A stretch of 64,000 nucleotides of DNA from NCBI GenBank assembly GCA_945949875.1, contig CAMFGH010000002.1:1-64000 (forward strand), given 5' to 3'. This document shows positions 1 through 64,000 of this stretch, piece after piece; the first letter of the stretch is position 1; each line of letters opens with the position of its first letter. Below the pieces are notes generated by a model. It did no database searches, was not told the origin of the DNA, and saw only the letters and a program-made list of their open reading frames with translations. The DNA comes from an uncultured bacterium (GTDB lineage Bacteria; Bacillota; Clostridia; Lachnospirales; Lachnospiraceae). The position numbers and the translations under genes are program-made.

Positions 1-504
1 CGGGTCAATATGAATGGCCACGGCAAAGGCCAGTCGCACAAACATACCACTGGAATAGGTGTTTACCGGCTGATAAACATATTCCCCGATATCTGCAAAA
101 TCCAGAATATCCTGCAGTTTTTCATCAATTTCTTTCTCCGAAAAGCCGATCATGGTCCCATTTAAATAGATATTTTCGATTCCGTTGTACTCCATGTTAA
201 ATCCGGCACCCAGCTCCAGCAGTGCGGAAATACGTCCATTTACCGTAACTTCGCCCTTACTTGGATGCAGCACACCGGTAATGATCTTCAGAATCGTTGA
301 TTTGCCGGATCCATTGGTTCCGATGATCCCCACACATTCGCCCTGGCGGATGTCAAAATCCACGCCCTTCAGTGCATAATGATCGGTATGCTTCTTTTTC
401 CTTGTAAGGCCCAGTGCTTCTTTTACCCGGTCAGAAGGTTTGTTATACAGTTTATAGATTTTTTCGACTCCTTTTACAGAAATCGCCACATTCTTATTAT
501 CCAA
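1..504 (-). CDS. tagH: Polysaccharide/teichoic acid ABC exporter ATP-binding subunit (TagH/Wzt type), truncated by window edge
   Basis: Minus-strand translation from a TTG start at 504 (GGGAG RBS upstream): LDNKNVAISVKGVEKIYKLYNKPSDRVKEALG...GIIGTNGSGKSTILKIITGVLHPSKGEV...; Walker A GTNGSGKST; NTYSSGMFVRLAFAVAIHIDP signature. Not in the ORF track because it runs off the edge. Confidence 0.88.
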   Translation of the reverse strand, partial: MDNKNVAISVKGVEKIYKLYNKPSDRVKEALGLTRKKKHTDHYALKGVDFDIRQGECVGIIGTNGSGKSTILKIITGVLHPSKGEVTVNGRISALLELGAGFNMEYNGIENIYLNGTMIGFSEKEIDEKLQDILDFADIGEYVYQPVNTYSSGMFVRLAFAVAIHIDP

Positions 505-581
505 AGCAGGTCTCCCTCATCGCTTCACGCTGCATTTTCCATTATTCCGTATCGCATCCGTCAAATGCCATTTCGGATATG

Positions 582-1586
582 TTACATCACATCTGCGAAA
601 TGTATTTTAAGTCGTTTGAAGATCAATGCTCCGATGCCAAAAACTACCACCGTAAAGATCCAGAAATACATGGTAGAATAGAAATCAGCAAAGAACCATT
701 CCCTTTCGCAGATTGCACTTCGATAACCGTTTACAATATAAACTAACGGATTCAGTTTGATAATGCTTGTCAAAAGTGGTTTGTCCGCTATCATGTTGAT
801 ATTCCACAAAATCGGAGTTGCCCACATTCCCACCTGAAGAAGAATATTGATGATCTGGGTCAGGTCCCGGAAAAAGATCACAACTGCACAGGTGGTATAG
901 GACAATCCAAGAACAAATACGAACAGGCAAAAGCTGTAATAAACCACCTGGATCGTATAAATCGTCGGATAACATCCATACAGAATCGCAACCACCAGCA
1001 AAACAATCACAAAGAAAACATGGATAAACGTAGCTGCTATAATCTTAATGATCGGTAAAATACTGATCTTAAAGACCACTTTTTTTACCAGATAATTGTA
1101 TTCCAGAAGGGCTGTGGTTCCATTGTTCAGTGCTTCGGAAAAATAGAACCAGGGTACCAGACCGGCTGTTAAATAAAGTACATAAGGCATCTGTATGCCC
1201 CCGGATAAAAGCTGCGCTTTTTGACCGAAAAAGTTGTCAAACACAAACCAGTACATGGCAACCGTCACCACCGGCTGCACCATGGCCCAGATAAAGCCCA
1301 GATAAGAACCGGCAAATCTTTTCTTAAAATCATTCTTTGCCAGTTTCCAGATCAGTCTTCTGTTTTCATATAATTCCACCGGAAGCACGGTAACCTTATC
1401 ATATAATAAAATGAAAACCACACAGGAAATGATGATAATTGCACATGCGATAATCTTTTTCACCAGCTCTTCCTGTGGATCAGCCCACGGATTGTGGTGA
1501 AGCACAATGATCAGTGCCATGATAAATGCTGCCACACAGAACACGGTAATTCCTGTCCGCTTCGAGATTTTATTCCACTTGAACAT
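582..1586 (-). CDS. tagG: Polysaccharide ABC exporter permease (TagG/Wzm type, ABC-2 family)
   Basis: ORF 334 aa; KNDFKKRFAGSYLGFIWAMVQPVVTVAMYWFVF is characteristic of TagG/Wzm; adjacent to the ATPase gene. Confidence 0.9.
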   Translation of the reverse strand: MFKWNKISKRTGITVFCVAAFIMALIIVLHHNPWADPQEELVKKIIACAIIIISCVVFILLYDKVTVLPVELYENRRLIWKLAKNDFKKRFAGSYLGFIWAMVQPVVTVAMYWFVFDNFFGQKAQLLSGGIQMPYVLYLTAGLVPWFYFSEALNNGTTALLEYNYLVKKVVFKISILPIIKIIAATFIHVFFVIVLLVVAILYGCYPTIYTIQVVYYSFCLFVFVLGLSYTTCAVVIFFRDLTQIINILLQVGMWATPILWNINMIADKPLLTSIIKLNPLVYIVNGYRSAICEREWFFADFYSTMYFWIFTVVVFGIGALIFKRLKIHFADVM

Positions 1587-1598
1587 GCCTGTTCCTTC

Positions 1599-2162
1599 CT
1601 ACGCTCTATACTTCTTTGTAAACTCTGTAAGGCCGCCCCACTTTGTATCCTTCTCCGACATGATCAGTTCCATGCCCTCCGGGATCGGCCATTTTACACC
1701 GATTTCAGGATCTCCATAGAAAAGTCCGCCTTCATCTCCTGGATGATAAAAGTCAGTACATTTATAACAGAATTCTGCATAATCGGAAAGCACCAGAAAA
1801 CCATGCGCAAAATTTTTCGGAATAAAGAACTGCTTTTTATTTTCCTCAGATAAGATCTCCCCATGCCATTTTCCATAAGTAGCAGACCCTTTCCTCAAAT
1901 CTACTGCCACATCAAAGACTTCTCCTTTGATGACCCTTACCAGTTTATCCTGGGGGAAATCAATCTGGAAATGAAGCCCCCGGAGTACGCCTTTTTTGGA
2001 TGCGGACTGGTTATCCTGAACAAAAACCTGATCAATCCCTGCTTCTTTATAATCGTTATAATTGTAGGTTTCCATAAAATATCCCCTGGAATCCCCAAAT
2101 ACGCTGGGAGTAATAATTTTAAGTCCTTCAATTTCACATGTTTCTACTGTAATTTTACCCAT
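1599..2162 (-). CDS. rmlC: dTDP-4-dehydrorhamnose 3,5-epimerase
   Basis: 187 aa; GDSRGYFMETYN, VQDNQSASKKGVLRGLHFQ, FAHGFLVLSDYAEFCYKCTDFYHPGDEGG. Confidence 0.95.
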   Translation of the reverse strand: MGKITVETCEIEGLKIITPSVFGDSRGYFMETYNYNDYKEAGIDQVFVQDNQSASKKGVLRGLHFQIDFPQDKLVRVIKGEVFDVAVDLRKGSATYGKWHGEILSEENKKQFFIPKNFAHGFLVLSDYAEFCYKCTDFYHPGDEGGLFYGDPEIGVKWPIPEGMELIMSEKDTKWGGLTEFTKKYRA

Positions 2163-2181
2163 GAATTCCTATGCTCCTTAC

Positions 2182-3528
2182 TTAGTATGCCAAATAGCTG
2201 ATATCCAGATCCACTCTTCCGTTTATACCATCCACACTGCCGGAAGATGTGTACTGCCAAAATTGATATCGCCCACCATATTGTGGTGTTTCCCTGTATT
2301 CCGCCAGCCAGGTCATATAATTTTCCAGCTGGGCCAGAGATAAATTCTTATTCAGCCAGTTTCTGCTGGCATATACGCCACTGCTGTATCCGGCTCCTTC
2401 AATCGTCTCGCAGAACGCCCGGCATACCTCCGTTCTGGTAGATATGTCCAGTCCGTCTGCCCGGCCATTGCCGCCTGCGCCTTCCGAATCAATAAAGATG
2501 GGATATTCGATCCGGTATCCTTCGCACAGGGAAAGTACCATACTGGCTTCTTCCACCGCTTCCACTTCATTGACTGCCTGGGTAAAGAAATACACTCCCA
2601 CCTTCAGGCCTGAGGCCAGCGCGCCTTCTATATTCTTTCTGAAATAAGGATCCTCGACCAAAGCTCCTGTGGACGAACCACGGTATCCGGCACGAATGAT
2701 GGCATATCGAATGCCTGCATTACGCACTTTGTCCCAGTCAATGTCTCCGTTATATTTGGAAACATCGATTCCCATCTGCCCGGCTTCTCCAAGCTCCTGA
2801 ATATCTTTTATTTCCGTTGCATCTGCGTCATCCAGGGCATCCTTTTCCCCGGTGTCTTCCTGCTCCGCAATGATATCTTCCTCTGTCTTGATGAGGAGCG
2901 CAATATCCTCAATGGGCAGGTACTCCACTTTATCCTTTACCCGAATGATCGTTGGGGAAGGAACTTTGTATCCTTCCACCTCGTCCATGGTGACTTCATA
3001 ATCCCCTGCGATCAGATTACTCACATAAAGGATTCCATCCTTGTCCTGGTCTCTGTAACTGCCTGCTTCTCCAACATGAATCGTAAAAGGAACCCCTGTT
3101 ACGATAACCCCATTGCTGTCCTGCACCTGAATTCTCATATCCCTCTCTACCGAAGTGATAATAAAATACAGGTTATTACTCTGGGCGTCCAGCAGTGCCT
3201 GTTCATATTTGGAAAGTTCCCGGTTGAAAAAGGTCAAATCTTTCTCAAAAGCAGACAAATCTGTTCCTACCTGTTTTTCAGGATCTGCTCCTGCAAAGCC
3301 TTCCGGGTTATACTTCATGGCATATTCGCTTACATCGATCCGGGCATTTTCCTCCTGCTCTTCAAGAGAAGATATGGGGCCGCTCTGGCTTTCCGACATG
3401 GTCCGGCCCCCACTGCCACTTACTTTCTTCTGGATCTGTTCCCAGTTTAAAAGCAGCGTCGTAGATAACACCATAAAGACCAGTAAAGTGGTCAGAAATA
3501 TTGTTTTTCTTCTTTTCTTTTTACTCAT
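2182..3528 (-). CDS. Membrane-anchored GH25 muramidase with Cna-B-like stalk
   Basis: 448 aa; N-terminal TM; C-terminal GH25 (MGIDVSKYNGDIDWDKVRNAGIRYAIIRAGYRG...FIDSEG...FWQYTSSGSVDGINGRVDLDISY). Confidence 0.9.
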   Translation of the reverse strand: MSKKKRRKTIFLTTLLVFMVLSTTLLLNWEQIQKKVSGSGGRTMSESQSGPISSLEEQEENARIDVSEYAMKYNPEGFAGADPEKQVGTDLSAFEKDLTFFNRELSKYEQALLDAQSNNLYFIITSVERDMRIQVQDSNGVIVTGVPFTIHVGEAGSYRDQDKDGILYVSNLIAGDYEVTMDEVEGYKVPSPTIIRVKDKVEYLPIEDIALLIKTEEDIIAEQEDTGEKDALDDADATEIKDIQELGEAGQMGIDVSKYNGDIDWDKVRNAGIRYAIIRAGYRGSSTGALVEDPYFRKNIEGALASGLKVGVYFFTQAVNEVEAVEEASMVLSLCEGYRIEYPIFIDSEGAGGNGRADGLDISTRTEVCRAFCETIEGAGYSSGVYASRNWLNKNLSLAQLENYMTWLAEYRETPQYGGRYQFWQYTSSGSVDGINGRVDLDISYLAY

Positions 3529-3590
3529 CTGTCCACCTCAGGTTCGGTACTTTTCATGCCTTATCCTTTGTCAGCTTTCCTTTTTGTCGT

Positions 3591-4460
3591 CTATAATCCG
3601 TTGGCTACCTCTACCAGATATTTTCCATAATTGGTTTTCATCAGAGGTTCAGCCAGCGCCAAAAGCTGTTCTTTTGTGATAAAACCACGTTTATAAGCGA
3701 TCTCTTCAATACAGGATACATACAGTCCCTGTCTTTTCTGGAAAGCCGCTACAAAATCCGCTGCATCCAGCAGAGAATCATGATTTCCGGTATCCAGCCA
3801 TGCAAAACCACGTCCCATGGTCTCTACATGCAGGGTTCCCCGTCTTAAGTATTCATTGTTGATACTGGTGATCTCAATTTCACCTCTTGCGGAAGGTTTT
3901 ACATTCTTTGCGATTTCAACCACATCATTGTCGTAGAAATACAGCCCCGGTACCGCATAATTGCTCTTCGGATGTTCCGGCTTTTCTTCAATGGAAATAG
4001 CCATTCCGTTTTCATCAAACTCTACTACCCCATATTCTCTTGGGTCTCTTACATAATAACCAAAGATTGTAGCGCCCTTTTCTCTGGATGCCACTTCTCT
4101 TAAAAGCTTGGAAAAACTCTGCCCATAGAAAATATTATCGCCAAGTACCAGCGCCACACTGTCTTTGCCAATGAATTCCTCGCCAATGATAAAAGCATCT
4201 GCCAGACCTCTGGGCTGTTCCTGAATCGCATATTCAAAATGAAGGCCCAGCTGTTCTCCGGTTCCGAACAAATCTTCAAATACCGGCAGATCTCTCGGTG
4301 TGGAAATGATCAGAATATCTCTGATACCAGCCAGCATCAGGGTAGATAACGGGTAATAAATCATCGGTTTATCATATACCGGCATAATCTGTTTTGAAAT
4401 TGCTTTGGTCAGCGGATACAATCTTGTTCCGGAACCACCTGCTAAAATAATCCCTTTCAT
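3591..4460 (-). CDS. rmlA: Glucose-1-phosphate thymidylyltransferase
   Basis: [46 protein letters not shown]; start moved from 4487 to 4460 because an AAAGGAGAAAAC RBS precedes the internal ATG. Confidence 0.95.
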
Positions 4461-4469
4461 GTTTTCTCC

Positions 4470-4538
4470 TTTCGCATCCTGCAGCAACTGCCTTTCGCAT
4501 TCCGCAGTAACTGCCTTTCACATTCCGCAGTAACTGCC
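4470..4538. repeat. 3 x 23-bp tandem repeat (tttcRcatYctgcagYaactgcc-like) upstream of rmlA
   Basis: tttcgcatcctgcagcaactgcc / tttcgcattccgcagtaactgcc / tttcacattccgcagtaactgcc in perfect 23-bp register. Confidence 0.9.
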
Positions 4539-4655
4539 TTCCACAGTACTCTCTGCATACCTAAAAACAGATATCGATGGCTTTTTCTATCTGAAAAAAA
4601 GCCTCTCATTTACACCACAAACGGGAACGGAAGCCTCCGTCCCCATTTCTGGATC

Positions 4656-5738
4656 TTATTTATCTTTATACATATCTTCATAATATTTCTGGTAATCGCC
4701 GCTTGTCACATTCTTCATCCAGTCTTCGTGCTCGAAGAACCATTTGATGGTCAGCTTAATACCTTCTTTAAACATGGTTTCCGGCTCCCAGCCCACTTCG
4801 GCTTTAATCTTGTCCGGTGCAATAGCATAGCGTCTGTCGTGACCTTTTCGGTCCTGAACATAAGTGATCAGGTCCTTGCTTACCAATGCTTTTCTCGGAT
4901 CATCATCCGGCAGCATTTCCTGTAAAGTTTCAATGATGATATGGATGATTTCGATATTCTGCTTCTCATTGTGGCCGCCGATATTATAGGTTTCAAAAAG
5001 TCTTCCTTTTTCCTGAACCATATCAATTGCCTTGGCATGGTCTTCCACATAAAGCCAGTCACGCACATTTTTGCCATCTCCGTATACCGGAAGTTTCTTA
5101 CCCTGAAGCGCATTGTTGATGATCAGCGGAATCAGTTTTTCAGGGAACTGATAAGGTCCGTAGTTATTGGAGCAGTTGGTGATGTTTGCCGGGAATTTGT
5201 AGGTATCCATATAAGCTTTTACCAGCATGTCCGAACTTGCCTTACTTGCAGAATAAGGACTATGGGGTGCATAGGGTGTGGTTTCATAGAAATATCCACC
5301 GTCTTCTTCCAGAGAACCATATACTTCATCTGTGGAAACATGAAGGAACTTTTTGCCTTCCTTAAAGCTTCCGTCCGGCAGTTCCCAGGCTGCTTTTGCA
5401 CAGTTCAGCATAACAGCAGTCCCCAGTACGTTGGTCTGTACAAATACTTCCGGCTCCTTGATACTTCTGTCTACATGGCTTTCTGCCGCAAAATGAACCA
5501 CTCTGTCGATATCATTCTCAGCAAAGATTTTTGCAATTGCCTCTTTATCGCAAATATTCGCCTTTACAAAGGTATAGTTCTCTCTGTTTTCCACATCCCG
5601 CAGATTTTCCAGATTTCCGGCATATGTCAGTGCGTCCACATTAATGATACGGATCTCATTGTCATATTTTTTGAACATATAGTGAATGTAATTGGATCCG
5701 ATAAATCCCGCACCACCTGTAACCAAGTATGTTCTCAT
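4656..5738 (-). CDS. rmlB: dTDP-glucose 4,6-dehydratase
   Basis: 360 aa; VTGGAGFIGSNYIHYM, HFAAESHVDRSI, YSASKASSDMLV, NCSNNYGPYQFPEKLIPL. Confidence 0.96.
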   Translation of the reverse strand: MRTYLVTGGAGFIGSNYIHYMFKKYDNEIRIINVDALTYAGNLENLRDVENRENYTFVKANICDKEAIAKIFAENDIDRVVHFAAESHVDRSIKEPEVFVQTNVLGTAVMLNCAKAAWELPDGSFKEGKKFLHVSTDEVYGSLEEDGGYFYETTPYAPHSPYSASKASSDMLVKAYMDTYKFPANITNCSNNYGPYQFPEKLIPLIINNALQGKKLPVYGDGKNVRDWLYVEDHAKAIDMVQEKGRLFETYNIGGHNEKQNIEIIHIIIETLQEMLPDDDPRKALVSKDLITYVQDRKGHDRRYAIAPDKIKAEVGWEPETMFKEGIKLTIKWFFEHEDWMKNVTSGDYQKYYEDMYKDK

Positions 5739-5766
5739 AAATTTGTTCTCCTTTATAACTTTTTCA

Positions 5767-8700
5767 TCAATATCCCAGATAACTCAGGTTCAGATCCACA
5801 TTTCCGTTGATTCCCGGAATGGATCCCTTTGAGCTGTACTGCCATAAATTATATCTTCCGGTATAAGTCGGGGCTGCTGCATACTGAGCCAGCCAGATCT
5901 TATAGGAACTGAGACTTCCGGCATCCATCTTGGAATTCAGCCATGTCTTATTTGCATAAACACCTGCAGTATACCCTGAGTTCTGAATGGTTGCACAGAA
6001 CGCTTTAATGACTGCAGTTCTGGTTCCTTTGTCCAGACCGTCTGCACGTCCGCCACTGCTTTCCACATCCAGGAAAATCGGATAGGAAATCTTGTACTTC
6101 TTCACCAGAGAAAGTACCATGGAAGCCTCTTCTACCGCTTCTTTCTCATTTACCGCCTGGGTAAAGAAGTAAACACCGGTCTTAATGCCTGCTGCATTGG
6201 CTCCGGAAATATTTGCAGCAAAGGTTGGGTCTGTGATCAGTGCGCCTGTGGTAGAACCACGATATCCGCATCGGATGATGGCGTAGGATACACCAGCCGA
6301 TTTTACTGCATTCCAATTAATATTTCCATTCCATTTCGATACATCAATACCAAAGTTACCGGAGCTGGTCTGCAGTGTTCCATCACTTGCAAACACATAT
6401 TTTGCACCCTGGATGACCTGCTCACCTGTTACATATTTATGATTATCCAGGTAATAATAGGTTTTACCATTTATTGTCTGCCATCCGGTATACAGTGTTT
6501 CCGTTGTCTGTAAAAAGAACTCACTGAACTTATAATAATCTGCGTATACTGCTTTTCTATAGTTACCGTTTTCTTTTACGTATACCTGATTTCCGTTTTT
6601 ATCTTTCAGCAGCGATGTGGTATCCAGCTCAGCACTGTTGCCAACGGTTACCGTACAGGTTGCCTCTTTACCATTGCTTCCTGTTACTGTAATCTTTGCT
6701 GTACCTACTTTCACACCGGTTACCGTAACTGTCTTGTCCGATACTTTTACGGTTGCAATCTTCTCATCCGATGATTTTGCTGTAATGGTTGCATTTGTTG
6801 GCTTCACTGTGGCTTTGATCGTTCCGGTCTTACCTACCGCAACCGTCAGCTTGTCCGCATCCAGAGTAAGGGAAGCATCGTCTGTTACTGTTACTTTGCA
6901 GACTGCTTTCAGACTGCCCGCGGTAACTGTGATCTCAACCGGGCTGGAAGTAGCTTTAAGCCCTTCAATTGTGGCTGTTGTAGCCGCTGAATTATTATCC
7001 TTCGGAGTGACTTTTACCGAGTTTGCATCAGAAGATGTCCAGCCAGTGATTGTTTGATTCGTTGTGGCTGTTAATGTTACTTTTTCACCCTTTGCAATAG
7101 TCTTTGTGGTGGGTTCAATCGTAAGGGTCGGCGTCACCGGTGCTTTTTCTACGGTAACAGTAATCTTTACATCGCCGTTCGATGTGGTTCCTGTTAATGT
7201 AGCACTACCTTCTGCCACACCAATCACATTAAAGCCTTCCACTTTCGCTACACTATAATTGGAAGATGTCCATTTGCTAATATCAAGTCGATCTGTCTTT
7301 TCAACTAACTGCTGTGCACCCGATCCACCGGAGCTGCTTCCGCCATCTCCGGAGTCACCAGAACTGCTTCCGCCAGAGCTGCTTCCTCCATCATCGCTTC
7401 CACCAGAGCCACTTCCGCCGGAGCTGCTTCCGCTATCATCGCTTCCGCCGGAGCCACTTCCGCCGGAGTCGCTTCCACTATCTCCGCTTCCACCAGAGCT
7501 GCTTCCTCCAGAACCGCTTCCACTTCCGGAACCACCGGCGCCGCTATCTGTCCCATCATCATAGGTATAATTAACTTTATCCGGAAGACTCTTAGATTCC
7601 CCCACTTTTACCGTTATATTACTTAAACTTTCAAACTCTGCTGCCAAAGCCAGATCCGACACCTTCAGTTTTGCCGAAGCACCCGGATCCTTGATATCAC
7701 TCTTGCTGATAGCTTTATAGGATACTTCACCGGCAGTAGTGCTGGATTTGTAAAATGGCACGGTATCTGTCAGCTTGGATTCTTCCACGGTTTCCACGAT
7801 TGCTGTATCTTCGATTGCTGCATTTACTTCTGCTTCTGTTTTGATTTCTTCCACAACATCTACTTTTTGATAAGCGATGGTTGCTTTTACATCGGCAGAC
7901 TGCTCTGCACTGGCAATGATATAATCCTTATACTCTTCCCCATCAAGCGGAAGCATTTTGACCTTATAGCCACCTGCTGCAATGTCTTCTTTGTAGATCA
8001 CACCGTCTTTATCATCATCTGTCCAGGTTTCTGTCTTCTTGTCCGGGGTTGTAACTTCTACAGAAAACGGTACATTTGCGATCAGCTTGTCCGTCTCAGA
8101 GTTGACAAATTTTATCTTCAGATCCTTCACAATGGAAGTCATCTTCATGGTAACACTGGCACCCTTTGACTCCACCGTCTGCTGTGCTTCTTCCGTCAAT
8201 TCTTCCGATACGAGAATTTTGTTTGCCTGTGCATCTGCCACCGCATACAGACCGTTTTCACCGATTATTTGCACGCCATCCAGCTGGCTTCCTACCTCAG
8301 CAAATGAAGCGACAGCACTGTTTTCCTGCTTTACCATGCTGAAAACCACACCGGTGATCACTGCCACGAAAAGAACAGCCACACCAGTCAGCGCAATGAT
8401 CTTATCCACTGTCGGCATTTCGATGATCTTGTCCACCACGCCCGCAAGTCCCGGTCTTTTCCTTCGTTTTCTCATGACCGCACGTCTTGCCGCATACACA
8501 CTCTCGTCGTAGTCATCATCATCGTAGTCATCGCCATATTCAAATTCTTCTTCGTAGTCGTCGTCTTCGTAAGAGTCTCCGTCATATTCTCCGGCATAAT
8601 CCGTCCCCGGATCATCACTGTAATCCCGGATTTCATCCTCTTCGTAATACTCTTCTACATCTACATCGTCGTAAACTTCGTCTTCTTCGTAAGCCTCATC

Positions 8701-8931
8701 ATCCTCATAGGCTTCATCTTCTTCGTAAGCTTCGTCATCCTCATAGGCTTCATCTTCTTCGTAGTACTCATCCTCTTCGTAGTATTCGTCATCCCCGTAA
8801 TACTCTTCATCCTCATAGTACTCGTCGTACAGTTCCTCTTTTATTTTCCGACTCTTTCTGCCGGAATCTCCCCGATATGATTTCTGATTCCGGGCATATT
8901 TTGTCTTTTTCTTCTTTCCCAATAAACTCAT
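5767..8931 (-). CDS. Large membrane-anchored GH25 muramidase: acidic Tyr-rich N-terminal tail, TM, Cna-B-like stalk, Big_2-like domains, Ser/Gly tract, CW-binding-like repeat, C-terminal GH25
   Basis: Start chosen at MSLLGKKKK (8931) with GGAAG RBS; ORF track start (9105) is probably over-extended. GH25: GIDVSKWNGNINWNAVKSAGVSYAIIRCGYRG...FLDVESSGG...LWQYSSKGSIPGINGNVDLNLSY. Confidence 0.9.
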   Translation of the reverse strand: MSLLGKKKKTKYARNQKSYRGDSGRKSRKIKEELYDEYYEDEEYYGDDEYYEEDEYYEEDEAYEDDEAYEEDEAYEDDEAYEEDEVYDDVDVEEYYEEDEIRDYSDDPGTDYAGEYDGDSYEDDDYEEEFEYGDDYDDDDYDESVYAARRAVMRKRRKRPGLAGVVDKIIEMPTVDKIIALTGVAVLFVAVITGVVFSMVKQENSAVASFAEVGSQLDGVQIIGENGLYAVADAQANKILVSEELTEEAQQTVESKGASVTMKMTSIVKDLKIKFVNSETDKLIANVPFSVEVTTPDKKTETWTDDDKDGVIYKEDIAAGGYKVKMLPLDGEEYKDYIIASAEQSADVKATIAYQKVDVVEEIKTEAEVNAAIEDTAIVETVEESKLTDTVPFYKSSTTAGEVSYKAISKSDIKDPGASAKLKVSDLALAAEFESLSNITVKVGESKSLPDKVNYTYDDGTDSGAGGSGSGSGSGGSSSGGSGDSGSDSGGSGSGGSDDSGSSSGGSGSGGSDDGGSSSGGSSSGDSGDGGSSSGGSGAQQLVEKTDRLDISKWTSSNYSVAKVEGFNVIGVAEGSATLTGTTSNGDVKITVTVEKAPVTPTLTIEPTTKTIAKGEKVTLTATTNQTITGWTSSDANSVKVTPKDNNSAATTATIEGLKATSSPVEITVTAGSLKAVCKVTVTDDASLTLDADKLTVAVGKTGTIKATVKPTNATITAKSSDEKIATVKVSDKTVTVTGVKVGTAKITVTGSNGKEATCTVTVGNSAELDTTSLLKDKNGNQVYVKENGNYRKAVYADYYKFSEFFLQTTETLYTGWQTINGKTYYYLDNHKYVTGEQVIQGAKYVFASDGTLQTSSGNFGIDVSKWNGNINWNAVKSAGVSYAIIRCGYRGSTTGALITDPTFAANISGANAAGIKTGVYFFTQAVNEKEAVEEASMVLSLVKKYKISYPIFLDVESSGGRADGLDKGTRTAVIKAFCATIQNSGYTAGVYANKTWLNSKMDAGSLSSYKIWLAQYAAAPTYTGRYNLWQYSSKGSIPGINGNVDLNLSYLGY
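7314..7552 (-). repeat. Coding Ser/Gly/Asp low-complexity tandem repeat
   Basis: Encodes SGAGGSGSGSGSGGSSSGGSGDSGSDSGGSGSGG...; DNA built from iterated ccgccggagccacttccg-like units. Confidence 0.85.
8640..8840 (-). repeat. Coding acidic Asp/Glu/Tyr tandem repeat
   Basis: Encodes EEYYEDDEYYEEDEYYEEDEAYEDDEAYEEDEAYEDDEAYEEDE; about 30-bp imperfect units (tcatcttcttcgtaagcttcgtcatcctcataggct). Confidence 0.8.
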
Positions 8932-8970
8932 GAAACTTGCTTCCTTTTTTCTATAATTAATATCTGTAAC

Positions 8971-8999
8971 ATTGTACCATTTTTCTGTATACAATTCAA
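8971..8999 (-). promoter_or_regulatory. Predicted sigma-A promoter for the 5767..8931 gene
   Basis: Minus strand TTGAAT-N17-TACAAT, about 40 nt upstream of the chosen ATG. Confidence 0.55.
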
Positions 9000-9148
9000 G
9001 GATGCTGCAAAGCATGAAAAAGTTTCCATATTGCAGGATTTGAAATAATTTCCAGACAGAATGGCTCAAACCATTTTCCGTCCCCCCTGTGAAACTGCAA
9101 AACACAGATTTTGTCGATGGATTAATCCCCTGAAATCAAGCAGAATTA

Positions 9149-9177
9149 TTGACTTTGCTGAAATAGACTGTCATAAA
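9149..9177 (+). promoter_or_regulatory. Predicted sigma-A promoter for the 9236 ORF
   Basis: TTGACT-N17-CATAAA. Confidence 0.35.
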
Positions 9178-9235
9178 TAAAGTAAATATGACACATACAA
9201 CAATGCATTAAATTTTTATGGAAAGGGGAATTCCT

Positions 9236-9553
9236 ATGATGTACATGCATTATTGTAAACGTTGCCAAAGGGTTCATATGTTAAACGGTCATAAACTTAC
9301 TTGTCCAAGGTGTGGAACACCTCTTACGGAATTGCAGATCTCTTATATGGATTACATACTAATGAGCCGGGAAGAGCGACGCATATTTGACTCAAGGTTG
9401 TCAGATGATGCTCAACTAGAAAAGCTAAGTACCACTTATCGCTTGTACAAATACAGCAAGTGGTATAAAAATCTCAAATCACAAAATTCCGAACAAGTTT
9501 ATTCGTTTGACGATGAATCTAATATAAATGGCGTGGCGTTTACGCTTATGTAA
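9236..9553 (+). CDS. Small zinc-ribbon protein of unknown function
   Basis: MMYMHYCKRCQRVHMLNGHKLTCPRCGTPLTELQ: two CxxC knuckles (CKRC, CPRC); AAAGGGG-type RBS before ATG 9236. Confidence 0.7.
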   Translation: MMYMHYCKRCQRVHMLNGHKLTCPRCGTPLTELQISYMDYILMSREERRIFDSRLSDDAQLEKLSTTYRLYKYSKWYKNLKSQNSEQVYSFDDESNINGVAFTLM

Positions 9554-9571
9554 GGCAGTTGATGCAAAACA

Positions 9572-9646
9572 GCTGATATAACAAGCTGATATAGCATGCT
9601 GATATAATATGCTAATATAATATGCTGTTATATCAAGCTGATACGG
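9572..9646. repeat. Tandem 13-bp repeat, about 5.8 copies (gctgatataAYAa)
   Basis: gctgatataacaa/gctgatatagcat/gctgatataatat/gctaatataatat/gctgttatatcaa/gctgatacgg. Confidence 0.9.
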
Positions 9647-9658
9647 AGCAACAGCAGG

Positions 9659-9692
9659 CGGGCAGATTTTTATCTGCTCGTTTTTTCTTTTT
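9659..9692 (+). terminator. Rho-independent terminator
   Basis: CGGGCAGAT-tttt-ATCTGCTCG 9-bp stem (one G.T) followed by TTTTTTCTTTTTT. Confidence 0.85.
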
Positions 9693-9694
9693 TG

Positions 9695-9723
9695 TGGACT
9701 TATTTTAGTGAAAAAGGTATGAT
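9695..9723 (+). promoter_or_regulatory. Predicted promoter for 9769 ORF
   Basis: TGGACT-N17-TATGAT. Confidence 0.35.
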
Positions 9724-9768
9724 ATAGACGTTAAATGAGTACAATAAAGCTATACGAGGGCAAAAATT

Positions 9769-10860
9769 ATGAAAAAAGATAAAGATAGTATTGATTGGAT
9801 CGATTTAGATTCTGATGAAAAACCGCATAAAAAGAAAATCAGCAGGCCGGCACCTGAGGAAGAAGAACCGGAGAAAGGTTCCTTCCAATTTAGCTTACAC
9901 TATATTTTTCTTGGAATGATTGGTCTGATTCTGCTAATTGTTATTGTCAAGCTGATCATTTGGAATATCGGTGAAAAAGATACCACTCCGGATGCGGATG
10001 ATGAGGCATTTAACACAGAGTCCATGGACAATATCGTCCCTCTGGATTCCTCTGATCCCAATGCTTCCAACGTGGATGACGATTTAAATATTCTTTTCCT
10101 GGGTAATGGCCAGCTGGCTGAAGACAAGGATTCCGAAACCAACCTTGCCAATATCATCCAGAGAAAGACCGGTGCAACCATTTACAATTGTGCCATTGAT
10201 GGCAGCTATATGGCCATGAAAAATGAAACCTATAAAGGTTCTTTCCCTTATGACGGTCTTAGCTTCTACAACTTATGTACTGTTTTCTCCGTAGGAAACC
10301 ACAAGCTTACCGATTGGGTCAGACGCGATTATAAGCAAAATGAAGGAACAGATCTGCCGGAGGATGCTGCGTATGCTCTGGAAACACTGGAGTCTATCGA
10401 CTATGATGAACTGGATGTTCTTTGTGTATATTATGATTACCATGATTATCTGGAACAGCACCTGCCATATAACGACGATAACAGTTCGGATGTAAATACC
10501 TATGCAGGTGCACTGGAAGCAGGATTGCTCCTGGTAAAAGAAGCACATCCCAATGTTCGGATCATCGTTCTTTCTCCCACTTTTATTTATGTGGAGGATG
10601 AAAATGGAGAATACCGCTCCAGTTATGATGAGGATGTTCTTCCATGGCAACTCTATGTTTATGTCATTCATGAACAGGATACCTGCTACCTGAATAATGT
10701 CACATTCGTAGACAATTTCTATGGCAGTATTTATGGGGAAATTGCAGACAGATATCTGGAAGGTGCAGACCACGTCAACGAAGAAGGACTGGAGCTGCTT
10801 GCAGACCGGTTCATCTATGCGCTGAACCGATTCAATGAGTATAAGTTCCCTGAATCATAG
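9769..10860 (+). CDS. Membrane-anchored SGNH-fold protein with degenerate catalytic motifs (predicted pseudo-esterase)
   Basis: 363 aa; TM near residue 45-68; aligns by eye to SGNH paralogs at 15443 and 28105 but has LGNGQ for LGDS, YDYHD for GxND, and GADH for DxxH. Confidence 0.7.
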   Translation: MKKDKDSIDWIDLDSDEKPHKKKISRPAPEEEEPEKGSFQFSLHYIFLGMIGLILLIVIVKLIIWNIGEKDTTPDADDEAFNTESMDNIVPLDSSDPNASNVDDDLNILFLGNGQLAEDKDSETNLANIIQRKTGATIYNCAIDGSYMAMKNETYKGSFPYDGLSFYNLCTVFSVGNHKLTDWVRRDYKQNEGTDLPEDAAYALETLESIDYDELDVLCVYYDYHDYLEQHLPYNDDNSSDVNTYAGALEAGLLLVKEAHPNVRIIVLSPTFIYVEDENGEYRSSYDEDVLPWQLYVYVIHEQDTCYLNNVTFVDNFYGSIYGEIADRYLEGADHVNEEGLELLADRFIYALNRFNEYKFPES

Positions 10861-10920
10861 TTCCCTGAATCATAGTTCCCTGAATCATAGTTCCCTGAGC
10901 AATGATTCTCTGAGCAATGA
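10846..10920. repeat. Tandem 15-bp repeat, 5 copies, beginning at the last codons of the upstream ORF
   Basis: ttccctgaatcatag x3, ttccctgagcaatga, ttctctgagcaatga; first copy encodes F-P-E-S-stop. Confidence 0.92.
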
Positions 10921-10957
10921 TTCCTTAATAAAATTCATTTTTGATACTTTATGATAC

Positions 10958-11018
10958 AAAGAAGGCAGTAACCGCTTGCTTTTGCCTCTCGGCATACAAG
11001 TCAGTTACTGCCTTCTTT
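10958..11018. terminator. Bidirectional terminator-like hairpin
   Basis: aaaGAAGGCAGTAAC ... GTTACTGCCTTCttt, 12-15 bp perfect stem, long (about 31 nt) loop, T-rich on exit. Confidence 0.55.
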
Positions 11019-11054
11019 ATTTTCTGTTTCATTTTCTGTTTCATTTTCTGTTTT
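11019..11054. repeat. 3 x 12-bp tandem repeat (attttctgtttc)
   Basis: attttctgtttc/attttctgtttc/attttctgtttt. Confidence 0.85.
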
Positions 11055-11482
11055 TCATGCTATTTTTGCCTGCTTTGATTCTTTGACATTCATGCTGTTA
11101 CTATCTGCTTGGTTTTCTTTATCCTTCAAGCAGTAATTTCCTATTCGATATGGAATTAGCAGTAGCTTCTTTTATGAGGTGTAAATAGTGATTACTGCTT
11201 GTATGTTATAGAACAAGTAGCAAGTGGTAAAAAATTTGGCGTTTTTGATGAAATACATGAAGTTTTTATGAAGAACGCATGAATTTACTGCTTGTAGCAA
11301 CAAATTCCTTGGTCTAAGCAGTAATGATTTTACAAGCAGTGCCGCGCCTTACCGCCTGAAAATACTTTTCTTTATAAAGGCAGTAACCTTATGCAATCCA
11401 TGCCCATACTTCCATACCTTCCATTCATATACTTGTCATGCTTTACAATCCCATACCCGATTCTCACATCTTCATCGCTTTC

Positions 11483-11553
11483 TCAAAATTTGCTAAAAAA
11501 TCTGCCGAAAAATCTATTCAAAATCTGCTCAAAACCTGCTCAAAAATCTGCTC
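11483..11553. repeat. Degenerate 11-13 bp tandem repeat (aaaaatctgctc) spanning the stop codon of the 11540 ORF
   Basis: caaaatttgct/aaaaaatctgccg/aaaaatctattc/aaaatctgctc/aaaacctgctc/aaaaatctgctcc. Confidence 0.8.
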
Positions 11554-12298
11554 CATCCCACAGATATATCCGGTATCCATCCACCGTATTTTTCAAATGA
11601 AAGCCATTTTCTTCAAAATTTCCTGCCTGTTCCGTGGACTCATGAAGCACGATATAATGGCAGGACTGCTCTACCGCCAGCGCAGCAATTTTCTCACAAT
11701 CCACCGGTCTTTCCAGCATCGCATCATATAACGGATTATCCGTGATCCAGACTTCCACCATCAGGTCCCGGCCATAAGGCATACACACATTGGCTGTATA
11801 TTGGCGTACATAAGCCAGCATCTCCGATGGCACTACTGCCCTTACTTCGCGTCCTTCAATAATCATTTCATCACATACATCCGCTACCGTCTGAGGCACA
11901 TGAAAACGATTATTTGCAGCGCTGAAAAACGGATTGTCATACACATAATCTCCCGTTATTATGATGACCACGCAGCCGAGCACTGCCCCGGATACCTTCA
12001 TCCAGTTTTTCGGCAGCCGGCTTATCACATGTATTCCGGCATATGCAATGACCACGCTCATAGGGATCAGCCAGAGAATGCGATAATAAATCTCATCATC
12101 CATTAAGCTGTAAATCACCTTGGCAAAAATCGGGCACAAAAAGAGCAGAATGGTAGCCAAAGTGGTATATAACAATATGATTCTTTTGGATTTTTCTTTT
12201 TCTGCTATCATCAGATATACAAAAGAAACGAAAAACAGCCCTACTGCCAGTCCGTTTCCGCTGTAATCCATGCACAAAGCAACTATCTCAGACCACAT
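11540..12298 (-). pseudogene. C-terminal half of a GT-C-like (DUF6077-like) membrane protein; probable 3' fragment of a disrupted gene
   Basis: Polytopic; LMDDEIYYRILWLIPMSVVIAYAG. Track start is TTG 12319; ATG 12298 has an upstream AAAGG. See finding on reconstruction with 12415..13494. Confidence 0.55.
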
Positions 12299-12414
12299 CC
12301 TGATACCTTTCTTTATCAATTCGTTTCCAAAAATCTATTTCCAAAATTCCAAAATACTTTTCTTGAATTTTTCAACGCTTTCAAAAGCTTAGAGAACAAT
12401 ATTCCCCCAAGATA

Positions 12415-13494
12415 TTATTTCAGGAAAATATACAGCACCGCATACAGAATTCCCGGAGTACATCCCAGCAGACATTCCGGTATTATCCTGGGCTTTTTAT
12501 AAAAAATAGCCAGCAAAAATGCTGCCAGCATGATCAGCATACTGCTCAGGAAACCAGACATGGTACTGCAAAGGCATCCTGCCAGAACCGTGGTAAAAAG
12601 CCATAAAATATCCATGCGTTCTGCTTTTCCCTGTTTCTTCGCAATCTTCAGCAAAAGTAAGATCAAAAACGGAAGAATCACATTACCCAGCGCTGCTTTC
12701 CCCTGTCTGGTACGGGTCAGTAAAAAAGTAGAAGCCGGATAAATGGAGTAATTTCCAAAGATCTGCAAAAGCGAAATGAACACCATAAAAACCGGCAGAT
12801 ACTTTTTGTCCACCAGACACTTTCCGATTTCCAGATAAATCACATAAGTGAGTGGAATCAGCACCAGCGGAATAAAACTGTGAGCCGCCACCGCTGCATT
12901 CACACCGGCCTTTAATGCAATAAAGGAAACCCAAATAGGAAAAGGCGCCAGCCCATGACGGATGTCCAGCGTAGTAGGCGCCCCTGTGTAAGGATCCAGC
13001 TGATACATACTGCCACCCAGATTAGCCGCCGTTGAAATCGAAATATAATAGGCATCATCCCCATCAGCATAGGCCAGACGGAAAGACATATACAATTGAA
13101 GCAGCAGTGTCAAAGCAAAAATGGCCCAGATTATAAGGGAAATTTTTTCGCTTTTTATATAGTCTGTAAGCCGCTTTCCCCAATTACCAGGGTTCAAATT
13201 TTTCATGCCCTGTCTCACCTGCAGGAATGTAAACAAATAGCCCATGATTGCCACAGAAAGTGCAATCATCTCAAACCAGAGTTCCACATCCCGAAGTTTG
13301 CCCTGTTTTAAGATAAACGGCACAGCCACCAGCTGGAAAACTGCCCACATCAAAACATAACCGGAACAGAAGCCTGCCATCAGTTTTTTATGAAGTTGTA
13401 TCTCTTTCTGTTTTCCGATGGAATATACAGCCAGTCCCATTCCCAGCGGAACCAGAACAAGCCATATAAACATACCGATCAGTTTACCTAGCAT
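12415..13494 (-). pseudogene. N-terminal half of a GT-C-like (DUF6077-like) membrane protein; probable 5' fragment of a disrupted gene
   Basis: 359 aa polytopic; YADGDDAYYISISTAANLGG; stops at TAA 12415, but the same frame stays open for 32 more plausible codons. Confidence 0.55.
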
Positions 13495-13560
13495 TCCATT
13501 CTCCTGCCTTCTCTTCCCATGTGATATAAATTTACCTTCTTTCGTACCATATGAATCCAG

Positions 13561-13596
13561 GAATGAATTTTGCTGTTCGAATATGCAAATTCATTC
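13561..13596. repeat. Inverted repeat
   Basis: GAATGAATTT(t)GC ... GCAAATTCATTC, one bulge, about 11-nt loop. Confidence 0.6.
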
Positions 13597-13623
13597 AAAA
13601 TCACATTATACAAAGGAGTGAAT

Positions 13624-15528
13624 TTATTTCTCATATAAATAAACTCGGTCTCCATGCACACCTCGTTCCAAAAGGGTCCCTGTTTTTTCCAGTCCATAAT
13701 GTTCCTTCAAATAACTTCCCACCGCCACTTCATCAATTCGGTTTTTCAAAAGCACAACGATTTTATCATTGGTTCTTAGAACATCATCCTCGCTTCTGGA
13801 GAAAAGTTCCCCCTCTGTCACCATCAGCGTGTTCTGATAATTCATAAATTCAATCAGATTCTGATAATATCCCACACCATCGTAAACGCACAGGCATGGC
13901 AGCTCCTGATTGGTCTCCGAAATCCGAATCTGCTCTGCATATCCTTTATATTGATAATCCGGTGTCTTAAAAAACAGGTTTGGAAGCACAGCGATCAGCA
14001 CCACAGCCAGACAGATCATATTGGAAAAGTGCTGCTCTTTGCGCACATTTCTTTTGGCCAGAAGTTCCGAAAAGATACCATCCGCTACTGCTTTTACAAC
14101 CATCATAATAATGAGTGCCAGGATAGGGAAAATCGGCATCATGTACCGGTCTTCATAATAGGGAGCTATTTTAACCACCACCAAAAAATATCCTGCACAG
14201 GGAATACCAATCATATATTTGAACTTGCGAGATTTCTTATTTATTAAATCCTGATTTATTTTATTGATCTCATCCGACAATTCGAAAATGCTACAGCTGT
14301 CATCATGACTTTTGGCCAATCGAGTCTCTCGTCTTTCACGCACCAACAACACAACCAATACCACAATTGCCAGCAGGATAAGGCATGTCCCCAGGATTCC
14401 ACCCAGATTCTCAAATGCAATAATGCCCAAAAACTGTGAAAAACGTTCTCCCATTCCCGAAAATCCGCTTCCCAGATTCTGCACCGATTCCACACCACGA
14501 CCGCTGTGAAGTACATGATCAATAGAGAACGGATACACCAAAAGGCCCACAACAGCTGCGATACTCATGCTCTTTGCATAAGATAACGCATGTTTTTTAT
14601 CCTTTTCCCTGAGAAGCAGAACAATCGTAGTTCCCGCCAGAAAAATCATAAAAATCACGAAATAATACTGGGTCCAGAATCCAAGCAGTGTCACAAGGAT
14701 CAGACCTTTATTCTGTTTGTCCCACTCGTCCGTCTTCATTTTTTTCAAATGAATATAAAGCACAGCCACGCACCAGAACGTGAGCATGGCATACATCCGA
14801 ATCAGCAACAGCGTAGAGATTCCGGCCATACTGCATCCATACAACAGGCAGACAGGAATCGCCAGCTCCGGTTTTTCCAGTATCTCCTCACAGATTTTCA
14901 TCAAAAAGATACAAATACCCAGAACCAGAATCAGATTGATCACACATCCCATCCAGGGAGCAATCTGATTGGTAAAAATAGAGCTCACTGTATGAAGCGC
15001 CATAAAATGAAGAGGCGGATGATTGTCGTCTTTCACATTAAAATAAACCGATAAATAGTTGAAATTATCCCTGCTGTCTGTCGTTTCATAGGCCTGAAAC
15101 TGCTTGGCACTGATCCATACCGGTTCTTTATAAACATCCGCTTTGTAGGATAAAAGCTTGCTTTCGCCCTTATTTTTCAGCACATCCTTTACCGTTGCGA
15201 TTACATTTCCAAAAGTCTCTCCGAAAGAATCTCCATAAATTTCATTCTGGACAAATTTTTCCAAACGCCCCTCCGGCTGGGTCGTCACGATCCAAGGGGT
15301 AAACTCAGCATTGGCAAGTTCAAAGGAAAGCAGTTCATCCATATGATATCCTTCTTTCCCGGAAATATAAAAAACACCCAGCAAAGCAATGATAACCAGG
15401 GTGAGAATATGAAATTTTCTTTTGTTCCATAAAAAGACTATTCTATCTTTGTCTTTCATGTTCTGCAATATAGTTCGCCACATTCTCTGCATACTTCTTT
15501 CTTCCATACTCTGTAAGGTGGGTTGCAT
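13624..15528 (-). CDS. GT39/PMT-like polytopic glycosyltransferase
   Basis: GKEGYHMDELLSFELANAEF (acidic loop motif), HPPLHFMALHTVSS, many TMs. Start uncertain (possible internal starts at 15492 or 15459; overlaps the upstream SGNH gene). Confidence 0.75.
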   Translation of the reverse strand: MQPTLQSMEERSMQRMWRTILQNMKDKDRIVFLWNKRKFHILTLVIIALLGVFYISGKEGYHMDELLSFELANAEFTPWIVTTQPEGRLEKFVQNEIYGDSFGETFGNVIATVKDVLKNKGESKLLSYKADVYKEPVWISAKQFQAYETTDSRDNFNYLSVYFNVKDDNHPPLHFMALHTVSSIFTNQIAPWMGCVINLILVLGICIFLMKICEEILEKPELAIPVCLLYGCSMAGISTLLLIRMYAMLTFWCVAVLYIHLKKMKTDEWDKQNKGLILVTLLGFWTQYYFVIFMIFLAGTTIVLLLREKDKKHALSYAKSMSIAAVVGLLVYPFSIDHVLHSGRGVESVQNLGSGFSGMGERFSQFLGIIAFENLGGILGTCLILLAIVVLVVLLVRERRETRLAKSHDDSCSIFELSDEINKINQDLINKKSRKFKYMIGIPCAGYFLVVVKIAPYYEDRYMMPIFPILALIIMMVVKAVADGIFSELLAKRNVRKEQHFSNMICLAVVLIAVLPNLFFKTPDYQYKGYAEQIRISETNQELPCLCVYDGVGYYQNLIEFMNYQNTLMVTEGELFSRSEDDVLRTNDKIVVLLKNRIDEVAVGSYLKEHYGLEKTGTLLERGVHGDRVYLYEK

Positions 15529-16282
15529 CGATCAGATACTTCTCACCATTGTGAATTGTTATATTCATATCGTCATAACTATTGATAAAAATTGCATTAA
15601 AACTTGCAGAAACAGCTTTTGCTGATGCAGTATAATCGATCAGCGTTCCACCCCCAAAATCATGGGATGTACTTTCGTGTATGACCTGTCCATAAGAATA
15701 TCCCTGGCAATAGGTTGGTGAAACGATAACAAAAACTGCATCAGGGCACACCTCCTGCAGCGCCATGACTCCACTGCACAGTGCACCGCTATACGTTGTC
15801 ACATCGTAGTAATCATTTGGATTTTTTTGCTTTACGCCGGCAAAATAATCATTCAGCCCGTATGCCAGAATCACATAATCCATCTCTTCATATGGCACCT
15901 CCGGCAGAATATTCTTTGCTTCCACATCATCCGGAAGGGCACATTCCCGCTTCCCGGTAATATATTCCGTCATTGCGATCAGGCTTGTATCTTCAGCGCC
16001 GGTATCAGCCGCCTGTGTTCCCTTAATTGCCAGATTATATACCACTGCATTTCCCAGTTCTTTCTCCAAAAGAGCTGCCACTCCGGTATCATCCCGGACC
16101 AGATCCCAGATGCTGTCTCCCAGCACCAGAATCTGTAAAGGATCCTTTGCATCTGCACTCTTTCCTATATTTTTTATATTTTGTTTTTGATGCATTCCAT
16201 AGAAAAAAATCGTAGCTGCTATACAGATGCAGACTCCGGCCAAAATCCCGATATAAGACAATATACTTTTTTTCGTACTCAT
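15443..16282 (-). CDS. Membrane-anchored SGNH hydrolase
   Basis: ILVLGDSIWD, LAYGLNDYFAG, IDATHLTEYG = intact GDS, GxND, DxxH. Start moved to MSTKKSILSY (16282). Confidence 0.8.
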   Translation of the reverse strand: MSTKKSILSYIGILAGVCICIAATIFFYGMHQKQNIKNIGKSADAKDPLQILVLGDSIWDLVRDDTGVAALLEKELGNAVVYNLAIKGTQAADTGAEDTSLIAMTEYITGKRECALPDDVEAKNILPEVPYEEMDYVILAYGLNDYFAGVKQKNPNDYYDVTTYSGALCSGVMALQEVCPDAVFVIVSPTYCQGYSYGQVIHESTSHDFGGGTLIDYTASAKAVSASFNAIFINSYDDMNITIHNGEKYLIDATHLTEYGRKKYAENVANYIAEHERQR

Positions 16283-16387
16283 ATATTGGAATCCCTCCAT
16301 CCTGTCAGCTGTATATCCTATCAACTGCATATCCACCCGGCCCTCACATCACCGGCCATGCATTCTATCCTATTTCCAGCTGCATTT

Positions 16388-18073
16388 TCAGCCCTGTGCC
16401 ACACTCAAAAGCATCTCATTGGACTCATATCCAAAGATAACAAATCCGTTTTGATGATAAATCTCTTCTCCGGCGGAGAGAACCTTTGCATTCCTGTATT
16501 CCTGATATTCCTCTTCCGACAAAAGAAGAAATACTTTTCCATTTGCATAATCCGGTTCATAATATGCGCTCTCGGAAGACCATTTAAAGAAGGCAAATTC
16601 TTCCGGATCACTGATATTTGCCAACTGCAGAGCTCCATCTGATAGTTCCTGCATGATATTCCCGTTCCAGTAAGTAGCATATCCGAAGTCGTACCCCTGT
16701 TCTACCAGGAACTGTGCCGCCTCCCGCTTTTCCCTGTTTTTGTCCACGGTTATCATGGACAGCGACGTTTTGCCGGTTGCTACAATCAGACAGACTGCCA
16801 GCATAACCGCTACTACCCTTTTGTCAAAAGTAACAGATTCTTCTGTAAAATAGATCGCCGCAACAGGGATCACAAAAATCAGGGTAGTAATGTAATATCT
16901 TGGGACCAGCGTACTATTGGTAAATACAAATACAAAAGTGTTTAAAAAGAAACTGGAAGCCAGGAAGAATATCAAAAAACGGTGCTCCGGCTTTTTCGTT
17001 TTCCGGGTTCTTATTACCAGAAACATAATCAGCCCCACCAATGCAAAGGCGATCATGGTCACAATTCCCCGCAAGGATAATACGCTTTTTCCCGGAATAT
17101 ATCCAAACAACATCATAATCGAACCAAATGCATCCTGAATCCGTTCCAGAAGCACTCCCTGATAAACATCGATAAAATTGGTGCTTTCATAGGTTTGGAA
17201 AATATATGTTTTACTTACATAAGTAACATTGATACCATACCCGATTACACTGCATACCATGCCCAGCAGCGCTGTTTTGATATATGCTCCGCTTTTTCCG
17301 ATCCATAAAGCTTTCATATCTTTCCGGTCCATATGCAGTCTGAACTGGTGGAATGACTCCTCCCGCAAGGTATACCATACCGCAGCCAGGAAAAGCGGAC
17401 ACTGAAGGGCCAGCATGTAACGTACACCGGAAACGCCGCAAATAACAGATAACACCACGTAACACAGGATAGTGGCTACCCACATTTTGCTTTCCTTTGC
17501 GCTTTCCTTTGCGATTTTCTTTGCGCTTTCCTTTTCATTCCTGTCACCAGACATATCACTCTGCATGTTTCCGGAAATCCTCAGAAACATACCAACGATC
17601 AGAAAACAGATGATCACATGGGAAATATAAGTGTTTCCCATATGCATATGCAGCATCATGGTCTCAGAAAAAGGGAGAAGAAGTGCACATCCGCACCAAA
17701 CCTTCTTGTTTTCATCCACACTTAGAGGTTTACACATATAAAAATAAGATGCCAACATCAACGCATAAAAGATAACATTTGTTATTAATCGAATCAGATG
17801 CCAATTTGATAAAATCCGGAACAATGGCCCCATCACAAGCTGCGTATACAGGAAACGGAACTCCGTAGAATAGAACCAGTTCTTACTTGCAAAAATATGA
17901 CCTTCCTTTGCAAGAAGCCTGGAAAACATCATTTCCGCCGCCATATCCGAATCCAGCCAGTTTTCCAGATAAAATGCATTCAGAAATACCAGCATGAGAA
18001 ACAAAAGTCCCATTACCAGCCATGGAAGATATGATCTTTTTGCACCAATACCCTTTGTTTTATCAGAATTCAT
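16388..18073 (-). CDS. Polytopic GT-C-like membrane protein
   Basis: 561 aa; LENWLDSDMAAEMMFSRLLAKEGHIFASKNWFYSTEFRF. Confidence 0.65.
   Translation of the reverse strand: MNSDKTKGIGAKRSYLPWLVMGLLFLMLVFLNAFYLENWLDSDMAAEMMFSRLLAKEGHIFASKNWFYSTEFRFLYTQLVMGPLFRILSNWHLIRLITNVIFYALMLASYFYMCKPLSVDENKKVWCGCALLLPFSETMMLHMHMGNTYISHVIICFLIVGMFLRISGNMQSDMSGDRNEKESAKKIAKESAKESKMWVATILCYVVLSVICGVSGVRYMLALQCPLFLAAVWYTLREESFHQFRLHMDRKDMKALWIGKSGAYIKTALLGMVCSVIGYGINVTYVSKTYIFQTYESTNFIDVYQGVLLERIQDAFGSIMMLFGYIPGKSVLSLRGIVTMIAFALVGLIMFLVIRTRKTKKPEHRFLIFFLASSFFLNTFVFVFTNSTLVPRYYITTLIFVIPVAAIYFTEESVTFDKRVVAVMLAVCLIVATGKTSLSMITVDKNREKREAAQFLVEQGYDFGYATYWNGNIMQELSDGALQLANISDPEEFAFFKWSSESAYYEPDYANGKVFLLLSEEEYQEYRNAKVLSAGEEIYHQNGFVIFGYESNEMLLSVAQG
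17486..17531 (-). repeat. In-frame 12-bp coding tandem repeat (AKES)
   Basis: tttgcgctttcc/tttgcgattttc/tttgcgctttcc encodes AKES-AKKI-AKES. Confidence 0.8.
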
Positions 18074-18157
18074 GCTCTTTTTCCTCTTCTACCACTCATG
18101 CCTTTTCTCAACAACTTACTTTTTCGCTACAACTCTTGCTCTTTTATTTGCAGCAGC

Positions 18158-19693
18158 TTACTTTTTCTCTACCACTCCACTGATTCCCAGCAGATACCAG
18201 ATAAACACCACCGGCAGTACCAGCTTGTAATCAATAGGCTTATTACTTGCCATTGCGAACCACAATCCGTACCAGATTCCAAATCCAACCAAATATCGGA
18301 TTACCCTAATTTGTATTTTATTAAATCTAAAATTAATTTTCCAACTCATTCTGGCCATCGAAACCACAATACTGATCAACAGCATAACCGGAAGCACTAA
18401 AAGACTGTATCGATAATAATATTTTACCAGCCACGGGGCATGTTCCTGCATCCTGCCATAGTTCCATGCGGTCAGGGAAGTTCCTTCCCCGGACAGATTC
18501 CGTTCCACCGTAAAAGGAATCAGAATATAGTCCTTTATATCTTCCGCCAACATCAGAATTTCTTCTTTGGTACGGTCCATAAAGCACTGATATGCCATCT
18601 CCAGATAAAGGGATTTGGCTTTCTGATAGCCATATTTCTGCTCCATCACCGGTCCAAAAAAGCTTTCCAGTGCATCTTCTCTCTGGCAGATCTTGACTGC
18701 ATCCTCCAGACTGATGGCTTCTTTCACTTCATCACTCCAAAAATAATAATTGGTAGCAAAATTCGGCCATACAAATCTGCTCACCATAGAAGCCTGAAAG
18801 CTGTTCTGTATGCGATCTTCCTGTGGCACATATGTCACACGGTTTACAGTAAACACCGCTATTTCCACCAAAAAGAACACCAGCCACAGTTTTTTCCACT
18901 GTCGCCTGCACTGTTCCCTGCTTTGTTCTTTACTCTGCTCCTTACCCTGTTCTTCCCTCTGATTCTCTCCAGAAGCCATCACAGATTCCCTGGTTTCTTT
19001 TTTTATGAAGAGAAGGGAAAGGGCACATAACAGAAACAAACCACAGATCCAGAACAGATCTACTCTGATGAGACCTGCTGCCATAAGCCCCAGACTCATA
19101 CATAGAATATCTTTCTTCCCATCTGTCTGCGCTGTATTTTTTTTCTGCTCTGTATTTTTCTCCCGATCCATCCGACTGGCAGGTTCTTCGATTTCTTTGT
19201 CCGCAGGATTTCCCTGCCTGACAAGCCGCAGAAATCCACCCAGCATCACTTCTACCGCCGAAAGGCCAAGGGACCAGGGAAGGACCGCCAGATGCATTTG
19301 CAAAAGAAAAGGTACCGTCAAAAGATAGGCTGTGCAGACTGCCTTTTTCCAGCCATTTTCCATCCAGACACCCAGAAAATACCAGGTAGCCGCTGCAAAA
19401 CAGACCAGCTGGAGAACGGAAATAAAAGCAGAAAAAGGAATCGTTGTAATTCCATTTGCATACACAGCATGTGCTCCACCCGACAGGATGTGACATAACC
19501 AGAGCAAAGCAGAATACAGGATTCCTGTATATCCATCAGAAACCAGCTGTTCACCCAGTCCGAATAACCGGATACTTTCCATGAACTGCTGCGTTTTTCC
19601 GATGTTCAAAACGATATAAGCTCCTCCCATAAGAATCTGAATTCCCATGAGAAACAAAAGTGTATATTGTAATAGTTTCTTCATGACTTGCAT
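18158..19693 (-). CDS. Polytopic GT-C-like membrane protein
   Basis: 511 aa, multiple TMs; LVSDGYTGILYSALLWL; 13-bp overlap with upstream GT2 gene. Confidence 0.6.
   Translation of the reverse strand: MQVMKKLLQYTLLFLMGIQILMGGAYIVLNIGKTQQFMESIRLFGLGEQLVSDGYTGILYSALLWLCHILSGGAHAVYANGITTIPFSAFISVLQLVCFAAATWYFLGVWMENGWKKAVCTAYLLTVPFLLQMHLAVLPWSLGLSAVEVMLGGFLRLVRQGNPADKEIEEPASRMDREKNTEQKKNTAQTDGKKDILCMSLGLMAAGLIRVDLFWICGLFLLCALSLLFIKKETRESVMASGENQREEQGKEQSKEQSREQCRRQWKKLWLVFFLVEIAVFTVNRVTYVPQEDRIQNSFQASMVSRFVWPNFATNYYFWSDEVKEAISLEDAVKICQREDALESFFGPVMEQKYGYQKAKSLYLEMAYQCFMDRTKEEILMLAEDIKDYILIPFTVERNLSGEGTSLTAWNYGRMQEHAPWLVKYYYRYSLLVLPVMLLISIVVSMARMSWKINFRFNKIQIRVIRYLVGFGIWYGLWFAMASNKPIDYKLVLPVVFIWYLLGISGVVEKK
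18899..18958 (-). repeat. In-frame 12-bp coding tandem repeat (xKEQ)
   Basis: Encodes GKEQ-SKEQ-SREQ-CRRQ. Confidence 0.8.
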
Positions 19694-20622
19694 TCTTGTC
19701 CTACAACCTCACGAACAACATACTGTGGTGCGTTATTCAGACTGATATAAATACGCCCCAGGTATTCCCCGATCAGTCCCAGCATCAGCATCAACATGCC
19801 GCCGATAAATACCAGTGCTGCCATGGTGGAACTCCATCCCATTGGCACTGCAGGATTGACCAGTTTCTTAATGATAGTATATATTCCGTATAGAAAGCCC
19901 ACCACTGCACAGAATCCACCGCAGGCTGTGGCAACACGAAGAGGTTTAATGGAAAATGCGGTAAATCCATTCAGCCACAATCCAAGCAGTTTACCGAACG
20001 TATATCCGGAAGTTCCGATTTCCCGTTCTCTATGATTGACAACCACATTGGTTACATTTTTCGTGGTACGAAGTACCAGACCGATTACATAGGGATAAGA
20101 ATTCTGATAGCGGAGCATCTCATCCACTACAAACTTTCTGGCTGCGAAATAGCTGGAAACATATAACTCCCTGGGTTTTCCCAGCATAAATCTGGTCATG
20201 ATCTCATTGACCTTACTGCCGAAATTGCGGAAAGCGGAATGTTTCTTATGCTCATACTTGGCATAAACCACATCATATCCCTCTTCGATCTTGTCCAGGA
20301 GTTTTCCTACTTCATTGGCCGGAGTTTGTCCGTCATCATCCAGACAAACCGTAATATCCCCGCTGCAATAGTGGAAACCGGCCATCAGTGCAGCATGCTG
20401 TCCAAAATTCTTTGCCAGATTCACACCGATTATATTTTCATTTTCTGCTGTTATTTCCCGGATCACGTCAAAGGTACCATCTTCCGGAAAATCATTTACC
20501 AAAATCACCTCGTAGGAATATTTTTCCTGAAAAGATGCCATGGTTTCTTTGATTTCCTGAATGACTCCTTCAATCGTCAACGCGGATTTATAGCAAGGAA
20601 TCACAAAACTTACTTTCTTCAT
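19681..20622 (-). CDS. GT2 polyprenyl-phosphate sugar transferase (GtrB/ArnC/DPM1-like)
   Basis: VSFVIPCYKSALTIEGVIQEI, VCLDDDGQTP, C-terminal two-TM domain. Confidence 0.88.
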   Translation of the reverse strand: MKKVSFVIPCYKSALTIEGVIQEIKETMASFQEKYSYEVILVNDFPEDGTFDVIREITAENENIIGVNLAKNFGQHAALMAGFHYCSGDITVCLDDDGQTPANEVGKLLDKIEEGYDVVYAKYEHKKHSAFRNFGSKVNEIMTRFMLGKPRELYVSSYFAARKFVVDEMLRYQNSYPYVIGLVLRTTKNVTNVVVNHREREIGTSGYTFGKLLGLWLNGFTAFSIKPLRVATACGGFCAVVGFLYGIYTIIKKLVNPAVPMGWSSTMAALVFIGGMLMLMLGLIGEYLGRIYISLNNAPQYVVREVVGQECKS

Positions 20623-20641
20623 ATGCCGGACTTTCCTCCTG

Positions 20642-21172
20642 TTACTTTGTGTGCTGCGGGTTCAAAAGTCCCATCAGAACAATATCCCGGTATACACCGT
20701 CAATACATACTTCATCCTTCAAAAGTGCTTCCCTCTGAAAACCTGCTTTTTCATAGCTGCGAAGAGCCGCCTGATTTTCCGCAAAAGCACGCAATATGAT
20801 CTTATGCCAGTTTTCTACACGAAAACCATAATCACAGGCCAGCCTGCAGACTTCCGATCCGATTCCTTTCCCTACTGCATCATCTTCGCCGATAAAAATA
20901 CCATATTCTGCCTTATGATGCCGGGCGCTGATATCCCGAAAATAAACACTTCCGATGGGTCTTTCCGTATCCATCTCACAGATGATAAACTGAATCGCCT
21001 TCCCGGTATCGATCATGGTATCAAACCAGTGTAAATGGCCTTCCGGAGTAAACAGGTCCTGATATATAAAGTTGTATCTGACTCTTGGATTGTTACGCCA
21101 CTTCACGATCAGGTCCGTATCCTCCCTGGTCATAAAGCGTAGCTTAATCTTTTCGCCTTTTATCCATTCCAT
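20642..21172 (-). CDS. GNAT N-acetyltransferase (RimJ-like; candidate sugar N-acetyltransferase, PseH- or WecD-like role)
   Basis: KLRFMTREDTDLIVKWRNNPRVRYNF, GKGIGSEVCRLACDYGF, ENQAALRSYEKAGFQRE. Confidence 0.8.
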   Translation of the reverse strand: MEWIKGEKIKLRFMTREDTDLIVKWRNNPRVRYNFIYQDLFTPEGHLHWFDTMIDTGKAIQFIICEMDTERPIGSVYFRDISARHHKAEYGIFIGEDDAVGKGIGSEVCRLACDYGFRVENWHKIILRAFAENQAALRSYEKAGFQREALLKDEVCIDGVYRDIVLMGLLNPQHTK

Positions 21173-21186
21173 ATAGTTTCTTCTCT

Positions 21187-22314
21187 CTACGCATAAAATT
21201 CCTTCACACAGTCACAGATATAAGATACCTGTTCCGGTTTCAGACCATAGTAAAGTGGCAGACGTGCCAGTCTTTCGCTCTCTTTTGTAGTATAAACATC
21301 CTCTCCGTGGAAACGTCCGAATTTCTGTCCCGCCGGAGCAGTATGAAGCGGAATATAATGGAATACAGACAGAATATCCTTTTCCTTCAGGAAACTGATC
21401 AGTGCTGTTCTCTCCTCCAGATCCTTTGCTTTGATATAGAACATGTGGGCATTATGGGTACATTCTTCCGGCACCACCGGAACTTCTATTTTTCCGGCCT
21501 CCGCAAGAGGCTTTAATGTTTCATAATACTGATTCCAGCTTCTCATACGATCATCGAATATCACATCCGCCATCTCCAGCTGGGCATACAGATAAGCCGC
21601 ATTCATGTCACTTGGCAGGTAAGAGGAACCATAATTAACCCAGGTATATTTATCGATCTGTCCCCGGAAGAACCTGCTTCGGTTGGTTCCTTTTTCACGG
21701 ATGATCTCTGCATCTTCGATCTTGTCTTCCTTCTGGATCAGCAGTGCGCCACCCTCACCCATGCTGTAATTCTTGGTTTCATGAAAACTGTAGCAGCCAA
21801 ATTCGCCAATGGTTCCCAGCTGTTTTCCTTTGTAGGTAGACAGGATACCCTGGGCAGCATCCTCGATCACCATCAGATTATGACGTTTTGCAATATCCAT
21901 AATGGTATCCATCTCACAGGAAACCCCTGCATAATGCACGGGAACGATAGCTTTTGTCTTTTCTGTGATGGCTTCTTCGATCTTTGTTTCATCGATATTC
22001 ATGGTGTCCGGTCTGATGTCCACAAATACCACAGTTGCACCACGAAGTACAAAAGCATCCGCTGTAGACACAAAGGTATAAGCAGGCATGATCACTTCGT
22101 CTCCCGGCTGGATATCTGCCAGAAGAGCAGCCAGTTCTGTGGCATGAGTACAGGATGTGGTCAAAAGGCACTTTGGTGTACCGGTCTTTTTTTCAATCCA
22201 TTCATTACATTTTTTGGTAAATTCTCCATCACCGCAGATCTTCTGATTTTCTACTGCCTGCTTTATATACTCCATTTCTTTACCGGTATAGGGTGGGACA
22301 TTAAATCGAATCAT
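21187..22314 (-). CDS. wecE: dTDP-4-amino-4,6-dideoxygalactose transaminase (WecE/RffA type)
   Basis: Near-colinear with recalled E. coli RffA: IRFNVPPYTGKEMEYI, GDEVIMPAYTFVSTADAFVLRGATVVFVDIRPDTMNIDE, VHYAGVSCEMDTIM, GTNRSRFFRGQIDKYTW, FHYIPLHTAPAGQKFGRFHGEDVYTTKESERL. Confidence 0.92.
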   Translation of the reverse strand: MIRFNVPPYTGKEMEYIKQAVENQKICGDGEFTKKCNEWIEKKTGTPKCLLTTSCTHATELAALLADIQPGDEVIMPAYTFVSTADAFVLRGATVVFVDIRPDTMNIDETKIEEAITEKTKAIVPVHYAGVSCEMDTIMDIAKRHNLMVIEDAAQGILSTYKGKQLGTIGEFGCYSFHETKNYSMGEGGALLIQKEDKIEDAEIIREKGTNRSRFFRGQIDKYTWVNYGSSYLPSDMNAAYLYAQLEMADVIFDDRMRSWNQYYETLKPLAEAGKIEVPVVPEECTHNAHMFYIKAKDLEERTALISFLKEKDILSVFHYIPLHTAPAGQKFGRFHGEDVYTTKESERLARLPLYYGLKPEQVSYICDCVKEFYA

Positions 22315-22434
22315 CTTGTTTTCTCCTTTATCTCTTATCTCTTCTCTAAATAAGTTCTTCTTTATTATTTCTCTTAACCATTCAGAACCCCATTCGCAAA
22401 ACCCAGCTTCACAGCTTTCCCTTTGCTCATGTGT

Positions 22435-24348
22435 TTATCGATACACTGCGAATTTCGCATTACCGAAATCCCGTTTGTAATCGTATTTCTCCATAAATTC
22501 TGTGATCAATATCAATTTTCGGTCTGTCATATAGGCCGCTTTTTCCGGCTCAGTCAGTTCTGCATCTGTCATTCCCTGTTCATCACTGCGAAGGAAAGCA
22601 TCCAGTCCTGCGCCGAGGATGATGACTGGCCTAGCTGCCTGCATACTTTCATCCTGTGAACCTGCATCCTGCGAACCTGCATTCTGCACACCAGCTTCCT
22701 GCGCACTTTCTGCTATACTGCGCTCCATACCCTCCATATCTGCCACCATGATGTCGTATCCATAAGACCTGAGATCCGGCCAGGTCGTAGAAATGGCAGA
22801 AGGCATATCCAGGAAATAAGAAGTGGCAGGAATCTGCCCATATAAAATAAGTCCTTTTTCGGTCAGCTGCTCCTGCTCCATATAAGCAGTCAGCTCTTCA
22901 ATGGAAACCGCCAGCTCCTGATTGGTTACCATTCCTTTCAGTATAGCATTATTTTCTATCTTTGTATCCCTTTTTTGCCCACTCATTCCGTCACGGAAGG
23001 TAAATACTGCACCAAACAGCAGACACTGCAGGCACATTACTGCCAGAAACATTCCCAGCATGGCCTTCGCCGGGTAGAGTGCGAAAATGAAGCTTCCGGC
23101 AGACATTTCCCGGTACATCCAGGTATTTTGGAACAGCACCCAGAGCATATAGAAAGTATATCCAAATACCAGAAACATATTGTTCATATTGGGATACAGG
23201 TGATTATTACTTCCCAGCGGCGTAACCCCCAGAAGTACAAGAACCATCAGGGAAAGAAGCTTCTGGTTTCTGGTACATTTCTTTGAAAAGAGTGCGAAAA
23301 GTGCAATCAAAATGGTCAAGATCAAAAAAACCGCAACCCACTGGAACATGCTCTCATAGGTATAATATTTCACATTAAAGACGCCCAGGCTGTACCACCA
23401 CCGGAAAAGAACTGCGATTCCTGCCAGAAAAGCCACTGCACCTATGATGCGCACCCATCCGGGTATATCCCCCTCTTCGTCTTTGGTGATTCCCATATAA
23501 ATCCGGTAACCTGCCACGGAAATCAAAGTCCCCACCAGCACCAGCGCCAGCATGCAGATAAGCCACCTGGAACTGGCTTTATAGTCCAGCAAAACCGTTA
23601 TGACCATGGAGTACAGACTGTAGTCCGATGCATCCGATGGCATATTCAGCAGTTTTATGATTCCATCCATATATTGGTTCAGGCCATACTTTACACTGAT
23701 TCCGATCAAAATGATCCCTATGCCGGCAAAAAAACCAAGTATACAGATTCCTGTTTCCTGCAGCACATCCTTCAGACGTTTATGCATCAGCATTCCATAA
23801 TACCAGACTGCAAGGATCAGGGCTGCTTCTGCCAGATTCGGAAACCGGACCAGCACATTCATGCCCAGCAGCACGCCCGCTCCGAATAAAAAAATCCTTT
23901 TTTCCCGGACCAGCCCCAGGTACAGACAGATGACTGCCAGGTTGAAAAAGAAGTAAGTCATATAATTATATAAAATCGTAGTCGGGCACCAGCATAGACT
24001 AACGGATAAAAGTTCTGCCAGAAAAGCAATCCCCATGGGAAGCTTGACGATTTTTGTATAAAACCAGTACATTGCCACCGCAATCACGCTGATAAACAAA
24101 GCAGAATAGGCATTCAGCCCCATCATGGTATTTCCGCCGGGAAGTCCGGATAAAAACTGTCCCATCACATTGGCCAGATAGGTAGAAAAGAACCACATAC
24201 TGTTTATTTTGTCTGAAAAGCGGTAGTTGCCCGCACTGTAGGCACTGTCTGTCAGTTCCACTCCAAGCCATATATGTCTGAGAGGATAAACCGCCAGCAG
24301 AAGAAGGAGAATCCAGAAACATACTTTATGCAATTTTTCTTTCTGCAT
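22435..24348 (-). CDS. Polytopic GT-C-like membrane protein
   Basis: 637 aa; GVELTDSAYSAGNYRFSDKINSMWFFSTYLAN. Confidence 0.65.
   Translation of the reverse strand: MQKEKLHKVCFWILLLLLAVYPLRHIWLGVELTDSAYSAGNYRFSDKINSMWFFSTYLANVMGQFLSGLPGGNTMMGLNAYSALFISVIAVAMYWFYTKIVKLPMGIAFLAELLSVSLCWCPTTILYNYMTYFFFNLAVICLYLGLVREKRIFLFGAGVLLGMNVLVRFPNLAEAALILAVWYYGMLMHKRLKDVLQETGICILGFFAGIGIILIGISVKYGLNQYMDGIIKLLNMPSDASDYSLYSMVITVLLDYKASSRWLICMLALVLVGTLISVAGYRIYMGITKDEEGDIPGWVRIIGAVAFLAGIAVLFRWWYSLGVFNVKYYTYESMFQWVAVFLILTILIALFALFSKKCTRNQKLLSLMVLVLLGVTPLGSNNHLYPNMNNMFLVFGYTFYMLWVLFQNTWMYREMSAGSFIFALYPAKAMLGMFLAVMCLQCLLFGAVFTFRDGMSGQKRDTKIENNAILKGMVTNQELAVSIEELTAYMEQEQLTEKGLILYGQIPATSYFLDMPSAISTTWPDLRSYGYDIMVADMEGMERSIAESAQEAGVQNAGSQDAGSQDESMQAARPVIILGAGLDAFLRSDEQGMTDAELTEPEKAAYMTDRKLILITEFMEKYDYKRDFGNAKFAVYR
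22652..22711 (-). repeat. In-frame 15-bp coding tandem repeat
   Basis: tcctgtgaacctgca/tcctgcgaacctgca/ttctgcacaccagct/tcctgcgcactttct encodes AESAQEAGVQNAGSQDAGSQ. Confidence 0.85.
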
Positions 24349-24364
24349 GTCTTTTACCTCCCAC

Positions 24365-25501
24365 CTATGCTTTCAACCTGTCATCCACCTTCTGCAAAAA
24401 CAGATCCAATTTACTTCCGGTTAAGAATTTCCCCACCAGACGGAAGATAAGACTTCTGATAAAGTCAACCGCCAGTCCGATTCCCATCACGATGAGTATT
24501 GCCAAAATCCAGTGGCCAAGCAGGGATAGCGCAGAACTGCACTTTCCGGCTCCCAGCCATTTTGGCCATTCATAGCGGATATTCACATGTTCATGAAGCA
24601 GATACACGCCAAAGGTATAGGGTGCAATAGCACATACGATACGGGAAAGACCCTGGGAATGGATTTTCACATAATAAAACGTGTAAAAAAGTGCCACCGC
24701 AGAACCGATCGTAAGCAAATGATTATATCCATAAGCGGATTCTATAAAATTCTGGAACTGGCCCGTCTTCAGGTACGCCAACCGAATCAGCATGGTCCAG
24801 ACAAATATGAAAACACCTCCCAGCAGGAAGATAAATCCACTCTTTTTTCCCAGTTTTTCAAAGAAAGAGATTCCGTACAATCTGATATAAGCAGCAATCA
24901 GATAAACCACCATGAACCAATAGGCATCATAGCCCAGATTGTCCAGTTCCAGACGAACCGGAATCAGTGTTTTACTGAGAGACTCCATAATCAGCAGAAT
25001 CACAATTGCCATCTGCAGCTGCTGCTTTTTCATGGCATGGACAGCCACATTCAATACCGGTGTAAACAAAAACATCAGTACATATGCAGACACAAACCAA
25101 TAGTGAAGCATATTGGTAGGGAAGATATATAATAAAATATTCCAAAAAGTTAAATCCTGAATTGACAAAACACCTGTCAAGATAAGTACAACCGGAATCA
25201 GGCAGGTATAAAACATTACCTGCAGCACCAGGGAAATGACACGCTTGCAGCGAAATCCCGTTTCCACCAGGAAATATCCACTGATCAGAACATACACATC
25301 CACTGCCATAATGGAAAAGCTTTCCAGAAACCAAGCCAGATATCCTTGTCCATTTAGCGGGCCGGTCAGGGATGGAAGCAGTTCGCCCTTTGCCAGGAAA
25401 TGAAGGGACACCACCATCATCATAGCAAGAATACGCAGCAGTTCTATGTTTGCCATACGTTTTTTATGCGGTTGTAAAGCGGCGTTTTTTTCTCCTGTCA
25501 T
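24365..25501 (-). CDS. Acyltransferase family 3 (OafA-like) membrane protein
   Basis: RMANIELLRILAMMMVVSLHFLAKGE...SFSIMAVDVYVLISGYFLVETGF. Confidence 0.85.
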   Translation of the reverse strand: MTGEKNAALQPHKKRMANIELLRILAMMMVVSLHFLAKGELLPSLTGPLNGQGYLAWFLESFSIMAVDVYVLISGYFLVETGFRCKRVISLVLQVMFYTCLIPVVLILTGVLSIQDLTFWNILLYIFPTNMLHYWFVSAYVLMFLFTPVLNVAVHAMKKQQLQMAIVILLIMESLSKTLIPVRLELDNLGYDAYWFMVVYLIAAYIRLYGISFFEKLGKKSGFIFLLGGVFIFVWTMLIRLAYLKTGQFQNFIESAYGYNHLLTIGSAVALFYTFYYVKIHSQGLSRIVCAIAPYTFGVYLLHEHVNIRYEWPKWLGAGKCSSALSLLGHWILAILIVMGIGLAVDFIRSLIFRLVGKFLTGSKLDLFLQKVDDRLKA

Positions 25502-25504
25502 ATG

Positions 25505-26455
25505 CTATTTCTCCTCATCCACAATATTTCCCCGAACATTATCCGTTACACTGCGGATGATATACTTTGGTCTTCCTTTTACTTCCTCATAGATTCTTGC
25601 CAGATAATGTCCGATAATACCGAGACTCAGCATGATAAATCCGCCGATGATCAGAATCAGCAGAATAACCGTAGTAAAGCCTTCTACAGAATTTCCTATC
25701 AGGAAACGGATCAGCGTCTGAATGGCAAGCACCACGCTGAACAGAATCGATATGATTCCCAGCACAGTTACCATCTGCAAAGGAATGGTACTAAAGGAAG
25801 TCACGTTGGAAATTGCATACCGGATCAGACTCCGGAAGGACCATTTGGTAGTTCCGATCTCTCTTTCCTGCACCTCATACTCCACTTTGGTAGATTTGAA
25901 CCCTGCCCAGAACGTAAGCGCACGGAAAAAAGTATTTCTTTCACGCAACCCCAAAAGTACATCCACTACTTTCCGATCCAGCAATTTATAATCCGAGGAA
26001 TCCTTCATGTTCATTTTCATCATTCTGCTCATGATACCATAGAACATGCCTGCAAACATTTTGTGGAAGATTCCCTCTTTTCCGCGGCTTGTCTTGATCC
26101 CTTCCACCACTTCATAGCCTTCCTGCCATAGCTGTACCATTTTCGGTATCACCTGGGGTGGATGCTGCAGATCGCAGTCGATTACAATGCAGGCATCTCC
26201 AAGGGCCAGCTCCAAACCGGCAAAAATAGCTGCTTCTTTTCCGAAATTTCTGGAAAACTCTGCACCTTTGATACGTTTATCCTGTTCCGACAGCTTCCTT
26301 ACTTCTTCGTATGTGCCGTCTTTGGAACCATCACTGACAAAAATCAGTTCAAAAGAAATCTCATTTTTCTCCAGTATTTCTGTAAGGACAGCTGCGGTTC
26401 TGGGAATATTCTGTTCTTCATTAAAGGATGGAATCACAATGGATATCAGCGCCAT
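25505..26455 (-). CDS. GT2 polyprenyl-phosphate sugar transferase (GtrB-like)
   Basis: ISIVIPSFNEEQNIPRTAAVLTEI, VIDCDLQHPPQVIPKMVQLW, RNFGKEAAIFAGLELA, C-terminal TMs. Confidence 0.92.
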   Translation of the reverse strand: MALISIVIPSFNEEQNIPRTAAVLTEILEKNEISFELIFVSDGSKDGTYEEVRKLSEQDKRIKGAEFSRNFGKEAAIFAGLELALGDACIVIDCDLQHPPQVIPKMVQLWQEGYEVVEGIKTSRGKEGIFHKMFAGMFYGIMSRMMKMNMKDSSDYKLLDRKVVDVLLGLRERNTFFRALTFWAGFKSTKVEYEVQEREIGTTKWSFRSLIRYAISNVTSFSTIPLQMVTVLGIISILFSVVLAIQTLIRFLIGNSVEGFTTVILLILIIGGFIMLSLGIIGHYLARIYEEVKGRPKYIIRSVTDNVRGNIVDEEK

Positions 26456-26531
26456 AGTATGTTTCTCCCATTTCTCCGTCTTGAATTTCTTTGTTACTAC
26501 TTCCGTTTTTCTATCTTATATTGATTTGCTG

Positions 26532-28100
26532 TTACTCATAATTCTCTGTCTTAATATATAAAACACCATCTACCACTTTCATGCTTCCTTCTCCCGGGAA
26601 ACTGTTGAGAGCACGGTATTCCTCTGAATGATAGATTCGTTCCATTTCTTCATCCGGCACCAGATTGATGGTTACGCCCAGATAATTTTTCAAAAATGCC
26701 TGATAATTGGTATCAGTATAAACCAGATAATCCCCGGTCATGCCGATCATGTTGCTTGTCACATCCCCGGTAATATCCGTTTCCGGCATAGCATCACTTC
26801 CCTGCACCCCTACCATGGCAACCGGGATTCCGGTATAATAGCCTTCTGTCTGCTCCATCCGGTCTACCAGACGCAGGCAGTATGCATAGGTCTTTTCATA
26901 TTTCTTTTCCAGATTAAAATAGGCGATATTGTCTGTTACGCCATAATGAATCACCAGAATCAGCATGGACAGGCATGCCAACCATTGCAAGGTGACAATT
27001 CCCCTGTTCTTCTTTATCCCCATGATTTCTGTTTGCAAAAATCCATAGCGCACACAGAATGCATAGAGCAAAATGGGAAGCAGTACCCATTGATACCGCA
27101 TGAGCAGATGGTATGTCACTTCCGGTGATATGATCAAAATCACGTTGGCTGCAATGGGCACGAAAAGCAGAACCAGAAGTAAAATTCCATAAAAATACCA
27201 TTTTTTCCAGTACCCTCTTTGCATGGCCAACCGGATAAACAATACGATAAATACCAGTCCCAGCAGTGCTAACGCTAAAAATGATAACATATTATTATAC
27301 AACACATTCCCCCGGACTGTAAATGCGAGGAAATCCTGATAGATCTGGGACAGTATCCCGGAAACAGATCTCCCCCCCGCAGATGCCATGGTGTTGATTC
27401 CCTGATACGTATCCAGAACTTTTCCCTGGATTTTCAGAAGTACCTGTAACAGCAGATAATATAATCCCACTCCAAGGATCCCCATATACAGATAATGGAG
27501 CATTTGGGAAAGTTTATCCCGGAAGCTCTGATCAGTCATCAGGATCATAATGCAACCGTAAATGCTGAGCAGAATGGCAAAGGCCAGATAGGACTGATAG
27601 GTTCCCATACTAAACGCCAGGCAGACAGCTCCCGGCAAAAATCCCCATTTACGTTTTCCCGTAAAGGCAACTGCCAGGAAAACCAACCCCAACGCCATCA
27701 TATATCCGTCTGCTGTAAAAATATAGGCGTATGTAGATGACAATGCCGGAAAAACAACCAGCATACAACTGGTCAGCACCACACTGATGTCATCTTTTAT
27801 TTCCAGAAAATCGATCAGCGCTGCGCAACCGATCCCCAGAAAGATCAGAGAAAAAATACCGATCAGCCAGGGCAGTGTAAAATAGGAGGAAATGCCACAG
27901 GCGATCATCAAAAACCATCTTCCTGAGGTGATCATATTCTGATCAAAATACATGCTGGACAGTCCGTCATGATTTGGGAAGTCTCCGGCAAACACTTTAA
28001 AATGCACCAAAAGGCCACAGATCAGAACTGAAAAAAAAGCCAGTTTCCATTCTCTCTTTATATTCTGTTTTATCTTTTTTAAAGCTTCCGCAGGCGTCAT
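26532..28100 (-). CDS. GtrII-type glucosyltransferase domain membrane protein
   Basis: PNHDGLSSMYFDQNMITSGRWFLMIACGISSYFTLPWLIGIFSL is typical of Glucos_trans_II; start set to MTPAEALKK at 28100 with GGAG RBS. Confidence 0.82.
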   Translation of the reverse strand: MTPAEALKKIKQNIKREWKLAFFSVLICGLLVHFKVFAGDFPNHDGLSSMYFDQNMITSGRWFLMIACGISSYFTLPWLIGIFSLIFLGIGCAALIDFLEIKDDISVVLTSCMLVVFPALSSTYAYIFTADGYMMALGLVFLAVAFTGKRKWGFLPGAVCLAFSMGTYQSYLAFAILLSIYGCIMILMTDQSFRDKLSQMLHYLYMGILGVGLYYLLLQVLLKIQGKVLDTYQGINTMASAGGRSVSGILSQIYQDFLAFTVRGNVLYNNMLSFLALALLGLVFIVLFIRLAMQRGYWKKWYFYGILLLVLLFVPIAANVILIISPEVTYHLLMRYQWVLLPILLYAFCVRYGFLQTEIMGIKKNRGIVTLQWLACLSMLILVIHYGVTDNIAYFNLEKKYEKTYAYCLRLVDRMEQTEGYYTGIPVAMVGVQGSDAMPETDITGDVTSNMIGMTGDYLVYTDTNYQAFLKNYLGVTINLVPDEEMERIYHSEEYRALNSFPGEGSMKVVDGVLYIKTENYE

Positions 28101-28104
28101 AATT

Positions 28105-29025
28105 CTATTTCTCCATACATTCAAGCAGTTTCTCTCCCACAAAGGTTCCGTAAATTTCTCTGCCACTTTCGTTTAAATGAATGCCATCTTCCGTATAAGA
28201 AAGGATATTGGTCTCATCGAATCCGATTTCATGATAAACATCGATCACATCCAGGCCAAATTCTTCTGCAATCTGCAATTTCAAATCCACATACTCATCC
28301 ATGGTTCCCTGACCGAAATCCTGAACATTGCAAGGCTCACTGTCATCGATCCAGCAGAAGTTCGGTGTCACCAGAATGATTTTTAAATCCGGATAGTGTT
28401 CCTGCAGTTCCCGGATAGAATATCTGAGTGCCCCACCAAAAGTATAGATGTCATAGGGGTCGTTTTGGTTGTCCAATGGTCTTCCACCGGAATAATCATT
28501 ATTCCCATGCTCCAGAAGAACCACATCCACCTTGTTGAAATCCACTTTTGAAAGATTTTCTAATGCCTCCGGGAAATACCAGGACTGAAACTGATTGTTC
28601 GGAAGATCAGCCAACTGTACCCCGAAATCCTTTTCACAGATGGCATCCACCAGTCTGCACAGATTCAGAGACTCCTCGTGATAATCATAACTGTTCTGGG
28701 GATTGCCTGCACTGGCACAGGTTCCGCCAAAAGCCCCATTATAAACACTCATTCCGGTGGTTTCCTGAATAACCCCGTCCACTCTCTTGTCGCAGCGCTC
28801 TTTCCCCATAATACTGTCACCCAGCAGCACCACCTGATAGCCGTCCACCGCGGATTCCTGAATGGAACGATAAATTCCAAAGGAAATGCATACTGCCAGA
28901 ATTCCAGCTGCCAAAACGGGAATATACTTTATGAACTTTTGCAGGTTGGAATTCTTTTTCTCCACAGGCTGCTCCTTTTTCCGGTAATCCTTTTGCCAGG
29001 CGTTTTTCTGTCTATTTCCCAGCAA
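28105..29025 (-). CDS. Membrane-anchored SGNH hydrolase
   Basis: VVLLGDSIMGKE, LLEHGNNDYSGG, TEDGIHLNESG = intact GDS, GxND, DxxH. Confidence 0.82.
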   Translation of the reverse strand: MLGNRQKNAWQKDYRKKEQPVEKKNSNLQKFIKYIPVLAAGILAVCISFGIYRSIQESAVDGYQVVLLGDSIMGKERCDKRVDGVIQETTGMSVYNGAFGGTCASAGNPQNSYDYHEESLNLCRLVDAICEKDFGVQLADLPNNQFQSWYFPEALENLSKVDFNKVDVVLLEHGNNDYSGGRPLDNQNDPYDIYTFGGALRYSIRELQEHYPDLKIILVTPNFCWIDDSEPCNVQDFGQGTMDEYVDLKLQIAEEFGLDVIDVYHEIGFDETNILSYTEDGIHLNESGREIYGTFVGEKLLECMEK

Positions 29026-29052
29026 TCTTTTTGCAAATTGCTATCTATGTTG

Positions 29053-30075
29053 CTAGTCTCCCAGTAATCCTTTTGCCAGACGCTCTGCACCCTTACCATC
29101 CACAATCGTTTTCATGGCCATACTGATCTTTTCACGCAGGTCAAAAGATTCCGCCAGAATCCGGACTTCTTTTTCGATAAACTCCATCACCTGATCCGGC
29201 TGCATTGAGAAATCTCCGGCATTCATGATTGGTGTGGTCTTACCGAAGGTTTCCATGTTCTGTTTCTGATTCTCTGCAAAATAAAAACCAATTGACGGGA
29301 GTCCAACTGCACACAACTCATATAAGGTACTTCCGGCTGCCGAAATCCCGATATCGCATCGGCTCATCAATTCTGACAAATCTGTCATGTTCTTATGTAT
29401 CACAAGAAAACTGCATCTCTCTGCAAGTTTCTCCAGCTCTTCGGTATCGCTGCAGTATGGTCCGCAGACCACATGCCAGGTCCACTTCTGCAGATCTTCC
29501 TTTTGCACCACTTCTTTCATAAAAGAAAGTGCCATATGGCAGCTGTCACCGCCGCCTGTAGTGAGCAGAATATCCTGTACCTGTTCCCGAACCTGATAGT
29601 CTGTTTTAGAAAACTGCGGCCTCAGCGGCATATACTCACAGCCAAGGAACAGCTTCGTTCCGCTTGGATACGCTTCTTCATATCCTAAAGTCTTCCCATA
29701 TATATTGTAATTAACAAGTCCATCGCAGGGATATATTTCTGTCTTTAAGTCGTCCATGAGATATACCTGGGCAACCAGCTGCAGATTCTGCAGATAAAAG
29801 CGGGTCACGTAGTAGCTGTCGATTAATATTCTGGGGCGATTGGCACCGGAAAGCTGTAAAACCAGCTGCGGAAGCTCCACATCCATTTCATCATAATAGG
29901 TAAAAAGAATTTTCGTCTGAAATCCCCTGTCTTCTATGACCTTAACAGGCTTCTCGTCTGCCACCAGAAAACATACCTCTTCTCCCTCTGCCTTAATTGC
30001 ATCTGCAATCGTAAGGCATCGCATGATATGTCCCATTCCTATTTTTTCATTTCCATCTGCACGAATATAGAACAT
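29053..30075 (-). CDS. pseG: UDP-2,4-diacetamido-2,4,6-trideoxy-L-altrose hydrolase-like (PseG/SpsG)
   Basis: FYIRADGNEKIGMGHIMRCLTIADAI; ILIDSYYVT; GGGDSCHMALSFMKEV; DIGISAAGSTLYELCAVGLPSI. Confidence 0.9.
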   Translation of the reverse strand: MFYIRADGNEKIGMGHIMRCLTIADAIKAEGEEVCFLVADEKPVKVIEDRGFQTKILFTYYDEMDVELPQLVLQLSGANRPRILIDSYYVTRFYLQNLQLVAQVYLMDDLKTEIYPCDGLVNYNIYGKTLGYEEAYPSGTKLFLGCEYMPLRPQFSKTDYQVREQVQDILLTTGGGDSCHMALSFMKEVVQKEDLQKWTWHVVCGPYCSDTEELEKLAERCSFLVIHKNMTDLSELMSRCDIGISAAGSTLYELCAVGLPSIGFYFAENQKQNMETFGKTTPIMNAGDFSMQPDQVMEFIEKEVRILAESFDLREKISMAMKTIVDGKGAERLAKGLLGD

Positions 30076-30206
30076 TTATCCGTTTCCTTCTTTCCATACA
30101 GTGCTTATTACGCCACATACTTCATGATTTACATCATCATCCGACGATGAGACTGTCTCATCCCTTATAGCATTATCTGCTGAGGACTCTCTCATCCCTT
30201 ACTTCA

Positions 30207-31292
30207 TCACATGCCGGTAACATCTTCCCGATCTTCCATCCCTTCCACCAGCCGGAAGCTCATGGGAGTTCCTTTTTCGATATCCCGGGTTGCTTTTTTC
30301 CCCAGAATCTCTTCAAAGAATCTGGTGTGCAGACCATACCCCGGCCGGATGGAACGCATATTTTCCGGGGTAAATATTTCCCCTTTTTTCATATCTGTCA
30401 CAGCAAACAGGGATCTGCTGTGCTCCCGTTCCCTGGCCTGTTTTTCCGATAGTTCATAGGTTTCTTTTCCGACAGCCTGTTCCATAATCCGGATATTCTG
30501 ACACATTTCTTTAAATTCCTCCGGTTCCATGGAAAAAGCACTGTCCGCCCCGCCATCTGCCCTGCGGAGAGTCATATGCTTTTCAATCACATGAGCACCA
30601 AGTGCAATGGCTCCGGACGACACAACACTTCCCATGGTATGATCCGACAAACCGGTAATACAGTCGTAGGTCTTTGCCATAGCCGGGATCATCTTCAAAT
30701 TCACTGCATCGTAAGGTGCCGGATAGGCAGAAGTACATTTCAGCAGAATGACCTGATCATTTTCTTCCTCCAGACAGGTATCCAATGCCAGCCTGATGTC
30801 CTTTTCATAGGCGATTCCGGTAGCCATGATAATGGGTTTCCCCAGTTTTGCAATCTTACGGATCATGGGAATATCATTCAGTTCAAAAGATGCTATCTTA
30901 TAACAGGGAACATCCATCTCTTCCAGAAAGTCCACTGCAGTATGATCAAATGGAGAAGAAAAGAATGCCAATCCCATTTCTTCCGCTATTTTCTTAAGCT
31001 TTGGCTGCCACTCCCAGGGGGTGTACGCTGTTTCATACAGCTTATGCAATGTCATGCCATCCCACAAAGTCCCCTGGGTGATCTGAAACCATGGCTTGTC
31101 ACAGTCAATGGTAATGGTGTCTGCTGTATAGGTCTGAATCTTCACCGCATCCGCGCCGGCATCCTTCGCTGCCTGCATAATGGCAACAGCACGGTCAAAA
31201 TCCATGTTATGATTTGCAGACATCTCTGCAATGATAAACGTCGGATAACCTTCTCCTATTTTATGTCCTGCGATCTCTATCTCTTTCCTCAT
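30207..31292 (-). CDS. pseI: Pseudaminic acid synthase (NeuB/PseI family)
   Basis: FIIAEMSANHNMDFDRAVAIMQAAKDAGADAVKIQTYTADTIT; LWDGMTLHKLYETAYTPWEWQ; GLSDHTMGSVVSSGAIALGAHVIEKHMTL; SAF-like C-terminus. Matches PseI more than NeuB/LegI. Confidence 0.92.
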   Translation of the reverse strand: MRKEIEIAGHKIGEGYPTFIIAEMSANHNMDFDRAVAIMQAAKDAGADAVKIQTYTADTITIDCDKPWFQITQGTLWDGMTLHKLYETAYTPWEWQPKLKKIAEEMGLAFFSSPFDHTAVDFLEEMDVPCYKIASFELNDIPMIRKIAKLGKPIIMATGIAYEKDIRLALDTCLEEENDQVILLKCTSAYPAPYDAVNLKMIPAMAKTYDCITGLSDHTMGSVVSSGAIALGAHVIEKHMTLRRADGGADSAFSMEPEEFKEMCQNIRIMEQAVGKETYELSEKQAREREHSRSLFAVTDMKKGEIFTPENMRSIRPGYGLHTRFFEEILGKKATRDIEKGTPMSFRLVEGMEDREDVTGM

Positions 31293-31324
31293 CCTAAATT
31301 ATATCCTTTCCTCCACGCCATGTT

Positions 31325-31410
31325 TCCTTTTTATGAATTTCTTGCCGGTTCATGTGCGACCTTCCACACGTCCTTTTCCTTTTATGAATTTCTTACTGGT
31401 TCAGACGTGG
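31325..31410. repeat. Two about 51-bp direct repeats in the pseI leader
   Basis: ttttatgaatttcttgccggttcatgtgcg and ttttatgaatttcttactggttcagacgtg, spaced 51 bp. Confidence 0.7.
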
Positions 31411-31532
31411 CCTACTCCTTATCAGGTTCGTTTATGAACGTCGGTACTTAGCGAGGTTTTTTCGAGCTTAGTACCGCTACGTGAATAACCGAGCGAGAGC
31501 GTAACCTGAGAAGGAGTAGGCCTTTCTGAACC
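31398..31532. repeat. Large nested palindromic element
   Basis: Outer arms ggttcagacgtggcctactccttatcaggttcg / cgtaacctgagaaggagtaggcctttctgaacc (about 33 bp, imperfect); inner arms ACGT-CGGTACTTAGC / GCTTAGTACCGctACGT around loop gaggttttttcga. Confidence 0.85.
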
Positions 31533-31561
31533 CATATAAATCCATATAAATCCATACAAAT
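31532..31561. repeat. 3 x 10-bp tandem repeat adjoining a stop codon
   Basis: ccatataaat/ccatataaat/ccatacaaat immediately before the minus-strand stop at 31562. Confidence 0.8.
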
Positions 31562-32287
31562 TCAAAAAGAAACCAAATCCTCCAACTCCAACAGCGTATG
31601 AATCACATGATCCGCCTCTTTGCCTTCTTCAGCGATGTCCTTCATGTGATCCCCTTCCATACGGACAATACGAACCGTTTTCATCCCAAGAGAACGGGCC
31701 CCATGAAAATCCTTGGCCGGATTATCCCCTACATAAACAGCCTCTGAAGGTTCGCATCCCAGCTTCTCCAGGCAATACTGATATACATAAGGATTGGGTT
31801 TGCAGTAGGGCTTACCTGTTTCATCCTTCCCCAAATCGTCCGTTGCTAATATCACATCCATGCTTCTCAGCATTGCAATAGCATCGATTTTAGCATGCTG
31901 TACCTGGCTGCACCCATCCGTGATCAGGCCTGTCATAATCTTCTTATCCTGAAGATAAATCAGGATCTGCTCTGCATCCGGATATAGCCGGAGAATCGGT
32001 TTTGTACTCCGATACACCGACACCAGTTCCGAGATCGGAATCTTCACCCCATACTCTGCACAGATATCATCAAATATCCTGCCCCGGCCATTTTCTTCCA
32101 GAAGTTCCCACATCCGCCTGTGGATGTTGCTCACACTGCAGGCTCCCGCCTCCTTCAGCCGGATTTCCTTCTCCAACTCCCAGTATACCTTCTCTGCTAC
32201 CGCCCGAAAGGCCTGATCCACATAATCATATTCACAATATAATGTATCATCCAGATCAAAAAGAACTGCTTTTATCATACTATTCAT
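31562..32287 (-). CDS. HAD-superfamily hydrolase
   Basis: IKAVLFDLDDTLYCEYDYVDQAF; ITDGCSQVQHAK; KPNPYVYQYCLEKLGCEPSEAVYVGDNPAKDF; start trimmed (MNSMIKAVLF or MIKAVLF). Confidence 0.88.
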   Translation of the reverse strand: MNSMIKAVLFDLDDTLYCEYDYVDQAFRAVAEKVYWELEKEIRLKEAGACSVSNIHRRMWELLEENGRGRIFDDICAEYGVKIPISELVSVYRSTKPILRLYPDAEQILIYLQDKKIMTGLITDGCSQVQHAKIDAIAMLRSMDVILATDDLGKDETGKPYCKPNPYVYQYCLEKLGCEPSEAVYVGDNPAKDFHGARSLGMKTVRIVRMEGDHMKDIAEEGKEADHVIHTLLELEDLVSF

Positions 32288-34703
32288 AGGAGCTCTTCTC
32301 TTCATAATTTCCTGTCCATTTATTTCGGACATAATAGGATTCCACTTCTGTCAGATCCGGTATAAAAAGTTCCCCTATTACGGTTTCCTCCTGATCCGAC
32401 AGATATAACGTCTCTTCCTGCTTTATTTTAAAGTTTAACCGATGTTCCGTTAATCCATTCTGATTTTCCTTCCCATAAAATTGGATGCATTCACCGCCTT
32501 CCAGGTTTATACCAGGCAGTTCATATTGCTTTAGATTCACTGCATCCACGGAAAGATAATAATCGGATAATCTAATGGAATTCTGAGACAGATTTCGTAT
32601 TACAACCACATCATCTGTCCCCTTGGCATGCACTGCATCAATGCATAACCCCTTTTCCATATCCGGCTTTGTGACCACCTGCACATCCAGAGACTCTGCA
32701 TAACTTATGGATTCCTTTGGATCAGCATCCTTGGGGATACCCAGCAGCGTTTTTACCTCTTCACCGGATAAAGTAAGTTCCCGGGCATCAAATTCCTGCC
32801 CATTGATTTCCCAATGATCAAAAAGATACCCTTCTTCCGGCACTGCTTTCAAAGTCAATCCGCATTCTGCAAAATACTTTCCATGGAATCCTTCTGAAAC
32901 TTTTTCAATATGATTTACGGATATTTGCGTATGGTCTAGACGATTTACATCCACATAATAGGCATAAACCACCGGAAAATCTGCCTGAAGGATATCATAC
33001 ATATAGGACGGACGGTTTTCAAAATAGTCATATACGGTATCCACTTCTTCCATCACAGTGTCATATGTAACATCTTCACTAAGTAGTCCTGCTTCATTTA
33101 TGAAATGTTCCAGTTCGTTATGACGTGCCTGCTCCATATCCATCAAAGTAGCGCAGGCATTCTCCGGAGAAAAACCGCTGTTCATCAAATCACAAAAAAT
33201 ATTCACCAGCATATTTCTGCAGTCTTCTCTGGCCATTAATCCGTTAAAGAGTGGAGAATGTTCCGTTCGAATCAGCAGGGCAAGGGTATCCGCATCTACG
33301 CTGTATCCGGTATACGTGGACTCCAGAGACATGGAAACATCTGTATCAAACAAAAGATACCGGTATTTTCCATCAAACACCGTTCCCGGAGTATATATCC
33401 CGTCTTCTGCAAAATAACGATAAGCCTTTACGTTGGTAAAAGGCCAGTCACAATTTCCTACATAGATCTCGATGGCATAATAACGAAGGTAATTATCCAC
33501 ATCGATTCGTTCACATAGGGCTTGATAAGTTGCTTCATCAGTCAAATCTGCCCTGGCAAATTTCTGGTAAATCTCCGTGTAATCCTCTGCATAGGGTTCC
33601 AATTCTGCCTGCCTTTCTTCCACCGCTTCCGGCACCACAATAGGAGCATATTCATTCAAGGTTAAAGTGACAAACTGACCATTATAATCCCCATAAAGAT
33701 TGCGCATAGAGCCATCGTGAAATGGTTCTCTCATCCAGCTGAAACCGTAATACTCGTCATTGATATAAATGGCAACCGGTATATCCTGACAAGCCATCTC
33801 AAAACCGGATTGTCTGGCAAGACTCTGAATCACAGAATCCCTGATAAACCCGTGCTCATAATCATCTCCGCTGTTTCGAAACCACAGTCTGTTATGCTTG
33901 TCCAGGATGGTTCCATCTTCCTGACTTAAAATATCGTCTGCTGTCTGTACATGGAAATTACCGCTTTCATCATACTTCTTTCTGGCAAACAGTTGGTAAG
34001 ATTTCTGGCTTTTTGACCTGGTCGCATTTCCAAACAGCCTTAGTCCGCAGTTTTGAGTCAAAAGATCCTCCCCACTGCTGCTGAACATTTGTAGGGTGAC
34101 TTCTCTTTCTGCCTGCTCACCCTTCAGCATATAATTGGCATCCGCTACCGGAGAAATATTTTCCGGCGTAATATCCGGATTGGCTGCCAGATATTCATCC
34201 CTTATTTTTCCCGGCACAAAGATTCCATTCTCATAGCCAAACAATCCGTCCGGATCCCCGGTGATACTGACCACATAGGTATCATAACGCTGAAAAACAT
34301 TATCACCCAAAATATAAGTATAGGTATAGACCTTTGTCTCCTGCAGTTCTCCCTGGTCATCGGTATAATATCCTTTTGCCTTAATCGTCTGTACTTCTTC
34401 TGTCTCCGAAGGGACCAATAAGATAGGCTGTTGGTAAACAGAGGAATTCTCACTGTCTTTGGAGGGTTCTGTACAGTCCAATGTATAGTATATCTCTCCT
34501 TTTGCATCCAGCCCCAGTTCAATCTCCACTTCATTGTTATAGAATCCTGAAGGACAGTTTACTGTAACGATACCGGAAGAAGTTTGTCCAATTGCCTGAA
34601 GCTTTGGATCTTCCACAATCAGAAATACCATGATCAGTATTCCCGCTAAAAGTCCTATGATCTCTGCTAATCGCTTTTTCCAATGTAACTCTTTCATCAG
34701 CAT
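32280..34703 (-). CDS. CotH-family putative kinase with N-terminal chitobiase-C-like domain and C-terminal lamin-tail-like domain, membrane anchored
   Basis: 807 aa; GEIYYTLDCTEPS; YVVSITGDPDGLFGYENGIFVPGK; LRLFGNATRSKSQKSYQLFARKKY; NCDWPFTNVKAYRYF; YRYLLFDTDVSM. Confidence 0.85.
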   Translation of the reverse strand: MLMKELHWKKRLAEIIGLLAGILIMVFLIVEDPKLQAIGQTSSGIVTVNCPSGFYNNEVEIELGLDAKGEIYYTLDCTEPSKDSENSSVYQQPILLVPSETEEVQTIKAKGYYTDDQGELQETKVYTYTYILGDNVFQRYDTYVVSITGDPDGLFGYENGIFVPGKIRDEYLAANPDITPENISPVADANYMLKGEQAEREVTLQMFSSSGEDLLTQNCGLRLFGNATRSKSQKSYQLFARKKYDESGNFHVQTADDILSQEDGTILDKHNRLWFRNSGDDYEHGFIRDSVIQSLARQSGFEMACQDIPVAIYINDEYYGFSWMREPFHDGSMRNLYGDYNGQFVTLTLNEYAPIVVPEAVEERQAELEPYAEDYTEIYQKFARADLTDEATYQALCERIDVDNYLRYYAIEIYVGNCDWPFTNVKAYRYFAEDGIYTPGTVFDGKYRYLLFDTDVSMSLESTYTGYSVDADTLALLIRTEHSPLFNGLMAREDCRNMLVNIFCDLMNSGFSPENACATLMDMEQARHNELEHFINEAGLLSEDVTYDTVMEEVDTVYDYFENRPSYMYDILQADFPVVYAYYVDVNRLDHTQISVNHIEKVSEGFHGKYFAECGLTLKAVPEEGYLFDHWEINGQEFDARELTLSGEEVKTLLGIPKDADPKESISYAESLDVQVVTKPDMEKGLCIDAVHAKGTDDVVVIRNLSQNSIRLSDYYLSVDAVNLKQYELPGINLEGGECIQFYGKENQNGLTEHRLNFKIKQEETLYLSDQEETVIGELFIPDLTEVESYYVRNKWTGNYEEKSSYE

Positions 34704-34729
34704 GTTCCTGACCGCTTTCTTTTGTACCC

Positions 34730-35728
34730 TTACTCATACACAGCCTGATCATAACGCATCATGGTCAGTTCTGAAAAATCTTTCTGATAGATAAGCTGTA
34801 TTCCTTCGCACATTTTTTTCAATGCATCAGCATAATCTGCTCCTGCAGCAAAAGACAACGGAACACCGCCACCAAAACGTGGATTGATTTCGATAAATTC
34901 CGGCTTTTTCTCACTTTCCCCATTTTCTTCCAGAAAACATTGTATAGTCATAGGCCCGATGACCCTGCCTTCTTTATTTAATGCCTCCAGAAGCTTTTCT
35001 GTCTCCCGGATCACGATTTCCTGTTTGACTGTCCTGCTCTTTGTGACTTCCCCGGAGCGCACCTCCAGTCGAATTCTTGGCACGATATAAACAGGATTCC
35101 CCTGCAGATCACACAACGCGTCGATGGTATATTCGGTTCCTGTTGCGCAGCTTTGAAGGATGGGTTTTTTTACATAATCTTTGAAAAACTCCAGTTCCTT
35201 GCGGTTCGATATCCGAAATACTCCTTCGCTCCCCATGCCATCAAGCGGCTTGATGATCAAAGGGTAGCTGCAAGTTTTCCGTTCACATCCATCAGAAGGA
35301 ATGATATTTCGGTTGTCCCGGGACATAAGCTCCTCCATCTCCATGGGAGAAAAGGTATGGGGTGCAGGAATTCCATACTTTTCAAAAAAAGCTGCTGTCC
35401 TCATTTTGTCATTACATATGTCTATTACCGGTTTTTCCGACAAGATCAGCTTCACTCCAATCTCCTCAAACCTGCTTCTTGCATCATTCAAATAAGAAAA
35501 TTCCAGTTCAAACAAGGGAATCAGTAAATCGATTTTTTCCTCTCTGCAAATCTTAAGCAAAGTCTCCACATAGCCATCTTCCTTGCATCTTGGAATCTGA
35601 TAAAACCCATCCACAAAATGCCTGGCAGGATTCTGCAGGGATGCATCCACACCAATCACACGAAACCGTGTCTTCAGATGCTCTATGAGCTGTATTCTTT
35701 TTCCGATAGAGGTCAATAAAAGATTCAT
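34730..35728 (-). CDS. ATP-grasp enzyme (carbamoyl-phosphate-synthase-like short form)
   Basis: MNLLLTSIGKRIQLIEHLK; YPLIIKPLDGMGSEGVFRI; EFIEINPRFGGGVPLSFAAGADY; start at 35728 with AAGGAG RBS. Confidence 0.85.
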   Translation of the reverse strand: MNLLLTSIGKRIQLIEHLKTRFRVIGVDASLQNPARHFVDGFYQIPRCKEDGYVETLLKICREEKIDLLIPLFELEFSYLNDARSRFEEIGVKLILSEKPVIDICNDKMRTAAFFEKYGIPAPHTFSPMEMEELMSRDNRNIIPSDGCERKTCSYPLIIKPLDGMGSEGVFRISNRKELEFFKDYVKKPILQSCATGTEYTIDALCDLQGNPVYIVPRIRLEVRSGEVTKSRTVKQEIVIRETEKLLEALNKEGRVIGPMTIQCFLEENGESEKKPEFIEINPRFGGGVPLSFAAGADYADALKKMCEGIQLIYQKDFSELTMMRYDQAVYE

Positions 35729-35809
35729 CCGCTTCTCCTTTATCCCGCAACATTGTCTATGATGCATCAATTCAATTCCATTCCATGCCAGGTCAAAAAT
35801 ACAGGAAAT

Positions 35810-36493
35810 CTACTTCATCGCCTGATATTTTATCTCCGCAATCTTCCAGTCGGATTCATTGTCGATATCCTGTACTTCCATTTCATCAACCACATAAGGC
35901 AGGATACTCCCCAGCATCAGCTTCTTGTTTTCCTTATAAGCCGGTACCTTAAAGCAGTAAAACTGCCCCACATCATGATATTCCTTCTCCAGATCCTGGG
36001 ATCTGCTGTCAATATATTCCAGATATTTGAATTCCAGCTGTCCGTTTCGGATTACCATGGCACGCTGAGGCGGATAGGAAAACTGCACCACCGGGATCAG
36101 TGTATCTGCATCAGATGCTTCCAGCTGGCCCATGGCATCCTTTATCTTTTCAGCAGTTACAAAAGGTGCTGTGGGATAAATGCAGCATGCCACATCAAAA
36201 AACTGCCCCCGTTTTTCGTATTCGTCGATCACTTCCAACAGCACGTCATTGGTTGTGGCAAAATCCCCGGCTGTTTTTTCACTTCTGTAAAAGGGCACCT
36301 TGGCACCATACCTTTTCGCAATCTCTGCGATTTCTTCATCCTCTGTGGATACCATCACTTCATCAAACAATCCACTGGCAACCGCAGCTTCAATGGAATA
36401 GGCCAAAATCGGTTTGCCTAAAAAAGGCTTGATATTTTTCCGTGGAATTCTTTTGCTGCCACCACGGGCAGTAATAATCGCTAAACGTTTCAT
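35810..36493 (-). CDS. pseF: Acylneuraminate/pseudaminic acid cytidylyltransferase
   Basis: MKRLAIITARGGSKRIPRKNIKPFLGKPILAYSIEAAVASGLFDEVMVSTEDEEIAEIAKRYGAKVPFYRSE. Confidence 0.93.
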   Translation of the reverse strand: MKRLAIITARGGSKRIPRKNIKPFLGKPILAYSIEAAVASGLFDEVMVSTEDEEIAEIAKRYGAKVPFYRSEKTAGDFATTNDVLLEVIDEYEKRGQFFDVACCIYPTAPFVTAEKIKDAMGQLEASDADTLIPVVQFSYPPQRAMVIRNGQLEFKYLEYIDSRSQDLEKEYHDVGQFYCFKVPAYKENKKLMLGSILPYVVDEMEVQDIDNESDWKIAEIKYQAMK

Positions 36494-37950
36494 GCTATTT
36501 CCTCTTTCTTACGTGCTTTCCGAAGTACCATAACCAGTGTACCAATAAAACCTGCCAAAGAGACAACCTGTAACAAATACCAAGTTGTTCCCGCATATCC
36601 GGCAATTACAGCGCCGGTTGCTGCTCCATAGCTGACCACATCCTCTAAACTGTAACATCTTACAAAGTCCATACCATATAACAGATTAGCGATTAAATAA
36701 CCACTACATAAAAGCGTCAGCACAAACATGCCCAGTCCATAGTAACGGCTGTATTCTGCCCAGTTTCTTTTCACCACCTGATAAGTCAGACAAATCAACA
36801 TGGAAAAAAGTAAGGTTGGCACCAAAAGCAGATGCCATGGAGCCTGCATAGAGGTAATGATTCCAGCCAGAGCAGGTACCGTTCTGGCAATAGCATCCCA
36901 TGGGAAGCAAAGCAGAGAACCACACATAAACACTGCTCCCACGATCAGTAAAACCAAACCCTTCTTTTTCTCCTGCTTTTCCACCTTGTCACTATAAATA
37001 AGCAGCAGATATAGAAATGCAATCACCCCTGCCAGCATGGTGATACCCAGACCAATAGGTGCTGCTTCAGATATTCCCTGTGTCCCGAAATCATGAGAAG
37101 GGCCGGCCTGGTAGAAGCCCATAAAAAGCTGCGCCACCTGAAGTCCTTTCTCCTGGATTCTCTGTCCGGCAAATGGGTTGAGCACAAACTGACCGGATTT
37201 TACATAATAGAAAGCGGTATATAAATATGCCACATTCCATACCATAAAAGAAACTGCCGTCTTCCCAAGACTAGCCAGGAAAGCTTTTTCTTTCCATTTC
37301 TTCACAGCGATGAATAAAGCAATCACCAGGGTAATACATACCACCACAAAGGCAAACATTTGTGCATGTAATACTCCGGTAAGCCCCAGCGTCAGCAACA
37401 CCCATCCGGGTATTTTTTCTTCTTCCATGCTGCCCAGGAGTAATTCATATACGCCCACGATAACCAAAGGGATAAATAAAATTGCCAATACTTCTCCCAA
37501 TTCTGTTTCCCCATATAACAAAGCACATCTATAAATCGCTGTACAATAAACTGCAGCTCCCAACAGTCCTGTATATGTATCTTTCCAAATACGCTGAAAA
37601 CTATAATATGCCACCAACACGGTGAACACGTTCACCAGTAAAAGCATTCCACGGAAAGCTGCCTGTACAGAAAAACCAAGCATCCGAAGTGCCACTGCTA
37701 CGTAAAGGAAAGTATCTCCATATTGATGTGCAAAAGACAGTCCTGCCGGATCTATCCATTCCGGTTTTGCCCACATGGTGATGCCAAACTGTCTGATTCC
37801 TTCCACCAAAGCTTCCACGCGGCTAAGCTGTTGATACAGTTTTGTTCCTACTACCAAAAAGTCAGTCAGAAGTGGCAGTGATGTGACAATCATAAGTGCC
37901 ACACAGCCTAACATAATATTGATTTTCTTTTGATCTCTTTTCATTTCCAT
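36490..37950 (-). CDS. PTPS_related/YfhO-like polytopic protein, N-terminal acidic motif degenerate
   Basis: 486 aa; VVGTKLYQQLSRVEALVEGI in place of GADxxxHxxRxEGI; retains YGDTFLYV and CFPWDAIA motifs; overlaps next gene at TAATG. Confidence 0.7.
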   Translation of the reverse strand: MEMKRDQKKINIMLGCVALMIVTSLPLLTDFLVVGTKLYQQLSRVEALVEGIRQFGITMWAKPEWIDPAGLSFAHQYGDTFLYVAVALRMLGFSVQAAFRGMLLLVNVFTVLVAYYSFQRIWKDTYTGLLGAAVYCTAIYRCALLYGETELGEVLAILFIPLVIVGVYELLLGSMEEEKIPGWVLLTLGLTGVLHAQMFAFVVVCITLVIALFIAVKKWKEKAFLASLGKTAVSFMVWNVAYLYTAFYYVKSGQFVLNPFAGQRIQEKGLQVAQLFMGFYQAGPSHDFGTQGISEAAPIGLGITMLAGVIAFLYLLLIYSDKVEKQEKKKGLVLLIVGAVFMCGSLLCFPWDAIARTVPALAGIITSMQAPWHLLLVPTLLFSMLICLTYQVVKRNWAEYSRYYGLGMFVLTLLCSGYLIANLLYGMDFVRCYSLEDVVSYGAATGAVIAGYAGTTWYLLQVVSLAGFIGTLVMVLRKARKKEEIA

Positions 37951-40337
37951 TACACGCTTTCTGCCTTTCTTTGAAGCTCTATATTCTCACTACGTACCAA
38001 ATCATTCTTCTGAAACTCTGCTTTGCTTATCCCGGAACGTTTCCAAATCCATAATCCTGCCAGACACAACAGGCTAAGCAAAGATATCACTTCTGACACT
38101 CGGTAATACCAGGGACTTACAAATCCCACTTTGATATGCCCCTTATACTCACCCGGAATCCTTACAGATACCACATGGTTTTCTCCCGGAGCCACCTGTA
38201 ATAGCGTACCGGAATCCACATCCTCCGCTTGATACCCTCGGTAATACAGCATTGGAAGCTGTACAGTCTGGTCATCCACACCAGCATTCTCCACCATCAT
38301 GTCCACCTGCAGTGCTTTCTTCTGATAGGATTCCACCGTCACCGATTCCGGATAACCCACCTGTCCCTCTTTCAGGAGACTTTCATCTGTATCCACAGGC
38401 AAATACTCCCTTCCGGATAAATAGGAATTGCCCATACCATGATTGTCATAAAGATAATAGAAAGATGCTGAATTCAACAAATCACTAAAGAAAATTCCGG
38501 TAGGCAAAAGTACCAGCAGAAGTGTTATTCCAACATAAGCCTTCCACTCCCTATTTCCCAGATTCTTTTTTATCCAATCCCAGGTGATGCATCCAATCAC
38601 TGTAAGAAAAAGAGCTGCCATTTCCAATAATCTGGTTGGATACTGTAGTGCTGATATCAGTCTTTGCATTACGCCGCCCAGACTGTGTAACAAATCCCAA
38701 GGGAAGTATACAGACGACATCCACAAACACAGAATCCCTAATACAGCGCAGCTTAATGCCCATTTTCTATCCACTGCCACGCCGGAAACACCTTCCATAT
38801 GCTTTCCACAGGCATCCGGTTCCATGATAGCTTTCTCATGTTGGCCGCTTCGCGGTCTGCCACAGTACCATACATACCAGAAACACACCAGCACAAAGAT
38901 CAGTCCTATTCCCAAAGAAAAAGGAATCTCTCCTGCCATGCCGCCTGAAACATCGCTATCCCTGGAACCTGCAAAGTGGAACAAGCCCAAAAGCTGTGGC
39001 ACCAAGCTGCCATATCCTTGTATGGTTCGGGTATATACATTATCGCTGGTTATGATCAGCTTTTCATGCATCATATAGTCCAGGAACGGCACCAGAAACC
39101 AGGCATTTATCAGGATTGTCACTCCAACCGCCTTTATGCCCGCCAGCAGCGTTTCTTTTCGGCATACATTCCGGATATAAATCAAACACAATAGGAGACC
39201 AAACAGTGCTGCCAATTCACAGGTAAGCACATGACACTGTATGATGCCGGTCATAGCTATTACCAAAATGAGCCAAACATTTTTGTATTCTTTCTTTGCT
39301 GTATCCTCTGTCAATAATCTCCACAAACCATAAAACAGCAGTGGCAAAAAAATCATAGCTGTATACTGGCCCAGATGGTCCTTCAGGTACATACAGATAA
39401 ACCGATACATATTGAGGGTATATAAAGCACTTCCGAAGACGCCGATATACCGGTTTTGAAACATTCTGGAAAAGCTAAAATAGGCCACCAGCACCGTAGC
39501 GCAGTTGACCAGAAATTTATAAAACAAATATGTTGCCCCCATAGGGAATCCCATGATTCGTAAAAGGGCAGGCAGATACAGAAACGTATCACAGTAAAAA
39601 ATACCTGTTGCGTACCCATGCCCCTGCAGCCAGCCGGGCTGAATACGTACCGGAAACTGACCGGAAAGGAGGCCTTCTTTGATTCCTTCCACACGAAGTA
39701 GATGATATACGGTATCCGCTCCGGCAATCACATACCCTGAAAACAGCGGCACAGATGCAAGGACTACCATTCCACCCAGGCATATAACCAGAGTTCTATC
39801 AGAGATATCATACTCCTTCCATTTTCTGCCTATGGAAAGATACAGCCCATCCAATGTACCGAACACCAGAAGCCAAAAGGTAAACCACATGATGTTTCCC
39901 AGCTTAGACTGAGCCACTTGTGCCCCCAGTACACTGACCGATCCACCCTCGGCCAGAGTCACTCTGATTTGTGCCTCTTCGATACTTTCTTTTATCCAGA
40001 CCATGGTTTCTGCTTCCTGCAACCCACTGTAGAGCATACAGGTATTGCCAAGCAGTCCTCTGTAAGAAACATTTTTCCCTGTGATGGTCCAGACATTCAG
40101 GCAATCCTGCTCTGTTTGATAATGCAGTACAGCTTTATAGATTCCGGGTTTCAGCGCAAAGGAAGAACTCTCGAAAGAAACCTGTCCTTCCTCATTTTCA
40201 ACCATTTGAAACTGCTCGTTTCCAATATCTATTTGCTGCTTGGGCGTTACCAATCCCACCAGACAACACAGCAGAACGATACACTGCACGAAAGGAATCC
40301 ATATCCACTTTTTATGCAAGCTCAGTCCATTTCTCAT
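37950..40337 (-). CDS. PTPS_related/YfhO-like polytopic protein (GT-C-like), intact motif
   Basis: IAGADTVYHLLRVEGIKEGLLSGQFPVRIQPGWLQGHGYATGIFYCDTFLYLPALLRIMGFP; YFPWDLLHSLGGVMQRLISALQYPTRLLE. Confidence 0.8.
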   Translation of the reverse strand: MRNGLSLHKKWIWIPFVQCIVLLCCLVGLVTPKQQIDIGNEQFQMVENEEGQVSFESSSFALKPGIYKAVLHYQTEQDCLNVWTITGKNVSYRGLLGNTCMLYSGLQEAETMVWIKESIEEAQIRVTLAEGGSVSVLGAQVAQSKLGNIMWFTFWLLVFGTLDGLYLSIGRKWKEYDISDRTLVICLGGMVVLASVPLFSGYVIAGADTVYHLLRVEGIKEGLLSGQFPVRIQPGWLQGHGYATGIFYCDTFLYLPALLRIMGFPMGATYLFYKFLVNCATVLVAYFSFSRMFQNRYIGVFGSALYTLNMYRFICMYLKDHLGQYTAMIFLPLLFYGLWRLLTEDTAKKEYKNVWLILVIAMTGIIQCHVLTCELAALFGLLLCLIYIRNVCRKETLLAGIKAVGVTILINAWFLVPFLDYMMHEKLIITSDNVYTRTIQGYGSLVPQLLGLFHFAGSRDSDVSGGMAGEIPFSLGIGLIFVLVCFWYVWYCGRPRSGQHEKAIMEPDACGKHMEGVSGVAVDRKWALSCAVLGILCLWMSSVYFPWDLLHSLGGVMQRLISALQYPTRLLEMAALFLTVIGCITWDWIKKNLGNREWKAYVGITLLLVLLPTGIFFSDLLNSASFYYLYDNHGMGNSYLSGREYLPVDTDESLLKEGQVGYPESVTVESYQKKALQVDMMVENAGVDDQTVQLPMLYYRGYQAEDVDSGTLLQVAPGENHVVSVRIPGEYKGHIKVGFVSPWYYRVSEVISLLSLLCLAGLWIWKRSGISKAEFQKNDLVRSENIELQRKAESV

Positions 40338-40385
40338 ACTCTACTCACAGTCCATTTCTATACTCTGCTCAAAACGCTTTTCACC

Positions 40386-42749
40386 TTAGTCAGCTCTTTC
40401 AGCCTGACTGGCTCTTTTCATCTTGCCATCTCTTTGCATCCAGACAAGCCAAATGACAAATCCTATCAAAGTAATAACAGAAATCCAATCTGCCACATGC
40501 CAGTACCACTGACCGTCAAAATCGATCACCACTGTCCCCTGATAATGAGCCGGTAATTGCACCCGAAGAATTCCTTCATCGCCGATTACAATAGGAAGCT
40601 GCTCTCCGGTGGCACGATCTACTGCATGATATCCAATGTAGTACAACAGGTTTGCTTCCAGATAGCTTTCTTTATCTCCCTGATTTGCACAGGGAATTTC
40701 CATGTGGCTGTATTCTTTCTCATACTCACCAAAAGTTACATTTTCTCCGGCTATTAGCCTGTTATAAGGCAAATTTTTCAAATTTTCTATATCGGTATCC
40801 ATGATCAGATATTCCATACCGCTGACCATTTCGCTACCCATAGCCTCCGGGTTGCGAAGTCCTGACCAGAATTTATGAATCAAATCATCATCCATAAAGA
40901 AGATTGCTGTAAAAAGTGTTAAAATCAGAATCGATCCTGACCAAATGGCAACCATCTTTTTATGGTTCTCTTCCATAAACAATTTCAGTAATACACATCC
41001 CACAATGGTAAAACTGATGCTTACGATTACCAGAAAACGGTAAGGGAATTGTATACTGGAAATCACTTTTTCAAACACAGTTGCGCTGGATGCTATGGCT
41101 TCCCAAGGGAAAATATGTAAGCAGAAGGCCGAAGCTAATGTTCCAAGGCATACTGCCATTTTCCCCATTCCCCAATACTCACTCCTTTGATACTTTTCAC
41201 GATACAGAATCCATACATAATAAAATGCAATGGCACTCAGGAGAAAGGCCATACCCATACCAAAAGGTCGTACATTTCTCATCCCTTCGTAAATCATGTA
41301 GGCTTCCGCGCCTGCCCACTGGAACAGCGATAACAGCTGTGCCACAAACAATCCTTTGTACTGGATATGATTCACAAAGTTAAATACACGCATCTCCAGA
41401 TGCATGCTGTAATCCAAAAATGGTACCAAAAACCAAAGGGATAACAGCACTGATATAACAGCTGCAATGGCAAGAGTCCAGAATGTTTCTTTACGGAAGG
41501 TTCTCTTCCAAAGCACAACACATATGATGATGGTAAAAAGGCAGGCAAACTCTAAGCTCAACACGTGAGATAAGACCAGTCCGGAATACCCGATAATCAA
41601 TATCACGATGTTCTTCTTTTCTTTTGCCCTTTCTTTATCTTCTCCAAAAATCTGCCACAGACCATAGCAGATTACCGGGAAGAAAGTCATGGCTGTATAC
41701 TCACCCACTGCACCACGCATATAAATATTGTATAAGCGGTACAAAGATAACGTATAAATAGCAGTACCAAAAAGTCCCACTGCTTTACTCTTAAACATAT
41801 TTTTGAAACAGTAATAGCACACAAATACTGTTATAAAGTTGAGCAGCACAACACCCATCTTGTAACTTTGCATCAGGTCAAATCCCAATAAATGGAGCAG
41901 TGCTGTAGGCCAGAGGAACACATCCCCATACATAATGGAAACTGGATATCCCAGACCATTTAACCAGTTGGGATGCATTCTGGCAGGGAACTGTCCTGCT
42001 TTCCATGCCTGCACGATTCCTTCAATACGGGTGAAATGGAAGTACACATCGTCATCCAAATGAATGTAGTCGATAAACATGGGATAGGAAGCCAGCACTC
42101 CGATCACGATCAGCCAGAATCCCACCTTTTTCGTACTGATTTCTGCCTTTTGAAAGCTCTTATGAATCCACATCCAGAGCAGCAGATCCACAACCCCTGC
42201 AAAAAGAAGGAAATAAACCAGATATATTCCATACTGAAGACCGGTCTGCTGTAAGGTGATTCCCCGAAGCCAGAGCGCGCCGGCACCGGTATAGTAAATC
42301 TTGATTCGTAAAGAGTCGGTATCGTTCTTTAACCGAAAGGTAACCCCTGTAGAATTGGTCTTGTCCCGGTCATGAAGAGAAAACGCATTTACCAGCAGCT
42401 CCCCATAGCCAAGACTATCATCCTCTATCTTACAAACCTGTTCCCCTGTGCCTTCAAATTGAAGTTCCACACGGTACAATCCCTTTTTCAGAGAAAGCGG
42501 ACCTGTACTAAGGCAGATATCCCCTTCCATACCGCTCAGTTCATCGATATAGAAATCCCCATTCTCCTGAAATTCACCTGCATAAATCTCATAATCATTT
42601 TGAGAAAAACTGATTACTTCTTTCTGTTCAAAGCTCTTTACAAGCAAAAATACTAAAACAAGTGCTTCTAACAAAAAGAGAATGCCCCAAATCAGATTCC
42701 CTTTTATTCTATTTTCTTTTCTTACTTCACTCTTTATTTTACTTTCCAC
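40386..42749 (-). CDS. PTPS_related/YfhO-like polytopic protein (GT-C-like), intact motif
   Basis: HLDDDVYFHFTRIEGIVQAWKAGQFPARMHPNWLNGLGYPVSIMYGDVFLWPTALLHLLGF; FPWEAIASSATVFEKVISSIQFPYRFL. Confidence 0.8.
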   Translation of the reverse strand: MESKIKSEVRKENRIKGNLIWGILFLLEALVLVFLLVKSFEQKEVISFSQNDYEIYAGEFQENGDFYIDELSGMEGDICLSTGPLSLKKGLYRVELQFEGTGEQVCKIEDDSLGYGELLVNAFSLHDRDKTNSTGVTFRLKNDTDSLRIKIYYTGAGALWLRGITLQQTGLQYGIYLVYFLLFAGVVDLLLWMWIHKSFQKAEISTKKVGFWLIVIGVLASYPMFIDYIHLDDDVYFHFTRIEGIVQAWKAGQFPARMHPNWLNGLGYPVSIMYGDVFLWPTALLHLLGFDLMQSYKMGVVLLNFITVFVCYYCFKNMFKSKAVGLFGTAIYTLSLYRLYNIYMRGAVGEYTAMTFFPVICYGLWQIFGEDKERAKEKKNIVILIIGYSGLVLSHVLSLEFACLFTIIICVVLWKRTFRKETFWTLAIAAVISVLLSLWFLVPFLDYSMHLEMRVFNFVNHIQYKGLFVAQLLSLFQWAGAEAYMIYEGMRNVRPFGMGMAFLLSAIAFYYVWILYREKYQRSEYWGMGKMAVCLGTLASAFCLHIFPWEAIASSATVFEKVISSIQFPYRFLVIVSISFTIVGCVLLKLFMEENHKKMVAIWSGSILILTLFTAIFFMDDDLIHKFWSGLRNPEAMGSEMVSGMEYLIMDTDIENLKNLPYNRLIAGENVTFGEYEKEYSHMEIPCANQGDKESYLEANLLYYIGYHAVDRATGEQLPIVIGDEGILRVQLPAHYQGTVVIDFDGQWYWHVADWISVITLIGFVIWLVWMQRDGKMKRASQAERAD

Positions 42750-43770
42750 GTAATTTCTTCTTCCACTTTCTGGCTGTATTTAAAGCCACATAATATAAAT
42801 AAAAACCCAGATTGCTCTTCATATGAAGGGCTGCCAGTTTCTTTTCCTCAGCCCCGATTTTCTCCTGATAGTACTCATTTTTCTGGAAATCAGGGAAATA
42901 TTTCTTCATGCCATCCCGCAACTCTGCCAGGAAAGATAGCTTACGATGCTTTACCCCTGACATGTAGGAAAATAAAGTTGTGATATAATACAGTTCCGCA
43001 AAGCGAAATTCTATTTCAGCCCGATATTCTTTCAGAAAGTCTCTGGAGGCACACTCCATTACCAGCAGTTCGCAGGATTTCATCCGGTCTCTGCACTTTG
43101 CTTCGGAAATATAATGGACCGTGGAAACGTTGTGCTGATAATAGTAATACATTGGCTCATTAATCTTTTCAAAACGCTTACAGTAAAGCATCCAGACTGT
43201 ACCTGCACAGTTATCTTCATAAAAGATTCCTTCCGGGAAATTCAGTCCATGCTCCTGTATCATGCTGTGCCGATATACCTTGATCACCATGCTTCCCGGC
43301 CGCATGGCCAGTTTTTTGTGCTGTTCCAGAGTGCATGGTCCCGTCTGCTCATCCGTATTATTCCGGATAATAGTTCCCACTTCCATGGTGTGTTCCGAAA
43401 CCAGATTGTAATCGCAGCCAACCACATCCGCACCGGTTTCTTCTGCTTTTCCAATCAGCTTCTCATAAAAATCCGGTGTGACCCAGTCGTCACTGTCGAT
43501 AAAACCGATCCATTCTCCGGACGCTATCTTTAAGCCTTCATTCTTTGCACCGCCCTGTCGCTTATTCTGACTGTAATGGATCACCTTAAAACGTTCCGGA
43601 TAATCAAACTCATAGCGACGTAATATCTCCAGGGAGTTATCCGTAGATGCATCATCCACAGCAATAATCTCTAAATCCTTTAAAGTCTGATGAATCAGAG
43701 AGTTCAAACAATATTCTAATTTTCCATCTCCGGCCATGTTATAAACCGGTACGATTACGCTGCATTTCAT
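42739..43770 (-). CDS. GT2 glycosyltransferase
   Basis: CSVIVPVYNMAGDGKLEYCLNSLIHQTLKDLEIIAVDDASTDNSLEILRRY; GFIDSDDWV. Confidence 0.92.
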   Translation of the reverse strand: MKCSVIVPVYNMAGDGKLEYCLNSLIHQTLKDLEIIAVDDASTDNSLEILRRYEFDYPERFKVIHYSQNKRQGGAKNEGLKIASGEWIGFIDSDDWVTPDFYEKLIGKAEETGADVVGCDYNLVSEHTMEVGTIIRNNTDEQTGPCTLEQHKKLAMRPGSMVIKVYRHSMIQEHGLNFPEGIFYEDNCAGTVWMLYCKRFEKINEPMYYYYQHNVSTVHYISEAKCRDRMKSCELLVMECASRDFLKEYRAEIEFRFAELYYITTLFSYMSGVKHRKLSFLAELRDGMKKYFPDFQKNEYYQEKIGAEEKKLAALHMKSNLGFYLYYVALNTARKWKKKLRGK

Positions 43771-43838
43771 CTATTCTCTCCTAACATCATCCTTCGCTTC
43801 ACATTACAAAACACTCGTATTACGTTTCAATATAAGCT

Positions 43839-45584
43839 CTATTTCTGCTTTTCCAAAGTTGCCTTTCCACCTTCGATGCGATATATCATGTCACATTTTT
43901 CAATGGTCTGTAACCTATGGGCAATAATAACCAGTGTCTTACGCCCCTGCAGACTGTTAATGGCATCCATAATAGCCGCTTCTGTATCATTATCCAGTGC
44001 TGAAGTAGCCTCATCCAGGATCAGCACTTCCGGATCATAATAAAGCGCCCTGGCGATACCCAGTCTCTGTCTCTGTCCACCGGAAATACGGATTCCTCGT
44101 TCCCCGATACCGGTATTCAGTCCCTCCGGCAAGCTACGCACAAACTCATCCATCTGGGCTTCTTTCAGTACTTCCCAGATACGGTTCATATCGATTTCAT
44201 CTTCCGGTACACCAAATGCCACATTTTTCAAAATGGTATCATCCAGCATAAAGATAAGCTGTGGAATATAACCCACATTTTTCAGCCAGCTTCTGTACTC
44301 GTCCTTAATATTTACATCATCTGCATAGACTCCACCGGTCTGTACTTCCAGAAGTCCCAGAAGAATATCCACCACTGTAGTTTTTCCGGCACCGGAAGCC
44401 CCTACGATACCTACAGACGCCCCAATTGGAATCTCCATATCTGCATGGTCGAAAATGAGCACATCCGAGTTCGGATAATGGTAGGTCACATCACGCATGG
44501 ATATACTTTTATGAATCGGAAGTTTTTTGTCTGTTTCTTTTGCAAAGCTCATATCCGTATTTTTGCCGGATATCTCGTCCTGCAGATTATCACTGACGCC
44601 CATAAAGAAAGGCTGATAAAATGCAATAGAGGTAAGCTGATTGTTAATACGGTTGGCACAAGGCATGAGACGTATAGCGGCCACGCTAAATGCGGATAAA
44701 ATCGGCATCATCTGGGTAAAATCCCGTCCTGTTGCCACAAGCACCATCATGTAAGAAACCATACCGATGATACAGATGGTCTCGATCAGCAGTCTTGGAA
44801 TGCTGTTGTACAACGTATATTTCTGTACCGCATCTACATAGCCTTTACCGCATTTGATATATTCATCTGTAAAATACTGCTCTTTCCCGGCAATCTTTAC
44901 TTCTTTGATTCCCTGTACTGTCTGGGAAATCCACTTAAATAATCCACTGTAATAATTCTGGTTGTCCTCACCTGCCTTATGCATGATGGGCTTGATCACG
45001 GATTTGATCACCCACAAGGTAGTGATCAAAAGTACTGCAATCATGGCTGTCATCATCCAGTCCGATAACAGAAGCACTGCTAACAGGAAAACAAATACAA
45101 TGGTCTCAGATACCAGCTGTAAAATAGACAGGATCAGCGCGTACATATTATTCACATCTGATGTAATGTTTCTCTGAATCACTGCTGTATCCGCATTTAA
45201 GTAAAACTCATACCCTTTGCGCAGATAGTTTTTCATCATACGCTCCGAAGTACGAAACTGATTGGTATATACAAAACGGTACATAAATTTCTGCTGCCAG
45301 TACAAGTAAATATTTTTCACCACAAAAGTCAGGATCAGTGCTCCCATGATCAGAAGCGCAAACTCTTTCAGACTCTGCATGTGGAGTCCATAATAAAGCT
45401 TGTTTACAATATCATACTTCTCCACCGCATTTTCATCGATGACCACTTCAATAACCGGAATGACAAGCGAAATACTGCACGCTTCCAAAATCGCCCCGAT
45501 GATCATCATCACCACCATCAGGATCATGGTGCTTTTCTGCTTCCTATCTAATAAAACATTCAACTTCTTTAATATTTTTAACAT
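43839..45584 (-). CDS. ABC transporter, fused permease-ATPase (PglK-like flippase)
   Basis: VGIVGASGAGKTTVVDILLGLL; ISGGQRQRLGIARALYYDPEVLILDEATSALD; N-terminal TM domain. Confidence 0.9.
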   Translation of the reverse strand: MLKILKKLNVLLDRKQKSTMILMVVMMIIGAILEACSISLVIPVIEVVIDENAVEKYDIVNKLYYGLHMQSLKEFALLIMGALILTFVVKNIYLYWQQKFMYRFVYTNQFRTSERMMKNYLRKGYEFYLNADTAVIQRNITSDVNNMYALILSILQLVSETIVFVFLLAVLLLSDWMMTAMIAVLLITTLWVIKSVIKPIMHKAGEDNQNYYSGLFKWISQTVQGIKEVKIAGKEQYFTDEYIKCGKGYVDAVQKYTLYNSIPRLLIETICIIGMVSYMMVLVATGRDFTQMMPILSAFSVAAIRLMPCANRINNQLTSIAFYQPFFMGVSDNLQDEISGKNTDMSFAKETDKKLPIHKSISMRDVTYHYPNSDVLIFDHADMEIPIGASVGIVGASGAGKTTVVDILLGLLEVQTGGVYADDVNIKDEYRSWLKNVGYIPQLIFMLDDTILKNVAFGVPEDEIDMNRIWEVLKEAQMDEFVRSLPEGLNTGIGERGIRISGGQRQRLGIARALYYDPEVLILDEATSALDNDTEAAIMDAINSLQGRKTLVIIAHRLQTIEKCDMIYRIEGGKATLEKQK

Positions 45585-45600
45585 TTCTTTCCTCTTGTTT

Positions 45601-45639
45601 CGCTATATTTATGTATACCATTTCCAAACACATATAGCG
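45601..45639. repeat. Inverted repeat in ABC transporter leader
   Basis: CGCTATAT ... ATATAGCG. Confidence 0.6.
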
Positions 45640-45733
45640 TATTTTATGTGGAATGACAACCACATTCCCTTTATCATCTTTTCCTTGAGTTTACAACTGT
45701 ACTTTCTTCATCAGCTTTATTATACGTACATAT

Positions 45734-45786
45734 GAGTTGTGGCTCGTTTTTCTTCAGGTCTGAAGAAAAATGCAGCCATCAACTCA
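45734..45786. repeat. Long hairpin in intergenic/leader region
   Basis: GAGTTGTGGCT..cg-TTTTTCTTCAG-gt-CTGAAGAAAAA-tgc..AGCCATCAACTC; central 11-bp arms perfect, outer stem with a bulge. Confidence 0.8.
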
Positions 45787-45831
45787 CATAAATACCATCA
45801 AAAGAAATGCGGTTGTCAACTCTTCTCATCC

Positions 45832-46959
45832 CTACTGCTTGGAAATGGTTTCATCTTCCTTCTCTAAGATTCCAATCCGCTTATTTTGGTTGTGGATCAT
45901 CGGATCTTCATACTTGTCCATAAACTCATCTCCCAATCGGACAAGCTTGTCGGCAAAGGTAATCCCTTTCAAGTCGGTAAACACCGTTACCACAATGTCA
46001 AAGCGAAGTCCTTCAAAGAAATTCAACATTTCCATAGGCATAGTACCATCAAACATGGGATATCCCGGAAATACTTTACTATAATCCAGTTCATCACGGG
46101 GATGAGGTTTGATGAAGATCTGTCCCTGTTTTTCGTAGGTATCCACAATATCACGGAAGATTTTCTCCCGTACATCCAGGGTACAAAGGGGATCTGTCAG
46201 AATCAATATTTTCGGTGTGGTTTTTCCATCTTCCGACACCTGATTGCACTGGTCTATCTTTTCCTTCAGTCCATCCATATCACGGACAAAGGCCTGCAGG
46301 ATGATATCCTTATCCTCCTGTGTCAGCCGGTCCACCAGCTGCTTTCTGGGCAGCTCCCTATATTTTGGACAGGGCATCTGAATCGCCCCAATATCATTGA
46401 CTTCCATATCCAGGCAGTACTTTCCATAACCATTCTGGACAAAAATCAGATTCAATTTATTGGACAAAAATGCCTTCAGGCCGAAATGTCCTCTGTTGTC
46501 ATATCTGGCTGCATCAAAATGAACCAGACAGTTCAGACCATCCTCCAAAGCATGATATCTGATCTTATTCTGGTTTAAATAATATCCGATGGGATCGGAA
46601 TCACAGAAAACATATACCTCACCGTACTGTTTAAAATCTACCGGTACATAAGGTGCTTCCAGCTTTGCATACCGCCTGGTAAATTTGATACGCTGCCACA
46701 TATTGAAAACGATATTCCCTTTATCTACCCGGTATTTGGCCAGCTCCGGAAAAAAATCTTCTCTTTTTTCATCAAAGGGAAGCACTTCCTCAAACAATCC
46801 CGTAGATAAAGCACGTTCTCCGAAATCTTCAAAATGGTTAGACATGCTGCTCAGAAGCAGGGTAGCCTGTCCACGTTTTTCCCGGGGTAGTGCCAGTTCC
46901 TTTAAAAATGCTATATAGGCATGATAATAGGTGTGACATACATAAATTCGATCTTTCAT
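45832..46959 (-). CDS. GT52/polysialyltransferase-like glycosyltransferase; candidate nonulosonic acid transferase
   Basis: MKDRIYVCHTYYHAYIAFL (N-terminal style of Lst/polyST proteins); IFIKPHPRDELDYSKVFPGYPMFDGTMPMEML (HP motif as in CMP-sialyltransferase families). Confidence 0.6.
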   Translation of the reverse strand: MKDRIYVCHTYYHAYIAFLKELALPREKRGQATLLLSSMSNHFEDFGERALSTGLFEEVLPFDEKREDFFPELAKYRVDKGNIVFNMWQRIKFTRRYAKLEAPYVPVDFKQYGEVYVFCDSDPIGYYLNQNKIRYHALEDGLNCLVHFDAARYDNRGHFGLKAFLSNKLNLIFVQNGYGKYCLDMEVNDIGAIQMPCPKYRELPRKQLVDRLTQEDKDIILQAFVRDMDGLKEKIDQCNQVSEDGKTTPKILILTDPLCTLDVREKIFRDIVDTYEKQGQIFIKPHPRDELDYSKVFPGYPMFDGTMPMEMLNFFEGLRFDIVVTVFTDLKGITFADKLVRLGDEFMDKYEDPMIHNQNKRIGILEKEDETISKQ

Positions 46960-47030
46960 TTCAAATGCATGACCTCTGCAATCTATTAATATTTCTTTTT
47001 GAACATAGTTGATTTGATTATATCATTTTT

Positions 47031-48755
47031 CTAGAACTGTGCAAAGTATCCATCTAAATAGTTCAGCCTTTCCCGCACATAATCCTCCAGCATAGTCAGA
47101 TCTGTTTCGTTATCCACCTCCGGCCATTTTTGACTTTCTCTTTCAAAAGCTCCCGACTGTACCAGAACATTCCTATTTTCCTGCATGATCCGGATGATAT
47201 GCTCCTCAGAGAGTATGTCTTTCCGATAGCTTTGCCACTTCCTTTTCAGCAGTTCTGCACTTCCACCTACATTTTGTCTGAAATAATCCTCTAATACAGG
47301 CTCTACATAATTGACACTTGTGTCAGCATTAAATTGCAGATAATTATGTTCCGGATCATAGGCATAGCAATCCCCAAAGGTAAAATTCATATCCCAGGGA
47401 ATGGTAACCATCTTATACCCGGAAACATTTCCGGCCGGTGTGGCAGCTACATAGGTATTTTTCAGATAATTATCATATCCCGCCACTGCCTGTATATAAA
47501 TCAGGTAATCAGCCAGATTATCCGGGTAAGTCATATCTGCATACAATCCCATATCCGGTGCCCAATATTTTGCAGACAAATATATCTTCATGGGTTCCCA
47601 TAAAGGTTCCACGGTTACAAAATCCTCCGGATACCGGATTCGAATGGGATAGCACACTTCGTAGTTCTGCTCAACCGATGCCTGGATATCCTCGGCCGAG
47701 GGCATTTCCCAATCCAGTATTTTATAGAGAACATCCTCGCCCCCCAGTCCCAGCGTATCTTCATTGATGGGAAGCATCATTCCATACAGTCCCAGATACT
47801 CTCCGTCCAGGATCACCTCGCAGTACTCCATCTCTGCTCCGGATTCATCGAATTCATAATCCTGTCCGGCAATCTCCTTCCAAATTTCCAGTGAAGTTTT
47901 ATCCCGTATCTTGGAAACATCACTATACATCGCATTCAGTTTCCATTTTTCACTGCTTTCCATACCAAACAGAGAGGTACTGACACCTTGCTCCTGTTCA
48001 TCCAGCAATTTGAGGGCATAACTTTTCTTGGAAAAGACAGAGGATGTCTGTCCTCTCTCATGATAACAAATTCCTCTTTTTAAGATTTGATAAGGCTTTG
48101 TGGCCTGAAAAATCGTCACATTCCCATAGTATCTGGTTTCCGAATTATACACATAATCATCGATCTCTTCGATGGGATATTCTCTTGGTTCTTCCCGGGA
48201 TGTGGTGATTGCCACAACCGGCAGTCCGGTCAATACCAGTCCCGCCTGCTGATAAGCATCTCCTGTATAAAAGATGACCCGGAATTCATGTCCTTCCCTT
48301 ACTGCATCCTTCAGCTTTTCGATTCTATCCTTTTCCTCCTGGTCCGGCGCATTTACACTCTTTTGCTTTCCATTCGTCTCCCCGGTCAGATACTCATCTT
48401 CGCATATTGCAAATCCCTTCAACTGTCCATAAAAATCAAGGCTGTCGGGAAAATACCAGTCGTTAGAATCATTCATACAAACAGACAAGTAAAATCGATT
48501 CTCTTCTTTTACATAGGGTAATTCATACCCGGAAATAAACAGCCCACCCTGACTATCCTGCAATAAAGTCTGCGAAGCCCTTCTCTGTTCTGCAATCTGT
48601 TCCCACTGCCCTTTTTCTACCGCATAGTCCCACAAATTCTTACTTTTTTCCCCGGAAAGAGCACAGATATACACTGCAGCCAGAAGCATCAGGCTGAAAA
48701 GCAGTACGACACCATATTTATCTTTGCCTTTTTTAATCTGCTGTAAAGTAATCAT
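47031..48755 (-). CDS. CotH-family putative kinase, membrane anchored
   Basis: GICYHERGQTSSVFSKKSYALKLLDE; EYCEVILDGEYLGLYGMML; YDNYLKNTYVA; TIPWDMNFTFGD; 23-bp overlap with upstream CotH gene. Confidence 0.85.
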   Translation of the reverse strand: MITLQQIKKGKDKYGVVLLFSLMLLAAVYICALSGEKSKNLWDYAVEKGQWEQIAEQRRASQTLLQDSQGGLFISGYELPYVKEENRFYLSVCMNDSNDWYFPDSLDFYGQLKGFAICEDEYLTGETNGKQKSVNAPDQEEKDRIEKLKDAVREGHEFRVIFYTGDAYQQAGLVLTGLPVVAITTSREEPREYPIEEIDDYVYNSETRYYGNVTIFQATKPYQILKRGICYHERGQTSSVFSKKSYALKLLDEQEQGVSTSLFGMESSEKWKLNAMYSDVSKIRDKTSLEIWKEIAGQDYEFDESGAEMEYCEVILDGEYLGLYGMMLPINEDTLGLGGEDVLYKILDWEMPSAEDIQASVEQNYEVCYPIRIRYPEDFVTVEPLWEPMKIYLSAKYWAPDMGLYADMTYPDNLADYLIYIQAVAGYDNYLKNTYVAATPAGNVSGYKMVTIPWDMNFTFGDCYAYDPEHNYLQFNADTSVNYVEPVLEDYFRQNVGGSAELLKRKWQSYRKDILSEEHIIRIMQENRNVLVQSGAFERESQKWPEVDNETDLTMLEDYVRERLNYLDGYFAQF

Positions 48756-50511
48756 CCAGGAACGCCATTCTCTCTTTCTGATATTCCATTATTTTTGTCA
48801 GATCACTGGTATGACCAAATTCAGGCCACTTTTCTTCATCTCGTGCAAATGCACCGGATGATACCAGGTAATCCATATTATCCTGCATGATGCCAAATAT
48901 ATGTTCATCACTCAGGATATTCTGTCTATAGTTTTCCCACTTTTCAATCAGTCTGTCTTTTTCGCCATGTTCATTATTAATAAATAGCTGTCTGGTCACA
49001 CCTTCTGTATAGATAACCGAGGTATCCGGATTAAATTTTGTTTTCCCGATATCCATATTGTTATCAAAAATATTCCCAAAAGTATTATCCAAATCCCAGG
49101 GCAGTGTGATCATCTTATAGCTACCATCTTCCTGCTGATCCGCCACCATATAGGTGTTTTTTCGAGCATTATCAGAAGCGGTTACCGTCTCCAAAAAGAT
49201 GGTAAAGTCAATCAAATTATCCAGTTCAACAGACTCATAATAATCCGGAAAACTGGTGTGCCACAGGGAAACATCCAGGTAATGCTTCATCGGCTCCCAG
49301 GCCTGTTCCACGGATATTTCATCCAAATCCGGATACCGCATTCGGATGGGATAGCAAACCGGATATTCCTGCTCAACAGAAGCCTCAATCTCATCTTTCG
49401 CAGGCATCTCTGCCTGAATGATCTTATACAGGATATCCTCATCCTCCAGGCCCAGCGATGTTTCATCAAAGGTCTTAATCAGAAGATACAGTCCCCTGTA
49501 TTCTCCATCCATAATCAGTTCGCAATACTCGGCCGCCGATGTATATTCCCGGAAGCCTTCCGCTGTTTCTGCCATTTCTGCCCAAAGCTGCCAGGCTGTC
49601 TTTTCCCGAATCTTATACTGATCTGCCGGAATAGACAGCAGTTTCCATTTCGAGCTAAAGCCCAGCTGGAAAAGAGATTCTGTGACTTTCTTTTCGTCTT
49701 CGTCGATCAGTTTCAGTGCATATCCCTTTTTGTCAAAGCCTGCAGAAGTAGCTCCTCTGCCATGATAACAGACCTGATGCTGCAGGATCCGGTAATTTTT
49801 CTCCGGTATCTTTTCCTGAATCTTCTCCTGTATCTTCGCCCCCAGTTTTCCCGATAGGGCAGCTGCCGTAGAATTTCTCATTTCCGGCGCAGTATAAGTA
49901 CCTGAACTGCCATCTGCATTATATATAGTGATATTTCCATAATATCTGGTATCAGAGTTGAACACAAAATTATCGATATCATCTTCGGTATAATCCGGCT
50001 CTCTGGAGTACTTTGTATCAATGGAAACAATGGGCATTCCTGTTGCCACCAGATTGGTCAAAGCATATTCCTCACCCTTTTTCAAAAGGGCCCGGAAAAC
50101 ATGCCCCTCTTCTATAGCGCTTTTCTTATCCCCTAAATATTCATCTTCCAGGAGATAAAGCTTTACTTTATCGGAATTGGTGGTAAGAATACCTTCCCAG
50201 CCATCCACATCTATATTTTGTGATACATAATACCGATTTCTGGACACGTCATGGGGCAGCATCACACCATTTAACATCAAATCCACCTGGTGGGTATTGA
50301 TCATGGAAGAATTTCCCGTACATTCCTTCATGATCTCCTGTTCTTCCTCTTCTGAAATAATATTCACTTCCCATGCGATTGCCAGCTCCTGCGCATGAAA
50401 ATTCACTCTGATCACAAGAAACAGCAAAAATGTCACCGCAATGACTCTTCCATATTTCAGGTGCAGATACCATCTTCGCATCTTTATCTGCCTAAACTTT
50501 TCCTTGTCCAT
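48733..50511 (-). CDS. CotH-family putative kinase, membrane anchored
   Basis: QVCYHGRGATSAGFDKKGYALKLIDE; EYCELIMDGEYRGLYLLI; SDNARKNTYMV; TLPWDLDNTFGN. Confidence 0.86.
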   Translation of the reverse strand: MDKEKFRQIKMRRWYLHLKYGRVIAVTFLLFLVIRVNFHAQELAIAWEVNIISEEEEQEIMKECTGNSSMINTHQVDLMLNGVMLPHDVSRNRYYVSQNIDVDGWEGILTTNSDKVKLYLLEDEYLGDKKSAIEEGHVFRALLKKGEEYALTNLVATGMPIVSIDTKYSREPDYTEDDIDNFVFNSDTRYYGNITIYNADGSSGTYTAPEMRNSTAAALSGKLGAKIQEKIQEKIPEKNYRILQHQVCYHGRGATSAGFDKKGYALKLIDEDEKKVTESLFQLGFSSKWKLLSIPADQYKIREKTAWQLWAEMAETAEGFREYTSAAEYCELIMDGEYRGLYLLIKTFDETSLGLEDEDILYKIIQAEMPAKDEIEASVEQEYPVCYPIRMRYPDLDEISVEQAWEPMKHYLDVSLWHTSFPDYYESVELDNLIDFTIFLETVTASDNARKNTYMVADQQEDGSYKMITLPWDLDNTFGNIFDNNMDIGKTKFNPDTSVIYTEGVTRQLFINNEHGEKDRLIEKWENYRQNILSDEHIFGIMQDNMDYLVSSGAFARDEEKWPEFGHTSDLTKIMEYQKERMAFLDDYFTAD

Positions 50512-50574
50512 TTACCCCAAAATTCCTCACCAAATGTTTTTTCATTTTTCATACAAAATATGTTCCATATGGAT

Positions 50575-50580
50575 TATAAT
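50575..50580 (+). promoter_or_regulatory. Consensus -10 TATAAT 7 nt before the plus-strand CotH ATG
   Basis: ggatTATAATgtacagtATGAG; no clear RBS; -35 weak (tacaaa at 17-bp spacing). Confidence 0.45.
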
Positions 50581-50587
50581 GTACAGT

Positions 50588-53074
50588 ATGAGTAAAAAAG
50601 CAATTTCACCAAAATGGAAATCCTTAATTTTATACTGCATATGTTTTGTGTTCTCCGCAGGACTTCTACTTTACGCCGGTCTCACGTTTTTGTCTTCCGG
50701 TAATCTGTCTTTCGGGAATTCTGCCGCGGACACTTCAGAATATGGTTATACCATCAGCCATGATAGCGGTTTTTACAAGCGTACCATTCATGTAAAAATC
50801 CGTTCTCTTGCAGAAGGTGACATATATTATACCACAGATGGCTCCGAACCTTCCAGTAGCTCTTCTTCATCTGTAAAATATGAAAAGCCCATCACCTTTT
50901 CCTCTTCCGGTACGGAATCCTGCCATGTATTAAAGTTCCGCTTATATCCGGCAGCGGGACAGCCTTCTCAGGTCTTTGAGTATACTTATTTTGTGGGATA
51001 TTTTGTAGACGATCGTTATTCTACCTATGTGGTCAGTATCTCCGGTGACCCGGATGGTCTGTTCGGCTATGAAAATGGTATTTTTGTTCCGGGGAAACTC
51101 CGGGATGACTATCTGGCCAGGCATCCTGAGATTACGGAAGCTTACAATCTGGACCCCGCCAACTACAATCTGAGTGGTCCGGAATCGGAACGGGAAGTCC
51201 ATATGAAAATGTTTGATCAAAATGGCAATCTTATGCTTTCCCAAAGCTGCGGACTTCGGATTTTCGGAAACTTTTCCAGAGGGAAGGAACAGAAATCCTT
51301 CCAGCTGTTTTCCAGAAACCGTTATGATCAGTATGGCAAGTTTGATTTAAGTCTGTTTCCTGCTCTGACTAATGATGTGGATGGCACTATGCTGGGGAAA
51401 GATAACCGTCTGGTTTTCCGAAACAGCGGGAATGATTTTGGCCAGGCTTTCATACGGGATACTTTGATTCAGGAACTGGCCGGGAAGCAGGGCTTTCCCA
51501 TGTCTACGCCATATGTCCCTGCATCCGTTTATATCAATGGAGAATATTATGGTTTTTACTGGGTAAAAGAACCCTTCAATAATGGCCAGATGGAAGAATT
51601 ATATGGGGATTACAACGGAACCTTTGAACGGGTCTCCATCAACGAATTCTACAAAACAGCAGAAGATCCTTCTGAACTGCTGGCAGAGGAATATCAGGAA
51701 TTTTATGACCGTTTTGCAGAAGCGGATATGACCGATGATGCTGTTTTTGAGCAGCTGCAAAACTACATGGACCTGGATAATTATATTACCTATTATGCCA
51801 TGGAACTGTATATTGCCAACAAAGACTGGCCTTACAACAATGTCCGTGCCTACCGCTATGTGGCGGAAGATGATGTTTATACACCGGGTACGGTTTTTGA
51901 CGGTAAATACCGCTATTTATTCTTTGATACCGATTATGGTTTTGGACTCAGCGATGACGTGCCCGGATTTTCGGTAGAGGAAGACAACATCAGCGTTTTA
52001 TTAAACAATGTCCAGTCCCCTCTGTTCTGCAACCTGATGGCACGCCGGGACTGTCGCGAAAAATTTGTAACCGCCATGTGTGATCTGATGAATTACGGAT
52101 TTTCTCCGGCCAGCGTGGAGGCTTCCCTTACCAATCTTGCCAAGCAGCGCGATACGGAATTGTCTTACTATGTGGACCGCCTTCTGTCCGACCATCTGAC
52201 TATGGAAGAGGTACAGGCTGCAACCGGTGAGATACTGGCCTTTTCCCAGAACAGACCCACCTATATGCATAGCTTTCTGCAAAATGACTATGCCATGTTT
52301 TATCCCTATACTTTGCAGGTCAATGCACCGGAGGATGTGCAGATCTCTGTAAATGGTATTGAGGATGTACAACAATCTGTTCAGAAAGATGAGAATGCAC
52401 AGGCATCCACAAATGGAAGCACAGATGCCGGCTATGCGTTTCAGGGAAATTACTATGCAGATTGTTCCCTGACTTTAAAGGCTGTTGTCAATGAAGGCCA
52501 CACCTTCTCCCATTGGCAGATTGGCGGCCGGATTTATGAGGAACCGGAAATCACCCTGTCCTCTGAAGAAATCAAAGAGCTCCTCTGCCAGGTGGCAGAA
52601 AATAACCTCTCCGAAATTCCCACAGGAGAAAACGGGGAGTCTGTGCTGACTTGTCTGGGCACCCTGCCGGTTACCATGGTAGAAACCGATAATACCGATT
52701 ATCATGTACCTACCCTTGTTCAGCTTCATGTAAAAGGGGATCTGGATACCGTGGAACTATGCAACCTTTCTGACCATGAAATATCTCTGACGGGACTTTA
52801 TCTCAGCGATCAGGGCGAGGAACTGAAAAGCACCGGCATGCCACGGAAAAAACTGGCTCCCGGTGAAACCATTACCATGTACGGTTCCAACAATGTGCTG
52901 GGGCATTCCAGTGGTGCCAGGCTGAATTTCAGCCTGCGCAAAGAAGAAACCTTATATTTATCCGATGAAAATGGCACCATCCTGGAATCCATAAAGATCC
53001 CGGATATGACCAGAGAGGATACTTTTTATACCAAGAATCTTTATACAGGAAAATGGAAAGAAACTTTAGAATAA
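50588..53074 (+). CDS. CotH-family putative kinase with chitobiase-C-like and lamin-tail-like domains
   Basis: GDIYYTTDGSEPSSSSSS; YVVSISGDPDGLFGYENGIFVPGKLRDDYLA; KDWPYNNVRAYRYV; YRYLFFDTDYGFG. Paralog of 32280..34703. Start set to MSKKAISPK. Confidence 0.85.
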   Translation: MSKKAISPKWKSLILYCICFVFSAGLLLYAGLTFLSSGNLSFGNSAADTSEYGYTISHDSGFYKRTIHVKIRSLAEGDIYYTTDGSEPSSSSSSSVKYEKPITFSSSGTESCHVLKFRLYPAAGQPSQVFEYTYFVGYFVDDRYSTYVVSISGDPDGLFGYENGIFVPGKLRDDYLARHPEITEAYNLDPANYNLSGPESEREVHMKMFDQNGNLMLSQSCGLRIFGNFSRGKEQKSFQLFSRNRYDQYGKFDLSLFPALTNDVDGTMLGKDNRLVFRNSGNDFGQAFIRDTLIQELAGKQGFPMSTPYVPASVYINGEYYGFYWVKEPFNNGQMEELYGDYNGTFERVSINEFYKTAEDPSELLAEEYQEFYDRFAEADMTDDAVFEQLQNYMDLDNYITYYAMELYIANKDWPYNNVRAYRYVAEDDVYTPGTVFDGKYRYLFFDTDYGFGLSDDVPGFSVEEDNISVLLNNVQSPLFCNLMARRDCREKFVTAMCDLMNYGFSPASVEASLTNLAKQRDTELSYYVDRLLSDHLTMEEVQAATGEILAFSQNRPTYMHSFLQNDYAMFYPYTLQVNAPEDVQISVNGIEDVQQSVQKDENAQASTNGSTDAGYAFQGNYYADCSLTLKAVVNEGHTFSHWQIGGRIYEEPEITLSSEEIKELLCQVAENNLSEIPTGENGESVLTCLGTLPVTMVETDNTDYHVPTLVQLHVKGDLDTVELCNLSDHEISLTGLYLSDQGEELKSTGMPRKKLAPGETITMYGSNNVLGHSSGARLNFSLRKEETLYLSDENGTILESIKIPDMTREDTFYTKNLYTGKWKETLE

Positions 53075-53133
53075 AAGAACGCATCATACAGCGAAAGAAC
53101 ATTTCATACCATCAATAAACGCATCATACTATT
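53074..53133. repeat. 3 x 20-bp degenerate tandem repeat beginning at a stop codon
   Basis: aaagaacgcatcatacagcg/aaagaacatttcataccatc/aataaacgcatcatactatt. Confidence 0.7.
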
Positions 53134-53172
53134 GAAGTTGTATCAAAAGATACTATGTAAGGAGGATAAACA

Positions 53173-54366
53173 ATGAGTACATTAGCAATACATGGAGGCA
53201 CTCCGGTTTCCCCGGAACCTATTTTTTACGGACATCAATACATTGATGATGCTGATATTCAGGCAGTCTCTGCGGTTTTAAAGAGTGATTATTTAACCTG
53301 TGGACCTGCCATCACTGCTCTGGAATCCAAACTTTGTGAGATTACAGGCGCAAAATACGCTGTGGCAGTATCCAACTGTACCGCAGCTCTTCACATTGCA
53401 TGCATGGCAGCAGGCATTGGCCCTGGGGATGAAGTGATCACTTCCCCGATTACTTTTGCTGCTTCCGCCAACTGTGCATTATACTGTGGTGCCACGCCGG
53501 TCTTTGCCGATATCGATCCGGATACCTACAATATCGATCCCGACTCCATGGAAGCCCATATCACCGAAAAAACCAAAGCAGTCATCCCGGTTCACTATAC
53601 CGGCCAGGCTGTCCGTCATGACGAGATCGCTGCGATCTGTAAAAAACATGGTCTTATTCTGATCGAAGATGCTGCTCATGCCATTGGCACCAAGTACAAG
53701 GGCATTCCAGTAGGTAGTCTGGCTGACATGACCTGTTTCTCCTTCCATCCGGTAAAAACAGTTACCAGTGGTGAAGGCGGTGCAGTCACCACCAACGATG
53801 AAGAACTGTATAGAAAACTCTGTCTGGCAAGAAGCCATGGTATCACCCGGGATGAATCCCTCATGGTACATCCCACCGGCGAACCCTGGTACTATGAAAT
53901 GGTAAATCTGGGTTACAATTACCGTATGACCGATATCCAGGCTGCCCTGCTTTCCAGCCAGCTGGATAAGCTTACTCTTTTCTCAAACCGCAGAAAAGAG
54001 ATTGTAAAGCGCTATAATGAAGCATTTTCCTCTGTGGATGGCATCATTGTTCAAAAAGAAATACCGGAATCAGATTCTACCAGACACCTGTATGTGATTC
54101 GAATCGATACGGATGTGCTAAGCTGCGACAGGCGTACCTTCTTCCAGGCACTTGCTGCAGAAAATATACGCTGCCAGGTTCACTACATTCCGGTTTACTG
54201 GCATCCTCATTATGAAAAAATGGGGTATCAGAAAGGCCTCTGCCCCAATGCAGAATATGTCTATGAGCGGATCATCAGTCTGCCGCTTTATTATGCATTA
54301 TCGGATGAGCAGGTAGGATATGTGATTGAAGCAGTGAAGAAAATTGCAGAGTATTATAGAAAGTAA
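53173..54366 (+). CDS. pseC: UDP-4-amino-4,6-dideoxy-N-acetyl-L-altrosamine transaminase-like (PseC, DegT family)
   Basis: FYGHQYIDDADIQAVSAVLKSDYLTCGPAITALESKL; AVAVSNCTAALHIACMAAGIGPGDEVITSPITFAASANCALYCGATPVFADIDPDTYNID; SFHPVKTVTSGEGGA; strong RBS aaggagg. Confidence 0.88.
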   Translation: MSTLAIHGGTPVSPEPIFYGHQYIDDADIQAVSAVLKSDYLTCGPAITALESKLCEITGAKYAVAVSNCTAALHIACMAAGIGPGDEVITSPITFAASANCALYCGATPVFADIDPDTYNIDPDSMEAHITEKTKAVIPVHYTGQAVRHDEIAAICKKHGLILIEDAAHAIGTKYKGIPVGSLADMTCFSFHPVKTVTSGEGGAVTTNDEELYRKLCLARSHGITRDESLMVHPTGEPWYYEMVNLGYNYRMTDIQAALLSSQLDKLTLFSNRRKEIVKRYNEAFSSVDGIIVQKEIPESDSTRHLYVIRIDTDVLSCDRRTFFQALAAENIRCQVHYIPVYWHPHYEKMGYQKGLCPNAEYVYERIISLPLYYALSDEQVGYVIEAVKKIAEYYRK

Positions 54367-54367
54367 G

Positions 54368-54463
54368 AAAAAAGAGTCTTGGAAGTTGCAAGGCATATAA
54401 GGCGCCCCAAAAGTCAAACTTTTTGGTGCGCCTCAATATTGCCATTCCCATGACTCTTTTTAT
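54368..54463. repeat. About 96-bp palindromic element, copy 1
   Basis: aaaaaagagtcttggaagttgcaaggcatataaggcgccccaaaagtcaaactttttggtgcgcctcaatattgccattcccatgactctttttat. Confidence 0.92.
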
Positions 54464-54467
54464 CTTA

Positions 54468-54626
54468 TCATGGGGATTCAATATAATTTGTCACTTCACA
54501 TGACCTTTTTTCTTATCCCATCATGGGGATTTACTATAATTTGTCATTTCACATGACCTTTTTTCTTATCCCATCATGGGGATTTACTATGACTTGTTAT
54601 TTCACATCATACCTCATCATGTGAAA
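54468..54626. repeat. 53-bp tandem repeat, 2 full plus 1 partial copies
   Basis: tcatggggattYaMtataatttgtcaYttcacatgacctttttt(c)ttatccca units at 54468, 54521, 54574. Confidence 0.88.
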
Positions 54627-54834
54627 AATGAATAATTGCTATTACACACTACATTTTCTTTCACCTTTCTCATGGGAAACAAAAAAACTTACTATTTCAC
54701 ATCATAGTTAGTATTATCCATCATGTGTATATAATATAAGCAGCCATTTCCCATCACATCAGCCAATTATCACCACGATATCAAGGAATAATCATGTCTA
54801 CTCAGGGCTAAGCATGTCTAACCATGTATTAAGC

Positions 54835-54930
54835 AAAAAAGAGTCTTGGAAGTTACAAGGCATCTAAGGCGCCCCAAAAGTCAAACTTTTTGGTGCGCCT
54901 CAATATTGCCATTCCCATGACTCTTTTTAT
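54835..54930. repeat. About 96-bp palindromic element, copy 2 (same orientation)
   Basis: Nearly identical to 54368..54463 at a 467-bp offset (visible differences: gttgcaagg/gttacaagg and catataagg/catctaagg). Confidence 0.92.
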
Positions 54931-54977
54931 ATGACACTTTTTATATAACTTTTTTATATGACTTTTTTATATGACTC

Positions 54978-56003
54978 TTATACCTGAACTTCTCCGCTCA
55001 GCACTTTTTTATAATCCTCATAGTTCTTTTCCAAAAGCGTCGGTGTATCCAGTCCATACGGACAGTGCTGCTTACACTTTCCACAGTGCAGACACTGCTC
55101 GATCCGTTTCATTTTCTCCTGCCATTCTTCTGTGAGCCATGCCTTAGATGGTGCACGACGAAGCATCAGGGACATACGGGCCGAGTTATTGATCTCGATT
55201 CCCACCGGACAGGGCATACAATATCCGCATCCGCGACAGAATTCCCCGCACAGTTCCTCACGGTCCCTGTCTATGGCAGCCTGTCTCTCCGGTGTCATTT
55301 CCGGCGGATTATCGATAAAGGAGATAAAATCATCCAATTCCTTTTCCCGTTGCACGCCCCAGATTGGCAGCACATTATCAAACTGAGACTGGAATGCATA
55401 AGCCAGACTGGCATCGGTAATCAGTCCTCCGGAAAGGGCTTTCATAGCGATAAAACCCATATCCTTTTCCCGGCACTGCTTCACCAGAGAAAGCTCCTGT
55501 TCTCCGGATATGTAGCAGAACGGGAACTGCAGTGTTTCATACAAACCGGAATCAATCGCTTCCTGGGCCACCCCCAACCTATGGTTTGTGATGCCGATAT
55601 GCCGAATCTTTCCCTGTCTTTTTGCTTCCAGAGCAGCATCATATAATCCGTCTGCTCCGCCCGGTTTTGGGCAGAATGCAGGATTATGGAACTGATAGAT
55701 ATCGATATAGTCGGTTCTCAGATTGGTCAGAGAAGTCTCCAAATCCTTCCAGAATCCCTCTGCATCAGTTGCTCCGGTTTTGGTTGCAATATATACCTGA
55801 TCACGGATTCCGTCCAGTGCCTCTCCCAATTTCACTTCGCTATCAGAGTACATTCTTGCTGTGTCGAAAAATGTGATTCCTGCATGAAAGGCTTTTCGCA
55901 CCAGATAAACCGCATCCTCTGTAGAGATTCTTTGAATCGGCAGTGCACCAAAGCCATTCTTATTTACTGTAATCTTTGTACTTCCAAGTGTTACTGTTGT
56001 CAT
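54978..56003 (-). CDS. Aldo/keto reductase with C-terminal 4Fe-4S ferredoxin-like domain
   Basis: ALPIQRISTEDAVYLVRKAFHAGITFFDTARMYSDSEVKLGEAL; CGEFCRGCGYCMPCPVGIEI; CLHCGKCKQHCPYGLDTP. Confidence 0.92.
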   Translation of the reverse strand: MTTVTLGSTKITVNKNGFGALPIQRISTEDAVYLVRKAFHAGITFFDTARMYSDSEVKLGEALDGIRDQVYIATKTGATDAEGFWKDLETSLTNLRTDYIDIYQFHNPAFCPKPGGADGLYDAALEAKRQGKIRHIGITNHRLGVAQEAIDSGLYETLQFPFCYISGEQELSLVKQCREKDMGFIAMKALSGGLITDASLAYAFQSQFDNVLPIWGVQREKELDDFISFIDNPPEMTPERQAAIDRDREELCGEFCRGCGYCMPCPVGIEINNSARMSLMLRRAPSKAWLTEEWQEKMKRIEQCLHCGKCKQHCPYGLDTPTLLEKNYEDYKKVLSGEVQV

Positions 56004-56088
56004 ACCACTTTTTCCTCCATTTATTCTACTCTATCATACACATATACTTCCGCAACATTTGCATACTCTGCTGCGGTATTTCCATGTT

Positions 56089-57135
56089 CTACTGTATCAT
56101 CCCATCCTTCAAAAAGAGCGGCATATGGGTATAAGTCAAATCATTACACAAATACACAGCTGCTCCCACCATGGCAATCAGGATAATAACCGGAATCGCC
56201 AAATGCAGGAATCCCCCATCCTTTTCATCAAATCCGGTCACTCCTAGTGTGCCCCACACACTAAGCGGTAGCATAGAGCATCCCAAAAAGACTGCCGGAA
56301 TCTGCCATGCAAAAAATGCGGAAGATAAAATCATAAAGAAAGCTGCTGCCACTCCATATATCCAGAACTTCTTTTCTATGTTCCGATTCCATGCGGTCCG
56401 CTGCCATCCCAGCAAAATAACTGCTGCTATAATGCCTATCCCCATGCCCGGATATCCCTCTTCATGTGAAAAAGTATGAAACATCTGTCCCAAGGTATAT
56501 CCCGGAATACGCTGTGAAATATTGTCCTGGGCCATTCCTGCAAAATGTATTACCAGACAAACGGATAGAATCAGTGAAACCACATATATCCCATAACTCA
56601 AACTCTCTCTTCCACTTGTTTTTTCACCATTTGTCTTATTTTGCTTTACCTTTTCGAGACTTCTCTCTCCTCTATTTCTTCTGACTCTTCTTGACAGATC
56701 AGCCACCGTTCCACAGACAAGCGGAATGACAGCCCAGAGAATCAGTACATCCGGACGCATTTGCTCATAAGAAAAAGAAAGATAGATCGGATTAAGCAGA
56801 TACAATGCAGTCAGGAAAAAGACCTGTTTTTTTTCTTTAAAAATACGCGTTCCAAACCATATAACAGCCCCAAAGGAAAGCATATGAGCAAGAAGCATGC
56901 TGATACGATAGGATGCAGTAATCGTAAATCCGATACAACGCAATAGAACCGGAATCCAAAACCAGATTTGTTCTCCACATAAGCCCGGATGTTGCACAAT
57001 GTTTTCCACCCATTCCAGCTGGTTAAGGATAGACGGATTGTCCATAACATATTCTGCAAAAAGCGGAATCGAAATGCATACCAGGATCAGCACATATCCG
57101 ATTCGATATAAAGTTTTTTCCTGTTCTTTATCCAT
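56089..57135 (-). CDS. Short, degenerate PTPS_related-like polytopic protein
   Basis: MDKEQEKTLYRIGYVLILVCISIPLFAEYVMDNPSILNQLEWVENIV...LLRCIGFTITASYRI; start trimmed to 57135; overlaps 57087 gene. Confidence 0.55.
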   Translation of the reverse strand: MDKEQEKTLYRIGYVLILVCISIPLFAEYVMDNPSILNQLEWVENIVQHPGLCGEQIWFWIPVLLRCIGFTITASYRISMLLAHMLSFGAVIWFGTRIFKEKKQVFFLTALYLLNPIYLSFSYEQMRPDVLILWAVIPLVCGTVADLSRRVRRNRGERSLEKVKQNKTNGEKTSGRESLSYGIYVVSLILSVCLVIHFAGMAQDNISQRIPGYTLGQMFHTFSHEEGYPGMGIGIIAAVILLGWQRTAWNRNIEKKFWIYGVAAAFFMILSSAFFAWQIPAVFLGCSMLPLSVWGTLGVTGFDEKDGGFLHLAIPVIILIAMVGAAVYLCNDLTYTHMPLFLKDGMIQ

Positions 57136-59519
57136 AGGAATCCCTTTCCAGCTATCCATGCAAGGATAGTAATGAGCGACACCATGTCGGCCACTTTATA
57201 TAATGTGTTTTCCGGATACGATATCCGTATTTTCCCTTTAAAACCGGCAGGAACAGAAAGAATCAGATCTCCGTGCTCTCCTCTCCTCTGCAGGATTTCA
57301 GGAACCTTTTTTTCACCCTCTTTTCCATCAGAAGACGTTCCTTCCTCATAAGCCATGGTTTCCAGTACTTCCACAGCATAGCCTTTGTAACCCAGCAGCG
57401 GAAGTTCCAGATTTCTGTCCCGGTCTGATTCGTTCTGCAGGGTCAGTTCCATTGTGGTGCCGGATTTTTCATAATTCCAATAGTACAATCCCTCTTCTGC
57501 CACCGGATCATGAAAACAGATTCCATCTTTGTCCATACCTTCCAAAAGGTATTCACCATTTACCACACTGATCGAACCCATATTTTCAGCTGTATATAAA
57601 TAGATCGGTGTTATGTGATATACAATATCATTTACATGATAGACAGCAGAACCAACCATCAAAAACAGCAATGTGCTAAAGCAGATCTCCTTAATATGAT
57701 TACCCGGAATACTTTGCTTCTCTATACAACCTTGCTTCTCTATCCTATTCTGTTTTCCTATATAATTCCGCTTCCATACACTGCACTGCTCTTCAAACCA
57801 GAGATAGAAGAATGCTCCCAGCATTGCGGCAAACGCACTTACCGGCGACATCAGTCTGGTCGGGAACTGTAATGCAGTTACAAAAATCCGTATTCCCGGC
57901 ACTTTGGAAAGCGCATCCCACGGAAAATATCTTGTACTCATAAACCAGGCCAGAAGCACCAGACACAGCAGGGTAAGGATTACTTTGTCATATGGTGATT
58001 TTTGACAGAAGCACTTCTTAAGAGCTGTCTCTCCCTGTACTTTTCCTCTTTTCATCCATCTATGGAGGAAGCAGATACACAACATCACAACAATAATAAG
58101 AGCTGTGATTCCCATCTGAATCGGTTCGGCATTGTACATTCCTGTCTGATGTGCACCAATATTAGGATAAAGCTGCAACACACCAACCAGCCAGGTACCC
58201 CATTCATGAAGATTACTTTCCGTCAGTCTGTGGAACCAGTAATCTTTGTTTCCCATCTGATAGACCAGCGGGAGCCAGAACCACATATTGATCAGCAGCG
58301 TCATCCCAGCTGCCTGCAGTAATTGCAGGAACGTTTCTTTTCGGAACGTCTTTCTATAATAGACCAGACATACCAGCAGGATGAAAAAGGCGATCATTTC
58401 CGTAGACAATAAGTGGGACTGCAAAATACCAGTAAGCCCCAGTATGATCCAATATTTGTTTTTCTTATAGGATATGGATTTCGGGTCATCCATATAAAAA
58501 TGGTACATTCCGCACAAAACAAGGGGCAGAAAGACCATAGCCATATATTCTCCTACCGCACCACGGTTGTAAATGTTGTAAATCCTGTACGGAGCCAGCA
58601 TATACATGAGACTGCCAAACAATGCGCTGTACCTATGTTTTGTACAGCTTCGGAAAGAAACATATGCAATGAGCGCTGTCGAAACATTCATTACCAGAAC
58701 GAATATTTTATATGCTGTCATCAGCGGAAATCCAAGTATTCTGAGCATTGTCGGGATAAGCAGAAAGAGATCCCCATAAAACGTAGATACCGCATATCCA
58801 TGATCGTATAACCAGTAGCTTTGTACACGTATGGGCAGACTGTCTGCATGCAAAAGCGAATCTTTCAGTCCTTCAATCCGAAGCATATGAAATGCTGAAT
58901 CTGCCCCCAGATTATAGTAATCTGTCAGATACGGAAAAAATGAAATCAAAACCGCTCCTGTAAGTGCCCATACAACCACCTGATTTTCTTTTGAAACCAT
59001 TCCCTTTCGGATAGCATGGTAAAACCAGACAAGCAGGTCTATCAAAACAAAGAACCAGAAAGCTACAAACAGCAACATTCGATTTCCGAGAGATGTCCGA
59101 TAGAGACTTACGGAAGTCAATGCCTCTGCTCCTGCATTTTGATACATGCAGCTCACCATGGCATCCGGAACGGTATGTTTTACATATACTTCAAAGGAAA
59201 CTTCCTTTTGTCCCGGAAAAACCACTACAGAATTTACCTGTAATGCTTTACGGTTTGCCACTGCAGATTCCACATTCAGCACCATGCTCTGCGCTTCTCC
59301 CACACTGGTCCGCGCCTCCAACCGATACACCCCTGGAGACAGTTGCATGGGGAAAGACAGAAAATGTTCTCCATCCTCCTGCTGTGCAACAATCTGAAGA
59401 TCCTGCCCACTGCCTTCAAAAACCAACTGCCGGCTCTTAAAACATCCGGGCACCATCAGGAAAAGACATATGCATTCTATGAAAATAATTATATTTCCTT
59501 TTTTTCTCCACCATTTCAT
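57087..59519 (-). CDS. PTPS_related/YfhO-like polytopic protein (GT-C-like), intact motif
   Basis: NLGADSAFHMLRIEGLKDSLLHADSLPIRVQSYWLYDHGYAVSTFYGDLFLLIPTMLRILGFP; YFPWDALSKVPGIRIFVTALQFPTRLM. Confidence 0.8.
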   Translation of the reverse strand: MKWWRKKGNIIIFIECICLFLMVPGCFKSRQLVFEGSGQDLQIVAQQEDGEHFLSFPMQLSPGVYRLEARTSVGEAQSMVLNVESAVANRKALQVNSVVVFPGQKEVSFEVYVKHTVPDAMVSCMYQNAGAEALTSVSLYRTSLGNRMLLFVAFWFFVLIDLLVWFYHAIRKGMVSKENQVVVWALTGAVLISFFPYLTDYYNLGADSAFHMLRIEGLKDSLLHADSLPIRVQSYWLYDHGYAVSTFYGDLFLLIPTMLRILGFPLMTAYKIFVLVMNVSTALIAYVSFRSCTKHRYSALFGSLMYMLAPYRIYNIYNRGAVGEYMAMVFLPLVLCGMYHFYMDDPKSISYKKNKYWIILGLTGILQSHLLSTEMIAFFILLVCLVYYRKTFRKETFLQLLQAAGMTLLINMWFWLPLVYQMGNKDYWFHRLTESNLHEWGTWLVGVLQLYPNIGAHQTGMYNAEPIQMGITALIIVVMLCICFLHRWMKRGKVQGETALKKCFCQKSPYDKVILTLLCLVLLAWFMSTRYFPWDALSKVPGIRIFVTALQFPTRLMSPVSAFAAMLGAFFYLWFEEQCSVWKRNYIGKQNRIEKQGCIEKQSIPGNHIKEICFSTLLFLMVGSAVYHVNDIVYHITPIYLYTAENMGSISVVNGEYLLEGMDKDGICFHDPVAEEGLYYWNYEKSGTTMELTLQNESDRDRNLELPLLGYKGYAVEVLETMAYEEGTSSDGKEGEKKVPEILQRRGEHGDLILSVPAGFKGKIRISYPENTLYKVADMVSLITILAWIAGKGFLWIKNRKKLYIESDMC
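57708..57761 (-). repeat. In-frame 18-bp coding tandem repeat
   Basis: Encodes IGKQNR-IEKQGC-IEKQSI. Confidence 0.8.
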
Positions 59520-59525
59520 AATCTT

Positions 59526-60515
59526 TTATTCCTGCTCTGCCTCTACGCTATACTGCTTTTGATAAGTTCCAATATGATCCATGAGAAAAACACTGGATGT
59601 AACCATACCGGCTAGAAGAAGCAGTATTCCCAGATTGTAATAATATTTATTTTTCTTTTTCTTCAAAAGTGAAAGAATATTCCCCCAGACAACCACCAGG
59701 AAAAATGTTCCATATCTCAGAAAAACATGGGGCTGTTGGATACTTCCAATCAAATAGGCCAGTACACTGTTTTTCTGCTGCAATATATCCCATGGAAAGC
59801 TGTTTAAAGAACATACAAGACATATCAGTGCTAACACTGCAGCCACCTTGGCAAACCGGGTTTCCTCTTTTTCCTCGGAGAACCATAAAATCAGGAAAAG
59901 AAGCAGTCCTAAAATCAATATTGCTCCAACGCCTATGGGATATGAGTACTGCATTCCCTCTCCCGGCTGATCCCCGGTAAATTTCCAGAAATGGAATGCA
60001 AGCTGTGGAAGCAGTAAACCTTTCTCCTGAATCCTCTGTCCGGAAATCATTTCCCTGGTTTCCATATTCCAAAAGCCTGCCACGACATTCTTTTGTAAAA
60101 TAATCCAGACAAATGTACACAGAAAGAAGGAAACCAGAATTTTTCTTTCTGTTTTCCTTCTTTCCACACATAAACTATAAATACCGGCTGCTATTCCCGG
60201 AAAGACCATCATCACAAGCATCCCCCGGATATCCAAAGCAATATTCATGATATAGATTCGATAAACCGACAGAACATAGATTGCAGTAGTCCAGAGCGCA
60301 ATCATCTCATCCTTAAATATCGCCCGAAATGCAGCCCTTGCGATCACAATGGTCCCAATATTGCACAAAATCATGCATACGGAAAAGCTTATTTCCAGCC
60401 CCGAAAAATTCAGCGGTACAGGAAAATCCTTTCCATGCAAAAAAGGCATTGATGACAAAAGCACCAGTATCACACTATAAAATTGTACGGTTTTTTTCTG
60501 CCACTCTTTTGTCAT
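59526..60515 (-). CDS. Short, degenerate PTPS_related-like polytopic protein
   Basis: 329 aa; keeps GQRIQEKGLLLPQLAFHFW and FPWDILQQKNSVLAYLIGSIQQP but lacks the N-terminal GADxxxH segment. Confidence 0.55.
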   Translation of the reverse strand: MTKEWQKKTVQFYSVILVLLSSMPFLHGKDFPVPLNFSGLEISFSVCMILCNIGTIVIARAAFRAIFKDEMIALWTTAIYVLSVYRIYIMNIALDIRGMLVMMVFPGIAAGIYSLCVERRKTERKILVSFFLCTFVWIILQKNVVAGFWNMETREMISGQRIQEKGLLLPQLAFHFWKFTGDQPGEGMQYSYPIGVGAILILGLLLFLILWFSEEKEETRFAKVAAVLALICLVCSLNSFPWDILQQKNSVLAYLIGSIQQPHVFLRYGTFFLVVVWGNILSLLKKKKNKYYYNLGILLLLAGMVTSSVFLMDHIGTYQKQYSVEAEQE

Positions 60516-60530
60516 CTGTGCTACACCTGC

Positions 60531-62240
60531 TTAATCTAGATATTCCCCAAAAACATTGAGTTCATTATAATCTGCAAATTTAAATCCATCTTTTATGGAA
60601 TCACCTCTCATGGTGAACTGAATATCACCACCGGGCAGTGGATGATATCCGGATACCCTGTAATAAAATGTAATTCCATTGATTTCGTGCTCTTTTACCC
60701 GTCCTTCCCCTTCATTGCTGTCATAATCTGTCTGTTTTATATAAGCCGGAGTTGACCTGGCTCCCCAAATAGCTTTGGTAAGTACAGCGCCCTTCCAGCA
60801 GAAGAAAAGTGCGATTACAACCGTCAATATTACCGGTTTCTTCCATGGCATCTTTCCCCACAGGTTGATATATATTTCCCCAAACACCAGAAGAATCAAC
60901 AGCAAAATGTAGGTATAACCATATCTGGTAAGGGGTGCACTAAGAAGCCAAAACAGGAAAGAAGCTACAATCGTTCCCTGTACCAGTACCACATCCCAGT
61001 TCGGATTCTTTTTCTGTACCCACTGCTGATAAATTTTATACAAAAATGCGATTCCAAACAGCACCAGTGCAACAGCATCCCCTAACAGAAGCAGTTTCTC
61101 GGTAGAAGAAAGGACGGTGCTAAACCATCCCGGAATCCACTTATCCGGAGTAGAATGATATAGATCGTAGTCATGGATTCCTTTTCCCCAGCTTTTGATC
61201 TGAAAGGAATCCGCATCTACCTTCATCGTCGGTACTTTCCAATCCACATCAAATAAATCCAATGCGGAAAATGGATATAAAAGCCATCCGCAGATCAGCA
61301 CATTCCGAATCAGATAAGGGGCAATGACCAGAATACCCATGCACAGATAAGTGACGATCTCTTTTCCCTTTTTCTGTCTGCAAAGCATGATAACCGGTTT
61401 AATCATCAATATCAGAATCAGTCCTGCTGTCAGCTTCAGCGTCACAGTATAAACACCGACCACACAAAGCAGGGAATAGGGAACCGTCGAAGCATTTTTT
61501 TCTTCCAGCAGATCCAGCCAGCTGATTACGATATAAAAAAGAATAATCATTACTGCAAAATCTGAGGACGGAGACATCAGTTCTTTATGAAGCAAAGTCA
61601 GATAATATATTGCACCGATTCTTGCGAAATCAGACAGAACTACTTTCTTCCGCTTCCATAAAGCCCCCAGATCCATACAGAACACACCCAGAATCAGTGC
61701 CATAAATCCCTGCACCGCATGCATGGACTGCCCCAAAATATATTTCATACTATAAAGAGCTGAAAGGCAGAACATGGAGCTGTTATATGCTGCTCTGGAC
61801 TGCAGATTGGCCAGTCCCTTTACGACGCCATACTCTTCGATCCATCGGATGCTCTGGGCATGATATAAATTGGTATCTACCAGATAGCTTCCTCTGGATG
61901 TAAAATAGGCAATCACCAGGATCAAAAGCCCAATCCCCACTTTTTTTGCCACGGAAGTTCCCTTCCAGGCAGACATCAGACGTTCCAGAATTGTTTTACG
62001 ACACAGGATAAAAATCACCAGGGATATCAGCAAAAAGATACCATTTGCTTCCCAATTTACCCGGTAAAAGCAGGAAACCCACTGAGCATAGGTGGTGGCA
62101 ACGATCAGGCCAGCCACAAGATAGCTGTGGATATGCTTTACACGGTAGCCGAATTTCTTTTCAACCAGGTAAAGTATGCCAAAACCAGTCAGAAAGGTTG
62201 TTATGAAGATGTATAGCCAGTTTAAAAGAATAAATAGCAT
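60531..62240 (-). CDS. Polytopic GT-C-like membrane protein
   Basis: 569 aa; SYLVDTNLYHAQSIRWIEEYGVVKGLANLQSR. Confidence 0.7.
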   Translation of the reverse strand: MLFILLNWLYIFITTFLTGFGILYLVEKKFGYRVKHIHSYLVAGLIVATTYAQWVSCFYRVNWEANGIFLLISLVIFILCRKTILERLMSAWKGTSVAKKVGIGLLILVIAYFTSRGSYLVDTNLYHAQSIRWIEEYGVVKGLANLQSRAAYNSSMFCLSALYSMKYILGQSMHAVQGFMALILGVFCMDLGALWKRKKVVLSDFARIGAIYYLTLLHKELMSPSSDFAVMIILFYIVISWLDLLEEKNASTVPYSLLCVVGVYTVTLKLTAGLILILMIKPVIMLCRQKKGKEIVTYLCMGILVIAPYLIRNVLICGWLLYPFSALDLFDVDWKVPTMKVDADSFQIKSWGKGIHDYDLYHSTPDKWIPGWFSTVLSSTEKLLLLGDAVALVLFGIAFLYKIYQQWVQKKNPNWDVVLVQGTIVASFLFWLLSAPLTRYGYTYILLLILLVFGEIYINLWGKMPWKKPVILTVVIALFFCWKGAVLTKAIWGARSTPAYIKQTDYDSNEGEGRVKEHEINGITFYYRVSGYHPLPGGDIQFTMRGDSIKDGFKFADYNELNVFGEYLD

Positions 62241-62347
62241 GTTTGTCCTCTGAATTTTTAACTTATAATATCATAATCTTATAATCTATATCTTCTCGAA
62301 CCCACATATATCATGAAAGGACACTTTCGTTACGGTTATAACGTACT

Positions 62348-63682
62348 TTAGTCCCACATCCAGTAGGAGACGCCCTGGATGAGGTTCAAATAGAAATAAA
62401 TTCCACAATACAAATGATATAGGAAGACGATTCCTGCTGCCACCACATAAGTGCGTCGCAGCAGATTTTTGCCGGTGGTAATGGCGTCCTGCCACCATTT
62501 CAGGATACTGACTACAAAGATAGCAAGTATTGCGAAGCTGTAGCCCCACATGAAATTTCCGTCGCTTGCTCTTCCGCCTGTCTCACAAAACAGGAACAGC
62601 TCCAGAAATCCAAAGCCTGCCATCAGCCATGCTCCCAGAAACCACCTGTCTTTTTTCAGGTCGCGGATATGAAAAACCAGTACCATAAGCGGGAATAAAA
62701 TGGATAACCCAGCGGCAATCAAAGGATATCCGCTATGCAGGCCAAGGGCGTATCCCGGCCTAAGTTCCCATCCGTTTCCGGTATCTGCGCCAAACAAAAT
62801 CGCATTTTGAAACAGTATTACAAAGAGAGACGGAATCACTGTAAGGCCAAAACAGAATACTTTTTTAAAGGGAGTGCCCTGCAGCAGATCCGTCAATAAA
62901 AACAGTGCCATCATGGGTGCAAACACCAATAAAAAACTGGGTTTTATTCCGGTACAGATCATCAGAAGTACTGTGAAAATGCACCATCTCTTTCCGTTCA
63001 ATTCGTCCCGGTATATCGGCTCCAGCTGCAGATAATATAATATACATGCCAGTGCTGCCGCTTTCATTACAATATATGTAGAATTATGCCAGATGGAAGC
63101 AGATTCCATACCAATGTATCTGCCATCTGCCATCCCTTTTACATAACAACCCATGACCAGATTAAGTGCCCATGCTACCAGAAGGAACAGTGACCGGTAG
63201 ACAATGATTCTGTCTGCTACCAGATGCTTTGTTACTTTACTGGTTCTTCTGCCAATCATTCCCAGTCCCAGTTTGCACATTCCATTCAGTTTTAAAAGAA
63301 CAAGGTATGTCAGATAAACAGATATCACGCTGCATACCGATAGGAACAGGGAAATAGCCAGATCTCCAAAGGGCAGCTTATACAGTGCCTGATATACAAA
63401 GGCAGTTAGGCTGTAATACCAGCCATCCTCTACAATCATCTTGATATGGGCCGGCAGGTCAGACTCATAGACAGAACCGTCCACCCACTGTGTCTGTTTA
63501 TAAAACAGATAAACCATGGAAATTCCATACAGAAGAATACCCAGATTGATCCCTATATAACCGATTTTATCCCATTTTTCTTTCTGCTCCAAAGATTGTT
63601 CAACAGACTTGTCCATCTTCCTTTTCCTACCATTCAAAATCTGCGTCATTTCATTCTTTTGCTCTTTTTCCATCACATTCAA
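62348..63682 (-). CDS. Polytopic membrane protein (GT-C-like)
   Basis: 444 aa; VYESDLPAHIKMIVEDGWYYSLTAFVYQALYKL; start may be 63673. Confidence 0.65.
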   Translation of the reverse strand: MNVMEKEQKNEMTQILNGRKRKMDKSVEQSLEQKEKWDKIGYIGINLGILLYGISMVYLFYKQTQWVDGSVYESDLPAHIKMIVEDGWYYSLTAFVYQALYKLPFGDLAISLFLSVCSVISVYLTYLVLLKLNGMCKLGLGMIGRRTSKVTKHLVADRIIVYRSLFLLVAWALNLVMGCYVKGMADGRYIGMESASIWHNSTYIVMKAAALACILYYLQLEPIYRDELNGKRWCIFTVLLMICTGIKPSFLLVFAPMMALFLLTDLLQGTPFKKVFCFGLTVIPSLFVILFQNAILFGADTGNGWELRPGYALGLHSGYPLIAAGLSILFPLMVLVFHIRDLKKDRWFLGAWLMAGFGFLELFLFCETGGRASDGNFMWGYSFAILAIFVVSILKWWQDAITTGKNLLRRTYVVAAGIVFLYHLYCGIYFYLNLIQGVSYWMWD

Positions 63683-63728
63683 CTAGAATGACTTTGCTAA
63701 AATCACAGAAATCTTCTGCATTTTTTAT

Positions 63729-64000
63729 TTAGAAACAATAATAGAACTGCCCGCTCCAGATATACAGGAAATAAATGATCCCGCAATAAACATGCCAGCC
63801 ATACGCCAGCCATTCCGCCACCAGAAGATACCATTTCTGCTCGCCGGACAGCGTATTTTGTATCAGTAAGATAAGACTGACCATAAAAACAAAGAAAATA
63901 CCATGCATATATCCCCAGGAAAAGTTCATATGCACAAAACGGTCGCCTTTCTCATACAGAAGAAGCATTTCCAAAAGACTCACGATCAGCTGAAACCAGG
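63729..64000 (-). CDS. C-terminal part of a tandem paralog of the 62348 protein, truncated by window edge
   Basis: Open through 64000 on the minus strand (WFQLIVSLLEMLLLYEKGDRFVHMNFSWGYMHGIFF...YCGIIYFLYIWSGQFYYCF), resembling FGFLELFLFCETGG...FMWGYSFAIL...YCGIYFYLNLIQGVSYWMWD of 62348. Confidence 0.65.
   Translation of the reverse strand, partial: WFQLIVSLLEMLLLYEKGDRFVHMNFSWGYMHGIFFVFMVSLILLIQNTLSGEQKWYLLVAEWLAYGWHVYCGIIYFLYIWSGQFYYCF

Follow-up and report, generated by a model that had tools for sequence, protein, structure and literature searches.

A membrane-anchored SGNH-fold protein family without the full canonical catalytic set in surface-polysaccharide loci of Lachnospiraceae

In the SGNH fold, the active site is carried by loops at the C-terminal strand ends. 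For the CE2 esterase, which has this fold, the active site is reported to double as a site of non-catalytic carbohydrate binding (PMC2661963). AlgJ and AlgX have been identified to possess esterase activity, and some known SGNH enzymes lack the Asp of block V (PMC9487903). SGNH pseudoenzymes have barely been described so far. In a partial literature search, no description was found of an SGNH pseudoenzyme family like the one presented here, which is not proof of novelty, and SGNH and pseudoenzyme occurred jointly only in work on an active lipase and on annotation.

The window analysed here comprises 64,000 nucleotides of a contig (CAMFGH010000002.1) from an uncultured bacterium of the Lachnospiraceae. 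At 9769..10860 on the forward strand, an exact open reading frame codes for a type II membrane protein of 363 amino acids, referred to as pseudo-SGNH. Residues 1-43 (9769..9897) form a charged cytoplasmic tail with 9 basic and 12 acidic residues, which is disordered in the model and contains a WIDL motif common to the genus. This tail is followed by a single transmembrane helix in the model, residues 44-66 (9898..9966), with H44 and W65 being conserved, and by a juxtamembrane linker, residues 67-106 (9967..10086), with a motif of the FDTExLD type (E84 conserved to 89%, D87 to 100%). Residues 107-352 (10087..10824) form the ectodomain, to which the SGNH fold was assigned by the AlphaFold model and its structure matches. 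At the extreme end of the gene, a 15-bp tandem repeat (AGTTCCCTGAATCAT; 10844-10924) starts, which crosses the stop codon and continues into a second, related array.

The nearest kin in a whole-genome search are the two other SGNH proteins of the window, both encoded on the reverse strand, at 28105..29025 (E 4.4e-12) and at 15443..16336 (E 6e-9). Both have kept the catalytic motifs, which read GDS, GNND and DGIH in the former and GDS, GLND and DATH in the latter. The AlphaFold model of pseudo-SGNH was built from a shallow ortholog alignment of 17 rows and has a mean pLDDT of 80, with values above 80 across nearly the whole ectodomain. Its best PDB matches in Foldseek are the SGNH/GDSL proteins 7bxd, 3dc7 and 3bzw (probability 1.00), with TM-scores by target of 0.73-0.76 for the best entries. 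The paralog at 28105, modelled likewise, gave the same leading entries (7bxd, 3dc7), and the order of strands and helices is identical in the two models. PF13472 was matched by 13 of the 17 orthologs at E values up to 0.1 (best 1.8e-9); the window protein itself gave no significant Pfam match, and NCBIfam holds no name for it. On the basis of the modelled fold and of the sequence homology, the protein is assigned to the SGNH fold superfamily. The original prediction, which had described an SGNH-like protein with a charged cytoplasmic tail next to two intact SGNH proteins in the same window, was confirmed in these points.

To read the catalytic positions, 53 orthologs from genomes of the Lachnospiraceae type were aligned with 35 related intact SGNH proteins. 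In the window protein, GNG stands for GDS, DxHD for GxND and GxxH for DxxH. The former block I (10102..10110) now reads G112-N113-G114, with G114 at the site of the nucleophile Ser, and the former block III (10432..10449) reads Y222-D-Y-H-D-Y227, with the new D223 at the position of the Gly and H225 at that of the oxyanion Asn. In the former block V (10762..10773), now G332-A-D-H335, the triad Asp is replaced by G332. The window protein retains G145 of block II and His335 of block V. The loss of Ser, Asn and Asp had been read correctly in the original prediction, with a retained His already implied by its motif GADH.

The full Ser-Asn-Asp-His set is present in 33 of the 35 intact relatives versus none of the 53 orthologs, and it is absent from all 80 members of a second set of named loci, which overlaps with the first. 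The 80 loci, most of them filed under Lachnospiraceae, Butyrivibrio or Eisenbergiella, were kept from 161 relatives obtained in an alignment-based scan of genome contigs; a scan of the contigs with the single sequence of the window protein gave no match. Together, the two sets comprise 116 distinct aligned sequences. Individual residues of the old site persist in some of the 53 orthologs, with the block I Ser in 9, the block II Gly at the position of G145 in 30, the block III Asn in 11 and His335 in 31. The fixed pattern is GN-x (N113 in 45/53) combined with YDxxDY (D223 in 44/53, D226 in 53/53). Conservation of GNGQ and YDYHD, which the original prediction had named as a point to check, was found in the form of this pattern and not for the literal motifs, with the former Ser and Asn positions varying freely. 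The DNFYG loop, residues 315-319 (10711..10725), is conserved specifically in the pseudo-SGNH clade. Losses were also seen in two otherwise intact-type SGNH proteins, of which L124 1008-2054 contains Gln for Asn and Phe for His, and L130 1060-2043 contains Thr for Ser and Gln for Asn; on the sequence level, this hints at further independent SGNH pseudoenzymes.

In a tree calculated without the catalytic columns, the 53 pseudo-SGNH proteins fall on one side of a branch with an SH-aLRT value of 90, which falls short of the 95 mark and makes one common origin likely without proving it. Four members (G053, G270, G283 and G249) have kept GxND and DxxH and contain GDD for GDS. In the tree, whose deep branches are only partly resolved, they lie outside the main group, which comprises 41 members including the window protein; this suggests that the Ser was lost first. 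For the domain, seven comparisons within the genus gave dN/dS values of 0.02-0.09, with dS saturated (>2) in five of them and the two with dS <1 giving 0.03 and 0.09. For the cytoplasmic tail, values of 0.2-0.4 were obtained.

Site rates were determined as the fewest changes counted on the tree and expressed as column percentiles. Positions 114, 225 and 145 lie at the 57th, 86th and 53rd percentile in the pseudo-SGNH clade versus the 2nd-6th in intact SGNH proteins, and D162, R264, N316, Y318, G319 and N337 lie at the 5th-15th percentile in the pseudo-SGNH clade versus the 40th-93rd. The loops of the active-site face, defined as strand-end loops from DSSP of the model, are more conserved than the remaining domain (a conservation this high was reached in 0 of 10000 random draws), and the six newly fixed residues may line one pocket. 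Ordinary rates at the former catalytic sites together with newly fixed residues on this face argue for repurposing. Recent loss or decay was rejected on the basis of the purifying selection on the domain and the absence of an intact ortholog from both overlapping sets, and the view of the original prediction, that a repurposed domain is at hand rather than decay, was upheld. Two of the three outcomes that would have refuted the original prediction, a structure unlike SGNH and orthologs with an intact set, were looked for and did not occur. Judged by the aligned sequences, the whole clade has lost its catalytic residues under purifying selection, as expected of a pseudoenzyme, and this loss is old and extends over the family. 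It is highly probable that the window protein has no canonical SGNH catalysis.

Pseudo-SGNH is present across about 40 genera. In a class-wide search, full-length matches were confined to the family of the window, and in three other families only the SGNH domain was matched. A plasmid search gave no match to pseudo-SGNH. Homologs were also found in two records filed under phages, MT837007.1 (L250; 380-1192) and PQ358089.1 (24013-24489), of which the former is an unverified faecal scaffold lacking annotation and is therefore likely mis-filed bacterial DNA.

Upstream of pseudo-SGNH, the reverse strand codes for an ABC-2 polysaccharide exporter permease (582..1586), dTDP-4-dehydrorhamnose 3,5-epimerase (rmlC, 1599..2162), a second membrane-anchored GH25 protein (2182..3528), an rmlA-type sugar nucleotidyltransferase (3591..4487), an rmlB-type dTDP-glucose 4,6-dehydratase (4656..5738) and a membrane-anchored GH25 protein with Big_2 and choline-binding-like repeats (5767..8943). 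The latter is the divergent neighbour of pseudo-SGNH, as originally predicted, with a small zinc-ribbon protein (9218..9553, forward strand) and a terminator-like hairpin (9656..9683, forward strand) lying in between. The zinc-ribbon gene is found near the pseudo-SGNH gene in 21/51 loci, and the hairpin suggests that the two are on separate transcripts. Between them, a 13/26-bp tandem repeat (AGCTGATATAACA) is located at 9568-9643. On the other side, the reverse strand codes for a 259-amino-acid protein without Pfam family (11540..12319) and for a DUF6077 membrane protein (12415..13494), a probable GT-C-like transferase. Among 51 oriented loci, a layout recurs in which ABC exporter, rmlC, GH25, rmlA, rmlB, GH25 and zinc-ribbon gene precede pseudo-SGNH, which is encoded on the opposite strand, and the 259-amino-acid protein and DUF6077 come after it. 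Within about 10 kb, GH25 was identified in 37/51, an rmlB-type gene in 37/51, DUF6077 in 33/51 and the near-constant 259-amino-acid partner in 31/51 loci, several of which are cut by contig ends. The window also contains four CotH-kinase proteins (32280-34703, 47031-48755, 48733-50511 and 50441-53074) in one polysaccharide locus, two of them with chitobiase-like and lamin-tail domains.

The association with DUF6077 was followed in 397 genomes of the family. Of these, 47 passed the search for the pseudo-SGNH family, and one (G339), which matches solely through an intact SGNH protein, was excluded. DUF6077 was present in 46 of the 46 remaining carriers versus 94 of 351 non-carriers, with a p value of 5e-24 which is optimistic, since the genomes of one family are related and not independent samples. 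At DUF6077 loci without pseudo-SGNH, the pair of DUF6077 and the 259-amino-acid protein was kept in 18/20 cases, so that the dependence is one-way, and a search for a substitute gene at these loci revealed none that was evident. DUF6077 and the 259-amino-acid protein (11540-13494) probably form one functional unit. DUF6077 is not named in the literature covered by the partial search.

The surroundings suggest a connection with O-acylation, though not one that holds for all loci. In the set of 80 named loci, which was ordered by similarity and contains many close relatives, a DHHW/AlgJ-like protein is encoded within 6 kb in 50 loci and an MBOAT protein in 49; the former has no Pfam match and was identified by eye through its motifs GSS and DYxHY, and the latter also by eye from its sequence. 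Among the 51 loci, MBOAT was found within 10 kb in 11 and MBOAT or AT3 in 17, and with acylation genes near only this number of loci, a role in acylation cannot be general on synteny alone. The window contains an AT3 gene at 24365-25501; no MBOAT gene lies beside pseudo-SGNH in this genome, and MBOAT genes are present elsewhere in it. That pseudo-SGNH must be paired with an intact SGNH, AT3 or MBOAT protein encoded nearby was rejected as a general rule, many loci being devoid of all three within 10 kb.

We consider it somewhat more probable than the alternatives taken together that pseudo-SGNH is a non-catalytic, membrane-tethered subunit which binds or presents the polymer in a surface-polysaccharide machine. 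The SGNH fold, the loss of the catalytic set, the grouping in one clade, the dN/dS values, the site rates, the synteny with rml genes, paired GH25 genes and an exporter, and the association with DUF6077 are the basis for this view; the DHHW/AlgJ-like and MBOAT proteins, encoded no more than 6 kb away in about 50 of the 80 named loci, and the CE2 esterase (PMC2661963) point in the same direction. An ancestral membrane-anchored SGNH acyl-esterase or acyltransferase would first have lost its nucleophile and then the other catalytic residues, and the former active-site face would have been fixed anew with different residues. The protein would have become a non-catalytic extracytoplasmic subunit of a rhamnose-type surface-polysaccharide machine, with a pocket predicted to bind the exported glycan or its acylated form. 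The glycan would then be presented to neighbours, with the DUF6077 pair, the GH25 proteins and, at loci that have one, an MBOAT/AT3-SGNH acylation pair as candidates. Tentatively, and with the doubt outweighing the confidence, the family may be seen as a so far unrecognised SGNH pseudoenzyme family which is conserved in the lineage and forms an obligate subunit of a pathway for surface polysaccharides that depends on DUF6077 in Lachnospiraceae, its former esterase pocket being a receptor from which the polymer, once exported, is passed on to acylases and membrane lysozymes.

The main rival explanation is that the pseudoenzyme acts on a protein partner, binding or regulating an intact SGNH or DHHW protein or a GH25 protein by allostery or as a scaffold, with a pocket that binds no glycan. 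Pairs of active and inactive homologs are common among pseudoenzymes, intact SGNH proteins occur in the same locus within the genus, and in 36/80 named loci the directly adjacent gene codes for a DHHW-like protein. However, many loci have no intact SGNH, DHHW or MBOAT protein nearby while none of the sampled carrier genomes lacks DUF6077, and the new conservation is concentrated on the former active-site face, so that we regard this explanation as unlikely. The polar residues fixed on this same face could alternatively be part of an enzyme with altered chemistry, in which a new arrangement (e.g., N113, D223, D226, D315 and N316) takes the place of the Ser-based one, and the early-branching members with Asp at the nucleophile position and kept GxND and DxxH would fit. 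However, the nucleophile position is occupied by D, G, S, N, A or E among the orthologs, with 21 changes on the tree, and His335 was lost many times; no catalytic centre using them can thus be common to the clade, and such an enzyme is quite improbable.

A weak SGNH esterase might also persist in some lineages, namely in the forms with Ser, while the others are pseudoenzymes. The Ser at position 114 in 9/53 orthologs, the His335 kept in 31/53 and the lack of the block V Asp in some known SGNH enzymes (PMC9487903) would allow for this. The nine Ser-bearing orthologs have a GNS context, most of them also with Asp and His. However, Asn replaces the Asp preceding the Ser in 9/9 and the set is complete in none; G295, alone among them in keeping the block III Asn, has lost both Asp and His of block V, and the window protein itself has no Ser at this position. 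This makes a persisting esterase very improbable, with the inactivity of the nine forms being certain, at the level of sequence, only as absence of the full canonical set. The GNS orthologs (L013, L014 and others) are scattered on the tree, as if the Ser had been regained or were drifting. A decaying gene heading for loss, for which only the lost catalytic residues would speak, is refuted by the selection data, the open frame, the spread across genera and the newly fixed residues, and its probability is negligible.

The pseudo-SGNH gene marks a surface-polysaccharide pathway of common gut bacteria which is conserved but has not been characterised. The family offers a graded series, from GDD with GxND and DxxH kept to GN-x with YDxxDY, and since intact paralogs are present in the same locus, it is directly testable in which order the catalytic residues were lost and how a new function was gained.

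Compared to the SGNH/GDSL hydrolases of PF13472 (the proteins at 15443 and 28105, and 7bxd and 3dc7), pseudo-SGNH has the same fold, the same order of strands and helices, the block landmarks and sequence homology, but it has lost the nucleophile Ser, the Gly and Asn of block III and partly the Asp and His of block V. With AlgJ and AlgX it shares the character of an extracytoplasmic SGNH-like protein in a polysaccharide system using MBOAT (PMC4148444); unlike these, it is devoid of the catalytic set and encoded in a rhamnose/ABC-exporter locus. The AT3-SGNH acyltransferases of the OatA/OafB type likewise have a membrane-anchored SGNH domain acting on surface glycans, and the window contains an AT3 gene; however, pseudo-SGNH is not fused to AT3, and the SGNH domain of the OatA/OafB type must be catalytically active (PMC9558356). 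The CE2 esterase remains an active esterase with appended domains, whereas pseudo-SGNH is membrane-anchored and lacks the catalytic set; CE2 is a precedent for an SGNH pocket turned into a binding site (PMC2661963).
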